Shown in pieces: positions 1 to 64,000 of a stretch of 64,000 bases of DNA. The first letter of the stretch is position 1, and every line of letters begins with the position of its first letter. The translations under genes were made by a program, and so were the position numbers. Source of the stretch: Symbiodinium sp. CCMP2592 (Eukaryota; Sar; Dinophyceae; Suessiales; Symbiodiniaceae); assembly GCA_905221615.1 (NCBI GenBank), contig CAJNDT010005877.1, positions 1 through 64,000 of the forward strand, read 5' to 3'. Below the pieces are notes generated by a model, which was given only the letters and a program-made list of their open reading frames with translations, did not search any database and was not told where the DNA came from.

Positions 1-6
1 ACACAC

Positions 7-44
<38 letters not shown>

Positions 45-820
45 GCACACACACACACACACACACGCGCGCACACACACGTACTGTACACACACACACA
101 CTCACACACACGCTCTCACACGCCCAGGGCCCACACGAACACGCCCACACGCACACGCCCACACGCACGCACACGCCCACACGCACGCACACGCCCACAC
201 GCACGCACACGCCCACACGCCGACACGCCTGCACACCTGCACACGCACGCAGACGCCCACACGCAGGCACACGCCCGCACGCCCGCACACGCACCCACAC
301 GCATGCACACGCGCCCACACACACGTACACGCGCCCACACACGTGCACACGCGACCACACACACGAACACGCGCCCACATGCGCGCACACGCGCCCACAC
401 GCACACACACGCGCCCACACGCACGCACACGCGCCCACCCCACACGCACGCACACGTGCCCACACGCACGCACACGCACCCACACGCACGCACAGGCGCC
501 CGCACCCACGCACGCGCCCACTCACGCACGCACACGCCCACACACGCACGCACACGCCCACACAGGCCCACACACGCCCACACGCGCCCACGCACGCCCA
601 CACACGCCCGCACAGGCCCACACACACACACCCGCGCACACACCCACACACACCCACACCCACACACACAGAGACACACAGGGACACACAGAGACACACA
701 GGGACACACAGAGACACACAAAGACTCACAGAGACACACAGAGACACACAGAGACACACAGAGACACACAGAGACACACAGACACGCACACACACACACA
801 CTCACACACACACACACAGC
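1..820. repeat. CA-rich minisatellite (cacacgcacacgccc type)
   Basis: This tract is almost pure purine/pyrimidine alternation. It begins as (CA)n with CG interruptions, becomes a variable 10-16 bp unit of the cacacgcacacgccc type, and ends in cacagagacacacaggga units at 665-785. Long open frames on both strands here are Thr/His- or Cys/Val-rich translations of the repeat and are not genes. Confidence 0.95.
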
Positions 821-1490
821 GAGAATCTTCCGTTTCGTCCGAACTCTCACCGAATCACGCATTTCTCCAATCATCGAGTCTTTGGAACCTTCTTCCATAC
901 AGCTGACCGTGCACCCAATCGTCCGTTGTCCACGTCCGCCTATCGTCCCTCAACTTGTTCGTTCGCGATCTGTCCTCTTCGGTTCATTTATTTCTCTCAT
1001 TATCGCGTCCGTTCGTCCAGACGTCCATCCGCGTTCCCCCATTCGTTCGTCAACCATCCGCTCCTCCTGCGCTCCCGTTCCTCGTTCAGCGCTTTGTACG
1101 GTCCTCCATGTGTCATGCATCTTTCCGGCCGTTCCTGGGATTGTCCGTTCATCCGTCCGTTCGTCCACACATTCAATCTTTTCGGTCCCGACGTTGGAGT
1201 TGTGGTGGTGATTTGGGTCTCGGTTATGGCTTGTAATTGAACGAAATCACAAGAACAAGTTTGTTTCGGCAGTTGTCGTTATTGTTTTCCTATCGCGTCG
1301 CTAAGCTTGCGTGCTCGTGCGTCCGTCCGTCCCTCGCGTCCAGATGGTCCGTCCGTCCCTCCGGCGCTCAGTCGTTCGTGCGCCCGAACGAACGCGGGCG
1401 AGGTTCGCGTGGCACCGAACGCTTTAGGGCTAACGGCCGGAGCCCCTTGTTTTCCCATGAGTTGACTAGGGCGCCAGCTGCGCTGGCGGA
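821..1490. other. Unassigned spacer, pyrimidine-rich
   Basis: No gene is recognisable. The sequence is rich in irregular cgttcgtccgtcc-type steps, most clearly at 950-1170 and 1310-1380, suggesting a decayed short minisatellite. Open frames here have no domain signature. Confidence 0.5.
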
Positions 1491-1535
1491 CCCTAAACCC
1501 TAAACCCTAAACCCTAAACCCTAAACCCTAAACCC
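1491..1535. repeat. Interstitial telomeric repeat (CCCTAAA)n
   Basis: About six uninterrupted CCCTAAA units, equivalent to TTTAGGG on the other strand, lie directly against a satellite whose unit also contains TAAACCC. TTTAGGG is the plant/dinoflagellate-type telomere unit. Degenerate TTTAGGG-like pieces recur at 1869-1980, 3163-3180 and 16480-16533. Confidence 0.9.
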
Positions 1536-1790
1536 TTCAATTTACTTAAACCCTTGCGGGGGGTCAAACCCTTCAATTTACTTAAACCCTTGTGGGGGGT
1601 CAAACCCTTCAATTTACTTAAACCCTTGCGGGGGGTCAAACCCTTCAATTTACTTAAACCCTTGCGGGGGGTCAAACCCTTCAATAACCCTTGCGGGGGG
1701 TCAAACCCTTCAATTTACTTAAACCCTTGCGGGGGGGGTCAAACCCTTCAATTTACTTAAACCCTTGTGGGGGTCAAACCCTTCAATCTC
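1536..1790. repeat. 36-bp tandem satellite
   Basis: About seven copies of a 36-bp unit run from ttcaatttacttaaaccctt to ggggggtcaaaccc. The starts at 1536, 1572 and 1608 are exactly 36 bp apart. One copy near 1680-1700 lacks the tttactt part, and G-run length varies from 5 to 8. A single diverged copy sits at about 3165-3230, next to two CCCTAAA units. Confidence 0.92.
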
Positions 1791-4700
1791 AACCTTCGTC
1801 CGGCTCCGGCCTCGGCGGAGCCGAGAGAATCAAGAGCCGCGGCTCGATGCGTCTGCATGCATTCCCAGTTTAGGGTTTAGTTTACGCTCTCACAACTCGG
1901 ACGAAGCCAGGCGAGGTTCTTAGGTGCAGAGTCGGTGTGAGGGTTTTTAGTTTAGGGTTCCCAGTTTAAGATCGCACCGCAGGGAAAACGTCCGAAAGAT
2001 GGGTTTAGGTTTAAGGATATTACCACCTCACCATAACCACAACAATAACGACGAAGAGCACTAGTACTACTATCGCCCAGCAGCGAAGACCGCGACCATG
2101 CCGAAAAAGGTCAGCAGCGATGCCGTCGGCACACTATACAGGCGAATGCTCGGTTCCTGGGCCTCAGTCTTACTGTGGAAGCTGCGCTGAGGGTTCGAAC
2201 CATTTGGTCAGGCAGACTGGGCGAACAATCTCAAGGTGCAGCATACTCGGCAATCATTCGACGTCCTCCTGGGCAACCAAAGCCATCGACCTGCGGTTGC
2301 TAAAAAAATCCAACTCGAGCTTGCGCCGAAAACATGGATAAAACTCCATTAGTCGCACGTAGTGCCTCGGTTGATTCCGTGCATGTTCGGCATTGTTCAG
2401 GCTCCGAGTGGCAGCCATGTAGTTGAATGGTTAGACGCCTACGTCTGGTCTGCTGACAGCCTCGCTCGAAAATCTTTGGCCCCTGCATCAAGCCACAACA
2501 AGCATGGCCTTCGATCCAAATTGACGGCAAAGCCTTCCTAGACGTTTCCGAAACCCGCAGCACAGCACTTCAAGTCAACCTTTTCGCAGCTTCGCTGGCT
2601 CTTGGGAAAGCGGCAGTGAACCTACTTCACCCAAGGCAGCGCACCTGAACGTATTCCACCGTGTGACGTGACAAAACCGTACACTAACAAAACGAATGAA
2701 GGCAGCAATGCACCTCCGACAAGCTGACCAGCGTGAACACCAAGACGCGTCAGCCATCTCCTTCCTGATGCTCATGATGCTTCCAAGCATGCTCCAATTC
2801 GCGAACAGTTCTTTTTCCGAGTACCGGCCTATAGAGGGTTGTCTACAAGCCTTCCAGGCAAGCCACTTCAGGCGAAGGTGAGACCGGGGTTAAGAGAAGA
2901 GTCACGGGTATTCCGTGACTGCACCACGTGCAACACGTTAAGCAAGCAGTTTCGAGCATACGCCTGCAGCTCGCCGTGTCAATGCTGAAGAGTTGTCATA
3001 CTCATCCTCCCTAGCTGGCGGACAGCAAGGCTGTTGGAGGCTGGACACGGGCGCCCCAAGTCTTCACCAAGTCGTTGTTCATCTGCTGCAGCCTAACATC
3101 ACACACGTCAGAAGCACAAACACCAGGCGTGCCAAGGATCCGAAAGACAGTGCGCTGAAAACCCTAAACCCTAAACCGTGGAACCACCTCAATTTACTTA
3201 AACCCTTTGAAACCCTGGCGGGGGTTGTCAACTCTCGCCAAGGCCTCGAGGAGGCGCTCCCTCCTGTGACGACGTTTGAGTGTTTAAAGCTCAGGGCGCG
3301 TTTTAGGGTTCAAGGGTTACTCTGCTGTGGTATTATAGGGTGGAAGGAATTCTGGGTTAAGTGCTGCTAAAGGTCGCTGATTAGGGTGTAAAGTTTGAGC
3401 TTTAGGGTTCAGGATGCAGGTTTTCTTAGGTATTGAGGGTTCTTGGGTTGGTAAAACAGAAAATGCACATATGCATGCATACAAGCATACATACATGCAG
3501 AAGCATGCAGACATGCGTGCACACAATCGAATTTGCACACGCGCAAAGACATGGAACTATGCAGTATTCAGGTATTCAATACTACCCAGGAAGTTTTGGG
3601 CCAGCATCAGCAGCATCAAAAGAGCCCGATCCTCCTTCCGAAGCCTTGCCAAAAGAGGCTAACATGAGATTCGAAATGTACCCCAAGTGTCCCAAACCCC
3701 CAACCAGTACCCCAGGCTCACCTTGTGAGGCATCGAGCGAAGCTGTCAGTCTGCGGGAGATTTCGTCATTGCCCACGGCCAACAGCTTCATCGAACGGCG
3801 AGGGCCAGTTGATTTCATCGATGACAGGGACAGCAGCACACAAACGGGCCAGCATCACAAAGAAGGTGACAAACGACAGGCTGTTCGTTTTCCAAACTGC
3901 CAAGGGGCCATGAAGGGTCACCAAGCTGAATCCGTGCAGCAAGCCACCTCGTCCCTCGTGTCGGCCTCGCACAAATCAGTGATGCCGGTCAGGCAAATCG
4001 GCAGCCCCTGCCCCACCCTATACTATACGCGTGGTGAAGCAAGGTCCCCAAAACAGCCGTCTCCTCATGCTGCCAAGACGGTCCCGCTTTCCTAGTGACA
4101 CTTGCAAGTCCACAGACTCTGCAATGTCCGCCCCTTTCCATGGAATCCACCACATGCAAGCATTGCTTTTAACTAGCCGGGCGTGAATGTGGATGTGGCC
4201 TCTCGCCCGACTGCACGAGATGAACATGGCGAGGCAACAAGGCCAACCTTGTCGTGTTTGCTGCTTGTGACAATCGACATCCGCTTCCAGAGCAGCAGCT
4301 GCTAAAAAGAAAGCTTAGACACTCGTTGCCGCGATCAAACTCTGCCACTCTCAGCTATGGAAGCCCAGATACAAGGGGCTCAAATGGCACAGCATGGGAC
4401 CTCCGTGCTGACTCTGTGGCCTGAGCCCCTGCGCGTTCTTAACTAGTTTGTCCTCATTGGGCAATCTCTTGTCACATCATAGAAAGTGTACGCGACAGTG
4501 CCTACGATGAGAAGCCCACCGATCCATCCTCTGATATTTGGTCTTGCACTGTTGCTATGTTGCAGTAAATGATCGTGCGTCTCATCTCTGCAGAAAGTGC
4601 TATGTGGACACTAGCGCTAACAATGCAGATGGTCGTCCGGACTAGTCTGTACCACGGAGGCAGTGGTGTGCCTAAAGATGCCTGCAGCAGTCGTGTACCA

Positions 4701-5690
4701 CAAAATGTTAAGGTGCGATCCGCCAAACACTCGTTCAGACTCGCTGGATGCAGGTGGATTGCCCGTCGCAAACACAGAAGCAGCCCTAGCATTGGGTCTG
4801 GCACGAGGCTGCGTTTGTCTATTGCATGCTCGCATGCCACTGCTAAGATTTGCATGCTGAACTGCTTGCTAGATACTACATGCCCAACTTTTGCTGGCCC
4901 CGCCGTATGTCAACGAGGCACCTTCGGCAGCATCTCATTTTGCCCACAGCAGGAAACTGCTCAATTGCCCGAAAATTGTGCACAGGGCAGAGGAAAGTTG
5001 CCTGAAGCGTGTCTTCCATGCTTACCATGGCCAGCATGGTCATTTGCATAGTGACGACAGAATGGCGAACACGAAGATGCCTTATTCAGCGGCAGCATCG
5101 CGAGAGAAATCAAGGGCAACACACAGAGAGCACGGCTTCGTGAGTCAGAGCAAAAAACTGCAGATCAATTGGGGGAGTGATGACGAGCGTTCCGAAAATT
5201 TGAGACAAACGGACTGTGACTGGAGCATGTGCTTCGAACAAATGCACTACGACTCCCACATGAATCTCCGCTTGCATGATGTGCACGACACGGCATCATG
5301 CTTTGCGCGAGTGCTCGGGTGCTGCAACATGTCCTTCTGCAATCTTTGATGGGTACAATGCCACTCATAATTCCGTTTCACATTCTACGCGTCTGTCGAG
5401 TCAGGTGCACATTGGATTGAACGGGGGTCATATGGCCTGGAGTCAAGTGTTGAATTTGGGGGCAAGGCATGAGCAAGGGTGAGATGCAAAACACTGGAGG
5501 TGTGTTGCCGGGCTGGTGACGCAAAGGACTCGTATCACGTGCCACTTGTTGTCGCTTGGATACAGAATCTTGCAACATTACACGTTGTCTATATAATAGT
5601 ATGATGCGGGCACACGGACAGTCTTTGGCTTCTGTCGGTACAAGCCCAGACTTTTCCAGAAGAAATTTAGGAAAATATGTTAGATGCTAG
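1791..5690. other. Unassigned region without a recognisable gene
   Basis: No coding region with a known domain is visible. The first 200 bases hold degenerate TTTAGGG blocks. The longest open frame (plus strand, 3433-4095) has a low-complexity His/Met start from catacatgcatgc repeats followed by a Pro/Ser-rich part, and has no signature. Exons of a spliced gene cannot be excluded. Confidence 0.4.
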
Positions 5691-5909
5691 GAAGGGCGTC
5701 GCCATATCTGAGTTTCTCTCTGTGTACGTTGAAATTGTTCAGGTCGGAGCCGGATCTTGTGGCTTTCCGCAGCGGCGGAGCCAGGTATTTGGAGCATCGA
5801 ACACGTACCTACACCGCCAGTAACAGTTTCGGCAGGAGTCGAAAATTGTGACAATTGCAGATGATTGCAGATGTTGCTCGCATCGAAATATCTACTTAAT
5901 TGCAAAGAG

Positions 5910-6158
5910 TATGGTAAGGGTGCTTGCCACAAAGACTCGACATATCTCAAGTCCAAGCTCGAAGCTGGACGCAGCTGACTCGCGGCTGCTCTCCTCCGCA
6001 TCCTGTATCTTGCTACGAGGCTGTACACGCATATGCACAATCTGTCCTTCTGATGTCGGAATGCTTATCATCATTCCGCTGACTTGCAGTTTATCAATGA
6101 GCCATGCTAGGAGACTCTGATTTTCAGAAGCGTCCGAGCTAGGCAAACAATCGGACAC
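5910..6158 (-). CDS. Possible internal exon, unknown protein
   Basis: This minus-strand open stretch follows a plausible acceptor (tttgtgaacag before gtgtcc). It encodes a mixed, non-repetitive peptide including SLLAWLIDKLQVSGMMISIP, and its composition looks like a folded domain rather than repeat translation. It would follow the exon-like stretch at 6190-6460 in transcript order. I do not recognise the protein. The exon limits are inferred by eye. Confidence 0.3.
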
Positions 6159-6189
6159 CTGTTCACAAAGGGGCTCAGGACCCTCCTTG

Positions 6190-6460
6190 TTCCGTCATCG
6201 CAATCTCAAAGCTGGCTGCCTCGTAAAGGTGCGAATTTGCAACATCTCCGAAAGCTGTTTCACATTTACGACCAGCAGCAGCTCTGAGTCGTTCCCGAAT
6301 GCATACGAGGCTTTCAGAACGAACTGTAGATACTGTAGTTGGACTGAGAAGAGGACCATGTTGTGGATGTCGGCTCGGGCCGCTCGACCGGCAGAAGCCC
6401 AGGTGGAGGCCGTACCAGTGCCTGTACAGTGCAGGCCACCCAATTTCTGAAAAAGGCTTT
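6190..6460 (-). CDS. Possible internal exon, unknown protein
   Basis: After a good acceptor on the minus strand (cctttttcag before aaattggg), an open frame runs through a hydrophobic, helix-like segment containing IHNMVLFSVQLQYLQFVL and then SELLLVVNVKQLSEML. No family is recognised. It pairs in order with the downstream open stretch at 5910-6158 and may belong to the same spliced gene. Neither stretch contains a start codon in context. Confidence 0.3.
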
Positions 6461-6746
6461 CAACAAGACATCAACGATAGGCTGCAAGCAGAAGTCTGCC
6501 CACCCAAATTTTACGACCTCCCACAAGAAACTGCTAATCTCGCAAGAGCACATGCAAACTTCATCTCAGCCCTGCAACCCAAAACCTGGAACCCATGCGC
6601 CCTCGCCCCTCAGGAATGAGAAGGACCTCACAAGTAACGCATATGTTGTTGCATCGCTCCCCCCACCCCGTCTTCCCCAACACCTGACCTCATTTCAATA
6701 TGTTGTTACCTCTCCCACCCCACCCCTCCCGGCCTTGCCCACCCCT

Positions 6747-6780
6747 CGTAGTAGTAGTAGAAGTAGAAGTAGAAGTAGAA

Positions 6781-6819
<39 letters not shown>

Positions 6820-6844
6820 ATAGTAGTAGTAGTAGTAGTAGTAA

Positions 6845-6886
<42 letters not shown>

Positions 6887-7094
6887 GAGTAGTAGGAGTA
6901 GTAGGACTAGGAGTAGGAGTAGGAGTAGGGGCAGCAGAAGCAGTAGCAGCAGTAGCAAGTAGAGGGTGGTAGGTAGTAGGTAGGGCGTAGTAAGCAATGA
7001 GTAGTAAGTAGTAGTGGTAGTGGCAGTACTAGTAGTTGTAGTAGTAGCAGTCGCCGTCCAGCAGTAGTAATAGTAGTAGTGGTAGTGGTAGTAA

Positions 7095-7157
<63 letters not shown>

Positions 7158-7205
7158 TGGTAGTGGTAGTGGTAGTGGTAGTAGTGGTAGTAGTAGTAGT
7201 AGTAG
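6747..7205. repeat. (AGT)n microsatellite, compound
   Basis: Two long (AGT/TAG)n tracts (6747-6960 and about 7060-7205), with GTA/GGT variants, flank an imperfect 100-bp middle. Poly-Ser, poly-Val, poly-Tyr and poly-Leu frames here are repeat translation. The tract ends abruptly at 7205, where retroelement sequence begins. Confidence 0.95.
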
Positions 7206-7411
7206 GTGTCTCGGCCCGAGAAGTTTTCCAGCATCGGAAAGGGGGGACCCTCACATGGAAGCGGCAACTGCCTGAATACATCAAGGAATCACAGACTGCA
7301 GAAGCTCGGCAAACAGCCGTGGCAAAGAGCCGGCCATCGTTCCCTTCGCCTGCTCACGGACAACGATGCTGATGATTCTTATGATCTAGCGGTGACGGTG
7401 ACAGTGCCAGT

Positions 7412-8110
7412 ATGGGCAGCGCGGACAATGACTGGCCCGGAGAAGCAGCGCAGCCGCACGATCGGCTGCGAGCACTGGAGCGCAGACAGACAGCAGAGGA
7501 GGAACGACGCCAAGCGGCGAAGCTCAAGGCCAGAGCTGAACGACGAACCATCCTGGACAGGGTGGTTTGCATGGCCCTGCGAGAAATCTGTTTCTTTTAT
7601 CTGGCCCGACAAATGCACCAGGAATTCCCGGACAGGCGAACATGCGCCAAACCGGCTGCGCAACGACGTCGCCTGCCGAACCTCGAACCAGGAGACGTTC
7701 ACGCCAACGTCTACACCCAGTTGGAGGAATCGGTGGCCAATCAGCTTAATCGGGCCTACACGGTTTTTGCTGGTTTCTACGACCGACCGGAGACTGTCAA
7801 CGATGAACAGTGGTTGGAGCAGGTGGGACAGTGCGGAGCGCCGCCGCGACACGTGGTGGTCCAGCACACATAGCCCGCATCACTCGACAGCACCTGCGAA
7901 CGCAACTGGAGCACAGCCTCGCGGATTTCTGGCGCGTTGGATGGCATATCGAACACAGGACCTTCTATATCTGCCCTCAGTCTACACTCTGCTTCACTGG
8001 GTGAGAATGGCCGCAGACAGTTTCAGCTTTCTCGCCATGCTTCCACACCTCGAGGAGGCCGCGCCGACAGAGCCATCCGAGCCGGCTTCAGGCTCGGCTG
8101 GGCTATAGGT
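7412..8110 (+). pseudogene. ORF1-like region of retroelement copy 1
   Basis: An open frame at 7412-7873 starts with an ATG and encodes a charged, probably coiled-coil start (LRALERRQTAEEERRQAA) followed by a mixed domain. Near 7865 the likely frame shifts, and coding character continues in another frame to about 8000 (HIARITRQHLRTQLEHSLAD) and then 8108. Its position between the 5' end and the endonuclease fits a LINE ORF1, but I see no CCHC knuckle or RRM. The later elements at 31097 and 58432 do not show an equivalent ORF in this position, so this copy may belong to a different subfamily. Function is inferred from position only. Confidence 0.4.
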
Positions 8111-8589
8111 CTGGTTGGCACAGCCTGGGCTTTGGCAAGCATTTTCGACCGTCCAAACTAGGCCAGCCAGCACAGTCAGACTGCGATGGAGATGCCGACG
8201 TCGACGACGATTGCCCAGCCGGCGACCTTGCGCCTACAACCTACGACCTCGAGCTGTACCTCTCGGCCCTGTCGAGTCGAGTCTGCCCGGTCGCTGTACA
8301 AACCTTCAGTCAGCCCTGTACAAAGGATGTGCATCTGCATGCCGGGCCGAAGCCCCCAAGCCACCAACAATTAGGCCGCTCCGGTCCAGTGAACTGAACA
8401 CATGTAAGCCATCTGCCCTGAGGCTCCTTATTAGCAGCCTTTTGATCCAAGCCAGCACAGGAATTCGACTCACAGACACGAGGGTTGGGAGCAGGATCTC
8501 CCAGGAGGAAACCTACCTAGACCAGCTCCCGAAATTAGCAGTGCAAGCCATATTGGTGTTTTCAGCCCAGAACATGTTGCAGCCACCCC

Positions 8590-9185
8590 GACACGCAAAA
8601 GACCTTTCGTAAAAACCCAACACCGAGCCAGACAGCAGGGACAAGCAGAGGGCGGGCCAGTCAATCTAATTGCCATACAGCAGACTCATAGGCGAGGACC
8701 CCTCGAATACAGTACTGACCGCTTCACAGCTGTTCACTTTGGAGGGGACAAGTCATAATTCTACTATTGATTGATAGGGCCAAGTTCTCAGCTGCCAGCG
8801 TTCAGCATCGCGAACTGCTGCCAGGCAGACTGCTTCATGTACGCCTCGAAGCCGAGCCTAGCATTGATGTCATAGTGGGCTATCAGCATGCTTGGTCACC
8901 ATCTAAGAATCCTGACAGGAACGAGGACTGCTTGCACGGAGGGCGGAGTTCTGGGCTGCTCTTGCCTCCTGCATACAGGCGCTGCCAAAAAGAAACCAAC
9001 TCCTGATCCTAGCAGACCTCAATACTGATGCTCGCCCTGACGGCAGTCATGTAGGACAAGGCATTTACCAAAGAGCCTCGGCACATGCCCCGGACAACCC
9101 CGCTCCGCAGGACCTTCTCAGACAACACCAAGTGCAAGTTCAACTAGAAGACAATTGGCCCGAAAGCATCATCAGCGAAGAGTGT
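8590..9185 (+). pseudogene. AP-type endonuclease fragment of retroelement copy 1
   Basis: Three pieces in different frames line up with the LINE endonuclease of the other elements here. QQTHR (8678-8692) matches QETHW/QELHW. Next comes a stretch containing LLPGRLLHVRLE, then after a frameshift near 8915 EFWAALASCIQALPKRNQLL and ADLNTD (9012-9029), matching GADLNT/GDFNTS. A TAA stop and frameshift lie near 8757. The SQIDF and final His motifs are missing because the copy ends. In intact relatives this enzyme nicks target DNA to prime reverse transcription. Confidence 0.75.
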
Positions 9186-9205
9186 GGGGCTATGTGATAG
9201 ATCCA

Positions 9206-9545
9206 GTGTATAGGATCGTAAAGTCACAGAACCAAGAGTCATAGAGTCCATGAGTCATGAGTCATAAAGTCATAGAGTTGCAGTGACATAGCGTCATAGT
9301 CTCGTAGTGAGATAGAGTCAGTGTATAGGATCGTAAAGTCACAGAGTCAAGAGTCATAGAGTCCATGGGTCATGAGTCATAAAGTCATAGAGTTGTAGTG
9401 ACATAGAGTCATAGAGTCGTAGTGAGATAGAGTCACTGTATAGGATCGTAAAGTCACAGAATCAAGAGTCATAGAGTCCATGGGTCATGATTCATAAAGT
9501 CATAGAGTTGTAGTGAGATAGAGTCACGGAGTCGTGGAGTCATCT
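9206..9545. repeat. 115-bp tandem repeat built of AGTCATAGAGT words
   Basis: Nearly three copies have starts at 9206, 9321 and 9436, exactly 115 bp apart. Each unit begins gtgtataggatcgtaaagtc and is itself made of short agtcatagagtc-type words. Related words form the array at 25449-25859. Confidence 0.9.
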
Positions 9546-9669
9546 TTGTACCATACACTTGACTCGATGTAGTTCACTCTATGCCCTGTGTGTGGGAACG
9601 CTTAATCAAGATCCTATATGGATAGATAGAAAGATAGATATATATATATATGTGCGTATATTATCGATA

Positions 9670-9982
9670 TATGCATCTGCCAATCCCTCTGAAGGGTTGC
9701 CAATTGCACCTCGCAGAGATGCAAGTTCCTGCAATCGACCACGCCACTCCCTGTGGAGAGTTGCGCGGCGGAAAGGATACAAGTAGTAGTTTGCACACAC
9801 GTTTCAACCCTGGACCACGCCAATCCATGCAGAGGGTTACACGCAGCGCCCAAAGACCATGCAACAGTACCTGCACACCTTCCGATTAGAACATTCGAGG
9901 AAGCTAATCCCTCTCAATGAAGGATTGCGCGGGGCAACGCAAAATGTGTAACTTTACCTTGCGTTCGACCACTCGACCACGC
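9670..9982. repeat. Degenerate copies of the CCCTGTGAAGGG satellite
   Basis: Spaced copies of the core (caatccctctgaagggttgc at about 9678, then variants near 9750, 9820 and 9910) lie before the regular 84-bp array. They are separated by unrelated, diverged sequence. Confidence 0.7.
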
Positions 9983-10387
9983 CAATCCCTGTGAGGGGTT
10001 GCAAAATTCATTTCAATGCTCATCAAAAATTGCAACTTTACCTCGCGTTCGAAAACTCCACCACGCCAATCCCTGTGAAGGGTTGCAAAATTCATCTCAA
10101 TGCTCATCAAAAATTGCAACTTTACCTCGCGTTCAACCACTCGACCACGCCAATCCCTGTGATGGGTTGCAAAATTCATCTCAATGCTCATCAAAAATTG
10201 CAACTTTACCTCGCGTTCGAACACTCCACCACGCCAATCCTTGTGAAGGGTTGCAAAATTCATTTCAATGCAAATCAAAAAATGCAACTTTACCTCGCGT
10301 TCGAACACCCGACCACGCCAATCCCTGTGAAGGGTTGCAAAATGCAAATCCCTGTGAAGGGTTGCAAAAAAAAATTGAACTGCACCC
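9983..10387. repeat. 84-bp tandem satellite
   Basis: Five copies have cores (caatccctgtgaagggttgc) at 9983, 10067, 10151, 10235 and 10319, each exactly 84 bp apart. The spacer is AT-rich (caaaattcat, tcatcaaaaattgcaac). The core is a near-perfect inverted repeat, ATCCCT and AGGGTT around GTGA, so it can form a short hairpin. The open frames on both strands are repeat translation. Confidence 0.93.
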
Positions 10388-10920
10388 AAACCCTGTGAAG
10401 GGTTGCGCGGCGCCCGCAAGAAGTGTAACTTTACCTCGCGTTTGAACGCCCGAGGAGGCGAATCCCTGTGAAGGGTTGCGCGGCGCCCGCAAGAAGTGTA
10501 ACTTTACCTCGCGTTTGAACGCCCGAGGAGGCGAATCCCTGTGAAGGGTTGCGCGGGCACCGCAAAATGTGTAACTTTACCTCGCGTTTGAACGCCCGAG
10601 AGTTCCAATCCCTGTGAAGGGTTGCGCCGGGCGCCTAAAATGTGTCACTTTACCTAGCGTTTGAACGCCCGAGGCAGCGAATCCCTGGGAAGGGTTGCGC
10701 GGTGCGCCTAAAATGTGTCACTTTACCTAGCGTTTGAACGCCCGAGGCAGCGAATCCCTGGGAAGGGTTGCGCGGTGCCCCTAAAATGTGTCACTTTACC
10801 TAGCGTTTGAACGCCCGAGGCAGCGAATCCCTGGGAAGGGTTGCGCGGTGCGCCTAAAATGTGTCACTTTACCTAGCGTTTGAACGCCCGAGGAGGCGAA
10901 TCCCTGTGAAGGGTTGCATT
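10388..10920. repeat. 73-bp tandem satellite sharing the same hairpin core
   Basis: Cores (aatccctgtgaagggttgcg) lie at 10461, 10534, 10607, 10680, 10753, 10826 and 10899, all 73 bp apart. The spacer is GC-rich (cgtttgaacgcccgagg) and differs from the 84-bp array, while the hairpin core and the actttacct word are shared. Middle copies carry ccctgggaaggg instead of ccctgtgaaggg. Confidence 0.93.
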
Positions 10921-11003
10921 CCCGATGGACCCCGACGGTGCCACCCCCGCCTTTAAAAGAAATATTAAGATACCGAGATGTAGAGAGTAAGTCATAAGTC
11001 ATA

Positions 11004-11025
11004 CTTCTAAGGGCGGGGTGGTTAT
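11004..11025 (+). repeat. Left terminal inverted repeat of the transposon
   Basis: CTTCTAAGGGCGG matches the right end exactly over 13 bp, then imperfectly over about 10 more. It is preceded by ..agtcata, of which TA is the probable target duplication. Confidence 0.82.
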
Positions 11026-11029
11026 AAAT

Positions 11030-11330
11030 GATTACAGTGCTTAGCATGGTTAAGTATCTTGTGCAACCATGGTTATTATCATGGCTAAGTTGTTGTTAGT
11101 ATACTTATAAGTAGGCTATGTTGCAGCAGTGCAGATGGCTTGTTTAGTAAATGGACGGGGTCATTTAACAATCAGATGTTGTTGCTTGTAAGTGATTAGA
11201 CAGGATAGACAAGATATGGATATTTTACTTAGCCAAGTTAGCATACTTAATGCTAACTGAGGTCGTGCCATTTAGCACAATTAAGTAAACAGGCCAAGTG
11301 TGCTTAGGTGCTGTTCTTTTTGGTATATGT
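11030..11330. promoter_or_regulatory. Left subterminal repeat region
   Basis: Short words of the form GCTTAGC, GGCTAAG, GTTAGC and GCTAAC occur repeatedly and in both orientations, for example in cttagccaagttagcat and aatgctaactgag. The same words crowd the right end at 25285-25380. In CACTA elements such subterminal arrays bind a transposon-encoded protein. That role is an inference here. Confidence 0.5.
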
Positions 11331-11335
11331 ATCGA

Positions 11336-11477
11336 TGCTCGCGGGCAGTATATTTTCGCCTGCAGGGCAATAAAGCTTTAATTCCACAGGCAGCCATGCC
11401 AGCAAACACTATATTTTTTTTTCATAAGATGCATGCATGCTCGCAGGCAGTATATACTTAGTTCGCCTGCAGGGCAA
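11336..11477. repeat. Two copies of the GCTCGCRGGCAG/CGCCTGCAGGGC hairpin motif
   Basis: Copies at 11336-11376 and 11439-11477 place GCTCGC(G/A)GGCAG before CGCCTGCAGGGCAA, separated by a TA-rich spacer. They lie just upstream of the 703-aa gene. The inverted arms GCCTGC and GCAGGC can pair. Confidence 0.7.
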
Positions 11478-11571
11478 GAAGGGCAAGAAAACCATCATGT
11501 GACCATGTGTATATACCGACGAAGTTTCTCTGCTCGAGAACTCAGTGTACTTCTAGGTGGAACAAAGTGCA

Positions 11572-13683
11572 ATGGCGCTGTCGCCTGAAGTTTACGGGGA
11601 AATCGCAGCCCTACTGCGGAAGACAGAGGGAGGCGAGTTCCTTGTGAAGTCGGTCGCCGACCTCTTCGTCGTTCTTCGCCGCTCTGGTTTGTTGACAGAG
11701 ATGCGTATACCCCCACTTTCAGTGGGGGTTCACCCGCAGAACCGGGACGGGTTGATGTTGAATGCGGGCGACGTACACCAGCTCCTCGACAGCATCGCTC
11801 AGGTGGGCTTTGTGCCTGCCCGTGTGGATGCCATCGGCATCGAGATAGGCTCGGACGACCACCGCATCTACAACCAACGAATGGTTGATGGTGCCGGTGG
11901 CTCGCTTGGTACCATGGACAGCAAACTCCTCAAAGTACTCAGCCTGTCAGCATCTCATACTAACTTTGCCCTCAGACTGGTGGCATGTTCGGCTCGCCAC
12001 GAGTCGACAGAGCTTTCTGTGAATGGGATGCTAAGCCTTCAGCAAGTCAGGGCTCGAGATGCAGCCCTGGCAGAACACGTGGAGCTTGGGCTTACTTGGC
12101 GAGTCATTTCCAAAGAAGTCGGCGAGGCTTTTCCCAGCATTGTCCAGCTCGTTCAAGCATCACAGAATGCGACATTGCAGAAGAGTGAGAGTGAACTCCA
12201 GCTTCTTCGCCGCATCTTCTCTTTGGCAAGCCGTGAAAGCTCCCCGGACTTCCAGAACATCAAGAAGGTGGCCCTGAGCTCGAAGCCACCGTGTGGCGAT
12301 TGCTTTCCGGCTCTCTACAGTTTCGCCCTCCGCTTCTGCGGGGGGGCGGACGGCGGCTTTCTACGAGAAAGCGAGATCTTCGTCAGGAGCTCAGGCCAAA
12401 CAAGAGCTTTGGGATTGCAGTTCTGGGAGGTGCTCTCCCAAGACTTCAAGAAAGGCCAGGAGCAGATCCCTCATTTCCGGCATGCATTGCTGAAGCTGGC
12501 TTTGTCAGGGGGTGGGATCACCGCAAGCACAGCTCGGAAGATGTTCGCCCGAGACTGCGAGAAGAAGGTTCTGGAGGGGAACCAAGTGTTGTGCGAACTT
12601 CGGGAGCTCATGGTCAAGAAGGGTGTTGACGTCTTCAGGGATGTGAGCTTCGTGAACATCTTGGGAGTGGTGGACATGAATGTCGTGAGGCTCTGCCTTG
12701 GGCTTCCTCGTGCCGAGCAGGAGAAAAGCTATAGGGCCGTCCAAGGCATCGCACACGATGCTTGCCTGCTCTTGGGATTGGAGAGTCCGTGGGCGGCATT
12801 TGCTGAAGCAAATGCCGATGGCAAGTCATCGGCCCAGGGAGCAGCTGAGAGGATGAGGGAGCTGAACCCGGATGGGTCACTCCGCAATGCGGAGGACTTG
12901 CTGACTGATGCAGGCTTCGTGGTCGATGCCTTTGTTCGTCGCAAAGCGGACAAGTTGGAGTGCCGGATCAAGCACATCAAGGGCTCCCAACTTCAACTGC
13001 AGGATCTGCAGAAGAAAGGCTTCATGAAGGTTGCCAGCGATCAGTTCCTTGCTGGTGGGTGGATCTTGTTCACCCCAAAGAAGGAAGCAGAGGTTCTCGA
13101 GGATTTGTCCATGCTGGGCTTCTCCCAATCTCTGGAGTATCAGGCTGCTCTCATGGTCGCAGACATCCAAAAAGAGTTGGACATATTGGCACAGAAGCAT
13201 GATGTTGATGGGGTGCTCGGCAAGCTCAGCTTGCAAATGAAGCCTCACAAGGCTTTGACAGTCAAGCAAAAGTTCACCAAAGGCCAACTGGTGCTTGTGC
13301 CAGTGAGCTGGAAGATCATTCACAGGCTGAAATCCCAAGGCTCTTTAGCGAATGCCGTGGAAGTGCAGACCCCATGGAAGCTCGACGATCGCCAATTCTG
13401 GCTCTCGTCATGTGTGCAGCTGCCAAAGGGCGACGAGGATATGGGGTCGGGCAAGTGCTGCATCTCCCCGTTTTTCCTCGTCAACATGACGGAAGATGCA
13501 GGATCCACCAACATGGAGCTGAGCTGGTCTGGCACGAAGACTAGCAACATCCGGGTGCCACTACTCCGAAACAACATCCTCCTATCGCCAGGCGATCATT
13601 TGTCCCAGTTCATGCCGAAGAAGGCCACTCGGGATGATCTTGAGATGCCAGCTGCACCCAAGAGATTGAGAACCAAGCAGTAG
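11572..13683 (+). CDS. Hypothetical 703-aa protein of the DNA transposon
   Basis: This is a single uninterrupted frame from ATG 11572 to TAG 13683. The frame is open upstream to a GTG at 11557, but the ATG is the first AUG and follows an AG-rich acceptor-like context (cttctag), which would suit trans-splicing. The protein looks soluble. It has an N-terminal helical part, a middle part rich in Leu/Lys helices (for example KAVLSLSA-like segments and DILAQKHDVDGVLGKLSLQ), and a C-terminal basic tail ending KRLRTKQ, which could serve nuclear import. I recognise no catalytic motif or zinc-binding site. It is the first gene inside the transposon's left end, with two hairpin motifs directly upstream. 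Its lack of introns and its position suggest an accessory transposition protein, but no function can be assigned. Confidence 0.72.
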   Translation: MALSPEVYGEIAALLRKTEGGEFLVKSVADLFVVLRRSGLLTEMRIPPLSVGVHPQNRDGLMLNAGDVHQLLDSIAQVGFVPARVDAIGIEIGSDDHRIYNQRMVDGAGGSLGTMDSKLLKVLSLSASHTNFALRLVACSARHESTELSVNGMLSLQQVRARDAALAEHVELGLTWRVISKEVGEAFPSIVQLVQASQNATLQKSESELQLLRRIFSLASRESSPDFQNIKKVALSSKPPCGDCFPALYSFALRFCGGADGGFLRESEIFVRSSGQTRALGLQFWEVLSQDFKKGQEQIPHFRHALLKLALSGGGITASTARKMFARDCEKKVLEGNQVLCELRELMVKKGVDVFRDVSFVNILGVVDMNVVRLCLGLPRAEQEKSYRAVQGIAHDACLLLGLESPWAAFAEANADGKSSAQGAAERMRELNPDGSLRNAEDLLTDAGFVVDAFVRRKADKLECRIKHIKGSQLQLQDLQKKGFMKVASDQFLAGGWILFTPKKEAEVLEDLSMLGFSQSLEYQAALMVADIQKELDILAQKHDVDGVLGKLSLQMKPHKALTVKQKFTKGQLVLVPVSWKIIHRLKSQGSLANAVEVQTPWKLDDRQFWLSSCVQLPKGDEDMGSGKCCISPFFLVNMTEDAGSTNMELSWSGTKTSNIRVPLLRNNILLSPGDHLSQFMPKKATRDDLEMPAAPKRLRTKQ

Positions 13684-14138
13684 GCGCACAGAGCAGATGC
13701 ATCCGATCTCGGCATCATGCCCGAGCCACCTAAAGCTAAATCTATATGTTTATCATAGATGTAGATCGGTATATACTTAAATGTACATATGTATATTTAA
13801 AGATGCATGTAGATGTGAAGTATACATGAAAAAGTGCTCGGCTGCCTTGAGGTGTGGCTTTCGTTACATGTCTGCATTTTGCCCAGCAGACATGGATCCA
13901 TGCGATTTCGATCTCAGGGAAGACTTCCCTGCACAGAGGTTTGAGTGGTGTGCAGCATGAAATGTGCCTTCAGTGCTTTGCAATCTTTGTGCGTGTCGCT
14001 TGCAGGGCTTTCAGCTCGCAGGCAGCTCTGCATGCATGTGCATGCAGGAGATGTGAAGGCATGCTGTTGTGCCCAGCTCGCTCTCAAGTGTTTCTAGAAG
14101 TCTCGCATCCTTTCACCCGTCCCATTGTCGAGCTCAGC
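13684..14138. other. Intergenic stretch inside the transposon
   Basis: It contains TA-rich DNA (13740-13820) and, at 14001-14025, another hairpin-motif copy (TGCAGGGCTTTCAGCTCGCA, then ggcag). This copy lies 114 bp before the next ATG. AG dinucleotides within the motif could act as splice acceptors. Confidence 0.5.
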
Positions 14139-14741
14139 ATGGACGAGAATCGCATGGACGAGATTCGCATCACACAGAAGTATGTGGTTCAGCTTGGCAA
14201 GTCTGCTCCCTTCGTCCCGACTCAGAAGCTCGTGCAAGACGTTCCTTTCATTTGCCTGCAGAAGTGGGACCGAACCAGTGTCAGATTGCTTTCCGGAAAA
14301 GCATTAGATCTGAGAAAGCAGAAGAAGGACAGTGCAGGATCCTTGGCATGCTCAGCATGGGACGAGCTCGTGCAACTACGACAAGAACGTGCCAACATGC
14401 TGCTGCAGGATGCCCTGAAGGAGGAGTCGGAAAATCCCAAGCCCAAGAAGGAGAAGCCTGTTCGAGCACAGTCCAAGCATGCCGTCATGCTCCCTTTGTC
14501 GATGGAGGTGGAATTCCATGGCAAGTCCATTACCATGCTGTTGGAGGGGTTGGGGTCGTCTTCAGTTTGGGTGGAATTCACGGAGGACAACATTAAGTTC
14601 CTGCGGGAAAAGTGCAGCTCCAGCGAGTCCACTCCCAAGAAGAAGAGAAAGGTTGCCAAGAAGGGTAAGAAGAACGATGACAACCAGGAAGCCGCTGATA
14701 ATGATGACGAGGACGGCGAGGGCGAGGAAGAGGATGAGTGA
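14139..14741 (+). CDS. 200-aa nuclear-targeted acidic-tail protein of the transposon
   Basis: The frame is open from 13854, but everything before 14139 reads like intron or leader (CA-rich, several acceptor-like AGs), so I start at ATG 14139 (MDENRMDEIRITQKYVVQLG). The first about 160 residues form a mixed domain with two parts joined by a Lys/Pro linker (NPKPKKEKPVRAQSKH). At residues 166-172 lies PKKKRKV, identical to the classical monopartite nuclear localisation signal, followed by a lysine run and an acidic Asp/Glu tail of about 20 residues to the stop. A protein with this NLS would act in the nucleus. The acidic tail resembles those of histone-binding or chromatin proteins. The domain itself is not recognised. 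It lies 455 bp downstream of the 703-aa gene on the same strand. Confidence 0.65.
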   Translation: MDENRMDEIRITQKYVVQLGKSAPFVPTQKLVQDVPFICLQKWDRTSVRLLSGKALDLRKQKKDSAGSLACSAWDELVQLRQERANMLLQDALKEESENPKPKKEKPVRAQSKHAVMLPLSMEVEFHGKSITMLLEGLGSSSVWVEFTEDNIKFLREKCSSSESTPKKKRKVAKKGKKNDDNQEAADNDDEDGEGEEEDE

Positions 14742-15353
14742 GTTTTTGTGGTGCCCAGTTCGATGGCCGGCTTGATTGGGTATAAAAAATTGAACAGAAG
14801 CAAAGAGAGAGAGATGGAGGAGAGAGAGAGAGAGAGAGACAGACAGAGATTATATACATATATATATATAATGTATTATATGGAGACATAAACATATATG
14901 TATGAGAGAGAAAGAAAGAGAAAAAGAGAGGCAGACCGAGTCAGTGAGTCGATGCCTCAGGTGCCAAACTGTTTGCATGCTGTGTTCCATGGTGTGCAGC
15001 TCTTCATGTCGTTGCTGATTTGCAGTTGAAACACTCGATCGTGGACCGATTCAGGCTCTTTTCTGGGTCGATGCATGCATGCATGCATGCCGCATGCAAA
15101 CTTCAAACATCCTTTGATGCATGTGGCATGCAAACATCAGGTCGTGGGCCACAATGCAATGCACATATCAGGTCATGGGCCACATGTGCAGGCTGGCATG
15201 CACTGCATGCACTTTTTGAAGGGTTGAGGGCCTTGTGGGCTTTCCGGTGCAGCCATGGCTTGCTTTGCCATGCGATGGTGTGGCATGCCTCAGGTCGGGG
15301 TTTTTGGAGACTTTGCATAAATGGATCGTATTATATATATCTGTCTTGCCTAG
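14742..15353. other. Intergenic/intronic DNA with GA and CATG repeats
   Basis: Holds (GA)n at 14805-14840, a TA-rich run at 14855-14890, and catgcatgcatg plus near-repeated catgtggcatgcaaacatc words at 15070-15200. No coding signature is visible. Confidence 0.5.
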
Positions 15354-18093
15354 GACGACGAGCACAAGATGGTGCAGATCGCCGGCATGGAATTTCACGA
15401 CCTGCTGCCGGTACGAGGACCCCTCAGATAAGTTTACTTCGCCCGGATCGTTCCCAAACACTCTGGCCAGGACAGAAGAAGTTCCGGTGGCAGGTCGATG
15501 TCCCCGGTGGGGGCCGGCTTCGCTGGACCAAAGGGGGCTTCCACATCGACATCATGAGTGACCCTCCACAGCTGTCGGTGTGGTGGAACGATTCCGACAG
15601 TGAATCGGTTCCCGTGAAAGGCGAGACTTTGAGTGCTTCTTTTCGGATTTACATCAACATGCATCCCCGTCAGGATGGATGTTCTGGGACAACAAGGCCT
15701 CCAAGTACAGAGAGAGCATGATCGTGATAGAGGCTTCCTTTGTTCGGATCCTGTTGTGTCTTTTTGCACACATATTATATGAAGTCGCTTCGTGTAGGAG
15801 CTGACCGCCTCTGAAGGGAACTTGGAGGCGGGTTATACTTGACTTGAGTTTTGCTGCAACTATATAGGTGTGCTTGTTCCTTGGCAGGATGCTTCACCAG
15901 GACCCATGCAGGCAGCCGGGGTCTTTGCTCCGGAACTTTTGCTTGGCTCGTTCGGTTGCATGCTGGAGGGAAAAGCCACCGATGAGGTCCAGGATGTGTG
16001 CACCTCAGCTATACTTATAAGCCCATGTGATGTTGAATCCCAATTGTTTGCAGGCAGAAGGCGGGGAGCCGATCCATGTTCGGGCCCAAATTGCGATCGG
16101 CACCATGCTTTCATGGGTTATAGCTTCTAAAAGCGCCAAAAGGCCGAGATCCCCGAGGACGAGCAAGCTCCGGTGCAGGGCCCAAGCTTACCATTGAGAT
16201 GTTGGTTGTCATTTCTTGTGAGCCCAGGACCACTTTGACCCCTGGGTCGGGCCCTTGGCATGCTTGCATGCATCATATATACTGCTGTATAGATTTAAGA
16301 TATGCCCGGAGGATCAGGAGGAGTATGCCGAGGCCGAGTTAGCACTGCTTTGCTTCCTGGATGCTGCCTCTTGCATGCACCACCCGATACATTGTTCAGG
16401 ACATTGAGTCCAGTGGCGACTTGGAGGAGGCATTGACTGGTGCCTGCATGCATGATTTCAGCGACACTATATACAATATACCCTAAACATAAACCCTAAA
16501 CCCTGAACCCTATTAGAGCCTAAACCCTTAAACCGTGTAGAATTGGAATGTCCTTTGGGCAGGATCCTCTTGTGGATGGCTTGCAAGAAGCCCAGGAGGC
16601 TGGATGGAGGTCATGCCCACATGCACACATCCCGTGCACTTGTGTTGCAGGAGACAGAAGAAGTCGCTGTGGAAGAGCCCGTGTTCGCCGGGTGCTTGTG
16701 TCTTAGGTTTTCGCTGGGTCGGTATAATGAACATCTTAGGTGCCAGTGCCTCCGAAGCCGAAGAAGCGAGCACAGACCTCAATTCCACTTCCAGCACATT
16801 TAATTGAATCCTTGTCCGGATGCCAAGGCCGTGGATGGAACCACTTTGGCCGTGTTCTTGAGTTGCATGGCTTCCTTCTTCAACGAATGCTCGCCGTGCT
16901 GAGGTCAAGGAACCGGAGGGACCACCTCCGAGAAAGTGCCGAAGGTGGCCCGTGGGGACCCCATTGCATGCATGCAAATTGGATTGTTTGCTGCTTCTCC
17001 TCGCTGCTGCTGCTGAGGCGGCAGGATCGAGCAGCTCTTGGGAGGTCGGTCTGCTATTGCGGCCGAGTTGTTTCGGTGCTTCTGAGATGTGACAGGGGTT
17101 GCCGATGATGGCTTGGGAAGCCAACTGGCAGGCCATGCTCACTTGGGCTCACGAGGGCACATGTGCATGCACACATCTAATATGAAATATATATGTGTGT
17201 GTGTGTCTACATCTACATTTACATACATACATACATATACATACACATATACATACATGCATACATGCATACATACATATTATACATACATAATAGATAG
17301 ACATTCTAATATATGCACATATACTTTCCCGATAGTGAACATTCAACATGCAATCCTGCCTGCGAGCTGATAGCCCTGCAGGCGAAGTAGTATATAGTCA
17401 CATATACAAGGCAGTCTGTGTGTGTAGATATACACATAAATAATAGGGTTTGGTGTTTGGGCTTAGGATTTAGGATTTGTCCTGGTTCCGGTCAGCTGAA
17501 AGGTGGCTGTGCCCAATGCTGGCGGGATCCAGCAGTGGGGCAAGGACAGGGCCCCAGCTACTTTGGTTTGAGGTTTTTTTTCCGTTGGTCACCGACTTGG
17601 ATGCACGAGGGCTCCGGATACAAGGGGCAGCAGATGGTCAAGGCCGGGGAGTTTGTGGTGCCAAGCTCGTCTCGCAGGGCCATTGGCTCGCGAGCAGAGG
17701 GAAGCAACCATGAAGCTTGCAGGTGAAGGCACCGTGGGCAGCCACAGGCGCCAAGGCCGCAGGGCACCAGCTCTCCGGGTTCGTCGACTCGGAGGGCAAT
17801 TGGTGGCCGCCGGGGGCCGGCAGGTGGGGTCCAGTCGAGGTTAGTGCACAGCGAACCCGTATTGTTCATGTTGCAGGACCCGCAGCCGGACAAGGGCTGG
17901 GCAGCAGGTTCAGATGGCCCGAGCCACTCCTGCTGCTCTTGCCCTGGCATCGGACAGTGTTGCCACGATTCGAGAGCAGGCGGGCTTCTGAAATCAGCAG
18001 TGGAATGTGGCTCCGAACATAAGTGTTTCCGTGCTGCAGACCCAGTTCCAGAGGGAGCTGCTCTCCTTCGCGATGCAGCAGAAGCCCAAGTGA
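15354..18093 (+). CDS. Probable multi-exon (micro-exon) gene of the transposon
   Basis: Many short open blocks lie between acceptor-like AGs and GT-type donors, separated by catgcatg- and TA-rich introns. Examples are 15354-15410 (tgcctag before; DDEHKMVQIAGMEFHDLLP; donor gtacga), about 15476-15666 (KKFRWQVDVPGGGRLRWTKG...), about 16065-16127 (EGGEPIHVRAQIAIGTMLSW before gttata), about 16401-16440 (DIESSGDLEEALT), about 16650-16690 (ETEEVAVEEPVFA), about 16738-16840 (VPVPPKPKKRAQTS...), about 17720-17840 (VKAPWAATGAKAAGHQ..., donor gttagt), about 17909-17990 (QVQMARATPAALALASDSVA...), and a last block to TGA about 18093 (TQFQRELLSFAMQQKPK). Phases and joins were set by eye, so the outline is approximate and the set could be two genes. 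No family was recognised. Acidic, Pro-rich and Lys-rich stretches dominate. Confidence 0.45.
16480..16533. repeat. Degenerate telomeric-type repeat inside the transposon
   Basis: A run of ccctaaacataaaccctaaaccctgaaccc and related words amounts to about five imperfect CCCTAAA units. It lies between two exon-like blocks. A weaker TTTAGGG-like run occurs at 17440-17480. Confidence 0.75.
17356..17386 (-). repeat. Hairpin motif copy, inverted orientation
   Basis: Reads CTGCCTGCGAGC then tgata then GCCCTGCAGGCG. Its reverse complement aligns closely with the copy at 14001-14025. Confidence 0.7.
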
Positions 18094-18207
18094 GGCAGGC
18101 TTTCATGGCTTGCAAATGATGACATGTGCCCCACCGGAGCCACCACCCACCACATCCCTGGCCCCGACATGCAGCAACACTGTGTAAATGGGACAACCAG
18201 CACTTTT

Positions 18208-18417
18208 ATCGATCTATATGGGTGCGGTGGCCGGGGTGACCACGGAAATATCGATCTATAAAGGCGGGGTGGTGGGAATGGCACGGCCAATATCGATCTA
18301 TAATTCTGGTCTGGCCGGGGTAACCCCCCGGATATCGATCTATAAAAATGTGGCCGCCGAGACCAAACCGGGAATATCGATCTATAAAAAACTGGGTTTC
18401 GAGGTTCCGGGCCCTTG
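18208..18417 (+). repeat. Five 42-bp iterons with an ATCGATCTATA core
   Basis: ATCGATCTATA begins at 18208, 18250, 18292, 18334 and 18376, exactly 42 bp apart each time. The core is invariant for 11 bases in all five copies, while the roughly 30-bp G-rich spacers have diverged considerably. The plus-strand frame stays open across the array as a 14-residue repeat starting with SIY. The array lies just after the end of the micro-exon gene. Confidence 0.9.
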
Positions 18418-20980
<2,563 letters not shown>

Positions 20981-21012
20981 TTGCAGGGCTTCAAGCTCGC
21001 AAACAGATCGAC

Positions 21013-21723
21013 ATGTCTGCTGCCACAGCCATGGATCAGTTGAAGGGGGATTTGGCTGCTACAGCCAATTTTCTCCAGTCCATGACTGCACTCCCGAACT
21101 ACGACAGTGTTAGAGAGGTGCAAGCAAAAGCCCTTTGCCAGCGAGTGAAGAACCTTGCCTCCGTGGATGCAAATGGAGCCTCAGCCCTGCTGGCTGCATG
21201 GACTGCAGGAAAGCAATGGACTTCTCCACAAACAAAGGAGTTCAGTGATCTCTTGGCTGGAGCAGTAGCTAGAACCAACACCGGGACAGGTCAGGGTGGC
21301 AAGAGAGCTACTCAGAAAGTTGATGCTTTCGAACCTTACCTGTCCGTCAAAGATATCCAGGCTTTGGAAGCTGGTGACAACATCCACGTGAAGTTGGATG
21401 TCTTGGCATGCCGGTGCATCAAGCTGAGGCTCACCTGCCCATCTGAGGCTTGCTGCAAAGCGATCTTGGCAGCTGGCTTGGCCAGGGCAGGCGGTGATGT
21501 GGGGGCGGTTGACAGCTATGCCAACAAGCAGTTGTTCAAGAAAATGCTGAAAAGCAAAGCCAAAGGCTTGCCCAAGAATGGCTTTCACCTCGAGCATTAT
21601 CCAGCATCGCCAGACAATCTGCCCCCTGAGCTCGCCGATGCATACTCTCAAGAGGATCCTGCATGCACTGTGCAGATGCAATCTCCCGACAGGGTGCAGG
21701 CAGCATATCTGCAATCGTGTTGA
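21013..21723 (+). CDS. Transposon protein, N-terminal part (236 aa)
   Basis: Starts at ATG 21013, seven bases after a hairpin-motif copy whose AGs could be splice acceptors. The frame runs to a TGA at 21721-21723. The product is helix-rich and non-repetitive (DQLKGDLAATANFLQSM, ALLAAWTAGKQWTSPQTKEF), with a C-terminal part LSVKDIQALEAGDNIHVKLD. It has no recognised domain. Coding character continues past the stop in a different frame (21756-22523), so these may be two exons of one protein with an unrecognised junction near 21660-21750, or one gene with a frameshift. Such a fusion would be about 490 residues long. Confidence 0.6.
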   Translation: MSAATAMDQLKGDLAATANFLQSMTALPNYDSVREVQAKALCQRVKNLASVDANGASALLAAWTAGKQWTSPQTKEFSDLLAGAVARTNTGTGQGGKRATQKVDAFEPYLSVKDIQALEAGDNIHVKLDVLACRCIKLRLTCPSEACCKAILAAGLARAGGDVGAVDSYANKQLFKKMLKSKAKGLPKNGFHLEHYPASPDNLPPELADAYSQEDPACTVQMQSPDRVQAAYLQSC

Positions 21724-21755
21724 GAGGGAGCTCGAAGAAGCTTCGTGGTGGAAAC

Positions 21756-22523
21756 ATGGGTGCCGGTGGCATGCCGAGCTGGCCTGCAAGTGGCAACAAC
21801 AACCCCATGAACATGCAATTCAACATGGGCCTGCAAGGAATGCAGCCCGGGATGACGATGATGGGTATGATGAACACCATGAACAACATGATGCAGAGGC
21901 TCATGCAGGACCAGAATAGGCAGCAGCAGGACCCGATCCCGAACATGCAGTACTTCGCACCCGGTGGAGGTCAAGCGGGGGCAACCACCATGGGCCAGGG
22001 GCCTGCAGCAGGAACCCAGGCACCTGCAGCAGCAACCCAGCAGGCACCCGCAGGGGCATCTGCATCGGTCCAGCAAACAGCACTTGTGGCGGCAACGAAT
22101 GCATCAGCTGGTGTCTCGCCGGCAGTGCAGTTGGAGATGAGTGATCCTGAAAACGACGAGGCCGACGAGGCAGAAGTGTTGAGGCAGGCTGGGCTCGTTG
22201 CAGATGCAGTCAACAAGAAGAAGGGGATTCTTAAGAAGCCTGCAGGCTTGCCCAAGGCAAAGGCAAAGGCCAAAGCCCATGCCAAAGCAAAGGCAGCCAG
22301 TAAGGCCAGTGCCAAGGCCAGTGCCAAGGCCAGTGCAAAGGCCGTTGCAAAGGCCAGTGCAAAGGCCAGTGCAAAGGCCAGTGCAAAGGCCAAAGCCGCC
22401 CCGGCCGGTAGCAGAGAATACTATGCCAATCTTTCCATGAAGAAAAGGGTGAGCCTTCGCCCGAATGGTTGCAGCAAATGCAGATTCGCACCAGGCTGCA
22501 GGCCCAGCTGCTTCTGTAAGTAA
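21756..22523 (+). CDS. Lys/Ala-rich protein with C-terminal Cys motif (255 aa)
   Basis: I chose ATG 21756, although the frame is open from 21663. Regions in order are Met/Asn/Gln-rich (residues 1-75), Ala/Pro/Gln-rich (about 76-130), a short acidic stretch (SDPENDEADEAEVL), then about 55 residues of repeated KASA/KAKA resembling histone H1 tails, and at the end GCSKCRFAPGCRPSCFCK. The last motif is a compact Cys cluster (CxxCx5Cx3CxC) that could bind zinc. I believe similar GCSKCR endings occur in other dinoflagellate proteins. The lysine-rich tail suggests DNA binding, perhaps to transposon ends. The gene lies between the (GA)n tract and the transposase. It probably joins the upstream frame 21013-21723. 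Confidence 0.6.
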   Translation: MGAGGMPSWPASGNNNPMNMQFNMGLQGMQPGMTMMGMMNTMNNMMQRLMQDQNRQQQDPIPNMQYFAPGGGQAGATTMGQGPAAGTQAPAAATQQAPAGASASVQQTALVAATNASAGVSPAVQLEMSDPENDEADEAEVLRQAGLVADAVNKKKGILKKPAGLPKAKAKAKAHAKAKAASKASAKASAKASAKAVAKASAKASAKASAKAKAAPAGSREYYANLSMKKRVSLRPNGCSKCRFAPGCRPSCFCK

Positions 22524-22749
22524 TAGCTGCTTGCCCGATTCAAATGACCGGCTCGATGAGTGGGGAACTCGTCGACTGCAGCACAGAGGGAGGAAAAGAT
22601 CATCATGCAGGCATGCACTTATGCACATCATGTTGCCTCTTCTGCTGCATGTGTGTGTGTGTGTGTCTTGCCAGGCAGCATGTAAACCTGAGTGATCGGA
22701 TCGGCTTGCAGATTGGTCTGATGCTGCATTGCAAGTATAAATATCTCCT

Positions 22750-22793
<44 letters not shown>

Positions 22794-23102
22794 GTATGTA
22801 TATTACATACTTACACACACATATATATATATATACATATATATTATATATACGTGATATTATATATTGGTAGATATAGTCCAGCCATTATAAGAAATTA
22901 GTTGTATTAGATCGTGTGCATACATTGTATCATACGTGCATCCAGAGGTTTTTGTTGTGTTGAAGAAGGTTTCGTGGGGACAAGGATTTATAGACAGGTT
23001 GACACATGTTGTATGTACAAACATATTTATTGTAAGAATTGTTACTTCTAATATCCGGTGCCTGCAGGGCATTTTGCTCGCGGGCAGCCATCTTTATAAT
23101 CT
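22524..23102. other. Spacer before the transposase
   Basis: Contains (TA)n microsatellite at 22755-22860, unique AT-rich sequence, and a hairpin-motif copy at 23061-23087 (CCTGCAGGGC, attt, TGCTCGCGGGCAG) ending 16 bases before the transposase ATG. No gene is seen. Confidence 0.6.
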
Positions 23103-25121
23103 ATGTCGCTCGCTACCATCGGCAGAAAGCACTATGTGAGCCAGAGTGCTCTGGAGGCAGTACTGAAGGAAGTGGCTGCATGCCCTGAAGTCCTTGACTC
23201 AGCCTCCCGGCGAGGCATCAAAAGGGCACGGGATTCCGAGCTGGAGGCAGAGACTCCTCATGGCCCTTTGGTGGCCAAGATTACAGTACCTGTGGAGGTG
23301 AAGAGCCGAAAGGCAGCTGGAGACGAGGAGGTGAAGATCGTGCCGACAGAGCTGCCGATCCTCAACCTGATGGCATGGATATGGCATGTTTGCCAGTCCA
23401 TGCCTGGTGTAGCTGCCTTTTTCCAAAGGCAGCTATCGAAGTACCCGTGCACAGCAACCAGCCCATGGCGCATGGCTTTATACAATGATGAGATTAGTCC
23501 TGGCAACCAGCTAAAAGCCAGCAACACCAGGAAGATCCAAGGGTACTACCTCAGTTTTCTCGAGTTTGATGCTGAAGGCCGATGCCAAGAAAACCTTTGG
23601 TTTCCTTTGAACTTGACTCGGTCTTCGGTGGTGAACAAGATCCAAGGCGGGCTGTCTGCACTCACCCACATTCTGGTCTCCTCGGAATCGTTCCTGAACC
23701 TCCAGTCGGGCTGTTTGCTGAACATGCCAACCGGGGAACGGGTCATGTTCTTCGCGAAACTGCATACTGTAGTTGCAGACGAGGCAGCTTTGAAGTCTAT
23801 GTACGACTTCAAGGGCTCCAGTGGGACTTTGGTTTGCCCGCTATGTGCCAACATAACAAGCAAGACCCACGGTGATCTGCCAGCAAATGACCACTCGGGA
23901 GAATTGCATGACATATCATGCATCGACAGCAATCTGTTTGTCCGCAGAACCGACAATCAGATCTTCACTGCACAGGCACTGCTGGCGAGAAGGCAACCCA
24001 TGCTGAGCAAAAAGGATTTTGCCTTGCTGGAGTCCAGCATGGGGTTGAACTTTAACCCATCTGGAGTGCTTGCTCACAAAAGCATGCCGCTTGTGAAATG
24101 CTTGATGTGGGATTGGATGCATTGTTATGTGGTAAGCGTCCTCCTGCACGTGGAAGCGAGCTTACTCTTGCCACTCTTGCATGTGCAGGGTGCAACATTT
24201 CAGGTGATCCAGAGCTTTATCTCAGAGTACGAATGGCCTCACAACCTGAAGAACCGGAGAAGAGAAATCTTGCATTTGTTCGACAAAAGGAGCAAACCTT
24301 CTGAGTTCAAGGCCGGGGCTTCGCAGTGCATCACTGTCTATCCCTTGCTGCGGCTTTTCTTGCTGACTCATCACTTTGACACAATGGACGACGAACTTCG
24401 GCGATGCATCAGATCCTTTATGAAGATTTGTATGGTTCTCGACCTCCTGCTTGAATGCAATCGGACTGGGAACCTGTCGGCGGACGAGCTCGAGAATGCG
24501 ATTCGGGCCCATAGCCAAGCTTTCCTTAAAGCATATGGAGAGCAGCACTGTATACCGAAGTTCCACTACAGCCTCCATCTTCCCCTGATGGCTCGAGACA
24601 GGCCTCTCATTTCGTGCTTTACACACGAACGAAAGCATCGGCAGGTGAAGCAGTTTGCTGACAACACGAAGAAAGTGACCGATTGGTTCGAAGCTTCACT
24701 CTTTAAAGATGTTTTGGGCAGGGCCCTTCTGGATCTGTCTGAGCATGCTGGCTTCATGCGGCCCCATTTGAAATCCCCCAAGTCTGTCACTGATGGCGCT
24801 TTGCTGTGGCACCTGGGGCAGACATTCGGGTTTCAGACTCTTGAGCATGTGCAGTCGGCCATGCTGGCCGAGGTCTGCCCAGGACAGACTTGCGAGAGGG
24901 GTGACCTGGTGCTGCTTAAGACGGGGTCCGTTGCAGAGGTGTGGTTGTTTTGCCGGTTGCAGCATGGCGAGCTCCTGGCTCTGTTGAGTGTGCTTGAGCC
25001 ACAAGGGAAGAATCTCTTCCGGGTCAAGCAGGACGGAGCCCAGTTCATGCGAGTGGCCGAGATCAGTCGAACCTGCCTCTTCAAACGCATGAGTGCAGAC
25101 AGCATGCTGGTCGTGCCATAA
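23103..25121 (+). CDS. CACTA/KDZ-like DDE transposase (672 aa)
   Basis: One intronless frame runs from ATG 23103 to TAA 25121. Signatures resemble CACTA (EnSpm) and related KDZ transposases. VVADEAALKSMYDFKGSSGT (Asp226) precedes a CPLC zinc-binding pair. KCLMWDWMHCYV follows (Asp337 and His340, the D-x-x-H motif). The late part reads KFHYSLHLPLMARDRP, then FTHERKHRQVKQFADNT (Glu509). I infer Asp226, Asp337 and Glu509 as the catalytic acids that cut the element ends and join them to target DNA. The Cys pair and the length (600-1000 aa is usual) fit. It is the last gene before the right inverted repeat, with hairpin motifs 16 bp upstream and 20 and 83 bp downstream. The frame looks intact, so the element may be or recently have been autonomous. 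Confidence 0.8.
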   Translation: MSLATIGRKHYVSQSALEAVLKEVAACPEVLDSASRRGIKRARDSELEAETPHGPLVAKITVPVEVKSRKAAGDEEVKIVPTELPILNLMAWIWHVCQSMPGVAAFFQRQLSKYPCTATSPWRMALYNDEISPGNQLKASNTRKIQGYYLSFLEFDAEGRCQENLWFPLNLTRSSVVNKIQGGLSALTHILVSSESFLNLQSGCLLNMPTGERVMFFAKLHTVVADEAALKSMYDFKGSSGTLVCPLCANITSKTHGDLPANDHSGELHDISCIDSNLFVRRTDNQIFTAQALLARRQPMLSKKDFALLESSMGLNFNPSGVLAHKSMPLVKCLMWDWMHCYVVSVLLHVEASLLLPLLHVQGATFQVIQSFISEYEWPHNLKNRRREILHLFDKRSKPSEFKAGASQCITVYPLLRLFLLTHHFDTMDDELRRCIRSFMKICMVLDLLLECNRTGNLSADELENAIRAHSQAFLKAYGEQHCIPKFHYSLHLPLMARDRPLISCFTHERKHRQVKQFADNTKKVTDWFEASLFKDVLGRALLDLSEHAGFMRPHLKSPKSVTDGALLWHLGQTFGFQTLEHVQSAMLAEVCPGQTCERGDLVLLKTGSVAEVWLFCRLQHGELLALLSVLEPQGKNLFRVKQDGAQFMRVAEISRTCLFKRMSADSMLVVP

Positions 25122-25139
25122 AACAGATTGTTGTGCCTA

Positions 25140-25233
25140 TGCCTGCGAGCGAATCGCCCTGCATGGCGACACATGAATTGTCACAATTTTTCATGTTCTG
25201 ATCCTGCCTGCGAGCGAATCGCCCTGCATTGCG
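25140..25233 (-). repeat. Two inverted hairpin-motif copies downstream of the transposase
   Basis: TGCCTGCGAGCGAATCGCCC, followed by tgca, occurs at 25140 and again at 25204, 64 bp apart. Both are reverse complements of the type found before the ORFs at 14139 and 23103. Confidence 0.75.
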
Positions 25234-25259
25234 ACATTGGATTTTTCATCATCCTCATG

Positions 25260-25430
25260 GGCATCATCATGGTTTTAAGGTGCTGTTAGTAAAATGCTAA
25301 CTTCGTTAACTGTGTTTGGCTAACTTCTGTAATTGTACCTTGCTAACTGCACTTAGGTCACTTGCTATGTTAGACTAGCCATCCCCACTAAACTGTACAA
25401 TCGATTACTAACTTATGTATCTACTTATTA
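25260..25430. promoter_or_regulatory. Right subterminal repeat region
   Basis: Dense GTTAG, GCTAAC and GTTAAC words (for example aaaatgctaacttcgttaac, ggctaac and ttgctaac) mirror the left subterminal region. The right inverted repeat ends the element at 25448. Confidence 0.5.
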
Positions 25431-25448
25431 ACCCACCGCCCTTAGAAG
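25429..25448 (-). repeat. Right terminal inverted repeat of the transposon
   Basis: ccgcccttagaag is the exact inverse of the left end's first 13 bp. It is followed by TAgtaagtcata, where TA is the candidate target duplication. Confidence 0.82.
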
Positions 25449-25859
25449 TAGTAAGTCATAGATGCATAGAGAGTCAGTCATAAGTAAGTAATCATAAGTA
25501 AGTAAGTAGAGTCAGTAAGTAAGTCAGTAAGTAGTAAGTATAGTAAGTATAGTAAGTATAAGTAAGCAAGTCAAGTAAGTAAGTAAGTAAGTAAGTATAG
25601 AGATAGCATAACATAGAGTCCAGTGTCAAGTGTCAAGTGTCAAGTAAGTTAGTAAGTAGATTGAAGTAAGTAAGTAAGTAAGTAAGTCGTAAGCATAACA
25701 TAGAGTCAAGTATCAAGTGTAGAGTCAAGTATCATAGAGTCAAGTGTCAAGTGTAGAGAGTCAGTCATAGGGGTCAAGTAAGTAAGTAAGTATCAAGTGT
25801 AGAGTCAAGTATCAAGTGTAGAGTGTAGAGTAAAGTATGGAGTCAAGTAAGTTGATTCT
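25449..25859. repeat. AAGT / AGTCATAGAGT satellite
   Basis: An irregular array of gtaa, aagtcata, gagtcaagtatc and similar words. The same word set flanks the left end of the DNA transposon (10985-11003) and builds the 115-bp repeat at 9206. Confidence 0.9.
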
Positions 25860-27137
25860 ATGTCTGTCATCTATGTACTCAGCTGCGGCGTTCCACACGG
25901 AAGAACCCTTCGCGATGCTTTCGGGAAAAAAAACCTGGGGCAAGCGAGGCAGGGCAGCCAGCTTGAGTCGTACCCCCTAAGATACCGCCTGGGTCAGTCC
26001 GGCCCTCAAAAATCAAAAAGTCTGATGCTGCGTCAGAGATTTTTGGCTTGGGGAGCATGCCCTTTTGCCAGTCTTTTGTCTGGCTTGGACTGCGCACGCC
26101 TTGACCTTCAGAAGTTCCAGAACAATGTGATCAGACAACTGCGCACCCTATGGAGGGCCCCACTGTTTATCATTCGAGACTTCCTCAGCCGTTTGAAGCT
26201 TAGTAATACTGTAGAAACCCTCCCAAGCAGAGGCGTGCAACGCCTACGAGCCGAACAGGAACTTCCGATCTCGGTCATTTGGCCGACCTCGACACATCAG
26301 TGGTGGCAACTACTGCTGCGGCACGCAACAATGCAGGATAGACTTGTGCGCTCGCCTCCCGCTAGCAACAATCCTGTTACACCTAGCAGCACCATCCTGC
26401 CTCTGGTAGCCACGTGCCCTCCTGTAGCATGCCCTAAATGTGGAGTCTGCTTTGCCAACCAAGCCCGCATGCCTAGGCACCGTAGTCAGGCACATAAGGA
26501 CACGGAGCCACAGCCGAAGCCGACCATGCGAGCGCTTTGCCAACGATACATGCAGCATGCACTACGAGGCATGCCACAGTGCAAGCATTGTGAGTGGCGA
26601 TTCAGCAGTCGGCACTGGGCTCGTTGTCCAAAACTCCAAGCAAGCGAAACCGACCCACTGCGGAGGATGTGCCTTCGTCGATTGACGGTAGACTCTCAGG
26701 CGCCTGACACCTTGGCACTAGCTAGCCCACAGTCGGGCTCCCTGCCGCTGCTTGGAGTGTCTTCAGAACTGGCACAGCTGGCACAGGATCCGGATCCGGA
26801 TGTCAGGGTGCAGCATCAGGAATCATTTCGCATGCATGAACGGGTTCAGAGCTGGCTCTGTGCATACTGCCACGTTGACTTCAAGGCCAGTAAAATCAGC
26901 AGACTCAGACATGCCCAAGCCTGCACGACTTTGTGTCGCACCGGTCGGCTACATCTGCTCGCTTGCGCTGACTCCCAGCAGCATGGCGATGGAGGATCTC
27001 CAGCCCACGGAGACTCAGCAACAGGAGCTGGCGAGCGCGGAACACCAGGCCAGTCTGATGCAGAGCATGCTGAAGACTGCCCCGTCGCGGAGTCCTGGCC
27101 AAATCCCCAGCGAAGGAAGCCGAGAATATGGATGTGA
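25860..27137 (+). pseudogene. Element A: RT C-terminal region with three Zn fingers
   Basis: The open frame starts in sequence corresponding to the end of the RT thumb (LRTLWRAPLFIIRDFLSRLK matches the LR-x-I-x-R-x-P-x-F pattern of element C). The reverse transcriptase core is missing. Fingers follow at residue 191 (CPKCGVCFANQARMPRHRSQ, then AH), near residue 242 (CKHCEWRF...C), and CAYCHVDFKASKISRLRH..C, ending at 26924. C2H2/C2HC fingers of this kind follow the RT in all three elements and presumably bind template RNA or target DNA. The frame after 26925 overlaps the linker ORF and is probably not used. Confidence 0.7.
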
Positions 27138-27900
27138 GTTCTGGGGAGAACAAGCGGGGCACCAGCGAGCCGGAGGACACAAGACGCGGCAAGGGAGGCC
27201 AGAAGTGGCCCAGGGGAGACGCCAAAGGAAGGATACTGGATGGTCCTCTCGCGGACAAGAGAGCGGAGGGTAAGCACTTGAACCGTCAGGACGATCGGGA
27301 AGCCGAGCAGGAGGAAGACTGACTGGTTTCACAGGAACTGGGGAGCTCGCTCCATGTCGACCTACCAGCCGAAGGAGCTGTGCGGCATGATGGCGAGACG
27401 ACCAGTTGGCCATCAACAGGTGCGAAGCTGGGTACATGCTGTTCCTCCAGGCACATGGCATGCTCAGCTTGGTGGCGGACCTGTACCAGGTGGCCCAGGT
27501 CTGCAAACAGGCGAAAGAGGCGGGAGGCTCCGAGACCGTCAACCTCCAAGGGTCGTTCAAGCATGCGCTCGATCTCCTCCTATCCCGCCTCGAAGCATGC
27601 CAAGCTACCGAAGACAGCGCGAGGGAGGCTCAGGAGATGATGATCTTGGACGAGCACCACAACATCCCTTATTTGGAGTGGAAATCGAAGGCCAAGGCAC
27701 TCCAGATCAAAAAGGACAAAGAGGCGCTGCCGATGAGCGAAGCACTTCGCATCTTGAAGGGCTTGCAGCAGAGGCTGGTGCTTATCCCCTTGGTCGTGAT
27801 GCGATTTCACTCGACCCGCAAGTTGGTGAAGGAGCACAAGGGCGAAATCCTGCCGATGATGTTCCAGATCGACTATCGGATATCGAACCCCAGAGGCACA
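26983..27900 (+). pseudogene. Element A: conserved linker ORF between zinc fingers and USP
   Basis: It starts at ATG 26983 (MAMEDLQPTETQQQEL), 58 nt after the last finger and in the +1 frame. Frame breaks near 27100 and 27330 follow. The best conserved part is 27406-27890 (HGMLSLVADLYQVAQVC, ALRILKGLQQRLVL, MRFHSTRKLVKEHKGEILPM). It aligns with element C at 62578-63563, where the equivalents are MGCLGMLKQAAGNW, LMRILDQLAAPTTG and TRFKSVRPLADSYDSEVVPF. The N-terminal part is charged and Gly/Lys-rich (RRGKGGQKWPRGDAKGR in A, KGKGQWGHWGQGKRPW in C), which resembles a nucleic-acid-binding tail. I know no family for it. Confidence 0.6.
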
Positions 27901-27989
27901 GCTGACGTGGAGCCACCTGAGCCGCCTCACACACAGCGGTCTCTTCCGCACTTGAGAAGATGGGCAGGAGCGCACTGGAAATCGCCTCC

Positions 27990-28812
27990 AGCGCCTGCTC
28001 TCCGACTCGTAAAATGCTTGTGCTCACAAACACTTCAAATTATTGCTACAGCAATTCTGCCCGGATAGCTTCTTTGGGCCCTCTCAAGGCCGTCTGGGAA
28101 TGGCTTCGAAGGCAGACCAGGTCGGTTACACCATGGAATCACCTAGCCTGGAGGGCTGCCCACACGGGGTTGCGACAACCCAGCATCCAGCATGACGTAG
28201 GTGAGTACTCATCCTTTCTGCGCGCCCGCATGCACTGCAATGCCGTGGGATTGCGGGAATCGCGCATGAAATTAAGTGATCAGCCGGCCAGGCGTGTTGA
28301 TCGGGGCACCATTTGGCCCGTCTTCTTCCAGGAGCCTGTAGAAGGCAGGGCCCGGCCAAGCAAAACAGCAGTCAGCATGCAATCACTCCTTGATGCTTGG
28401 GCCCAGCAGGAGGGTGAGCACGCTTTGGTGAAAGTTCCCGCCGTGCTCTGCTTGATCAACAGGTTTAACATAGGTAGCGCGGATTCACATAAGTCGGTTC
28501 AGCCGGTGGTTCCAGAGCTGCAAATCCCAATGCCAAAGTTCTGCCACGACGTGCAAATCGGAGATGCACTGCAGTACGGCTATGTGCTGTACGCCGCAAG
28601 GCCATGATTTGGTATCTAGGACCTCGCTGTGATGAAGGACACTACCGCTGCATCTTGTTTCAGCCTGAGAGTGAACAAGCGATCATTACGGATGATAACC
28701 GTGCTGCGACACTGCTGACTGCTCAGCAGTTTGCTGCACACTGCACAATCCAATGTGTTCTTCTACACCAGATCTCAACTAGACTGTTCCCTGCCAGCGC
28801 TCGGTTAATGCT
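27990..28812 (+). pseudogene. Element A: ubiquitin-specific protease (USP, C19) domain
   Basis: The Cys box is NTSNYCYSNSARIA with the nucleophile Cys codon at 28044-28046. QHDVGEYSSFL follows about 50 residues later, corresponding to the usual QDAxEF box. After a frameshift near 28600 comes LGPRCDEGHYRCILF (His codon 28640-28642) and ITDDN (Asp codons 28691-28696), the USP His and Asp boxes. About 250 residues is short but within the range of compact USPs. In host proteins this fold cleaves ubiquitin from substrates. Here it sits at the 3' end of a retroelement. All catalytic boxes are visible but the frameshift breaks the chain, so this copy is probably dead. Confidence 0.75.
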
Positions 28813-29088
28813 CGTAAGGACCTCGGCCCCTAATCACCTATCCTGTGTATGTTGCACTCCTTGTACAGTCTAGATTGCAACCCCTAAGTGCCAAGCAGTC
28901 CTAGCACACATCGCGTGCCTTCGCACGATGGGTTCTCGAGCCGGGAGGTGTGCGATGAGATCTTTTCTCATCTTCGGGAGCTCGCAATAGGCGAACTCGC
29001 GCTATGCGCCAGGGTGCCGACCCTGCTGCCTGCTGTAATACTGGGCTCACTAGGCAGAGATCGCGCTTCTCAGCTGCGGTCGGAAGAA

Positions 29089-29165
29089 GAAGAAGAAGTA
29101 GTAGTAGTAGTAATAGTAGTAGTACTAGTACTAGTGGTCGTCGTCGTAGCAGTAGTTGTAATTGT
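29089..29165. repeat. Short (AGT)n microsatellite
   Basis: GAA/AGT repeat with AGC and CGT variants, at the likely 3' side of element A. Confidence 0.85.
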
Positions 29166-31096
<1,931 letters not shown>

Positions 31097-31392
31097 CCGC
31101 CACAAGTGCTCAAGCGGCCGCGCTGGATGAGAGGTTTCGAACAGGCTTGGGGCGCAACTGCTGTGCTAGAGGCTCCTACTGGGCCCTTCTCTGAACAGTA
31201 AAGGTTTGCGCCTCCTCTCTACGCCATGGTCCTCTCCCTTTTCTCGCAGGAGCTGCTTTGAGCCGCCAGGTCCCAATTCCTGGGCCCAGACTCTGTTTAA
31301 AACATTGCAACACTACTGGGTAGGCGGTAGGGTTTCCACTTCCGCGCAGTGGAGGGAGTCATTAGGCTTCTGTCTCTTGACGAAAGTAGCGG

Positions 31393-32665
31393 ATGGCGCA
31401 ACTACCAGTGCACTCACAAAACTTTGCATCTCTTCGCAAGAATTCGTTCAAGACAGCATGTAGACGGACCATACGAAGTGACGGGCCCGTGCCATACCGC
31501 GGGCAGGTCCTGACACCCACTCTGGTCAACCAGCTGGGGGTACGACCCCCACCCACTAGAAGAGAGCTACAGTCACAGACTGACGGCTCCCCTGCATATG
31601 GCACAGCCTCCCGCAGGGCAGGACGACTAGAAAGATCCATTCGGGTAGTCTCTTGGAACGCGGGGCACCTAGGTCAACAGCAATGGGGAGAACTAAAAAC
31701 GTGGCTGGCGGCTGAAGCCTCCCACCACTGCGACGTCCTTATCCTGCAGGAGACGCACTGGACGGAGACTAGCGAGTTCAGTGTTTCAGGTTGGCATTGC
31801 ATCTCTTCGGCCTCGGAGTCTGCCAAACGTAGCACCCAGCAGAAGCAGGGCGCGAAGCGCAAGACTAGGCAGGAACCGAAAGCGGCTCCATCCACGACCC
31901 GGGCGGATGGCGTCATGATTCTCTTCTCACCCAAGTTTGCAGCCAAGAGCCTTCGCTGGAAGGAGTGGAGTCCAGGCAGGGTCCTTGAAGCTCGTGCAGA
32001 CATGGCAGGTACTTTGTGGCTGTGTATCAACATGCTTGGTCCTCGGCCAAGTCCATCCAGTCTAACAAGGACGACCGTGGTCATGTACTATCAGTCATGT
32101 CTAAGGTGGTCAAGCAGGTGCCCAAGCGGGATTCTCTAGTCGTGGCAGGCGACTTTAATACCTCCCTGCGCTCGTGTCCTCCATTGGTGGGTACACCCGT
32201 GAAGCAGCCCACGGAGGATCGTCCTGACGAATCCCACTTGTCCAATCTGCTGCTAAGGTTGCGATTGGTGGCCCTTAATACCTGGCACTGTGACAACATT
32301 GCCACCTTTGCTCAAGGTGGCGTGGAGTCGCAAATCGATTTTGTCCTTACTAGGAATCCACTGCAGGAGGCAAGGCCAAAAGGTCTGCCCCTTGGACGGA
32401 CTGCCCGTTGGGTAGCTGGAAGAAGGGAGGGCACTACTCAATTAAGGCCGAAATCCCCCTCCAGCACCACTGGTTACTCCCACCGCACAAGGGAAGCACA
32501 CGCCGTTATGATTCCCTAGCTCTTCAGGCCGCAGTCCGTGAGGAGGACGACACAGCCAAGGCACTGCATAGTTGGGTAGCATCCAGAATGGAGTCCTGTC
32601 AGGACCCTTCAGATTGGAATGCACTGCTGCAGAACGTTTCTTCCCCAAACTCCCCAAAAGACGAC
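31393..32665 (+). pseudogene. Element B: AP-type endonuclease region (frameshifted)
   Basis: The frame from ATG 31393 begins with a conserved basic preamble (YRGQV near 31494; the same YRGRV occurs in element C). It enters the endonuclease at RVVSWNAGHLG (31645-31677), with QETHW at 31746-31760 and GRVLEA. A frameshift near 32005 moves coding to VAGDFNTS (32148-32159) and ESQIDFVLTRN (about 32325-32355). Another shift near 32400 leads to GGHYSI, the position of the last catalytic His. A third shift near 32630 joins the RT frame. The order of motifs (N, E, D-x-N, D, H) is that of LINE endonucleases, which nick the target for reverse transcription. Three frameshifts make this copy defective. 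Confidence 0.8.
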
Positions 32666-35600
32666 TGATCCCGCCTGAATCCGAGACTCGACGTGTGTGG
32701 AGGGCCAGGACCCTTTGCAGGGCAGACAACACAGCTCCCTCAGCACAGCTGATCGAGCCTCATCAACCAATGGCACAGCCTCCTGGGTTGAACACACTCC
32801 CTCAACCGGAAACTGAGGTGGAGCTGGCGCAAGTTGCGCACAGACAAGCTGTGAAGCAAGCAAAAAAGGACAGAATAGCGGGTTTCATAGCTGAAGTTGA
32901 CGCCAGCATAGCGGAGGGCGACCAACATATTTCGTTTCAAACCCTTAAAAAGCTGCAGCCTTGGCAGCCGGCGCGTCGGGCTCAGCTCAAGGACAGCACA
33001 GGACATCTTCTAGGCCCAGCGCAGGAGCTTGCGGCACTCAGGGAGTACGCGAACCAGGTTTTCGCGGCTCACCCCCCGCTGAGGCCAATGACTGGAGCTT
33101 TTCCGGTTTTGGAGTCATCCAAATTAGCCGCTCACATTCATTCCATCAAGCCTAATAAAGCTGTGCCTGACGGAGCTGCACCTGCTGCCATTTGGAGACT
33201 TTGCAGTGACGTCATTGCACCGGTCCTTTCCCGACATGTGGCTGCTAAAGAAGTAGAGGATGGACTAGAATCTGATCTCATCGACGCCGATCTTTGTCTA
33301 ATCCCCAAACCGGGCAAGCCTTCGGACAAGCCAGCAAACTTGCGTCCCTTGGGCATTTTGAGACCGGATGCTAAAGGACTGGCTGGAGCGGCCAGAGAGG
33401 CGCTACAACCCCTGACCCTCTCGTTCCTAAAACACATGCCACAGTTTGCCTACCTTCCTGGTCGTGGGCTTTCAGATGCGCTGGAACGAGTCGTGTGCCA
33501 TGTGCGGGAGGCTCGGTCTTTGTTGGAGCAGGCTCATCCTACGAGACATGCTATACAGCAAGGCACACAGGTGCCATCTCTAGTAGGCGGTCTGACCTTT
33601 GCTTTAGACCTAAGCCAGGCGTTTGACACAGTCTCTCGCCAAGAGATTATCGGTCTCCTTCAGCGTGAGGGGGCCGATCAGGACACAGTCCACCTCGTTC
33701 AAGCTCTCCATGACGGATCCAGATATGTCTTACATGCCCAAGGCGATTCCACTTCTATCGAAACCACAGCAGGCATTAAACAAGGATGTAAGCTCGCTCC
33801 CACCCTATTCTCGTTCCTCACAGGTGACCTCTTCCGGTCTCTGGTGGATCTGTTCGGTGCTGAACAGGTTCTGAAGTTTTTGACGGGCTACGCCGATGAC
33901 CTGACGCTTCATAGGACTATTCGTTCTGAGAAGGACCTCAAGGCCATCCATGCACTTATAGCTGCCCTGTTGGAGGAGGTCCGCAAACATCGACTCAGAG
34001 TCAACATCGGCAAGTGCGTCATTTTGGTAAAGCTGGCAGGTAGAGAAGCACAAAATGTGATGAACAAACACAGCTGCTGGATTACCAACCCCAAAGGAGA
34101 GCCAGTCAGAGGGTGGCGCATCGGGCCCAACAAGTCGTTCCCTGCCTTCCAGTGGGTCTCCTCAAGCAAGTACTTAGGAGTTATGATCTCCTACAACCAC
34201 TTCGAGTTGCAGACTCTGCATTTTCGGATGGGGGAGGCGAAGCAAAAGTTGCATCAAGTTCGCCAATTCGTCTACAACCGCAGGTATGCAAGTACCATGT
34301 CGCGCCTTAAGGTGTGGCAGAGTACTGTCCTGAGCACCTTGACGACTGGCCTATCTGACGTCGGTTTAAGCGAAGAGTCGGCCAAACAGCTTCGCAGCTG
34401 GCACGCCTACAAGGTACGATCGGTGCTGAACCTGCCGGCTCACACCACTCGGATCACCACTAAGGATCTCTTCCAGCTCTACAACATCCAGGACCCTGTC
34501 CACGCACTGCAGTCCAAGCTAAGGAAGCGGCTTCGCAAACTGGAGCGACGAGCAGTGCAAAGCCCGGACATCACGACAGACCCCTCGGTTCTGCAGGTTA
34601 TCCGAGATAAGCTGTTGGTCCTGTCACAACTCCCTGAGCCCGAGGAACATCCGGTAACCTCATACGAGTGCACGCTCTGCGCGGCTTCATTTGAGACAGC
34701 AAATGGACTACATTTGCATAAGTCGAGGGTTCATCCGGCGAGCATTGACCGCTATGTGCCTTCAAGCTTCGATAGAAAGCTCCACGCTGTGGATGGGATG
34801 CCGCAATGTGCGGCATGTAAGCGTAAATTCCATCAATGGAAAGGCCTACGTGACCACTTGCTTTCGGGGGCATGTCCGGAACCTCAGAAGCTCCGTTCAC
34901 TAAAAGAAGCAGACAAACAGTCCAGCCATCCCGATATTAGGACTCTCTTCCAGCTGAGACAGGACATTGCTCTGCTCCCACAACACCGCATCGCGGAGCT
35001 CTCGAGGACTGCGGATTCCAAGGTCCTTAATCATCGGTGCTTAACGTGTGACTTCTGGACTTTTGACCACACCAAAGTCAAGTCGCACTTTCGTCAGGCG
35101 CATCCTAAGGACTGGTCACGCCTACACAGGCGGGCTGTTAATATCTGTCAGGGCTACTCGCCCCAGTTAGCCAAGGGCCACTCATGTCCCTTCTGTGGCT
35201 ACAAGGTCTATGACCGCAGACTGCATCCGGAGCAGTGTCCGGTGCTCTATCAGGTAAGCACGCAGTGGCTGCGAGGGCAGCCTGACGCGGACGTCGATCC
35301 CGTCGCCCCGCCTCCCAAGCCTCAGACAAAGTCGTTGGCCAGCTTTTTTAGACCTAGGTCGAATGGCACAGCCTCCAACTCGTCGAGCACAGCTCGTCAT
35401 CCTACAACAGACTCGAACCAGGAGTCTGTGACGCAGGCCCCCAGGAACACAGAGCCACAGCCTACAGGCTTACACAAACGTGTACTGTCTAACACGGCAA
35501 ACTCCTGCTACGCTAACGCTCTCTTCCAGGCCTTGCATCAAGTATCGAGCTTTGGGTATGATCTGGGTGCTTTTCAATCTGTCTTAACCCATTTCGGGGA

Positions 35601-36228
35601 TGAGAGTGCCCCTAGACTTCTGAACTTGTTCGGCCTGTTTGAATTTCGCCATGCCATTGCCGGTTGGCGACTGGATGGCAGGCAACACGATGTCTCAGAA
35701 TTTCTTCACCATCTGCAGCAAAAGCCCATGGGATCCCTTCAGCACACTCAGTGGCAGGGTCGTACTGGGGGAATCGTTGAGGAGTCGGATGTGGGAGTCA
35801 GTCCTCTTCTCCTTCCCCTTCCGACGGGACCTCTGTCTCTCCAAGCCTGCCTAAGATTCTGGGAATCGCAAACTTTTAGTCGAGCGCTGGTATGGGCCCC
35901 AGAACTCCTAGCTGTTGTGATTTGCAGATGGCAAGACGGTGTCAAGAATACCCAGCCGTGCGCCTGGACCGGCCGTGCCATGGTGTCCGTGTGGACATCC
36001 AGCGAGCACACTGCCCAACGATCCTACCAAGTCCTGGCAGGAGTTGCCCACTTTGGGGACTCCCTAGCGTCCGGGCACTACCGAGCCTTCTGGCCAGAGG
36101 ACCCCGCGGATGCGAGATCTCAGGTGTGGATTTGCGACGACTACAAGCTTCCGGAGAGGGCCTCAGCGGCCTTGGTTCAATCACTTTCCCGAAACGTCTA
36201 CATGCTTTTCTTGCAACGAACTCGTTAG
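32572..36228 (+). CDS. Element B: reverse transcriptase-zinc finger-USP polyprotein (1218 aa open frame)
   Basis: RT spans about residues 190-540. Visible motifs are CLIPKPGKPSDKPANLRPLG, FALDLSQAFDT (Asp346), KQGCKLAPTLFSFL, GYADDLTLH (Tyr440 to Asp443, the catalytic pair) and KYLGVMIS. Four zinc fingers follow: CTLC..H..H at 700, CAACKRKF..C at 746, CLTCDFW..H at 823 and CPFCGYKVYD at 872. The C-terminal 250 residues form a USP: NTANSCYANALFQALHQV (Cys979), GRQHDVSEFLHHL, HFGDSLASGHYRAFW (His1169), WICDDYK (Asp1189/1190), ending NVYMLFLQRTR. The frame start is not a real initiator, since the protein would begin in the frameshifted endonuclease. Every RT and USP catalytic residue I expect is present. 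RT copies element RNA into DNA. The protease would act on ubiquitin or a related modifier, but its target is unknown. Confidence 0.85.
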   Translation: MGSIQNGVLSGPFRLECTAAERFFPKLPKRRLIPPESETRRVWRARTLCRADNTAPSAQLIEPHQPMAQPPGLNTLPQPETEVELAQVAHRQAVKQAKKDRIAGFIAEVDASIAEGDQHISFQTLKKLQPWQPARRAQLKDSTGHLLGPAQELAALREYANQVFAAHPPLRPMTGAFPVLESSKLAAHIHSIKPNKAVPDGAAPAAIWRLCSDVIAPVLSRHVAAKEVEDGLESDLIDADLCLIPKPGKPSDKPANLRPLGILRPDAKGLAGAAREALQPLTLSFLKHMPQFAYLPGRGLSDALERVVCHVREARSLLEQAHPTRHAIQQGTQVPSLVGGLTFALDLSQAFDTVSRQEIIGLLQREGADQDTVHLVQALHDGSRYVLHAQGDSTSIETTAGIKQGCKLAPTLFSFLTGDLFRSLVDLFGAEQVLKFLTGYADDLTLHRTIRSEKDLKAIHALIAALLEEVRKHRLRVNIGKCVILVKLAGREAQNVMNKHSCWITNPKGEPVRGWRIGPNKSFPAFQWVSSSKYLGVMISYNHFELQTLHFRMGEAKQKLHQVRQFVYNRRYASTMSRLKVWQSTVLSTLTTGLSDVGLSEESAKQLRSWHAYKVRSVLNLPAHTTRITTKDLFQLYNIQDPVHALQSKLRKRLRKLERRAVQSPDITTDPSVLQVIRDKLLVLSQLPEPEEHPVTSYECTLCAASFETANGLHLHKSRVHPASIDRYVPSSFDRKLHAVDGMPQCAACKRKFHQWKGLRDHLLSGACPEPQKLRSLKEADKQSSHPDIRTLFQLRQDIALLPQHRIAELSRTADSKVLNHRCLTCDFWTFDHTKVKSHFRQAHPKDWSRLHRRAVNICQGYSPQLAKGHSCPFCGYKVYDRRLHPEQCPVLYQVSTQWLRGQPDADVDPVAPPPKPQTKSLASFFRPRSNGTASNSSSTARHPTTDSNQESVTQAPRNTEPQPTGLHKRVLSNTANSCYANALFQALHQVSSFGYDLGAFQSVLTHFGDESAPRLLNLFGLFEFRHAIAGWRLDGRQHDVSEFLHHLQQKPMGSLQHTQWQGRTGGIVEESDVGVSPLLLPLPTGPLSLQACLRFWESQTFSRALVWAPELLAVVICRWQDGVKNTQPCAWTGRAMVSVWTSSEHTAQRSYQVLAGVAHFGDSLASGHYRAFWPEDPADARSQVWICDDYKLPERASAALVQSLSRNVYMLFLQRTR

Positions 36229-37305
36229 CATCATCGCTTCAGGCGATGCATGCCGGCCCAACCTCGGCCCTCAGGGCTAAGCAGGGCGCCCGTGCGTGAG
36301 AAGCCTGTAGTCAATTTCATGTTGACGCAGGCCGCCTCACGTCAAGGCCAAGTGCGTCATGAGCGCACGCGGACATGCACACTCTGTAATTTCCTTCCTC
36401 TCAATCAGCTCTTTTTATTTAGTCAGCTTCCCCCCAGCTCCCTTTGGCCGTCATGACTGCCTCGCCTGCTACTGCCAAGAGCCCGGAGCACAAGCATCTG
36501 TCGCAGCCGGGTTGAAATGACAACGGAAGGAAAAAGCTGCCATCGTTGTCAACCCTTCCGCCTCAAGCTTCGCGAAGCTCTCATCCGACACCCCAATGTC
36601 TTTGGCTCGCGCCTTGAAGACTGCCGCGCTCTCCCCAAAGGACATGGCTCCTAGTGCTAGATTCACTCAAGATCAGACTAGGGCCCAGCACGCCTTGCAA
36701 TCACTTTTAGCGACGGCGAGAATGCCGCTCCCTAGTGCGCCACAATTTAGTCCAGCTTAGTGCTGAATTGCTCTTGCCCCAATATGGGCGCTTAGGCTAA
36801 GCACCCATTTTAGTACGGGAGCAATTAGAAAATGCCACAGACTCCTCAAATCCCGTATGGCGCAGCCTCTGGGAATTCGGTGCTCTTCCGACGCTTTTGC
36901 AAATCTCTTCGGGAGCTGTAGAGCAGCGCGCTAGCCACGGCAAAATGCAGGACACTGCACTTCGCCTGAGCCGATATGGTCAGTCAGCTGTCAGCTGTTT
37001 GACTCACTCAGCTCTGCAGGTACGCACATGTGACCCTTACGGCCTTCTGTCTCCAGCATGAGTAATCCGTGTGGGACGCCACAAGACGGATACTCTAGGC
37101 GCCGGCTTTGCCCGAAGTACGACCCAATTGCTGGGACAGGTGCACAGACGGACGCGTCTGTTCACAACAAGGTGCTTACTCAACTGAGCAGTCTGAGAGG
37201 AATATGAGCGATGAATGCTAGCAGATAACCAGTTTCACGAGTGCACGGGACCAAAGGCGCCCGCAAAGCGCAGAGCACGCTCGCGCAGCGTTCAATTGAA
37301 AAAAA
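36229..37305. other. 3' flank of element B and unassigned DNA
   Basis: The first 200-250 bases may be the 3' UTR of element B. Apart from the small minus-strand ORF at 36469-36666, I see no gene or repeat. Confidence 0.4.
36469..36666 (-). CDS. Small dinoflagellate element-type ORF (65 aa), fragment
   Basis: The frame starts at ATG 36666 and reads MNLALGAMSFGESAAVFKAR, then AKDIGVSDESFAKLEAEGLT. The pattern of a short helix, DIG-x-S-x-E-S, and LEAEGLTTMAAFSF is, from memory, similar to the start of large dinoflagellate retroelement or phage-like polyproteins, but I cannot verify this. It would be a 5' fragment of a longer gene on the minus strand, with nothing matching downstream on that strand (lower coordinates). 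Confidence 0.4.
   Translation of the reverse strand: MNLALGAMSFGESAAVFKARAKDIGVSDESFAKLEAEGLTTMAAFSFRCHFNPAATDACAPGSWQ

Positions 37306-37350
<45 letters not shown>
37306..37350. repeat. (TAG)n microsatellite
   Basis: About 15 perfect TAG units after a short A-run. A G-run of 18 bases follows at 37394-37411. Confidence 0.92.
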
Positions 37351-37439
37351 GCGGCCCCCACCCTACCCACTATCCCTTTTGCATGCGTTGCTTGGGGGGG
37401 GGGGGGGGGGCTGATAACGTACAAGCAGCCTCGAACAGT

Positions 37440-38080
37440 TATGACCACCCATTTTCGAGTTTTCGCTGAAAGCCCTCGCAAAGGCAAAAGACAACGTAGC
37501 AAAGTCCAGAGGTAGGCTTGGCGACTAGAAAGACGGCTGACGTCACGAAAGCAATGTAAATACCGAGTAAAATGGCTCTTCCGGAGTTGTTCGGGGCGTC
37601 GGCGTAACAATGTCGTCATCATTCTTCCCGCACCCGCCCCCCCACCCCCCGCCAAAAGCAAGTCCAGAATCGGATGCTAGAGTTTGAAAACTCGTTGTTA
37701 GTAATGGAGTGTGACATGAGCAAAGTACTTTAAAGACCGAGTAAAAAAGCTTTCCCCCAACCACTTTCAAGTTTTTCGCTGAAAGCCCTCGCAAAGGCAA
37801 AAGACAACATAGCAAAGTCCAGAGGTAGGCTTGGCGACTATATAAGATAGCAGACGTCGCGAAAGTACGGTAAATACCGAGTAAAAAGGCTCTTCCGGAG
37901 ATGTTGTTCGGGGTGTCGGCGTAACGATGTCGTCATCATTCTTCCCGCACCTTCCCACCCACCCCAAAAAGAATAGTTCCGAAAACGATCCCGGAGTTTC
38001 AAAACTCGGAGGTGATTTTTGAGGCTTCATAAGATGTTGCTACATGCCGAAAGTGCTGTAAATACCGAATAAAACGGATG
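37440..38080. repeat. 313-bp direct repeat, two copies plus a partial
   Basis: The word tttcgctgaaagccctcgca occurs at 37461 and 37774, 313 bp apart. Similarity continues through aggtaggcttggcgacta, taaataccgagtaaaa and gtcgtcatcattcttcccgc. A partial third copy (gtaaataccgaataaaacgg) ends near 38080. No coding signature. Confidence 0.85.
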
Positions 38081-38129
38081 TGTGTTACAAGCGCATGTAA
38101 CACGAGGTAGTGGGTAGGGGGGGGGTGGC

Positions 38130-38130
<1 letters not shown>

Positions 38131-38195
<65 letters not shown>

Positions 38196-38200
38196 CAGGT

Positions 38201-38280
<80 letters not shown>
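38131..38280. repeat. (AGT)n microsatellite
   Basis: About 50 AGT units with one AGC/GTG interruption near 38194. Confidence 0.95.
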
Positions 38281-38281
<1 letters not shown>

Positions 38282-38320
38282 TCACCCACATGGCACGCCA
38301 ATGACAGCTCCGCGGGGACT

Positions 38321-38322
38321 AC

Positions 38323-38382
<60 letters not shown>

Positions 38383-38453
38383 CAGTAGCAGTAGCAGTAG
38401 CAGTAGCAGCAGTAGTAGTAGTAGCAGCAGTAGTGGTAGTAGTAGTAGTAGTG

Positions 38454-38484
<31 letters not shown>

Positions 38485-38497
38485 CAGTAGCAGTAGC

Positions 38498-38531
<34 letters not shown>

Positions 38532-38575
38532 ATAGTAGTAGTGGTAGTGGTAGTGGTAATAGCAGCAGCGGGAGT
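38321..38575. repeat. (AGT/AGC)n compound microsatellite
   Basis: AGT units with AGC and GGT variants. Flanking unique words (ccaatgacagctccgcgg at 38298 and again at 38788) suggest the tract expanded within a duplicated segment. Confidence 0.92.
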
Positions 38576-39976
38576 AGCAGTTGCAGTCGTCGTCGTGAGG
38601 GTGCAGCGGTCCAAACTTGCTTCCACGTCTTCTGCTGCTACAATTACATGAAAGGGATGAGCCAGTTTCTGCTACTGTAGCAGCTGCAAAAGTCGGAGTC
38701 ATCAGCTCCAGCAGAAACAAGGGAAGTGATCCAAATTCAAAACAGCACCGCATCTGGATCAGGAATTTTGGTCACCCAGCTGGCGAGCCAATGACAGCTC
38801 CGCGGCACGGACCAGGAATCTGTTCCCTGTCCCCCTCTTGCTTGGTACCAGTATACCGCTAGTATCATGACAGTACATCTATGAAATTCGTGAAGCGGCT
38901 TTACGGGACGCACCTTGAACCTTGAAACATGCCAACAAGAACAGGTTCACAGTCTCACTGCCATTCTTGCTAAACCTGATCTTCATAAGACGCATGGAGT
39001 TGAGTTCACGTTAGGAAACTGTGTATGCTGGCCTCACCGGCCAAAGAATCTTGGTCTACAGTTGTGCAACATTCTGCGGAACTGGAAATATTGGCCAGGA
39101 TCGGCTTAAATGCCGAGCGGCTTGCAAAAAAGCAGGAGGGCGAAGTTGCTGTTACACTCTCACAACTCGGACAATCCGGTCGCTCTGGCGCGTTAAAGGA
39201 TCTGCGCCCGCTGTGGATTGCTTCTGTTGCAGGGAGGATTCGGTGTAAATAGCTTCTCCTTCAAACTTTTCAACGCCTCCACTTGCCAAGAGCTGTTTTG
39301 GAGGAGTCCAACACCGTTGTGTCATGTCTGCTTGGTAATCTGCAGCTTTGGCGGGTGAGCAAAGGTGGAGGCATGTTTGTAGTGGGTGAACTCGCCATCA
39401 GTCATGCTTATGTCGACGACGGGCCGCTGATTGACGGCACGCTGCTGCATCGCAAAAGCTGTGCAAATGTGACGCAATGGAACCCAACCCAGCATGTTGA
39501 GACTAAGTAAGCCCGGACACCGGTGCTTTCGGAACCAATCGGCACACTGATAACCTCGGGTGGAGTGATAATGCTGAACTCTTACGTAACTAAATAACGG
39601 CGAAAGTGTTGACCTCAGGCCTCTCATTTCCTGTCACGAACGTTGGTAGCGCAACTTTGGCCAGGACATGATTGACCAGCATTGCGAAGCACTGCAGGCA
39701 CGCACTCGAGAGCACAACTGTCCATCAAATCCCTTGTCTGTTTACACGTGCATTGCATAGTAGCCTGGCCTACAAAAGCTGAGATACATAGACTTCCGAC
39801 CCATAAAGCATGTGCGGGCAAGCATTCTGCAACACAAGATGCTCAAGCTTCGAAACCTATGTCTATCAGCCTCACTATCATGCCTGACTTCTCTCTGGCA
39901 TAGAGTTTACAGCATCCTAGGCATTACACAGGAGATGTCCTCGTTGCTTGATGAACTCAGTAAGTGACCCGGTGCT
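38576..39976. other. Unassigned region with one exon-like block
   Basis: At about 39062-39237, after an acceptor-like tggtctacag, the plus strand encodes a plausible peptide (SAELEILARIGLNAERLAKK...KDLRPLWIASVAG). A second open block follows at 39283-39350. No family is recognised. The rest is without signal. Confidence 0.3.
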
Positions 39977-40435
39977 CTATTCTTCGAAACGAACAAAGTA
40001 GTCTTGCGGCATTTCATTCACCGCATCCGACACAAGGATCCGAGAATGAGGGCTCCTGGCCTGCATTGGCAGCGGCTGGCCGCCAATCCCTGCGTGGGTT
40101 GCAGACAGCGACATGCTGCTTGCATTGCCTGCAGTGCCGTGCTGAGGCAGCCGGTGCAGCAGCCCTTGCAGGAGCGCTTGCAGCTCGCTGTCCGTGCAGT
40201 AGCAACCATCCTCAGAATCATCGTTGACGAGCTTGGCAAATGCGTCCAGTTCGAGGCCCTGCGAAGATCGGCTTTCGCGGCAAAGAGCTTCAAACTCGAG
40301 CTGCCACTCCCGATCGGTGCCGGTGAAGCCGGTTTGCTCTGCAAACGGTCGCATGTCACCAGCCGTCAGGAAGCCGTTGCACATCGTGTCCAGAGCAGCG
40401 AACACCGCCTCGATACATCCTCGTCTGGTATTTAC
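39977..40435 (-). CDS. Diverged EF-hand exon, copy 10 of the family
   Basis: On the minus strand, after ccttgccag, an exon-like frame begins at 40435 in the same phase as the array at 46555-51292. It encodes an EF-hand-like loop (DTMCNGFLTAGD), then MRPFAEQTGFTGTDREWQLE, and LVNDDSEDGCYCTDSELQAL. The loop has Asp at position 12 instead of Glu, and Met/Asn/Phe at other ligand positions, so calcium binding is doubtful. The C-terminal tail (GTAGNASSMSLSATHAGIGG) differs from the array copies. It lies 6 kb from the array on the same strand. Confidence 0.6.
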   Translation of the reverse strand, partial: VNTRRGCIEAVFAALDTMCNGFLTAGDMRPFAEQTGFTGTDREWQLEFEALCRESRSSQGLELDAFAKLVNDDSEDGCYCTDSELQALLQGLLHRLPQHGTAGNASSMSLSATHAGIGGQPLPMQARSPHSRILVSDAVNEMPQDYFVRFEE

Positions 40436-41161
40436 CTGGCAAGGACCCTGTGCCGCATACACTTTAAGACGCATCGTGGCATTTTGTTGGTCCTACATTC
40501 GTGGGCGCTTCCTTGTGTTGTTCGCGCAAGGGACCGATGGAGAAACGACGTAACGACCTGCGGACGGACGGTGGAGGCACTGACTCTGCACGAGTGTAGC
40601 CAGATCAGATACACCAACAATTCAAGAACGATCAAAAGGCTTCAAAAAGGCATTGCCCTATCCGTTGGCTAGATTCCTACGGAGCACGTTCAACAACTTT
40701 GCCTGATTCGGGTGGGTTTAAGTGAATGTCACTACGGTTTGATGCGATTCGATTGTGCTCACCGTACCTTCAAAGGCCAAACGTTCGACATTGTTGTGCA
40801 CTCTTTGCTTGCCAGGATCGTCGAGAGGATGTTAATCGACATTGACCGACTGCTTCTCAATTCGCGAGCGGACGCGAAGCATGTTTTGTAGCCGGTTCGC
40901 CGCTGGGGTCTCATCCCCCTACCCACGACGGAGACCAGGCATGACCAGGCGACACAATGGGGCAGCACAGGGTGGCCCTCGGGTTGGACGGGAATGCAAG
41001 TCGTCGTTTCCCGCAACACAGCAATCCCGCCCGCTCGCACAACCTCAAGTAGGCAGCCAAAGCTATGACCAAACAGGGGGAGGTACCGACAAATACCGAC
41101 GGACTTGTAGTAGCTAAGCAGGCTTGGAAGCAAATCAGCGGATGGAAACCAAGATGCATCG
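40436..41161. other. Unassigned region
   Basis: Open frames of moderate length exist on both strands. One (about 40680-40890, plus) reads CHYGLMRFDCAHRTFKGQTF with protein-like composition but no recognisable motif. Confidence 0.3.
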
Positions 41162-41752
41162 ATGATGGCGGCCAGGCTTACTGTAGTCTATAACGAGGCA
41201 AGGAACCACCTAGAAGGGCTGGTAGCTTGTCCTCACCGACCTGCGGACTGGAAGGAACTGCTCAAAAAGATGTTGGGAAGATTTTCGCAAGCACGATACC
41301 AGTGGTGCTTCAACAAGCACTGGCCACCCTCCGGGAGGCCCTTTTGCAGACGTTGCGACCTTGTGAGGAGGGGGAACTCCGGCCTGGGCCATCAACCGGT
41401 GGGTGGTCAAAGCACAGGACCGGACGGGATCTCGCACGAAGCCGCTCGGGAGCTCGGAAGCTTGACGACATGCTACACAAAGGCAAGGGATCAGCGTCTT
41501 GGACAAGCATCGGGGGTCCACGTAAATTTTCAGAAGATCGATTGCAGGGGTGTCAAGTCCCCTGCCTGCTTTCGGTGCCTCATCACAGTCATCGGCTCGC
41601 CGGCGAGCTTCGGGGAGGCCATCCCAAACATAGTCGCTGAAATGCAGCGCAAGGGCAGGGATGTTTTTACCATAAATAAACACAATTCAACCCCGTGCCG
41701 GAACACACCTGAAACCCCGCATGGCAGCGTACGGCGTACTCGACCCAAGTGA
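41162..41752 (+). pseudogene. Fragment resembling a LINE reverse transcriptase N-terminus
   Basis: The frame contains STGPDGISHEAARELG, close to the K-x-x-GPDGI-x-x-E motif that opens the RT domain of many non-LTR elements, preceded by a helical stretch (ADWKELLKKMLGRFSQARYQ). The expected following motifs (LxPK, AFDxV, YADD) are absent, so only a short, decayed piece is present. It differs from the RT of elements A-C (NKAVPDGAAP at the same position), suggesting a different LINE clade. Confidence 0.45.
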
Positions 41753-42403
41753 GAAGCTCACCACCATGGGCAGCGGAAACAGCCAGCCCTCAAACACTCG
41801 GAGGAGAGGAGGAAACACGCCAGCTATGCTCAACCAATGACCGGCATCCACTGAGACAGTTGCCATTACAGGCAACTGCGAAAGTCATGCCTTGGTCGTG
41901 CCCGGGTGGCCTTTCCCCATGTAAGCGCATGATTCAAGAAGTCACGACAAGTCGTGCCCGGAACCCTTTCCCCCATCTAAGCGCATGCATCAAAGGGTTG
42001 TTGGAGTCACACATTGTCAACTTTAAACGTGCAGCGCTCACATGGGCAGTGCATTTTGCCTAGACAATCTTGCGTTACAGCTCCAGATTTCCATGACAGC
42101 AAGAGCTGCGTCAACATCAGCACGGAAGGCTTTCCCCCATGTAAGCGCTTGCCTTCCACTCGCCACCCACCCACTACCACCACTCTCCCTTTGTGCCAAC
42201 TGCCACAGCACTTTGCCAGAGGCTCCGATATGATACACTGAAACCCACGGTCGCACCTGGTTGCACCTTTCAGCGAACACCGGTGGACAGCCACGCGCGA
42301 CAAACAACACAAGCAAGAGAGACGGACACGCAACCTCCCCACACAACCAACAGTCTTTGCATATCCAATGTTGGTCATTGCCGCAACATCGCCGTTTGCA
42401 GCT
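41753..42403. other. Unassigned region with a short imperfect repeat
   Basis: Words of the form gtcgtgcccgg...tttcccccatgtaagcgc recur near 41893, 41952 and 42130. No gene recognised. Confidence 0.4.
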
Positions 42404-44978
42404 TCACTGCAACACCAGACAGCGCAAAGACAACCACCTTATCTTGCCGCGCCCCACCCCGGAGCGCGAAACAGTATGCAAGCTGTGATCAAACTGTGCG
42501 CGTCTTCTGCCCCAATGAACAGCGTGGCAAAGAAGCTCGCCCACATCCGGGAGGACCTGTTTTGCAGTGCCCACGGGAAGACCCTCCATGCCCTCGAAGG
42601 TCGAAGGAGCTGCTGCATTTCCCGTCATGTCTTCCAGCAGGTTGATGGTTTGTTGCATGTTGGTGGTTACCTTGCTCTCGACTTGGTCCGCCATGGACTT
42701 CATGATGCCCTTGGTCCACCCCACAGCCGAGTGCCCACGTAAGGGCGTGCTCGGCTCCTAGTCGGCCACTCCGCGGAGGGCTCCCTCGTGGATCCACTTT
42801 CACGGTCCCGTCTGTGCTGGATCCCCTTTCATCGGCATGGGCATGGGAGAGTATCACTCATGGGGCTGTGGAGGTGGAGGTAGTGTCACGACCGCGAATC
42901 ACTGGTTGTCCGCGCTTGACGATGGATCGGATTAATTCCCAATCTTGAAAAGGCCCGCCAACCCGAAAAAGCCAAGGTGTGTTAAACTCTCCCCGAGCGA
43001 CAGGGCCAGAACACCTTCGTGAAGAAGACGTTGAGCTCGCGAAAAAGGACAAGGGGGAGACCCCCTTGCCGGAGCGCGTGCGTGCGCACCCAAGCAACGG
43101 AGGCAATCTGCGGCTGCATTTTCTCAGAGCCGGCTGTTGCAGGGCTTCGGCTCACAGAAAATCTCAAGTTTGGATCTGGCATGGGTTTCGCCCCGGAATG
43201 CAGTAGACGTCCTAAACAACAAAGCGGACAGGAAAAAAGGTAGCGGGAATCCCTTGGCAAGGTGAGCAAATTGGGAGGCTCCGCTCCTTTGGAGAGCTTG
43301 GATAGAGTACAGCGTGCCCATCTGGGGCAGGGACTGATCGAGTGGGGTTGGCTCCGGCGGCCAGTCTTGAATTATTTCTGCACGCGGAAAGGAAATAGGG
43401 TCGCAGCTGAGACGAGGCGGCTGGTTTCCCCGCAGGTCCCCTCAAGGAAAGATTGAAACTGAAATTCACAGTTGGAGACTAAATATCCGGGGAACAAGGT
43501 GAGCTTGCAAGCATGTGCTGCCAGCTCCCACCCTTGAAGCTCAGCGTCGTCGAGGGGTTCTCCCCTGGCCTTCCTTGCGCTCTGCTGCTTTGCGGCGCCC
43601 ATCCAGCTTCCTTTGAGCCTCTCGCGACGTCGTCGCTCTATGTCACTCTTGCTGACTGAGTTCCCCCAGTGGTGGCGGTGCTGGCGCACCAAGTGGCTCA
43701 ACACGGCAGGACTCGTCGCTGCTGGCATGGATTAATGATTAATGATTCAGAATACTATTCAGAATGATCGAAGTCATCGAAAATGTCGTAAGATGGATGG
43801 ATTCCGGCTGGGCGGAAGTGCCGTTGCCGAACCTCCCCCCGCATCCCGTGCGGTCCAATCGGCTCCTCTTGGTTGAGGTTTCGACCAACACCCATTATGT
43901 TGTGGTATGCCGTGTTGTCCTGGGCTGCGCTGTGGTCACCTGCGCAGTGCTCCAGGATGCTCGTTGAGTTTGGGGCAAGGAGGAGATCCGATTCCATCAC
44001 GAGGATGCTATCTCTCGGCTCTGACTTGGGGCCACATCCCCTCGTAGCAGGTGTTGATTGCCACGTCAACTTTTTCGGGGGCGCAAGTGCACTCCACGTG
44101 GTCATCCGTTGCAGCGTAAGGCTCGGCCGGTTTCTCACGCTTCGTCATTGCTTGGAGGTATTGCTGCTGCTGCCTGCCTCGATGGGGGAGATTTGTCGAA
44201 CCAGGCCCGTCTTGGGGACTGGTGGAGCATCAGGGCGAATGATGACCGACTTGCTCATGCTCTCCATCGGCAGCAGGTGGGCTAGCCACAGCTCGCACTG
44301 CATGGAGATGCCTTGGGCCCGGGGCCCGCTCTCCGCAGCTGGGCTTTGCTTGCAAACGACCAGTAGACGACTGGCCTCAAGCAGGGGATCATCATGATCC
44401 GTTATTTCATCGCGACTGGTAGCAGTAAAGTTGAACCTCGGTTTCGGCTCCTTGGTTGTGGGGGAGTCCCCGGCTAGCTGGATCTTGGTCTTGGCTCTCT
44501 GGGCTGCGGGGGTGTCCCCGTCTGGCTTTGTCTTGGTGGTCTTAGCGGGGGGCCAGAGAGCTTGAACTTCAATGCGGCAGGCTCGGCGCTGGCAGGGGTT
44601 TCGCCCGTTTGGCGAGATCGGCAATCTCCCTTGTAGCGTCCCCCAAGTAGGTCTGGATCTCCGCTGCGTTGACGGCTGTGCATCCGTGCAGTACGCACTT
44701 CGGGTCCTTTTGCTATCCTGTTGCTCGTGCGCACCATGGAAGGACGGTCCTTCGGAGCAACGACGACACTGAAGGGACGGCTTTCCCCTCTGGTCAAGCC
44801 TTTTTTGCTCCACAATCGCCGTCACTCCTTTACGGGGATTCCCCGGCTTGGGCCTCGAGGACCTGGACAGCCGCGGTGTCCGAAAAGAAGCGAACTTGAT
44901 TTCGGGCAGAACTCGGGCATGTTTCGCTTGGAGAAGAGGGTCACGAAGGGCACATCCCTGGGCTCGAACCGCGCACGG
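42404..44978 (-). other. Minus-strand exon-like open blocks downstream of a DinoSL copy
   Basis: Four blocks have protein-like composition on the minus strand. They are 44145-44978 (basic; open from the spliced-leader copy without an ATG for a long way; includes KPGNPRKGVTAIVEQKRLDQ), 43755-44060 (PKSEPRDSILVMESDLLLAP), 43520-43728 (SDIERRRRERLKGSWMGAAK) and 42560-42724 (MGWTKGIMKSMADQVESKVT). They could be exons of one gene or pieces of a retroposed transcript. I recognise no domain and cannot set exon borders. Confidence 0.3.
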
Positions 44979-45000
44979 CTTGAGCCAAAATGGCTACGGT
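44979..45000 (-). other. Complete 22-nt dinoflagellate spliced-leader (DinoSL) sequence
   Basis: Read on the minus strand, bases 45000 to 44979 give A-CCGTAGCCATTTTGGCTC-AAG, matching all 22 positions of DinoSL with A at the variable first base. A functional SL RNA gene would continue with a GT splice donor. Here the next bases are CCGTGC, so this is not an SL RNA gene. It is more likely the 5' end of a trans-spliced mRNA that was reverse-transcribed and re-inserted. Confidence 0.88.
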
Positions 45001-45119
45001 CTCTCGCTCTCGCACTCTGTCTTCTCTCTCTCTCTCTCTTCCGGGCTTGGAGGTCGGGCCAGCGTTCAAGGCCCTTCCGGGTGTTTGTCCCAGCGGGCTC
45101 AGCTGTATTGAGGTTCAAG

Positions 45120-46554
45120 GAAAAGAGGGTAAGTCATCGAGTTTCCCCCGCAAGTAAAACAGCATGAAATCCCCTCCCCCCACAACAAGCAACTCGATGA
45201 CCCGCCTCGTGGGGGCCAAAGGAAAAGGCTTGCCCCCCCCCCCCGCTTTTAACGGGAAATACATTCGTCGCCCAAAGAAAGAGTGGAATCGAATTTGAAG
45301 CCTTCATCCCCCGAATTCACTTTGTCGGCATCTCAGTGGGTGTGTTAAAAAAAACAGGATTAGGGGCCCAAAGAGCCCACAAGTTGAGTGAGTTTGCCCG
45401 AGAGGCCTGAGGGTTGTGCCTCACTTCGCCCCGCTGAGATATCATCGACCAAACACCTGGAATTTGTCTATGCCTTTGGGGGCTGCCGGGTCCCCTGTCG
45501 TAGGGTCCCCCGCCTCATCCAGAGGTGTCACTGGTCCTTTTGGTACGTATGCCCTCTACAAGGCCTGAAGTCAAGGCTCAGGTTAAAAGTACACTCCCCC
45601 GCTCAGTTCCTCTTGTCCCGGTAGTCGCCCTTCTTGCTATTGTCCTTATTGGTTTTTTCTTCTGCGTCTTCCCCTCCTTCTTCGCTTTCTTAGCCCTTGC
45701 AAGAGGATCACGTTGGAAGGTCTTCATCCCCTTCCCCTTTTCCTCCTTTTGAGCTTTTGCCCTTTCCCGGATTGGGGTTAGATGAGCTCGCCATGGATGG
45801 AGTCAAGGCTGACGTAGTCCCGCTAGGTCACTGTGTGGTCCGCGTCGCGGTTGTATGCTCCTTCCCCCTACTGGCGGGCCACCCTCAGAGAGGGGCCGCA
45901 GTCAGGTTCCGGAGGAAGCGCTTGGAGAAAGGGCCTCTTAAGCAAAACAGCGGCGGATATGCGACTCAAGCGCCGCTGGAAAAAGCACAAAGGCTCTCCT
46001 GAGGGAACAACCTCAGGCCAACCCTGTGCCTCCCCCCAGTGCCAAGGAGGGTGACAGCCCCCAAGACAAAGGTGCGGACACTTGAGCCAAAATGGCCACT
46101 CTGTCTTCTTCTTCCGCCGGGCATGAGGGGCTGTTAAGACCCCTCGGCCACTAGGGCCCCCCCATATTTTGTGGGGACTTTGGAGGAGTGTGAAAGGTTT
46201 TTTGTAGGCTCTCCCCGGGCAGATCTTGTCATAAAGTTATGATCAATTGAAACGCGATGTTAGATCTCCCCCGGTTTTTGTGACTACACTGTACGGTTAG
46301 CTTCACCTGTAACGGCTCAGGATCGCTTTCAGCAAGAAAAAGGACTAGCTATACAACAAGCACGATATAAAGCAATCCGCATGACCGTTGTTGCCAGGCA
46401 AGGCTTTCGCATCTACGGCAATCCCCCACGTTCATCGTTTGTCGCAGGTAAAGCAACACCAGGAATACATGTTATCATTCTCTCTCTCTCTCTCTCTCTC
46501 TCCCTTCTTCCCTCTCCCTCCATCCCTCCTGTCCTCCCACCCTCCCTCTGGAAC
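45120..46554. other. Unassigned, C/G-run-rich region with a partial spliced leader
   Basis: No gene recognised. It contains poly-C runs (about 45231-45244), a (TC)n tract at 46477-46502, and at 46081-46096 a 16-nt minus-strand match to the 3' part of DinoSL (GCCATTTTGGCTCAAG). Sequence just 5' of both spliced-leader copies (minus strand) is related: gaagacagagt precedes each. Confidence 0.6.
46081..46096 (-). other. Partial DinoSL copy (16 nt)
   Basis: GCCATTTTGGCTCAAG on the minus strand equals the last 16 bases of DinoSL. The preceding bases (agtg) do not match, and the following bases (tgtccg) lack a GT donor at the exon end. It is a relic parallel to the complete copy 1.1 kb away. Confidence 0.75.
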
Positions 46555-46969
46555 ACGAAGCTTCCACATGCATAGGTTCTGGCGATGGTGTGGTGGGTTG
46601 TTCGGGCCCAGTCGCCTGCAAAGGTTGCCCGGTCGTCCTCGAAGGAGTTGAGCTAGACACCGAGGTGTTGTTTTCAACGCTCCCTTGGTGCAGCCGTTGC
46701 AGCAGCGCTTGCAGCTCGCTGTCCGTGCAGTAGCAACCATCCTCAGAATCATCGTTGACGAGCTTGGCAAATGCGTCCAGCTCGAGGCCCTGCGAAGATC
46801 GGCTTTCGTGGCAAAGAGCTTCAAACTCGAGCTGCCACTCCCGATCGGTGCCGGTGAAGCCGGTCTGCTCAGCAAACGGCCGCATGTCAGCAGCCGTCAG
46901 GAAGCCCTTGCCTGTTCTGTCCAACGCATTGAACACGGCCTCTAGCAATCCTTGTCTCGAACTTCTGTC
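46555..46969 (-). CDS. EF-hand exon, array copy 1 (type A)
   Basis: The exon begins after ccgcttgcag at 46969 in phase 0 (DRSSRQGLLEAVFNALDRTG). An EF-hand-like loop, DRTGKGFLTAAD, is followed by MRPFAEQTGFTGTDREWQLE, LELDAFAKLVNDDSED and GCYCTDSELQALLQ. Loop position 12 is Asp rather than Glu, which usually weakens calcium binding. The tail is Ser/Thr/Pro-rich (NNTSVSSSTPSRTTGQPLQ) and unique to this copy. The frame runs on into a (TC)n tract, so the 3' end given is approximate. As the lowest-coordinate member on the minus strand, it would be the last exon of the array. Confidence 0.65.
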
Positions 46970-47067
46970 CTGCAAGCGGTAGATTCTCTTCTCTTCTTTT
47001 GTTCTACCACGATTTTGACGTAGCCGGACCTAGGAGACAAGTCTGCAGAAGCAGTGCCCACCCCTTC

Positions 47068-47535
47068 TCATGCTAAACCTTCATGGACCCGGGGATCGTG
47101 ACTTGCGCAATGCCAGCTGTACACTACTTGCACACTTATTAATGCTCGTACGGCTGTGATGCACATGCCGACCTCCGACGCTGGCTGTGGTTGGCTGCCT
47201 TTACCCGAAGTAGCTGCATTGGGCACCGAAGTGTTGCTTTCAATGCCCCCTTGGTGCAGCCGTTGCAGCAGCGCTTGCAGCTCGCTGTCCGTGCAGTAGC
47301 AACCTTCCTCAGAATCATCGTTGACGAGCTTGGCAAATGCGTCCAGCTCGAGGCCCTGCGAACATCGGCTTTCGTGGCAAAGAGCTTCAAACTCGAGCTG
47401 CCACTCCCGATCGGTGCCGGTGAAGCCGGTCTGCTCAGCAAACGGCCGCATGTCAGCAGCCGTCAGGAAGCCCTTGCCTGTTCTGTCCAACGCATTGAAC
47501 ACGGCCTCTAGCAATCCTTGTCTCGAACTTCTGTC
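47068..47535 (-). CDS. EF-hand exon, array copy 2 (type A)
   Basis: Same acceptor and domain as copy 1, starting 566 bp away at 47535. The loop is DRTGKGFLTAAD. It differs from other copies at a few codons (SEEGCYC, HQGGIESN). The tail is shared with copies 3 and 4 (NTSVPNAATSGKGSQPQPAS), then VHEGLA and a stop at 47068. A phase-0 GT occurs at SE|VG in the tail (gag-gtcggc), so splicing to the next copy could bypass the stop. Confidence 0.65.
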   Translation of the reverse strand, partial: DRSSRQGLLEAVFNALDRTGKGFLTAADMRPFAEQTGFTGTDREWQLEFEALCHESRCSQGLELDAFAKLVNDDSEEGCYCTDSELQALLQRLHQGGIESNTSVPNAATSGKGSQPQPASEVGMCITAVRALISVQVVYSWHCASHDPRVHEGLA

Positions 47536-47639
47536 CTGCATGCGGTAGATTCTCTTCTCTTCTTTTGTTCTACCACGATTTTGACGTAGCCGGACCTAGG
47601 AGACAAGTCTGCAGAATCAGAAGCAGTGCCCACCCCTTC

Positions 47640-48107
47640 TCATGCTAAACCTTCATGGACCCGGGGATCGTGACTTGCGCAATGCCAGCGGTACACTACT
47701 TGCACACTTATTAATGCTCGTACGGCTGTGATGCACATGCCGACCTCCGACGCTGGCTGTGGTTGGCTGCCTTTACCCGAAGCAGCTGCATTGGGCACCG
47801 AAGTGTTGCTTTCAATGCTCCCTTGGTGCAGCCGTTGCAGCAGCGCTTGCAGCTCGCTGTCCGTGCAGTAGCAACCATCCTCAGAATCATCGTTGACGAG
47901 CTTGGCAAATGCGTCCAGCTCGAGGCCCTGCGAACATCGGCTTTCGTGGCAAAGAGCTTCAAACTCGAGCTGCCACTCCCGATCGGTGCCGGTGAAGCCG
48001 GTCTGCTCAGCAAACGGCCGCATGTCAGCAGCCGTCAGGAAGCCCTTGCCTGTTCTGTCCAACGCATTGAACACGGCCTCTAGCAATCCTTGTCTCGAAC
48101 TTCTGTC
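47640..48107 (-). CDS. EF-hand exon, array copy 3 (type A)
   Basis: Starts at 48107, 572 bp from copy 2, and is nearly identical to it over both exon and flanking spacer, so the duplication is recent. The tail reads NTSVPNAAASGKGSQPQPAS and ends at 47640. The spacer has a 6-bp insertion (cagaat) relative to copy 2, accounting for the 572-bp period. Confidence 0.65.
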   Translation of the reverse strand, partial: DRSSRQGLLEAVFNALDRTGKGFLTAADMRPFAEQTGFTGTDREWQLEFEALCHESRCSQGLELDAFAKLVNDDSEDGCYCTDSELQALLQRLHQGSIESNTSVPNAAASGKGSQPQPASEVGMCITAVRALISVQVVYRWHCASHDPRVHEGLA

Positions 48108-48205
48108 CTGCAAGCGGTAGATTCTCTTCTCTTCTTTTGTTCTACCACGATTTTGACGTAACCGGACCTAGGAGACAAGTCTGCAGAAGCAGTGCCCACC
48201 CCTTC

Positions 48206-48673
48206 TCATGCTAAACCTCCATGGACCCGGGGATCGTGACTTGCGCAATGCCAGCTGTACACTACTTGTACACTTATTAATACTTGTAGGGCTGTGATGC
48301 ACATGCCGACCTCCGACGCTGGCTGTGGTTGGCTGCCTTTACCCGAAGTAGCTGCATTGGGCACCGAAGTGTTGCTTTCAATGCTCCCTTGGTGCAGCCG
48401 TTGCAGCAGCGCTTGCAGCTCGCTGTCCGTGCAGTAGCAACCATCCTCAGAATCATCGTTGACGAGCTTGGCAAATGCGTCCAGCTCGAGGCCCTGCGAA
48501 GATCGGCTTTCGTGGCAAAGAGCTTCAAACTCGAGCTGCCACTCCCGATCGGTGCCGGTGAAGCCGGTTTGCTCAGCAAACGGCCGCATGTCAGCAGCCG
48601 TCAGGAAGCCCTTGCCTGTCTTGTCCATCGCATTGAACACGGCCTCTAGCAATCCTTGTCTCGAACTTCTGTC
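48206..48673 (-). CDS. EF-hand exon, array copy 4 (type A, first of its type)
   Basis: Starts at 48673 after cttgcag. The loop reads DKTGKGFLTAAD. The open frame extends upstream through the acceptor into a basic stretch that is probably intron. It shares the tail of copies 2 and 3 and ends at 48206. It is the most 5' of the type A copies. The spacer before it (48690-48870) differs from the other A spacers and marks the switch to type B. Confidence 0.65.
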   Translation of the reverse strand, partial: DRSSRQGLLEAVFNAMDKTGKGFLTAADMRPFAEQTGFTGTDREWQLEFEALCHESRSSQGLELDAFAKLVNDDSEDGCYCTDSELQALLQRLHQGSIESNTSVPNAATSGKGSQPQPASEVGMCITALQVLISVQVVYSWHCASHDPRVHGGLA

Positions 48674-48876
48674 CTGCAAGCGGTAGATTCTCTTCTCTTC
48701 TTTTGTTCTACCACGATTTTGAGCAGATCTTGTCTGGAAACCTGAACCAGAAACAGCAACTGCTAAACAGGCTGTCTTGAACTGGAACTGCACTAAGTAG
48801 ACTATCTTACAGCGCACCCTCTTCTTCAAATCTTACCTGCCTGCGGTGTTAGCTAGTCTCAGAATGGAACTCGACA

Positions 48877-48989
48877 TCAGCTTCTGGCTTTCGGCTCGGC
48901 CTTGGCAGGAGCGTGGGCAGGTGCCATGCCGGATGCAACGGCCTTTGCAGCAACCGGAGCCGCTTTGGCTGGATTCGTGCTGGGCGGGG

Positions 48990-49020
<31 letters not shown>

Positions 49021-49284
49021 CAGCAATGCTCGCAACTCGCTGTCTGAGCAGTAGCAGCCCTCGTCCGAGGAGTCGTTCACAAGCTGCACGAACTCTTCCA
49101 ATTTAATCCCTTTCGCACTTCCACGGTCTCGGCACAGCAATGCAAACTCCTGCTGCCACTCGTGGTCGCTGCCGCCGAAGCCAGTCTGCTCTGCGAACGG
49201 CCGCATGTCTGCAGCTGTGAGATATCCTTTGCGTGTCTTGTCCAAGGAACTGAAGACAGCCTCGATCAAGTCTCGTCTTGGATC
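48877..49284 (-). CDS. EF-hand exon, array copy 5 (type B, Q10)
   Basis: Begins after gtctcgcag at 49284 in phase 0 (DPRRDLIEAVFSSLDKTRKG). The loop is DKTRKGYLTAAD, followed by MRPFAEQTGFGGSDHEWQQE, LEEFVQLVNDSSDEGCYCSD and a tract of 10 Gln, then PPPSTNPAKAAP and an Ala/Pro/Lys tail ending KARS and TGA at 48877. No ATG occurs before the MRPF Met, so the first part must come from an upstream exon. A GTAAGA donor sequence lies just after the stop (gcag-gtaaga). Confidence 0.65.
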
Positions 49285-49384
49285 CTGCGAGACCGGAACT
49301 GGAGCTACACTGTCTTAGAGCGCACACTCTTCTTCAAATCTTACTTGCCTGCGGTGTTGACTAATCTCAGAATGGAACTCGACA

Positions 49385-49783
49385 TCAGCTTCTGGCTTTC
49401 GGCCCGGCCTTGGCAGGAGCGTGGGCAGGTGCCATGCCGGATGCAACGGCCTTTGCAGCAACCGGAGCAGCTTTGGCTGGATTTGTGCTGGGCGGGGGCT
49501 GCTGTTGCTGCTGCTGCTGCTGCAATGCTCGCAACTCGCTGTCTGAGCAGTAGCAGCCCTCGTCCGAGGAGTCGTTCACAAGCTGCACGAACTCTTCCAA
49601 TTTAATCCCTTTCGCACTTCCACGGTCTCGGCAAAGCAATGCAAACTCCTCCTGCCACTCGTGGTCACTGCCGCTGAAGCCAGTCTGCTCTGCGAACGGT
49701 CGCATGTCTGCAGCGGTGAGATATCCTTTGCGTGTCTTGTCCAAGGAACTGAAGACAGCCTCGATCAAGTCTCGTCTTGGATC
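49385..49783 (-). CDS. EF-hand exon, array copy 6 (type B, Q8)
   Basis: Nearly identical to copy 5, beginning at 49783. It has 8 Gln and lacks one Leu before them, reads FSGSDHEWQEE instead of FGGSDHEWQQE, and ends KAGPKARS. Confidence 0.65.
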   Translation of the reverse strand, partial: DPRRDLIEAVFSSLDKTRKGYLTAADMRPFAEQTGFSGSDHEWQEEFALLCRDRGSAKGIKLEEFVQLVNDSSDEGCYCSDSELRALQQQQQQQQPPPSTNPAKAAPVAAKAVASGMAPAHAPAKAGPKARS

Positions 49784-49883
49784 CTGCGAGACCGGAACCG
49801 GAGCTACACTGTCTTAGAGCGCACCTTCTTCTTCAAATCTTACCTGCCTGCGGTGTTAGCTAGTCTCAGAATGGAACTCGACA

Positions 49884-49996
49884 TCAGCTTCTGGCTTTCG
49901 GCTCGGCCTTGGCAGGAGCGTGGGCAGGTGCCATGCCGGATGCAACGGCCTTTGCAGCAACCGGAGCCGCTTTGGCTGGATTCGTGCTGGGCGGGG

Positions 49997-50027
<31 letters not shown>

Positions 50028-50291
50028 CAGCAATGCTCGCAACTCGCTGTCTGAGCAGTAGCAGCCCTCGTCCGAGGAGTCGTTCACAAGCTGCACGAAC
50101 TCTTCCAATTTAATCCCTTTCGCACTTCCACGGTCTCGGCACAGCAATGCAAACTCCTGCTGCCACTCGTGGTCGCTGCCGCTGAAGCCAGTCTGCTCTG
50201 CGAACGGCCGCATGTCTGCAGCGGTGAGATATCCTTTGCGTGTCTTGTCCAAGGAACTGAAGACAGCCTCGATCAAGTCTCGTCTTGGATC
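49884..50291 (-). CDS. EF-hand exon, array copy 7 (type B, Q10)
   Basis: Begins at 50291, 508 bp from copy 6. It has 10 Gln and FSGSDHEWQQE. Its spacer resembles that of copy 5 (gttagctagtctcag) rather than copies 6, 8 and 9 (gttgactaatctcag), so duplication seems to have involved pairs of units. Confidence 0.65.
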
Positions 50292-50391
50292 CTGCGAGAC
50301 CGGAACTGGAGCTACACTGTCTTAGATCGCACACTCTTCTTCAAATCTTACTTGCCTGCGGTGTTGACTAATCTCAGAATGGAACTCGACA

Positions 50392-50793
50392 TCAGCTTCT
50401 GGCTTTCGGCTCGGCCTTGGCAGGAGCGTGGGCAGGTGCCATGCCGGATGCAACGGCCTTTGCAGCAACCGGAGCAGCTTTGGCTGGATTTGTGCTGGGC
50501 GGGGGCTGCTGTTGCTGCTGCTGCTGCTGCAGCAATGCTCGCAACTCGCTGTCTGAGCAGTAGCAGCCCTCGTCCGAGGAGTCGTTCACAAGCTGCACGA
50601 ACTCTTCCAATTTAATCCCTTTCGCACTTCCACGGTCTCGGCACAGCAATGCAAACTCTTGCTGCCACTCGTGGTCGCTGCCACTGAAGCCAGTCTGCTC
50701 TGCGAACGGCCGCATGTCTGCAGCTGTGAGATATCCTTTGCGTGTCTTGTCCAAGGAACTGAAGACAGCCTCGATCAAGTCTCGTCTTGGATC
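50392..50793 (-). CDS. EF-hand exon, array copy 8 (type B, Q8)
   Basis: Begins at 50793, 502 bp from copy 7, with 8 Gln. The domain is otherwise identical to copy 7. Confidence 0.65.
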   Translation of the reverse strand, partial: DPRRDLIEAVFSSLDKTRKGYLTAADMRPFAEQTGFSGSDHEWQQEFALLCRDRGSAKGIKLEEFVQLVNDSSDEGCYCSDSELRALLQQQQQQQQPPPSTNPAKAAPVAAKAVASGMAPAHAPAKAEPKARS

Positions 50794-50893
50794 CTGCGAG
50801 ACCGGAACTGGAGCTACACTGTCTTAGAGCGCACACTCTTCTTCAAATCTTACTTGCCTGCGGTGTTGACTAATCTCAGAATGGAACTCGACA

Positions 50894-51292
50894 TCAGCTT
50901 CTGGCTTTCGGCCCGGCCTTGGCAGGAGCGTGGGCAGGTGCCATGCCGGATGCAACGGCCTTTGCAGCAAGCGGAGCAGCTTTGGCTGGATTTGTGCTGG
51001 GCGGGGGCTGCTGTTGCTGCTGCTGCTGCAGCAATGCTCGCAACTCGCTGTCTGAGCAGTAGCAGCCCTCGTCCGAGGAGTCGTTCACAAGCTGCACGAA
51101 CTCTTCCAATTTAATCCCTTTCGCACTTCCACGGTCTCGGCACAGCAATGCAAACTCCTGCTGCCACTCGTGGTCGCTGCCGCCGAAGCCAGTCTGCTCT
51201 GCGAACGGCCGCATGTCTGCAGCTGTGAGATGGCCTTTGTTTGTTCTGTCCAACGTCTTGAACACGGCCTTGATCAAATCGCGCCTGGAATC
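50894..51292 (-). CDS. EF-hand exon, array copy 9 (type B, Q7, most 5')
   Basis: Begins after cctgcag at 51292 (DSRRDLIKAVFKTLDRTNKG). The loop DRTNKGHLTAAD and the first 20 residues differ from other B copies and resemble type A, while the rest is standard type B with 7 Gln. It is the first array exon in transcript order and may keep the ancestral upstream junction. The sequence beyond 51300 is no longer part of the repeat. Confidence 0.65.
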   Translation of the reverse strand, partial: DSRRDLIKAVFKTLDRTNKGHLTAADMRPFAEQTGFGGSDHEWQQEFALLCRDRGSAKGIKLEEFVQLVNDSSDEGCYCSDSELRALLQQQQQQQPPPSTNPAKAAPLAAKAVASGMAPAHAPAKAGPKARS

Positions 51293-51664
51293 CTGCAGCA
51301 GAGCGACTGACTGATGACATGCGATGTCATTTGCCAGGACAAGCGGTGTACATCAATGCACCATAGCTCTTGAGCGATCCCTTGATGGCCTGAGACTGAG
51401 CTGGAGCAGCTGGAGCACGGGAAACTGGTGGAGCTTGATGGTGCGCCTCCCAACAGATTCGACAGGACGGTTTTGTGGTTGTTCAGCTCTGAACATAATC
51501 AGGAATCAGGAGGGTGCTGCACCCGTCCTGCACCACCTGTCGCGTTGCTAGTTGCAAGTTGCAGACGCCTGATCCCAAGGCATCATGAAGAAATCCGTGA
51601 GAACTTGCTTGCGTAGTCCTCTCTCCCTATCCTTCTCGCGGTCCTCTCACTCTATTCAAACTCT

Positions 51665-52045
51665 TTACTTTGTGGTGTCGGGCCGGCGCCGTTCATCGAG
51701 CCAGAAATGGCCGTCAGCTGTTCGGCGTCGTTCCTGAAAGGCTGCATGGTCACTGCGTGGCCTGCATGTGCTCGGACATCTGATGCCTTTCATCTTAGGG
51801 CGCTGCAGCTCACGACCCATGTGCAGCAGCCGCTGCGAGGCTGTTGCAAGGCCGAGCATCTTCCTTTGTGGCATGGTTTGTGGGCCGCGGGAGGCCTGAT
51901 CTTGGTCTTGGGGCATTGGCTCCAAGCGAGTCTTGACCTCGCCTGCCTGAAGATGGGCCAATGACACCCTCTTCGCCAAGTACTTCGTCATTTTTTGGTG
52001 CCCGCGATTTAAGCGCTGCACCGTCTCCTCAAGATCCACCTCCAA
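51665..52045 (-). CDS. Possible exon upstream of the EF-hand array
   Basis: The open frame reads EVDLEETVQRLNRGHQKMTK, then YLAKRVSLAHLQAGEVKTRL and a Gln/Pro/Arg-rich part. Composition is protein-like and helical. On the minus strand it lies 370 bp before the first EF-hand exon, so it may be an N-terminal exon of the same gene. No domain is recognised and exon ends are not defined. Confidence 0.35.
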   Translation of the reverse strand: MEVDLEETVQRLNRGHQKMTKYLAKRVSLAHLQAGEVKTRLEPMPQDQDQASRGPQTMPQRKMLGLATASQRLLHMGRELQRPKMKGIRCPSTCRPRSDHAAFQERRRTADGHFWLDERRRPDTTK

Positions 52046-52299
52046 GAAATGCTCAGCACCTGCGATCAGGGCAAGCCCAAAGCATGCCGAGCCAGCAGAG
52101 TGCTAGACAGCCTTGTGCAGTAGATATTTTGAGCTTCATCAAAGTTGTGTGTCGCGGACCAAAGGCTGCAGTTGGGTTCAGGACGGCGGCCTGACAACAG
52201 AGAAACACAGAAGGGATTGCAAACACAAAAGACAGAGGTGGCTCAAGGATCAACCAGCAATGCTGATGGATGTTGAACACAACTGCAGGCGCCGTCGCA

Positions 52300-52390
52300 T
52301 CGGGCTTGTGCTGTGCCAGCTGTGCCCTTTCGGCCTCAGACAATGAGGTGCGAACAGCCTCTGTCAATCTGTCGCGACATCAGACAAACC
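52300..52390 (-). CDS. Possible short exon
   Basis: After tcgcgacag on the minus strand, a helical peptide LTEAVRTSLSEAERAQLAQH continues with KPDATAPA. It may belong with the minus-strand exons on either side. Confidence 0.3.
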
Positions 52391-52492
52391 GCAATGTACT
52401 TGAGGCCACTGCCCAGGTCAGACCGTTACTGTCCGGCCTCAATACAAAGCACTCGAAGCAATCCAAACGACAGCGCCTCCTTTTCAGCTCTC

Positions 52493-52830
52493 TCAGCTCG
52501 TGCCGGGGTGCAAGGACGGTCGCGGCGCCGCTCCGAAGTCAGCTGCGAAGTTCGGGGCCCGCTGCTCCTGTCCACTGTGGCGTTGGCTGGCGGCGTCGGC
52601 ACTTACGAGCAGCCAAACTCGTTTCGAACGTTGCCGATGCGGATCTTCGGAGCCTGGGAACGCCGATTGCGGAGGATGTCTGCGAGGCTTGACGGGGCCG
52701 CGGTGCCCAAAGCTGGAGCAGCGGAAGCACCTGAGCGGCAAGCGGCAAGTTGCGGCAAGCGGACCTCCGGTACGACCGGGACCAGGGCCCGACTGCGCGA
52801 CGACCTGAGAACACGCCGTTTTGGGCTCAG
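52493..52830 (-). pseudogene. Decayed CCHC-knuckle-like segment
   Basis: One frame contains LRCFRCSSFGHRG, the start of a retroelement-type zinc knuckle (CxxCxxxGH), followed by PVKPRRH where the last Cys is missing. Basic sequence surrounds it. It could be an ORF1 relic, but the evidence is weak. Confidence 0.25.
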
Positions 52831-53035
52831 GCCCAAAGCTAAGATGCTCTTAACATCTCTGAACTGACAGTGGGACGTAGCTGATGTTGAGAGGCTTGTA
52901 CTGCCGTTTCCCTCACGGGACGCTTCGAATTCAGCTTCTAAGCAGGCTCCGTCTCACCGTAGTATCTCGTTCCTTGGCTTACGACCCTTGCCGTGCCTTT
53001 CTGCTTCGTTTTCTGAGTCGGATTCGGCTGGCTCA

Positions 53036-53375
53036 ACATGCCCTGCGCATCCTCCTCCTCTTGCAACATCTGCCTAAGCAATGCAGCCGGTCTTCCTCGC
53101 TATATATCCGAGATATTCCGAGATATTGCAAGGGCTTTGGCGCTAGCAGCATGTCTGCAGCCAACGTATCTTCCGTCTGTGCTGCTGGCCCGCGCCCTGG
53201 CAATGCCAAGGATCCAAAGTAACATGGCTCAGGCTGCAGCACTGGCCGTGCCTTTCTGCGTTCTCTCAGGTTTCGGTTTCGGTTGGCTCAGCATGCCCTG
53301 CGCATCTTCCTCCTCTTGCAACATCTGCCTCAGCAATGCTGAAAACCGATCAGGCACGCTTCTTGCCTTGCTGCC
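53036..53375 (-). CDS. Two duplicated exon-like segments (LLRQMLQEEEDAQGML)
   Basis: On the minus strand the peptide LLRQMLQEEEDAQGMLSQP is encoded twice, at about 53275-53340 and 53020-53095. The flanks are related and the second copy has diverged. The preserved reading frame with silent differences (cctcctcc versus ttcctcc) suggests coding sequence. It may be an N-terminal part of the gene containing the EF-hand exons. Confidence 0.35.
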
Positions 53376-54004
53376 TCGGGCTCTGGCGCCAACAGCAGGT
53401 CCGCAGCCAATCTGTCCTCCGTGTGCGGCAATGGCCTTTGCTGCTTGCTGCACCCAGGCCCCGCGAGCGATGCTTCGGCTTGAGATGTGCCTGGCTGACC
53501 GGGAAGAGCGTGCCTGTCGATTCACCAGGGATCAGGCGGGTCATGATGGGGAAGAGCCCAAGCTCCAGTGCAGCGCGATTTAGAACAAGCCAAGGGTGTG
53601 TCAACCGTGCTTTGCCGCCGGATCCCTCATGCCCAAGCTTGGGCATTTTGGTCTGGGGTGGCAATGGCTGTTGAAGCAGACTCTTCAACTATTGGGTCTT
53701 GGTACATCCCGTAGCATCTCTGGCCCGGGGCCCGGCCCCGGTTCTTTGCTGTCCTTCTTCAACATTTCAAAGGCACCAGCTTTTCAACTTCGGTCTTGCT
53801 CGCGTCACAGTGAGTCTTCAGCCGTATGCCGCAGGATCGTTTTCACATGTTCAGACCTTTCTTCTTGTGTCTGCTTCTGCGTTTAGAATTCAGAATAGTG
53901 TACCGGACCAACATTTTGCATCCAGGCTGTTGGGACTGCCGGGTACCCTTGAAGAAAGGAAACTGAGGGCCCAGGCAAATCTGCATCACTACTGGCTGCA
54001 ACAC

Positions 54005-54789
54005 TCACCCAAACACACAAGACATAATGTTTCGCAGAACTATGCGAAAGTCGGAAAGGACACGTGTGTGCAGACTATTCCAATCTTTAAGATGGTCTTC
54101 GAAAAGCCAAGTTTCCAGGCTTATCAGAACTGCAAGAGGCTGCGACTGCATTCGAAGGCGACTGAGGAGAAAATGTACATCCTCTGCTAGCAAACTCTGA
54201 CGTAGCTCCCAGGTGAGCACGCCATGCTCCTCATCAATCCATGACAAATGACCCGTGTTGTCAGCAGTCACGCTCAGAGAACAGGCAAAGAGCCAGGGCA
54301 CCTGCTGTAACAGATTAGACTTGGAGTGAGGCCATGTGTTACAGTGCGCTATCGGATGGGATTCAGACTCAGCCGTGTAGCGAAAGAGCTGTTGTCCCTT
54401 GGCCCTCCACACATCACGACGTGCAGCGAAAGCAATAAGCGACTCCTCGCCCACGGCAGTCTGAGCGTAGGCAGCTGAATGAACCCGCGAACGTCGGCAA
54501 ATGGAGGTCATCCGGAGTGTGAACGGTATTGCTGATGTGGAAAAGGCCAGGCAGGAGCGGTGGACAACAAGTTTGTGAAATGGACCGCCAAACAGCCGGT
54601 CGCATGCTAGCACTGTAGCTTGTGCGATGTTCGGACAACTTTCAAGATGGCGGAGGTCCAACCTTTGCATCGCGAGCAGTCCGGGCAGAACACTTCAGGC
54701 AGTTTCTGATCATGATGTCCCATCTTAAGCAAAATAGTATCTCGCATAGCCCGGCATAGCCAGCAAGAATTCAAGCACAGCTCGACCAA
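54005..54789 (-). pseudogene. Unknown minus-strand ORF with Cys-pair start
   Basis: Two frames (54789-54625 and 54670-54005) appear to join by a frameshift near 54625. The first has CWLC..CPDC Cys pairs, a possible zinc site. The second runs 221 codons with mixed composition (HLSWIDEEHGVLTWELRQSL, SQPLAVLISLETWLFEDHLK). I do not recognise the family. The Cys pairs plus an uninterrupted 200-residue frame make a degraded gene or element more likely than chance. Confidence 0.35.
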
Positions 54790-57700
54790 AAAACAAAAAC
54801 CAACGCTAGGTTTTGCAGCTGTTCGAGACGGAAGCTGGGACCTGGAATCAAGCTGACTGAGGGCTACACGGCTACAATCTCTGTTGTATTGGAGTCTCCA
54901 CTTGCTTGCAGCGTCCTGTCTTGTCTCATGTCCATGCCGTGTATTTCGAGTTGTAGACTTGGCACACAGCTGGGATGAGCGACTGAAAAGGTTTCGGCCG
55001 GTTAGGCTTTAGTTGGCGTGAAGACGGTATGAACTGTCGAAAAAGAAAAGGGATTCGGATCGAGCGCTTAGAGGCGCGAAATTGCTGAAGAGGCAGTTTC
55101 CGTCGAATTGCTCTTGCGGAATCGTTAACGGCAGAAGCCAGTCTGCTGTGAGAGCGGAGTGTCACTCAAGGCTTTGCGCTTGCGGCCTGGGGACGAGATT
55201 CTATGCGAGCGGACGTCGAGCATCTTGCTGAGCGATGTGCCGTGCAGAGGCGATCGGGTCTCCTGTCCAGACGTTGCCTGCTGAAGCCACAGCGCAGGAT
55301 CCTTATGTTAGAAACTGGGAACCAATGGATGCTTTTCCATTGCGCGATCACCTGGGTGAAAGTCATGGCGATGTCCGGCTCGACGCAGGGTGCAGTTATT
55401 CGGTCTGCACCGGATTGTCAGACAACCAAACCGTTTGGGCGAGGAATCTGACATCCATTGTCGTTGGGCATAGACTCCAAGCCTCAATTTCCGTGGGTTT
55501 TCATGCTTGCCCTATGCTCAGGCCTGCATGTTATGCTGGTTTTGTTTCAGCCTGGGATTGCCGCCTGCGCGCGGACAGTTGAATGTATCGGCTCAACAAG
55601 TGGATGCATGATCTGTGCGTGGCAAACACAGGATACTTAGCAGTGGGCTGACGTCTCTTCAGGCGTGATCAAGTCTACTGCAGAAACCTATTCGGATCCT
55701 AATAATAAAAGAACCGAAACGGTGGAGTTTGTAAAGCTGTTCGACAAGCTCCTTCAATCGTCTTGCCTTGCCCTCATGTAGTGTGCCGAATGCCGTCTGA
55801 CAAATACCATGCCCGCAACTTGTCACCACAACTTCGCGAAGTTATCATGCAGCCCAGCCTGCATGATCGCCCAGGTGAGAGACCCTGCCCCCTAAGCAGT
55901 GTTGTCTGTTCCTATCACAAGTCTTCTGATAAAGGATTCCGAAGCTGAGCTGCGCCAATCCTGTTTCGAACGAGCCATGGAATGGAAGAGTTGCCCTTGG
56001 AGCCCGGCATGCGACAGGACCAACAAGTGTTTCCAAAACGCATGCTCTGCTGGATTTGCTGGCGCTCCGTCTCTTAATGTCCTGTCGAACCACATCAGCC
56101 TCGTCCTGAGTTGAGTTCGCCGCCCAAGTCTCCAGCCCGTCTCAACGAAAAAACGTGAGCACACCTTTTCATTAGCCACTCGCGCCCTTTGCTTTTGATT
56201 TTGCCTTTCTCTTCTTGGGCGCAGGTGCCGCTTCTGCCTGGCTCCGCCAGGCCGTGCTCATGCCCCAAGAGGAACTCAACTGCAGGACACCCTCCGCTTC
56301 GCTCAGCTTCCTGCTCCTGGGGGCACTGCCCCCGGATACTTCGCCTTAGAGTGTCGATAGAATTAAATCCACAGGTTGACAAGGCTTCTATCGGGACGCT
56401 GCCCAAGCTCTTCTTGTGCTGAGGGCTTAAGCATCTGACTGGGTCTCTTAATTGAGTGGTGACCTGCTACATGCCTGCCGTAACACCATGACTAAACACC
56501 ATCTAGTCCGGCACCGAAGGTGGGCCCTCACAGAGAAAGGGACAACAGCCGAAGCAAGTGTTCCACAACAAGTGCGATTAAGCTGCAACGAAGCCAGGCA
56601 CATCAAACTTCCGCCTAGGTCGCCCAGACTATAGTCAGAGATGCTGGTTTCGCAGGCACAAACTCATGCAGTTGCAATCTGAGTCCCATGATCTGCTCGC
56701 ATTTTCCGTTCTGCGGGTGAGGCCCCGAAATCAGTTTCCGCTGAAGCCTCAACAACTCAATGTGGGAAAGCCAGCACATGCCCCGCCACTGCCAGACGTT
56801 TGCCTGCAGTGTTGTGCCATAGCCAAGACATAACACGGGCCTGCAACCAGCAACGGGCTGCACACTATCACACTGCCCTGCCCAACCAAAGTGGCATGCA
56901 CATATTGCACCTTGCCCAGGACGGATAGTCCGACCCTGGCAACTTGAAGAGCCAAACTCCGTCTGCCAAAGCCTCAGCCGGTGAAAGAAGCGGACTGAGG
57001 TCATGGGGATGTTGTGATCACAGCCACTGGTCCGCATCGCTGAAGTCGTCAAACGCATGATGCTATGATCATGAGCCAGGCAGCTGCAGCAGAAAGTCCG
57101 TAGGGCTTGCCGAGCTCAGCAGCTAGCGGAGAGTCTTGCTCTTTGGCAACTCCGGCGTTCTCGACGCCGCCAGGAACCTTCAACCTGCAGTCATGGGATG
57201 CCACCGTTAGACCGTGGGCGCACGCATGTGCAGGCTGCTCAGGTGCACAAGGACCTGCGGCCCTGCTGCCGAGGAACAAGTAACAGTCAAAAAAACGCGG
57301 ACATGCCGCAAGAAATTCATCCAAGATGCTGACTTCCTTAGATATGATCAAATCTTCGAGTGTAACCCTCTGAAGAATTCCAAAGACAAGAACAAGGGTT
57401 CAAGGCCACCCATGCCTCACATGCACACCGAACTGATCTTCCCAGGGGCAGGCAGCTTGTGATAGCATCGGCCGGGTGAGAGCATAGACACTGCGACACG
57501 TGGCGTGTAGGACAGTCAAGAGCGCAGGGAGTCCAGATTTAAATCACGTTGACGGCTGTGCTGATGGGTCTGACATTCGAGGACTTGCCTCATTTTGCAC
57601 ACTTGCAGATATGAGATCTTCGCGGTGGTCTGTCGTGGGGACACAGGTGAAAATCACCGCGACAGCAGTGGAGTCAACTTGTTTAGCACTCTGGACGGGC

Positions 57701-58185
57701 GACCGCGAGACACGACATGGACAACTACGAGGTCACGAGACAAGAGTGCTCGGGATCCCTTGTCCCTGTGGACCAGACCCAGCGCACAAACTTGGAGCTT
57801 AGAGAGGCTGCGCACTTCCGTGAGAAGCAGTGCCACCAGACGCCAAGTGAGGTTTTGGCCATATCATAACCTTACATGGTGGAGCGACTCCGAATGACAG
57901 TCCTGTGCGCGCAACTGCTCTTCGGAAGAGAAACTAGATGTGCTACAGATGACATTCGCCGAACGCGCGCGTATCATGATGGTTCAAGCAGTACAATGTA
58001 CATCATCTGGTTGCGGCATGCATCAGGTCCCCCTGGACGATTAGCCATGCACTGCAGTTTTTGAGTACAAACGGGCAATTGGCCCAGCCTAGCATAAATA
58101 AACTCCAGAAACAGCCCGGTCCAACAAAGTGGTTGCTAGCTCGCTATGCAGATGTGGACGTCATGCTGCATGGGGAATGCATGAC
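54790..58185. other. Unassigned region
   Basis: No gene, repeat array or RNA is recognised. Open frames are under 120 codons and lack signatures. Confidence 0.4.
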
Positions 58186-58188
58186 TAC

Positions 58189-58275
58189 TGCTGCTGCTGC
58201 TGCTGCTGCTACTGCCACTGCTACTGCTACTTCTACCGCTACATCTGTCAATCCTGCTACCTCTACATCTACTAT

Positions 58276-58313
<38 letters not shown>

Positions 58314-58314
58314 T

Positions 58315-58376
<62 letters not shown>

Positions 58377-58377
58377 T

Positions 58378-58430
<53 letters not shown>

Positions 58431-58431
58431 A
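58189..58431. repeat. (CTG) then (ACT)n microsatellite 5' of element C
   Basis: CTGCTG at 58189-58215, mixed ACTGCT, then about 50 ACT units at 58266-58430. The tract ends directly at the start of element C. Confidence 0.95.
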
Positions 58432-58487
58432 GGGTCTCGGCTGGAGCTGAACAGGAAACAGGAGTAGGCTCTCGTGCGGTGGCGTGC

Positions 58488-60290
58488 ATGGCATTCATTC
58501 CTCGACTGCTGCTTTTTATCTGTTTCTGCTACAACATAACATCACCGCTCTGGCTGTCCGGGTCCCAAATCCCGGAGATCTCCTTACGAATGGATGCTGC
58601 TCGACGGACAGCGGAGAGATCAGACCCGAGGGTTGGGTCATTCACCACACGTGATCCAGGAGCTCTGGCTTCTGCTGGAGCAAAATACTCTGGAGGGAAT
58701 GGCGAAGACCTACGCGCGGCACCTTTTAACAGGACGCGGAAGCGCGCATACAGACGAGCCCGAAGACGGGCTGAGATGCATGGCGCCACGACATACAGAG
58801 GAAGGGTCTGGACAGCTGCCGAGTTGGGAACCAAGCAGCTTCAGCAGCCAGGCGAAGCAACTGCTCCGCAAAACCCGATGAGGAGATCAGCTCCACAGGA
58901 CCGCTGGGAGGCTCAACCGCGCATTGCGGTGCGCACATACAACGCTGGAGGCTTTACAAGTGAAGTCTATGATGTCTTCTGTCACTGGCTACAGCATCAC
59001 TGCCAGGACGATGTCGTGATGGTGCAGGAGCTGCACTGGGGCTGCGGAAAAACTGCCGGAAGCTGGAAAATCCATGGATGGCATTTCTTCATGAGTGCTG
59101 ACCCGAAAAACAGATACGCGGGGGTTGGTATAGCTCTGTCAGAACGCATCATGGCCCAGGCTACTGTAAGCCACTGCACGATCCTCCCGGGCAGACTGCT
59201 GCAAGTAAAGTGCTGCACTCCGCGCCTTACAGTCGACTTCATCTGTGGATACCAGGCAGTTTGGCAGGAAGGTGCCGCGGCGAAGTCAGCAGGACTCCGT
59301 GACGAATTCTGGATGAAACTGGGAGGGCTTCTACAGGGCCTGCCGCAGCGCAACTTGCTGGTGGTTGGCGCAGATCTCAACACGCACTGCCACCCAGTAC
59401 GAGGCCTGATAGGTCGCGGAGTTATGAAAACACACCATAATCCTGACCCTGATTTTGTTCAATTGCTGCAACAACATGACCTTGTTCTGTTAAACACATG
59501 GGGACAGGCTCACCCGCGCGTCAGTCACACGTTCAGCAGTCATAATGCTAGAAGCCAGATAGACTTCATAGCGACACGCCGTCCAGTTGCGGACGCCAAA
59601 GCGCGCCAAGCAGCGCCACAAGCGTTCGACATGTCACCATGGAGGCGGGGACCGAAACATCGTGCAATCTGCGCCTCTCTGCCTTGGCGCGCAGGCTGGA
59701 CTTTCAGGAAAAGTGAGAAGGGCTCACCAGCCGACTCTTTAGCAGCATTGCGTTTGTCCATCAAACATGGCCTTCCTAGTGCGGATGAACTCCGCGCCCG
59801 CGTAGACCAGCTCCTTAAGGACAGCCCTGCCATCACCATCGCCCAGGCCAATCAAAGCGTTCGTAACATATGTGTGAAGCTGTTTCCTGCCCGCCCTAAA
59901 ACCTCCTCTAGACCTGGCGGTAGAAAAGAGGTCACCCAAAAGGTAGAGGCCATGTGGAAGGCTCACGCATCCCTGTGTGATATTCGGTCCTCACGACCGG
60001 AACGCGGCATACTAGCAGCCGGCAGAGCGGCTGCGAAATTTCTGCAAAGCAGCCGAGCACTCAAAGCTGCCAGCAGACGGGCCAGAAAGCAGTGGTACGA
60101 GGAGCAGATAGTCGCTGCAGAGGTAGCTGCAAGCAGGCACGACTTAGGGGAGGTTCATCGTATAATTCGGGTCTTAGCTCCTAAGCGGAAGAGGGAGGTA
60201 GTCTGCATCAAGAGCGAGGAGGGCCGTCTGCTCAGTCCTGCTGCCGAGTTTGATGCCATCTATCAGCACTACAGCACGGCCTTTGGCAGA
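58488..60290 (+). CDS. Element C: AP-type endonuclease ORF
   Basis: The frame is open from 58479, with a first ATG at 58488. ATG 58594 (MDAARRTAERSDPRVG) is an alternative, and the hydrophobic stretch between them is probably leader. A basic preamble (RKRAYRRARRRAEMHG, TYRGRV) leads into the endonuclease: RTYNAGGF (58938-58955), QELHW (59025-59039), VGADLNTH (59367-59387), SQIDFIATR (about 59554) and GPKHRAIC (about 59649). These are the N, E, D-x-N, D and H motifs of LINE endonucleases, all present. A Lys/Arg-rich linker toward the RT follows. The original frame continues to 60458, but RT homology shifts frame near 60285. Confidence 0.82.
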
Positions 60291-61301
60291 ATATCAAGTG
60301 CCACCAGCAGTTGCACCTATAAGGTTCCAGGAGTCGGACATACTCGGCACCATAGCACAGCTCAAGCCAGGCAAAGCAGTGCCAAAGACCAGCCTTCCGA
60401 CCGAAGTCTGGCAGTTGTGTGCATCCAGCTTCTCGAAGCTTCTGACCGCGCGTCTTAATGAATGCCCTGCTGCCACCCATTGGCCCGAGGAGGTCAGTCA
60501 CTGTTCGCTTGCGCTGTTACCCAAGCCTAATCGTCCCAGCAAAAGCCCAGGAGACCTCAGGCCACTAGGATTGCAAGACCCGGGCTCTAAGATCTTGGCC
60601 ATGCAGTTGCGCAAGCAGTTGGAGGCTGTCACGGACAGCTTTGTTGCACAGCGTCCCCAATTTGCTTACATTCGTGGCAAGGCAATAGACGAAGCCATCA
60701 GCAGGGTGGCAGCACACTGCTCCAGAGTCAGATCCAAGTTGCAGGTTTCTTCGCAAAGTGTACATGCTAAATACTCAGGTGCGGCGGCTAGAGCTAGTAC
60801 TTGCGAGGGTGGGTTATGCTTAGCCTTGATCTTAGCCGGGCTTTTGAAAGTCTGCAAGCCTCCCTAGACCATGCACTAGTGCCCAACGACCTGCAGCATG
60901 CGATCCTGCAACTACACGAGAACTGCCGGTACGAAGTTAACCACAAAGGTCATGTTGGAAGCTTCGCAATGCAGCGTGGCGTTAGGCAGGGCTGTGCTCT
61001 TAGCCCAACACTGTATGTCTTATTCACATGCCTTCTGTATGATGAACTGGCAGCTCAGACCAGCGAAGCATGGGCCAAGGAAGCCTTGTCTCTCTTTGCC
61101 GATGATAGTCACCTGTCTTGGGAAGTCCAGACACTGAGCGATCTGGCGTTTGTCATGAAATGCATACAGGTTACGTTTCGGGTCTTCCAGAGGCACGGCA
61201 TGAGAGTCAACGCTGCCAAGTCCCAGCTGATACTCCGGTTGCGTGGCAGTGCTGCAGCGAGATGGCTGCGAAGGCGGCTAGCGGCTAGTCAGGCAACCTG
61301 A
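60286..61301 (+). pseudogene. Element C: reverse transcriptase (frameshifted)
   Basis: The first part lies in one frame (KPGKAVPKTSLPTEVWQL, LLPKPNRPSKSPGDLRPLG, RPQFAYIRGKAIDEAI). After a shift near 60820 it continues as MLSLDLSRAFESLQ, RQGCALSPTLYVLF and LFADDSHLSW (FADD at 61095-61106, where element B has YADD). A TGA at 61299-61301 interrupts it before the thumb (VYLGVVISYG, about 61367). Motifs A and C keep their catalytic Asp residues. Only the frame breaks show decay. Confidence 0.8.
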
Positions 61302-61317
61302 TGGGGTTAAAGTCAAT

Positions 61318-62577
61318 ATGGGCACCCCGCACTCACCCCTTTGGATCCCTAAGGTTGATAAAATGGTTTACTTAGGAGTGGTGATCTCGTATGGTAACTA
61401 CGAACTGCAGACTGCATTACACCGCTTGAAGGCAGCCACCGCGAATAGGCATAGGCTTGCTAGGGTGCTGCACAACCGGCAGTTGTCTTTGCCGCAACGT
61501 GCTCGACTGTACAGTGCCTGTGTGCGCAGCAGCCTTTTCTACGGGCTGCACGCCATCGGTCTAACCAGTGTCGCAGCGAGGAAGTTGGACCAGGCGGACG
61601 CGCGCGCACTGCGTGCGATAGCTCGTTCGCCTGCATTCCTAACACACGAATCCACGGTTGCCTTACGCGCACGCCTAAACGTTAAGTCACCTCTTGTCAT
61701 CCTTACCCGAACCTTGCAGAAGCGACGGGACACTACCGTGCAGCCCGAGTGCCGAGAGTGGTTCGACATCAAGCTCGAACAGATGAGTCACTTACAAAGT
61801 GCGCCGACTGCCAGTGCCTTGACGCCGGTGGATGGACCAGCCATAGGTAAGCCCTGCCCTGAATGTGGTCTCTATTTCAGTAGCATTCGGCACATGAGAT
61901 CACATCGCACCAGGCAGCACTTCAAACAGGATAAACCCCAGCGCACACGCGAAGGGGTCATGGCAGCTGAAGCTTACGTGTGCCAAACTGTCGGAGGTCT
62001 CCCGCAATGCAATCACTGCAAAAGAATCTTCACTAGGGTTGAGGGCCTTAAGAAACACCTTAATAGGGGGTGTGACGCACGGCGGGAAGACATGTTGCCA
62101 GCTGAAGGGGAAGCCGCTGTGACGCCGGGTCAGGTCCCCGGTCATCTAGTGGAGTCGCTTGTCGGGCACTCGTGCCGGACTCCACAGGCTGCCCCGGAGG
62201 CCGCAACACCGGTCACCGGTCCGCTACTGCTCAGAGCAGACTGCTCAGTCCCAACTTTGTGGAGTGCATTAGTCGAGGATGGAAAACAGCCTTGCGCGAG
62301 CCTTCAGTACTCGCTTCCTTAAGTCAGCACTGCCTGCTTTGTGGACAATGGTGCACTGCCACAGAGTTTAAGCAACACATACGCTTGATGCATAGCAGCG
62401 CATGGACTCACAAAGAGGAAGCTGATGCAGTGCCGCGCAGTGGTTTATCGGCTCACACTCAGTGTGTTTACTGCGGTGTGCAAACGCGCCAGCCTCGTCG
62501 TCACCTTAAGCACTGCCAGGTTGTTTTTCAGGCTGCACTGGGTCATTGTCTGCTACGCTCCTCCACGACTGAAAACA
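61318..62577 (+). pseudogene. Element C: RT thumb and four zinc fingers
   Basis: The frame from 61318 holds KMVYLGVVISYGNYELQTAL and the helical C-terminal RT part, then CPECGLYFSSIRHMRSHRTR..H (about 61855) and CNHCKRIFTRVEGLKKHL..C (about 62008). A frame change near 62250 leads to CLLCGQWCTATEFKQH...H (about 62333) and CVYCGVQTRQPRRHLKHC, ending 62516. Number, order and spacing match the four fingers of element B. Confidence 0.75.
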
Positions 62578-63563
62578 ATGACAACGCTGGAGGAGGGAAT
62601 GGACGTGGACCTCGCCGAGCAGTCTCGCCGAGAGCTAGCGGATGTCCTGGGCAAGAGCGCTCGCCAGTACGGAGCGGAGTCGGGCGACAAGAAGAAGGAG
62701 GACCCGAACGAGCGCCCCTCCAAGTGGCCAAAGGACGGCACCTTGAAAGGGAAGGGACAGTGGGGACACTGGGGGCAAGGCAAGCGACCATGGGAGCCGA
62801 GCGGATCCACGGAGCAGGAGCCTCCGACACTGGACCAGGCGACGATCAATTTGATCAAAAGTCTGGTGCGCCTCAGCCTCCGACACGAGGAGGAACTGAT
62901 GCGAATCCGACCAGACGTCGGGTTCGTCATGTTCATCGACACGTGCGATATGGGCTGCTTGGGGATGCTGAAGCAGGCCGCCGGCAACTGGCAAGAGCTT
63001 TTCTCGCAGGGCAAGGTTCGCTCCTCCCTACGTCTAATGCTGGCGCTGGCACTGTTTACGGATCTCAAGACGAGAGCCGAGGAGACCCTGGCAGACCAGG
63101 AGCGTCTCACCAAATGCCACACAGTGGGATGGGTGAAGGAAACGGAGTCGGGCCTGGACCCAGCCTGGACCTATCACACCTGGGACCCCGCCCCCAGAAG
63201 AAGCAGAGGTCCTGCTGGAGAAAGCTTTGAAGCACTCGGAGCTCATGAGGATCCTGGACCAGCTTGCAGCACCTACCACGGGAGCAGGTCCTCACGAGGT
63301 TCAAGTCGGTGAGGCCCCTAGCGGACAGTTACGACTCGGAGGTGGTTCCATTCCTCATCTCGGTGGGCCTTCGCGGGGAGTCGAGCCAGATCTGCTTCAA
63401 CGCACTGCAAACCCTCTCCGGATGCGCGGTGATGAAGCTGATGGGGGTGCGCATCCGTCCAGAACGGATCCAGAAGACGCCGCTCATGAAATCGGTCGAG
63501 GAGGCCTTTCTCGCCACCAACTACTGCGATTGGACCCGCAGAGCAACACAGTGGGGCCAGTAG
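62578..63563 (+). pseudogene. Element C: conserved linker ORF
   Basis: ATG 62578 (MTTLEEGMDVDLAEQSRREL) lies 61 nt after the last finger in the +1 frame, as in element A. A Lys/Gly/Trp-rich stretch (KGKGQWGHWGQGKRPW) precedes a helical domain (NLIKSLVRLSLRHEEELMRI, MGCLGMLKQAAGNWQELF). Frames shift near 63190 (LMRILDQLAAPTTG) and 63240 (VLTRFKSVRPLADSYDSEVV to DWTRRATQ, stop 63563). It is homologous to element A 26983-27900. Function is unknown. The charged N-terminus suggests nucleic-acid binding, as in a Gag/ORF1-like protein displaced to the 3' side. Confidence 0.6.
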
Positions 63564-64000
63564 GAGAGCTAGGTCGCTCTCCGGCTGGAGCCGCGTCTTG
63601 GGTAGCGCGGCTATCCCCACGCCCAATGCTCAGTGTGTCGCGAGCCAAACTTCGCAATCGAAGTAATGTGTGCTACATTAATGCTATAGCCCAGGCCGTC
63701 TACTGGATTGGGGAACTCTCGTCGGCACAGGAGGCATGCTGGGGACGCCTTAGAGCGGGCATTGCTTTGCTAGCGCGGGAGTGTCAGCTTCACCTGCCTG
63801 AGTGCATCGCCACGCAATCCTTGTTTGTTGGCTGGAGAGACCTGCATCAGCAGCATGACGCAGCTGAGTTCCTTATTCACCTGCTTGCTCATGCACGCCC
63901 AAAAGCACTGGAGGGAGAGTGGCAAGCTCGACTTACCAACCCTCACCGCCTGAATGATGCAGGACCGCTGAACCACTTGATGCGCATACACCCCGCAGGC
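63564..64000 (+). CDS. Element C: USP (C19 peptidase) domain, N-terminal part
   Basis: The open frame contains the Cys box NRSNVCYINAIAQAVYWIGE (Cys codon 63671-63673) and, about 60 residues on, LHQQHDAAEFLIHLL, matching the QDAxEF box of ubiquitin-specific proteases. The His and Asp boxes would lie beyond the window. The frame is open to the end of the window. It aligns with element B residues about 970-1060 and with element A. Confidence 0.75.

What the first reader, a model, noticed from the sequence alone, without database searches (positions are those of the whole stretch)
35480..36228. A LINE-type retroelement encodes a ubiquitin-specific protease domain fused to its reverse transcriptase
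In element B one open frame carries RT (YADD), four zinc fingers and then a C-terminal USP with every hallmark box: NTANSCYANALFQAL, QHDVSEF, GDSLASGHYRAFW, CDDYK and the ending VYMLFLQRTR. Some non-LTR elements are known to carry OTU-type or other cysteine proteases. I know of no description of a USP/C19 domain in this position. It could stabilise the element's own proteins by removing ubiquitin, process a polyprotein, or counter host silencing.
Basis: partly seen in the sequence, partly recalled or inferred. Interest (0 to 1): 0.92.

Follow-up and report, generated by a model that had tools for sequence, protein, structure and literature searches.

The report
Jumping gene carrying its own deubiquitinase
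In this dinoflagellate genome a large, apparently recently active family of LINE-type jumping genes makes one long protein that ends in a ubiquitin-removing enzyme whose active site evolution has kept intact in most of the copies examined, which suggests that escaping or using the host's ubiquitin system is part of how these elements spread.

The parts
30865..31096 (.). (TAG)n microsatellite: 5' insertion target of element B
   Evidence: repeat scan; junction read
31097..37305 (+). Element B, whole LINE copy (5' end CCGCCACAAGTG..., 3' end ...CAATTGAAAAAAA)
   Evidence: ends defined by where near-identical own-genome copies stop matching and (TAG)n begins
31393..32139 (+). N-terminal part of the ORF with the start of the APE endonuclease (Exo_endo_phos), broken in this copy; intact in sister copies
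   Evidence: window piece 17.4 bits, below the 24.5 cut-off; L019, L030, L029 above the cut-off in intact frames; deletions against L019
32572..36228 (+). Open frame: RT, zinc fingers, linker, USP, stop
33301..34185 (+). Reverse transcriptase RVT_1, YADD at 33889
   Evidence: (E 9.7e-22)
34669..35247 (+). Four C2H2/C2HC zinc fingers
   Evidence: several of their cysteines and histidines nearly invariant in alignment A1
35248..35478 (+). Linker, the least constrained segment (dN/dS 0.187 between subfamilies)
35479..36225 (+). USP (Pfam UCH, peptidase family C19) domain at the extreme C-terminus
   Evidence: (35.5 bits alone), AF2 model, Foldseek and VIA to USP30/46/12/21, dN/dS 0.085
35491..35508 (+). 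Cys box: Asn974 (oxyanion-hole position, role recalled) and catalytic Cys979
   Evidence: N4 invariant, C9 in 11 of 12 aligned USPs
36076..36141 (+). Catalytic His1169 (GHYRAFW) and Asp1190 (CDDYK)
   Evidence: H199 invariant, D220 kept in at least 90%
37306..37350 (.). (TAG)n microsatellite: 3' flank of element B
25851..28607 (+). Element A: decayed relative (zinc finger, remnant of the accessory ORF, USP boxes at 28029 and 28188)
   Evidence: (UCH 12.7 bits, below cut-off)
58429..64000 (+). Element C: frame-broken LINE (EN, RT, fingers, second ORF in another frame, USP from about 63647), next to (CTA)n at 58276-58428; 5' end approximate; its USP frame runs on to contig position 64420
   Evidence: (EN 27.3 bits; UCH piece 17.3 bits, below cut-off, cut by the window's end)

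Best explanation
Element B is a non-LTR (LINE) retrotransposon of the APE-endonuclease type that inserts into (TAG)n microsatellites. Its single protein, about 1,618 residues in intact copies, is endonuclease - RT - four zinc fingers - variable linker - compact USP deubiquitinase. SHOWN by sequence: the fusion in one frame, the intact catalytic residues, purifying selection on the USP, the shared deep split of RT and USP trees, and the microsatellite target. INFERRED: the USP is an active cysteine protease that removes ubiquitin (or a relative of it) in cis, from the element's own protein or factors bound to its RNP, so that the RT-bearing complex escapes proteasomal removal long enough to reverse-transcribe into its target. 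My confidence is about 0.97 for the identity and fusion, 0.85 that the domain is catalytically active in most lineages, and 0.5 for the cis-stabilisation role; the figure below is for the statement as a whole.
For: UCH above the Pfam cut-off in the window frame and in three sister frames together with RVT_1 and Exo_endo_phos. High-confidence USP fold. In 12 aligned LINE USPs the Asn, the box Asp, both His of the His box and Gly-His-Tyr are invariant and Cys is kept in 11; Cys, QHD and GHYR are kept in 18 of 18 own-genome frames checked, window included. dN/dS of the USP is 0.085 (bootstrap 0.05-0.13) at dS about 1.2, similar to endonuclease (0.054), RT (0.036) and fingers (0.076) and lower than the linker (0.187). 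Genome: 38 scored matches to P0001, 24 of them in stop-free frames of at least 1,617 codons; 29 of 29 scored copies of a second family open through the USP; 13 of 29 scored P0041-like places run stop-free from RT to USP. RT and USP trees share the same main split at 100/100 and 99/99 support. In type II elements the main frame stays stop-free across a linker where its amino acids are unconstrained (main frame 0 stops, third frame 17), as expected if read-through to the USP is selected. Precedent: Helitron-encoded VTD deubiquitinases are active, and their authors suggest that they prevent degradation of transposition proteins (passages of PMC9741609).
Against: No biochemical evidence exists here. 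One related family (C5005, L044) keeps a USP-like domain that by my reading has lost the Cys, QHD and His boxes (UCH 12.5 bits, below cut-off); L045 is similar and frame-broken; P0043 has Ser for Cys. So catalysis is not universal. In the P0044-like search 10 of 24 scored places show no match to the USP part of the query; I opened two of these ten and both held the pseudo-USP. The window domain lacks the paired CxxC finger subdomain common in cellular USPs (reading), so specificity for ubiquitin over another modifier is open. 16 of 39 RT relatives in the protein database show no USP match; I printed the ends of ten of the 16: seven end before the USP position, P0040 and P0046 end in the other-frame protein, and P0047 is a distant outlier. 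UCH scores are modest: 24.1 bits in L030, just over the cut-off, and no match at E 0.01 in P0002.
Confidence: 0.55

Rival explanations
1. The USP acts in trans on host chromatin or repair proteins at the insertion site (for example ubiquitinated DNA-clamp or DNA-binding proteins), easing target-primed reverse transcription or undoing host silencing.
For: The domain is tethered to the endonuclease-RT-finger protein that must sit on target DNA. Symbiodinium LINEs are known to carry DNA methyltransferases, another chromatin-level enzyme (passages of PMC5890265). The Ginger paper suggests that transposon OTU/Ulp1 domains may activate DNA-repair factors after or during transposition (passages of PMC2836005).
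Against: No substrate evidence; nothing in the sequence distinguishes it from cis protection.
Confidence: 0.25
2. The USP is a maturation protease that cuts the element's own polyprotein, as papain-like proteases do in viral polyproteins.
For: It sits at the end of a very long multidomain protein; viral deubiquitinases often also process polyproteins (passages of PMC9741609).
Against: No GG site shared near the domain borders: in ten proteins scanned, the GG motifs kept in most lie inside the RT and the endonuclease. The Pfam scans list no ubiquitin-like domain.
Confidence: 0.12
3. The domain is mainly a ubiquitin or protein-binding module, and catalysis is dispensable.
For: A relative with an intact frame has lost the catalytic boxes yet still matches the LINE-USP profile (L044); P0043 has Ser for Cys.
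Against: The catalytic residues are kept in 18 of 18 own-genome frames of this subfamily group and, for Cys, in 11 of 12 divergent USPs.
Confidence: 0.07
4. A chance or recent passive capture of a host USP exon, or an assembly chimera, with no role for the element.
For: Dinoflagellate genomes are rich in retrocopies (passages of PMC12014239).
Against: Many contigs carry the same fusion; dN/dS 0.085; the fusion is present in LINEs whose RTs are 25-39% identical to that of P0005.
Confidence: 0.01

Closest known systems
Helitron/Helentron-encoded VTD and OTU deubiquitinases (PMC9741609; search listing and passages)
   Same: A transposon protein carries a catalytically intact deubiquitinase domain; the authors suggest protection of transposition proteins from the proteasome
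   Different: Different class of element (rolling-circle DNA transposon), different protease family (VTD/OTU, not USP/C19) and different hosts
Ginger1 DNA transposons with C-terminal OTU or Ulp1, and a Trichomonas vaginalis protein joining transposase_11 to Peptidase C19 (PMC2836005; passages)
   Same: C-terminal ubiquitin- or SUMO-family cysteine protease on a mobile-element protein; the Trichomonas case is a C19 domain
   Different: DNA transposons, not LINEs; the C19 case is a single protein mentioned in the discussion
SymbioLINE-Dnmt retrotransposons (PMC5890265; passages)
   Same: Symbiodinium LINEs with Exo_endo_phos and RVT_1 that captured a host regulatory enzyme kept by purifying selection
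   Different: Enzyme is a DNA methyltransferase in an upstream ORF; the words ubiquitin, UCH, PF00443 and protease do not occur in the main text held
Cellular USPs, nearest by structure USP30, USP46, USP12, USP21
   Same: Fold, Cys, His and Asp boxes, QHD box
   Different: About 250 residues, no paired CxxC finger subdomain in the window domain, fused to an RT; in a small tree the LINE USPs (with L005, probably a decayed LINE copy) group apart from the four other USPs sampled
L1 ORF2p, then R2 (PDB sequence search with the full-length relative P0005)
   Same: RT region; endonuclease before RT as in L1 (recalled)
   Different: C-terminal fingers plus USP; (TAG)n target; no separate upstream ORF in the window subfamily
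Site-specific non-LTR elements that target microsatellites (PMC4640811; start of the abstract in a search listing)
   Same: Insertion into simple repeats
   Different: That abstract speaks of restriction-like-endonuclease elements; these have an APE endonuclease and a USP

Membership tests
Non-LTR retrotransposon (LINE), APE type | Reverse transcriptase with Y/FADD | tested here: met
   RVT_1 78.1 bits in the window frame, YADD at 33889; 70.8-79.7 bits in three sister frames
Non-LTR retrotransposon (LINE), APE type | APE-type endonuclease N-terminal to the RT in the same protein | tested here: met
   Above cut-off in L019, L030 and L029; broken in the window copy
Non-LTR retrotransposon (LINE), APE type | No long terminal repeats or terminal inverted repeats | tested here: met
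   No direct or inverted repeat of 25 bases or more within 31097-37305
Non-LTR retrotransposon (LINE), APE type | Mobility by target-primed reverse transcription | not testable with these tools
   Near-identical dispersed copies with constant ends fit it but do not show it
USP (peptidase C19) deubiquitinase | UCH profile above the curated cut-off | tested here: met
   28.1 and 35.5 bits against 23.9
USP (peptidase C19) deubiquitinase | Cys, QHD, His and Asp boxes | tested here: met
USP (peptidase C19) deubiquitinase | USP fold | tested here: met
USP (peptidase C19) deubiquitinase | Cleaves ubiquitin conjugates | not testable with these tools
   Needs a biochemical assay
USP (peptidase C19) deubiquitinase | Zinc-binding finger subdomain with two CxxC pairs (common, not defining; recalled) | tested here: not met
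   No CxxC between the QHD and His boxes of the window domain; the relatives P0007-P0010 have a single CxxC there (reading)
SymbioLINE-Dnmt | DNA methyltransferase ORF upstream of the RT ORF | tested here: not met
   In L019 about 290 bases lie between the (TAG)n junction and the ORF's Met, too little for a DNMT ORF
Helitron carrying a deubiquitinase | Rep/helicase domains | tested here: not met
   No Helitron family in the Pfam scans of the LINE proteins

The most novel reading that the evidence does not exclude
USP-LINEs are an old, species-rich superfamily of dinoflagellate retrotransposons in which deubiquitination is a built-in step of retrotransposition. The USP was captured once before the RT lineage split, has been kept active in most branches and turned into a pseudo-enzyme in at least one, while a Helitron-like element in the same genome took up a USP independently. 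That would make the ubiquitin system a main front between these genomes and their transposons. In one branch the ribosome reads through a region that also encodes a second, selected protein in another frame in order to reach the USP.
Probability: 0.4. Interest if true: 0.88.

Novelty: new variant of a known kind. Interest (0 to 1): 0.8.

Why it matters
Dinoflagellate genomes are mostly very large, those of Symbiodinium hold many LINEs (passages of PMC8045281), and little is known of how these hosts restrain transposons. A LINE that carries and preserves its own deubiquitinase points to ubiquitin as a restraint worth testing, gives a compact enzyme whose substrate can be assayed directly, and adds retrotransposons to the short list of mobile elements known to carry deubiquitinases. 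The multi-copy intact frames and exact microsatellite target also make the family a practical subject for a retrotransposition assay.

Tried and rejected
Rejected: chance motif match (UCH E 1.1e-8); assembly chimera (same fusion on many contigs); recent passive capture (dN/dS 0.085); polyprotein processing at GG sites (none shared near borders in ten proteins). A scan of the viral contigs with the window USP found no relative (that tool says records very near the window's genome may be left out). Giant-virus USP models in BFVD score like the best cellular ones (best E 4.9e-13, TMq 0.72, 15% identity; PDB best E 1.5e-12, TMq 0.65, 19% identity; the 39 BFVD matches with E up to 0.001 are 7-21% identical), so a viral origin of the domain is neither supported nor excluded.

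Led nowhere: hhalign between the downstream ORF2 of type I elements and the other-frame ORF of type II elements was not significant (P 0.19) although both are of similar size; no Pfam family for either. Ten paper searches (open-licence PMC library only, no preprints). Searches aimed at USP or ubiquitin in retrotransposons or dinoflagellates, the others at neighbouring questions. I saw listings only, cut to 20 of 5,269 papers, 25 of 60 and 8 of 75. No listed paper reports a USP in a LINE; Repbase-type reports and subscription journals were not searchable. The host species was not identified.

Rows dropped: in the two trees I used 17 proteins (window B, L019, L029, L030, L037, P0002, P0003, P0005, P0020, P0022, P0033, P0034, P0038, P0041-P0044) and left out all other fetched proteins, among them P0006, P0014, P0016, P0017 (near-duplicates with both domains), P0013 and P0030 (partial or oddly modelled) and P0004, P0007-P0010 (USP but no RT motif found). 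The USP tree has only five rows besides the LINE USPs; one of them (L005) falls among the LINE USPs and is probably a decayed LINE copy, so the LINE USPs form one side of a branch only if L005 is counted in; 'cellular' for L001 and L007 is my assumption. Genome searches score only best candidates, so counts of intact copies are biased towards intact ones.
Full report
WHAT IS THERE. The frame 32572-36228 (+) is open for 1,218 codons. It holds a reverse transcriptase (RVT_1, residues 244-538), four C2H2/C2HC zinc fingers (starting at residues 700, 746, 823, 872), a linker, and a UCH/USP domain (residues 972-1213) that ends just before the stop. UCH scores 28.1 bits in the full frame and 35.5 bits alone, cut-off 23.9.

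THE WHOLE ELEMENT. Comparing the window with own-genome copies gave exact ends. Element B runs from 31097 to 37305 and sits inside a (TAG)n microsatellite: 5' junction (TAG)n|CCGCCACAAG..., 3' junction ...CAATTGAAAAAAA|(TAG)n. Of 18 readable 5' ends (17 fetched copies plus the window), 17 abut a TAG-type repeat and one (L033) a TTG-type repeat; one more fetched copy (L022) was masked there. The 3' ends of the ten group-1 copies (L019-L028) abut TAG-type repeats, some of them impure, L024 with masked bases after 11 letters; for L029-L036 the 3' end lay outside the stretch fetched. Four of four copies of a second family also start at (TAG)n. By a stricter measure, 15 of the 18 5' flanks are at least 60% TAG-type over 60 bases, against 2.4% of 60-base stretches in the window at large (all). 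There are no internal direct or inverted repeats of 25 bases or more.

INTACT COPIES. The window copy's endonuclease part, from 31393, is broken by two small deletions relative to L019. Sister copies are intact: an open frame of 1,619 codons (Met at codon 2) in nine fetched copies and 1,617 in seven. In L019, L030 and L029 one frame carries Exo_endo_phos, RVT_1 and UCH, each above its curated cut-off. In the genome search with P0001, 38 places were scored of 4,284 candidates: 17 at 98-100% identity (window included), one at 90%, 20 at 85-86%; 37 of 38 reach residue 1218, 37 of 38 have no stop, and 24 of 38 lie in stop-free frames of at least 1,617 codons, one of these (C3846, L022) running into masked bases. 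With the database relative P0005 as query, 29 of 29 scored copies of another family (62-63% identical in the first part, 49-51% in the second) are stop-free through the USP in frames of 1,642-1,651 codons. Both counts are of best candidates only.

HOW OLD AND HOW WIDESPREAD. A search of 5.8 billion proteins with the USP part returned six proteins at E up to 0.001; P0002, P0003, P0005 and P0006 also have the RT, and P0002 and P0005 the endonuclease. A second search with the divergent USP of P0007 gave five. An RT search from P0005 gave 39 proteins. With a USP profile made from seven of these domains, 17 of the 39 match over at least 180 positions, 6 partly and 16 not. I printed the ends of ten of the 16: seven stop before the USP position, P0040 and P0046 are gene models that end in the other-frame protein described below, and P0047 is a distant outlier; the other six I know only by length and motif rows. 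USP-bearing relatives include P0038, P0041, P0042, P0043 and P0044, whose RTs are 25-39% identical to that of P0005. In the own genome, 16 of 29 scored P0041-like places run from RT to USP, 13 of them without a stop; 13 of 18 scored P0042-like places and 14 of 24 scored P0044-like places show a match in the USP part. The eight database relatives that bear an organism name are Symbiodinium. RT and USP trees of 17 elements share the split into two groups (12 and 5 rows) with support 100/100 and 99/99; inside the groups several forks are unresolved and some long branches are unsure. This fits one old acquisition followed by joint inheritance; it does not prove it.

AGAINST A UNIFORM CATALYTIC ROLE. 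In the C5005 family (L044) the main frame ends in a domain that matches the LINE-USP profile (E 8.5e-21, for the three frames searched) but that, by my reading of the translation, has lost Cys box, QHD and His box; Pfam UCH gives it 12.5 bits, below the cut-off. L045 is similar and frame-broken. These are two of the ten P0044-like places that show no USP match; the other eight were not opened. P0043 has Ser in place of Cys. So some lineages carry a pseudo-USP.

AN UNEXPECTED EXTRA: OVERLAPPING FRAMES. In type II elements (L037, L044, L045, and in decayed form element C) the stretch between the fourth finger and the USP also encodes, in another frame, an ORF of 265-425 codons that is homologous between elements (L037 against P0040, E 7e-30 in a ten-sequence comparison). 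Between L044 and L045, over 325 codons, that frame has dN/dS 0.145 and no stop; the main frame 2.17 and no stop; the third frame has 17 stopped codon pairs. In plain words, the second protein is conserved, and the main frame is kept open although its amino acids are not, which is what one expects if ribosomes must pass to reach the USP. Overlap itself distorts dN/dS of the unconstrained frame, so 2.17 should not be read as positive selection. In type I subfamilies L029 and L030 a separate ORF of 266-275 codons lies downstream of the USP; in L019 the same stretch has only a remnant of its start. None of these has a Pfam match.

A SECOND KIND OF USP TRANSPOSON. Two of the eight best UCH places of the genome lie at the N-terminus of long frames. 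One (C1007: L004, L038) also has Helitron_like_N above its cut-off; the other (C1557, L008) shows no Helitron family in the 773 residues scanned but pairs with the first in the USP tree (99/96). Both keep a CxxC and group with two USPs that I take for cellular ones, apart from the LINE USPs (93/99 for the split). This suggests an independent capture, resting on one clear Helitron-like locus.

MECHANISM. Shown: the domain, the fusion, its conservation, the target. Inferred: protease activity, ubiquitin as substrate, and cis protection of the element's protein. The nearest tested analogue is the Helitron-encoded VTD family: the zebrafish domains react with a ubiquitin probe, two of three also with NEDD8, and the authors suggest prevention of proteasomal degradation of transposition proteins (passages of PMC9741609). 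Self-cleavage lacks a candidate site.

LITERATURE. The listings of ten searches of the open-licence library showed no report of a USP in a LINE (limits under Tried and rejected). Read as passages only: PMC8045281, PMC11453091, PMC12014239, PMC5890265, PMC9741609, PMC2836005, PMC4067079. The 98-99% identical, stop-free copies here point to recent activity in this genome, unlike the LINE remnants of ancient expansion described for Symbiodiniaceae in PMC8045281.

VERDICT. What it does to ubiquitin, and to which protein, remains to be tested.

Noticed in passing
L037:7879-8673, L044:1310-2584(-), L045:973-1968(-), window 62389-63563 (element C): A second conserved ORF (265-425 codons in the three loci) overlaps the main frame in another frame between the zinc fingers and the USP; its dN/dS is 0.145, the main frame is stop-free but unconstrained.
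   Followed up: partly
L038:6357-9500 (same place as L004) and L008:1-2319(-): Long frames with an N-terminal USP in the same genome (UCH 83-88 bits); L038 has Helitron_like_N above its cut-off, L008 has no Helitron family in the part scanned; the two USPs pair with each other, apart from the LINE USPs.
   Followed up: partly
G000 contigs C5005 (L044) and C5265 (L045): LINE families whose USP-like domain has lost the catalytic boxes by my reading: a pseudo-deubiquitinase, in an open frame in L044.
   Followed up: partly
L030, L029 (about 7.3-8.1 kb in element orientation): Type I subfamilies carry a second ORF of 266-275 codons downstream of the USP frame; only a remnant of its start is left in L019, of the window's subfamily.
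   Followed up: partly
window 31097 and 37305; L019-L036; L040-L043: Insertion of two USP-LINE families into (TAG)n microsatellites with constant ends.
   Followed up: yes
L036 position 1852 (element orientation): The 3' end of another copy of a related element lies just upstream of this copy in the same TAG-rich repeat: a possible second insertion into one target.
   Followed up: no
G000 contigs C994, C2844, C3007, C1987, C1555, C1745: Spaced UCH frames, on C994, C2844 and C3007 in pairs of about 593 and 1,822-1,837 codons, with one 1,085; perhaps arrays of the N-terminal-USP elements.
   Followed up: no
window 23100-25121: A 673-codon open frame of unknown kind upstream of element A; not examined.
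   Followed up: no
window 1-1240: Long low-complexity His/Thr-coding repeat, open in several frames.
   Followed up: no
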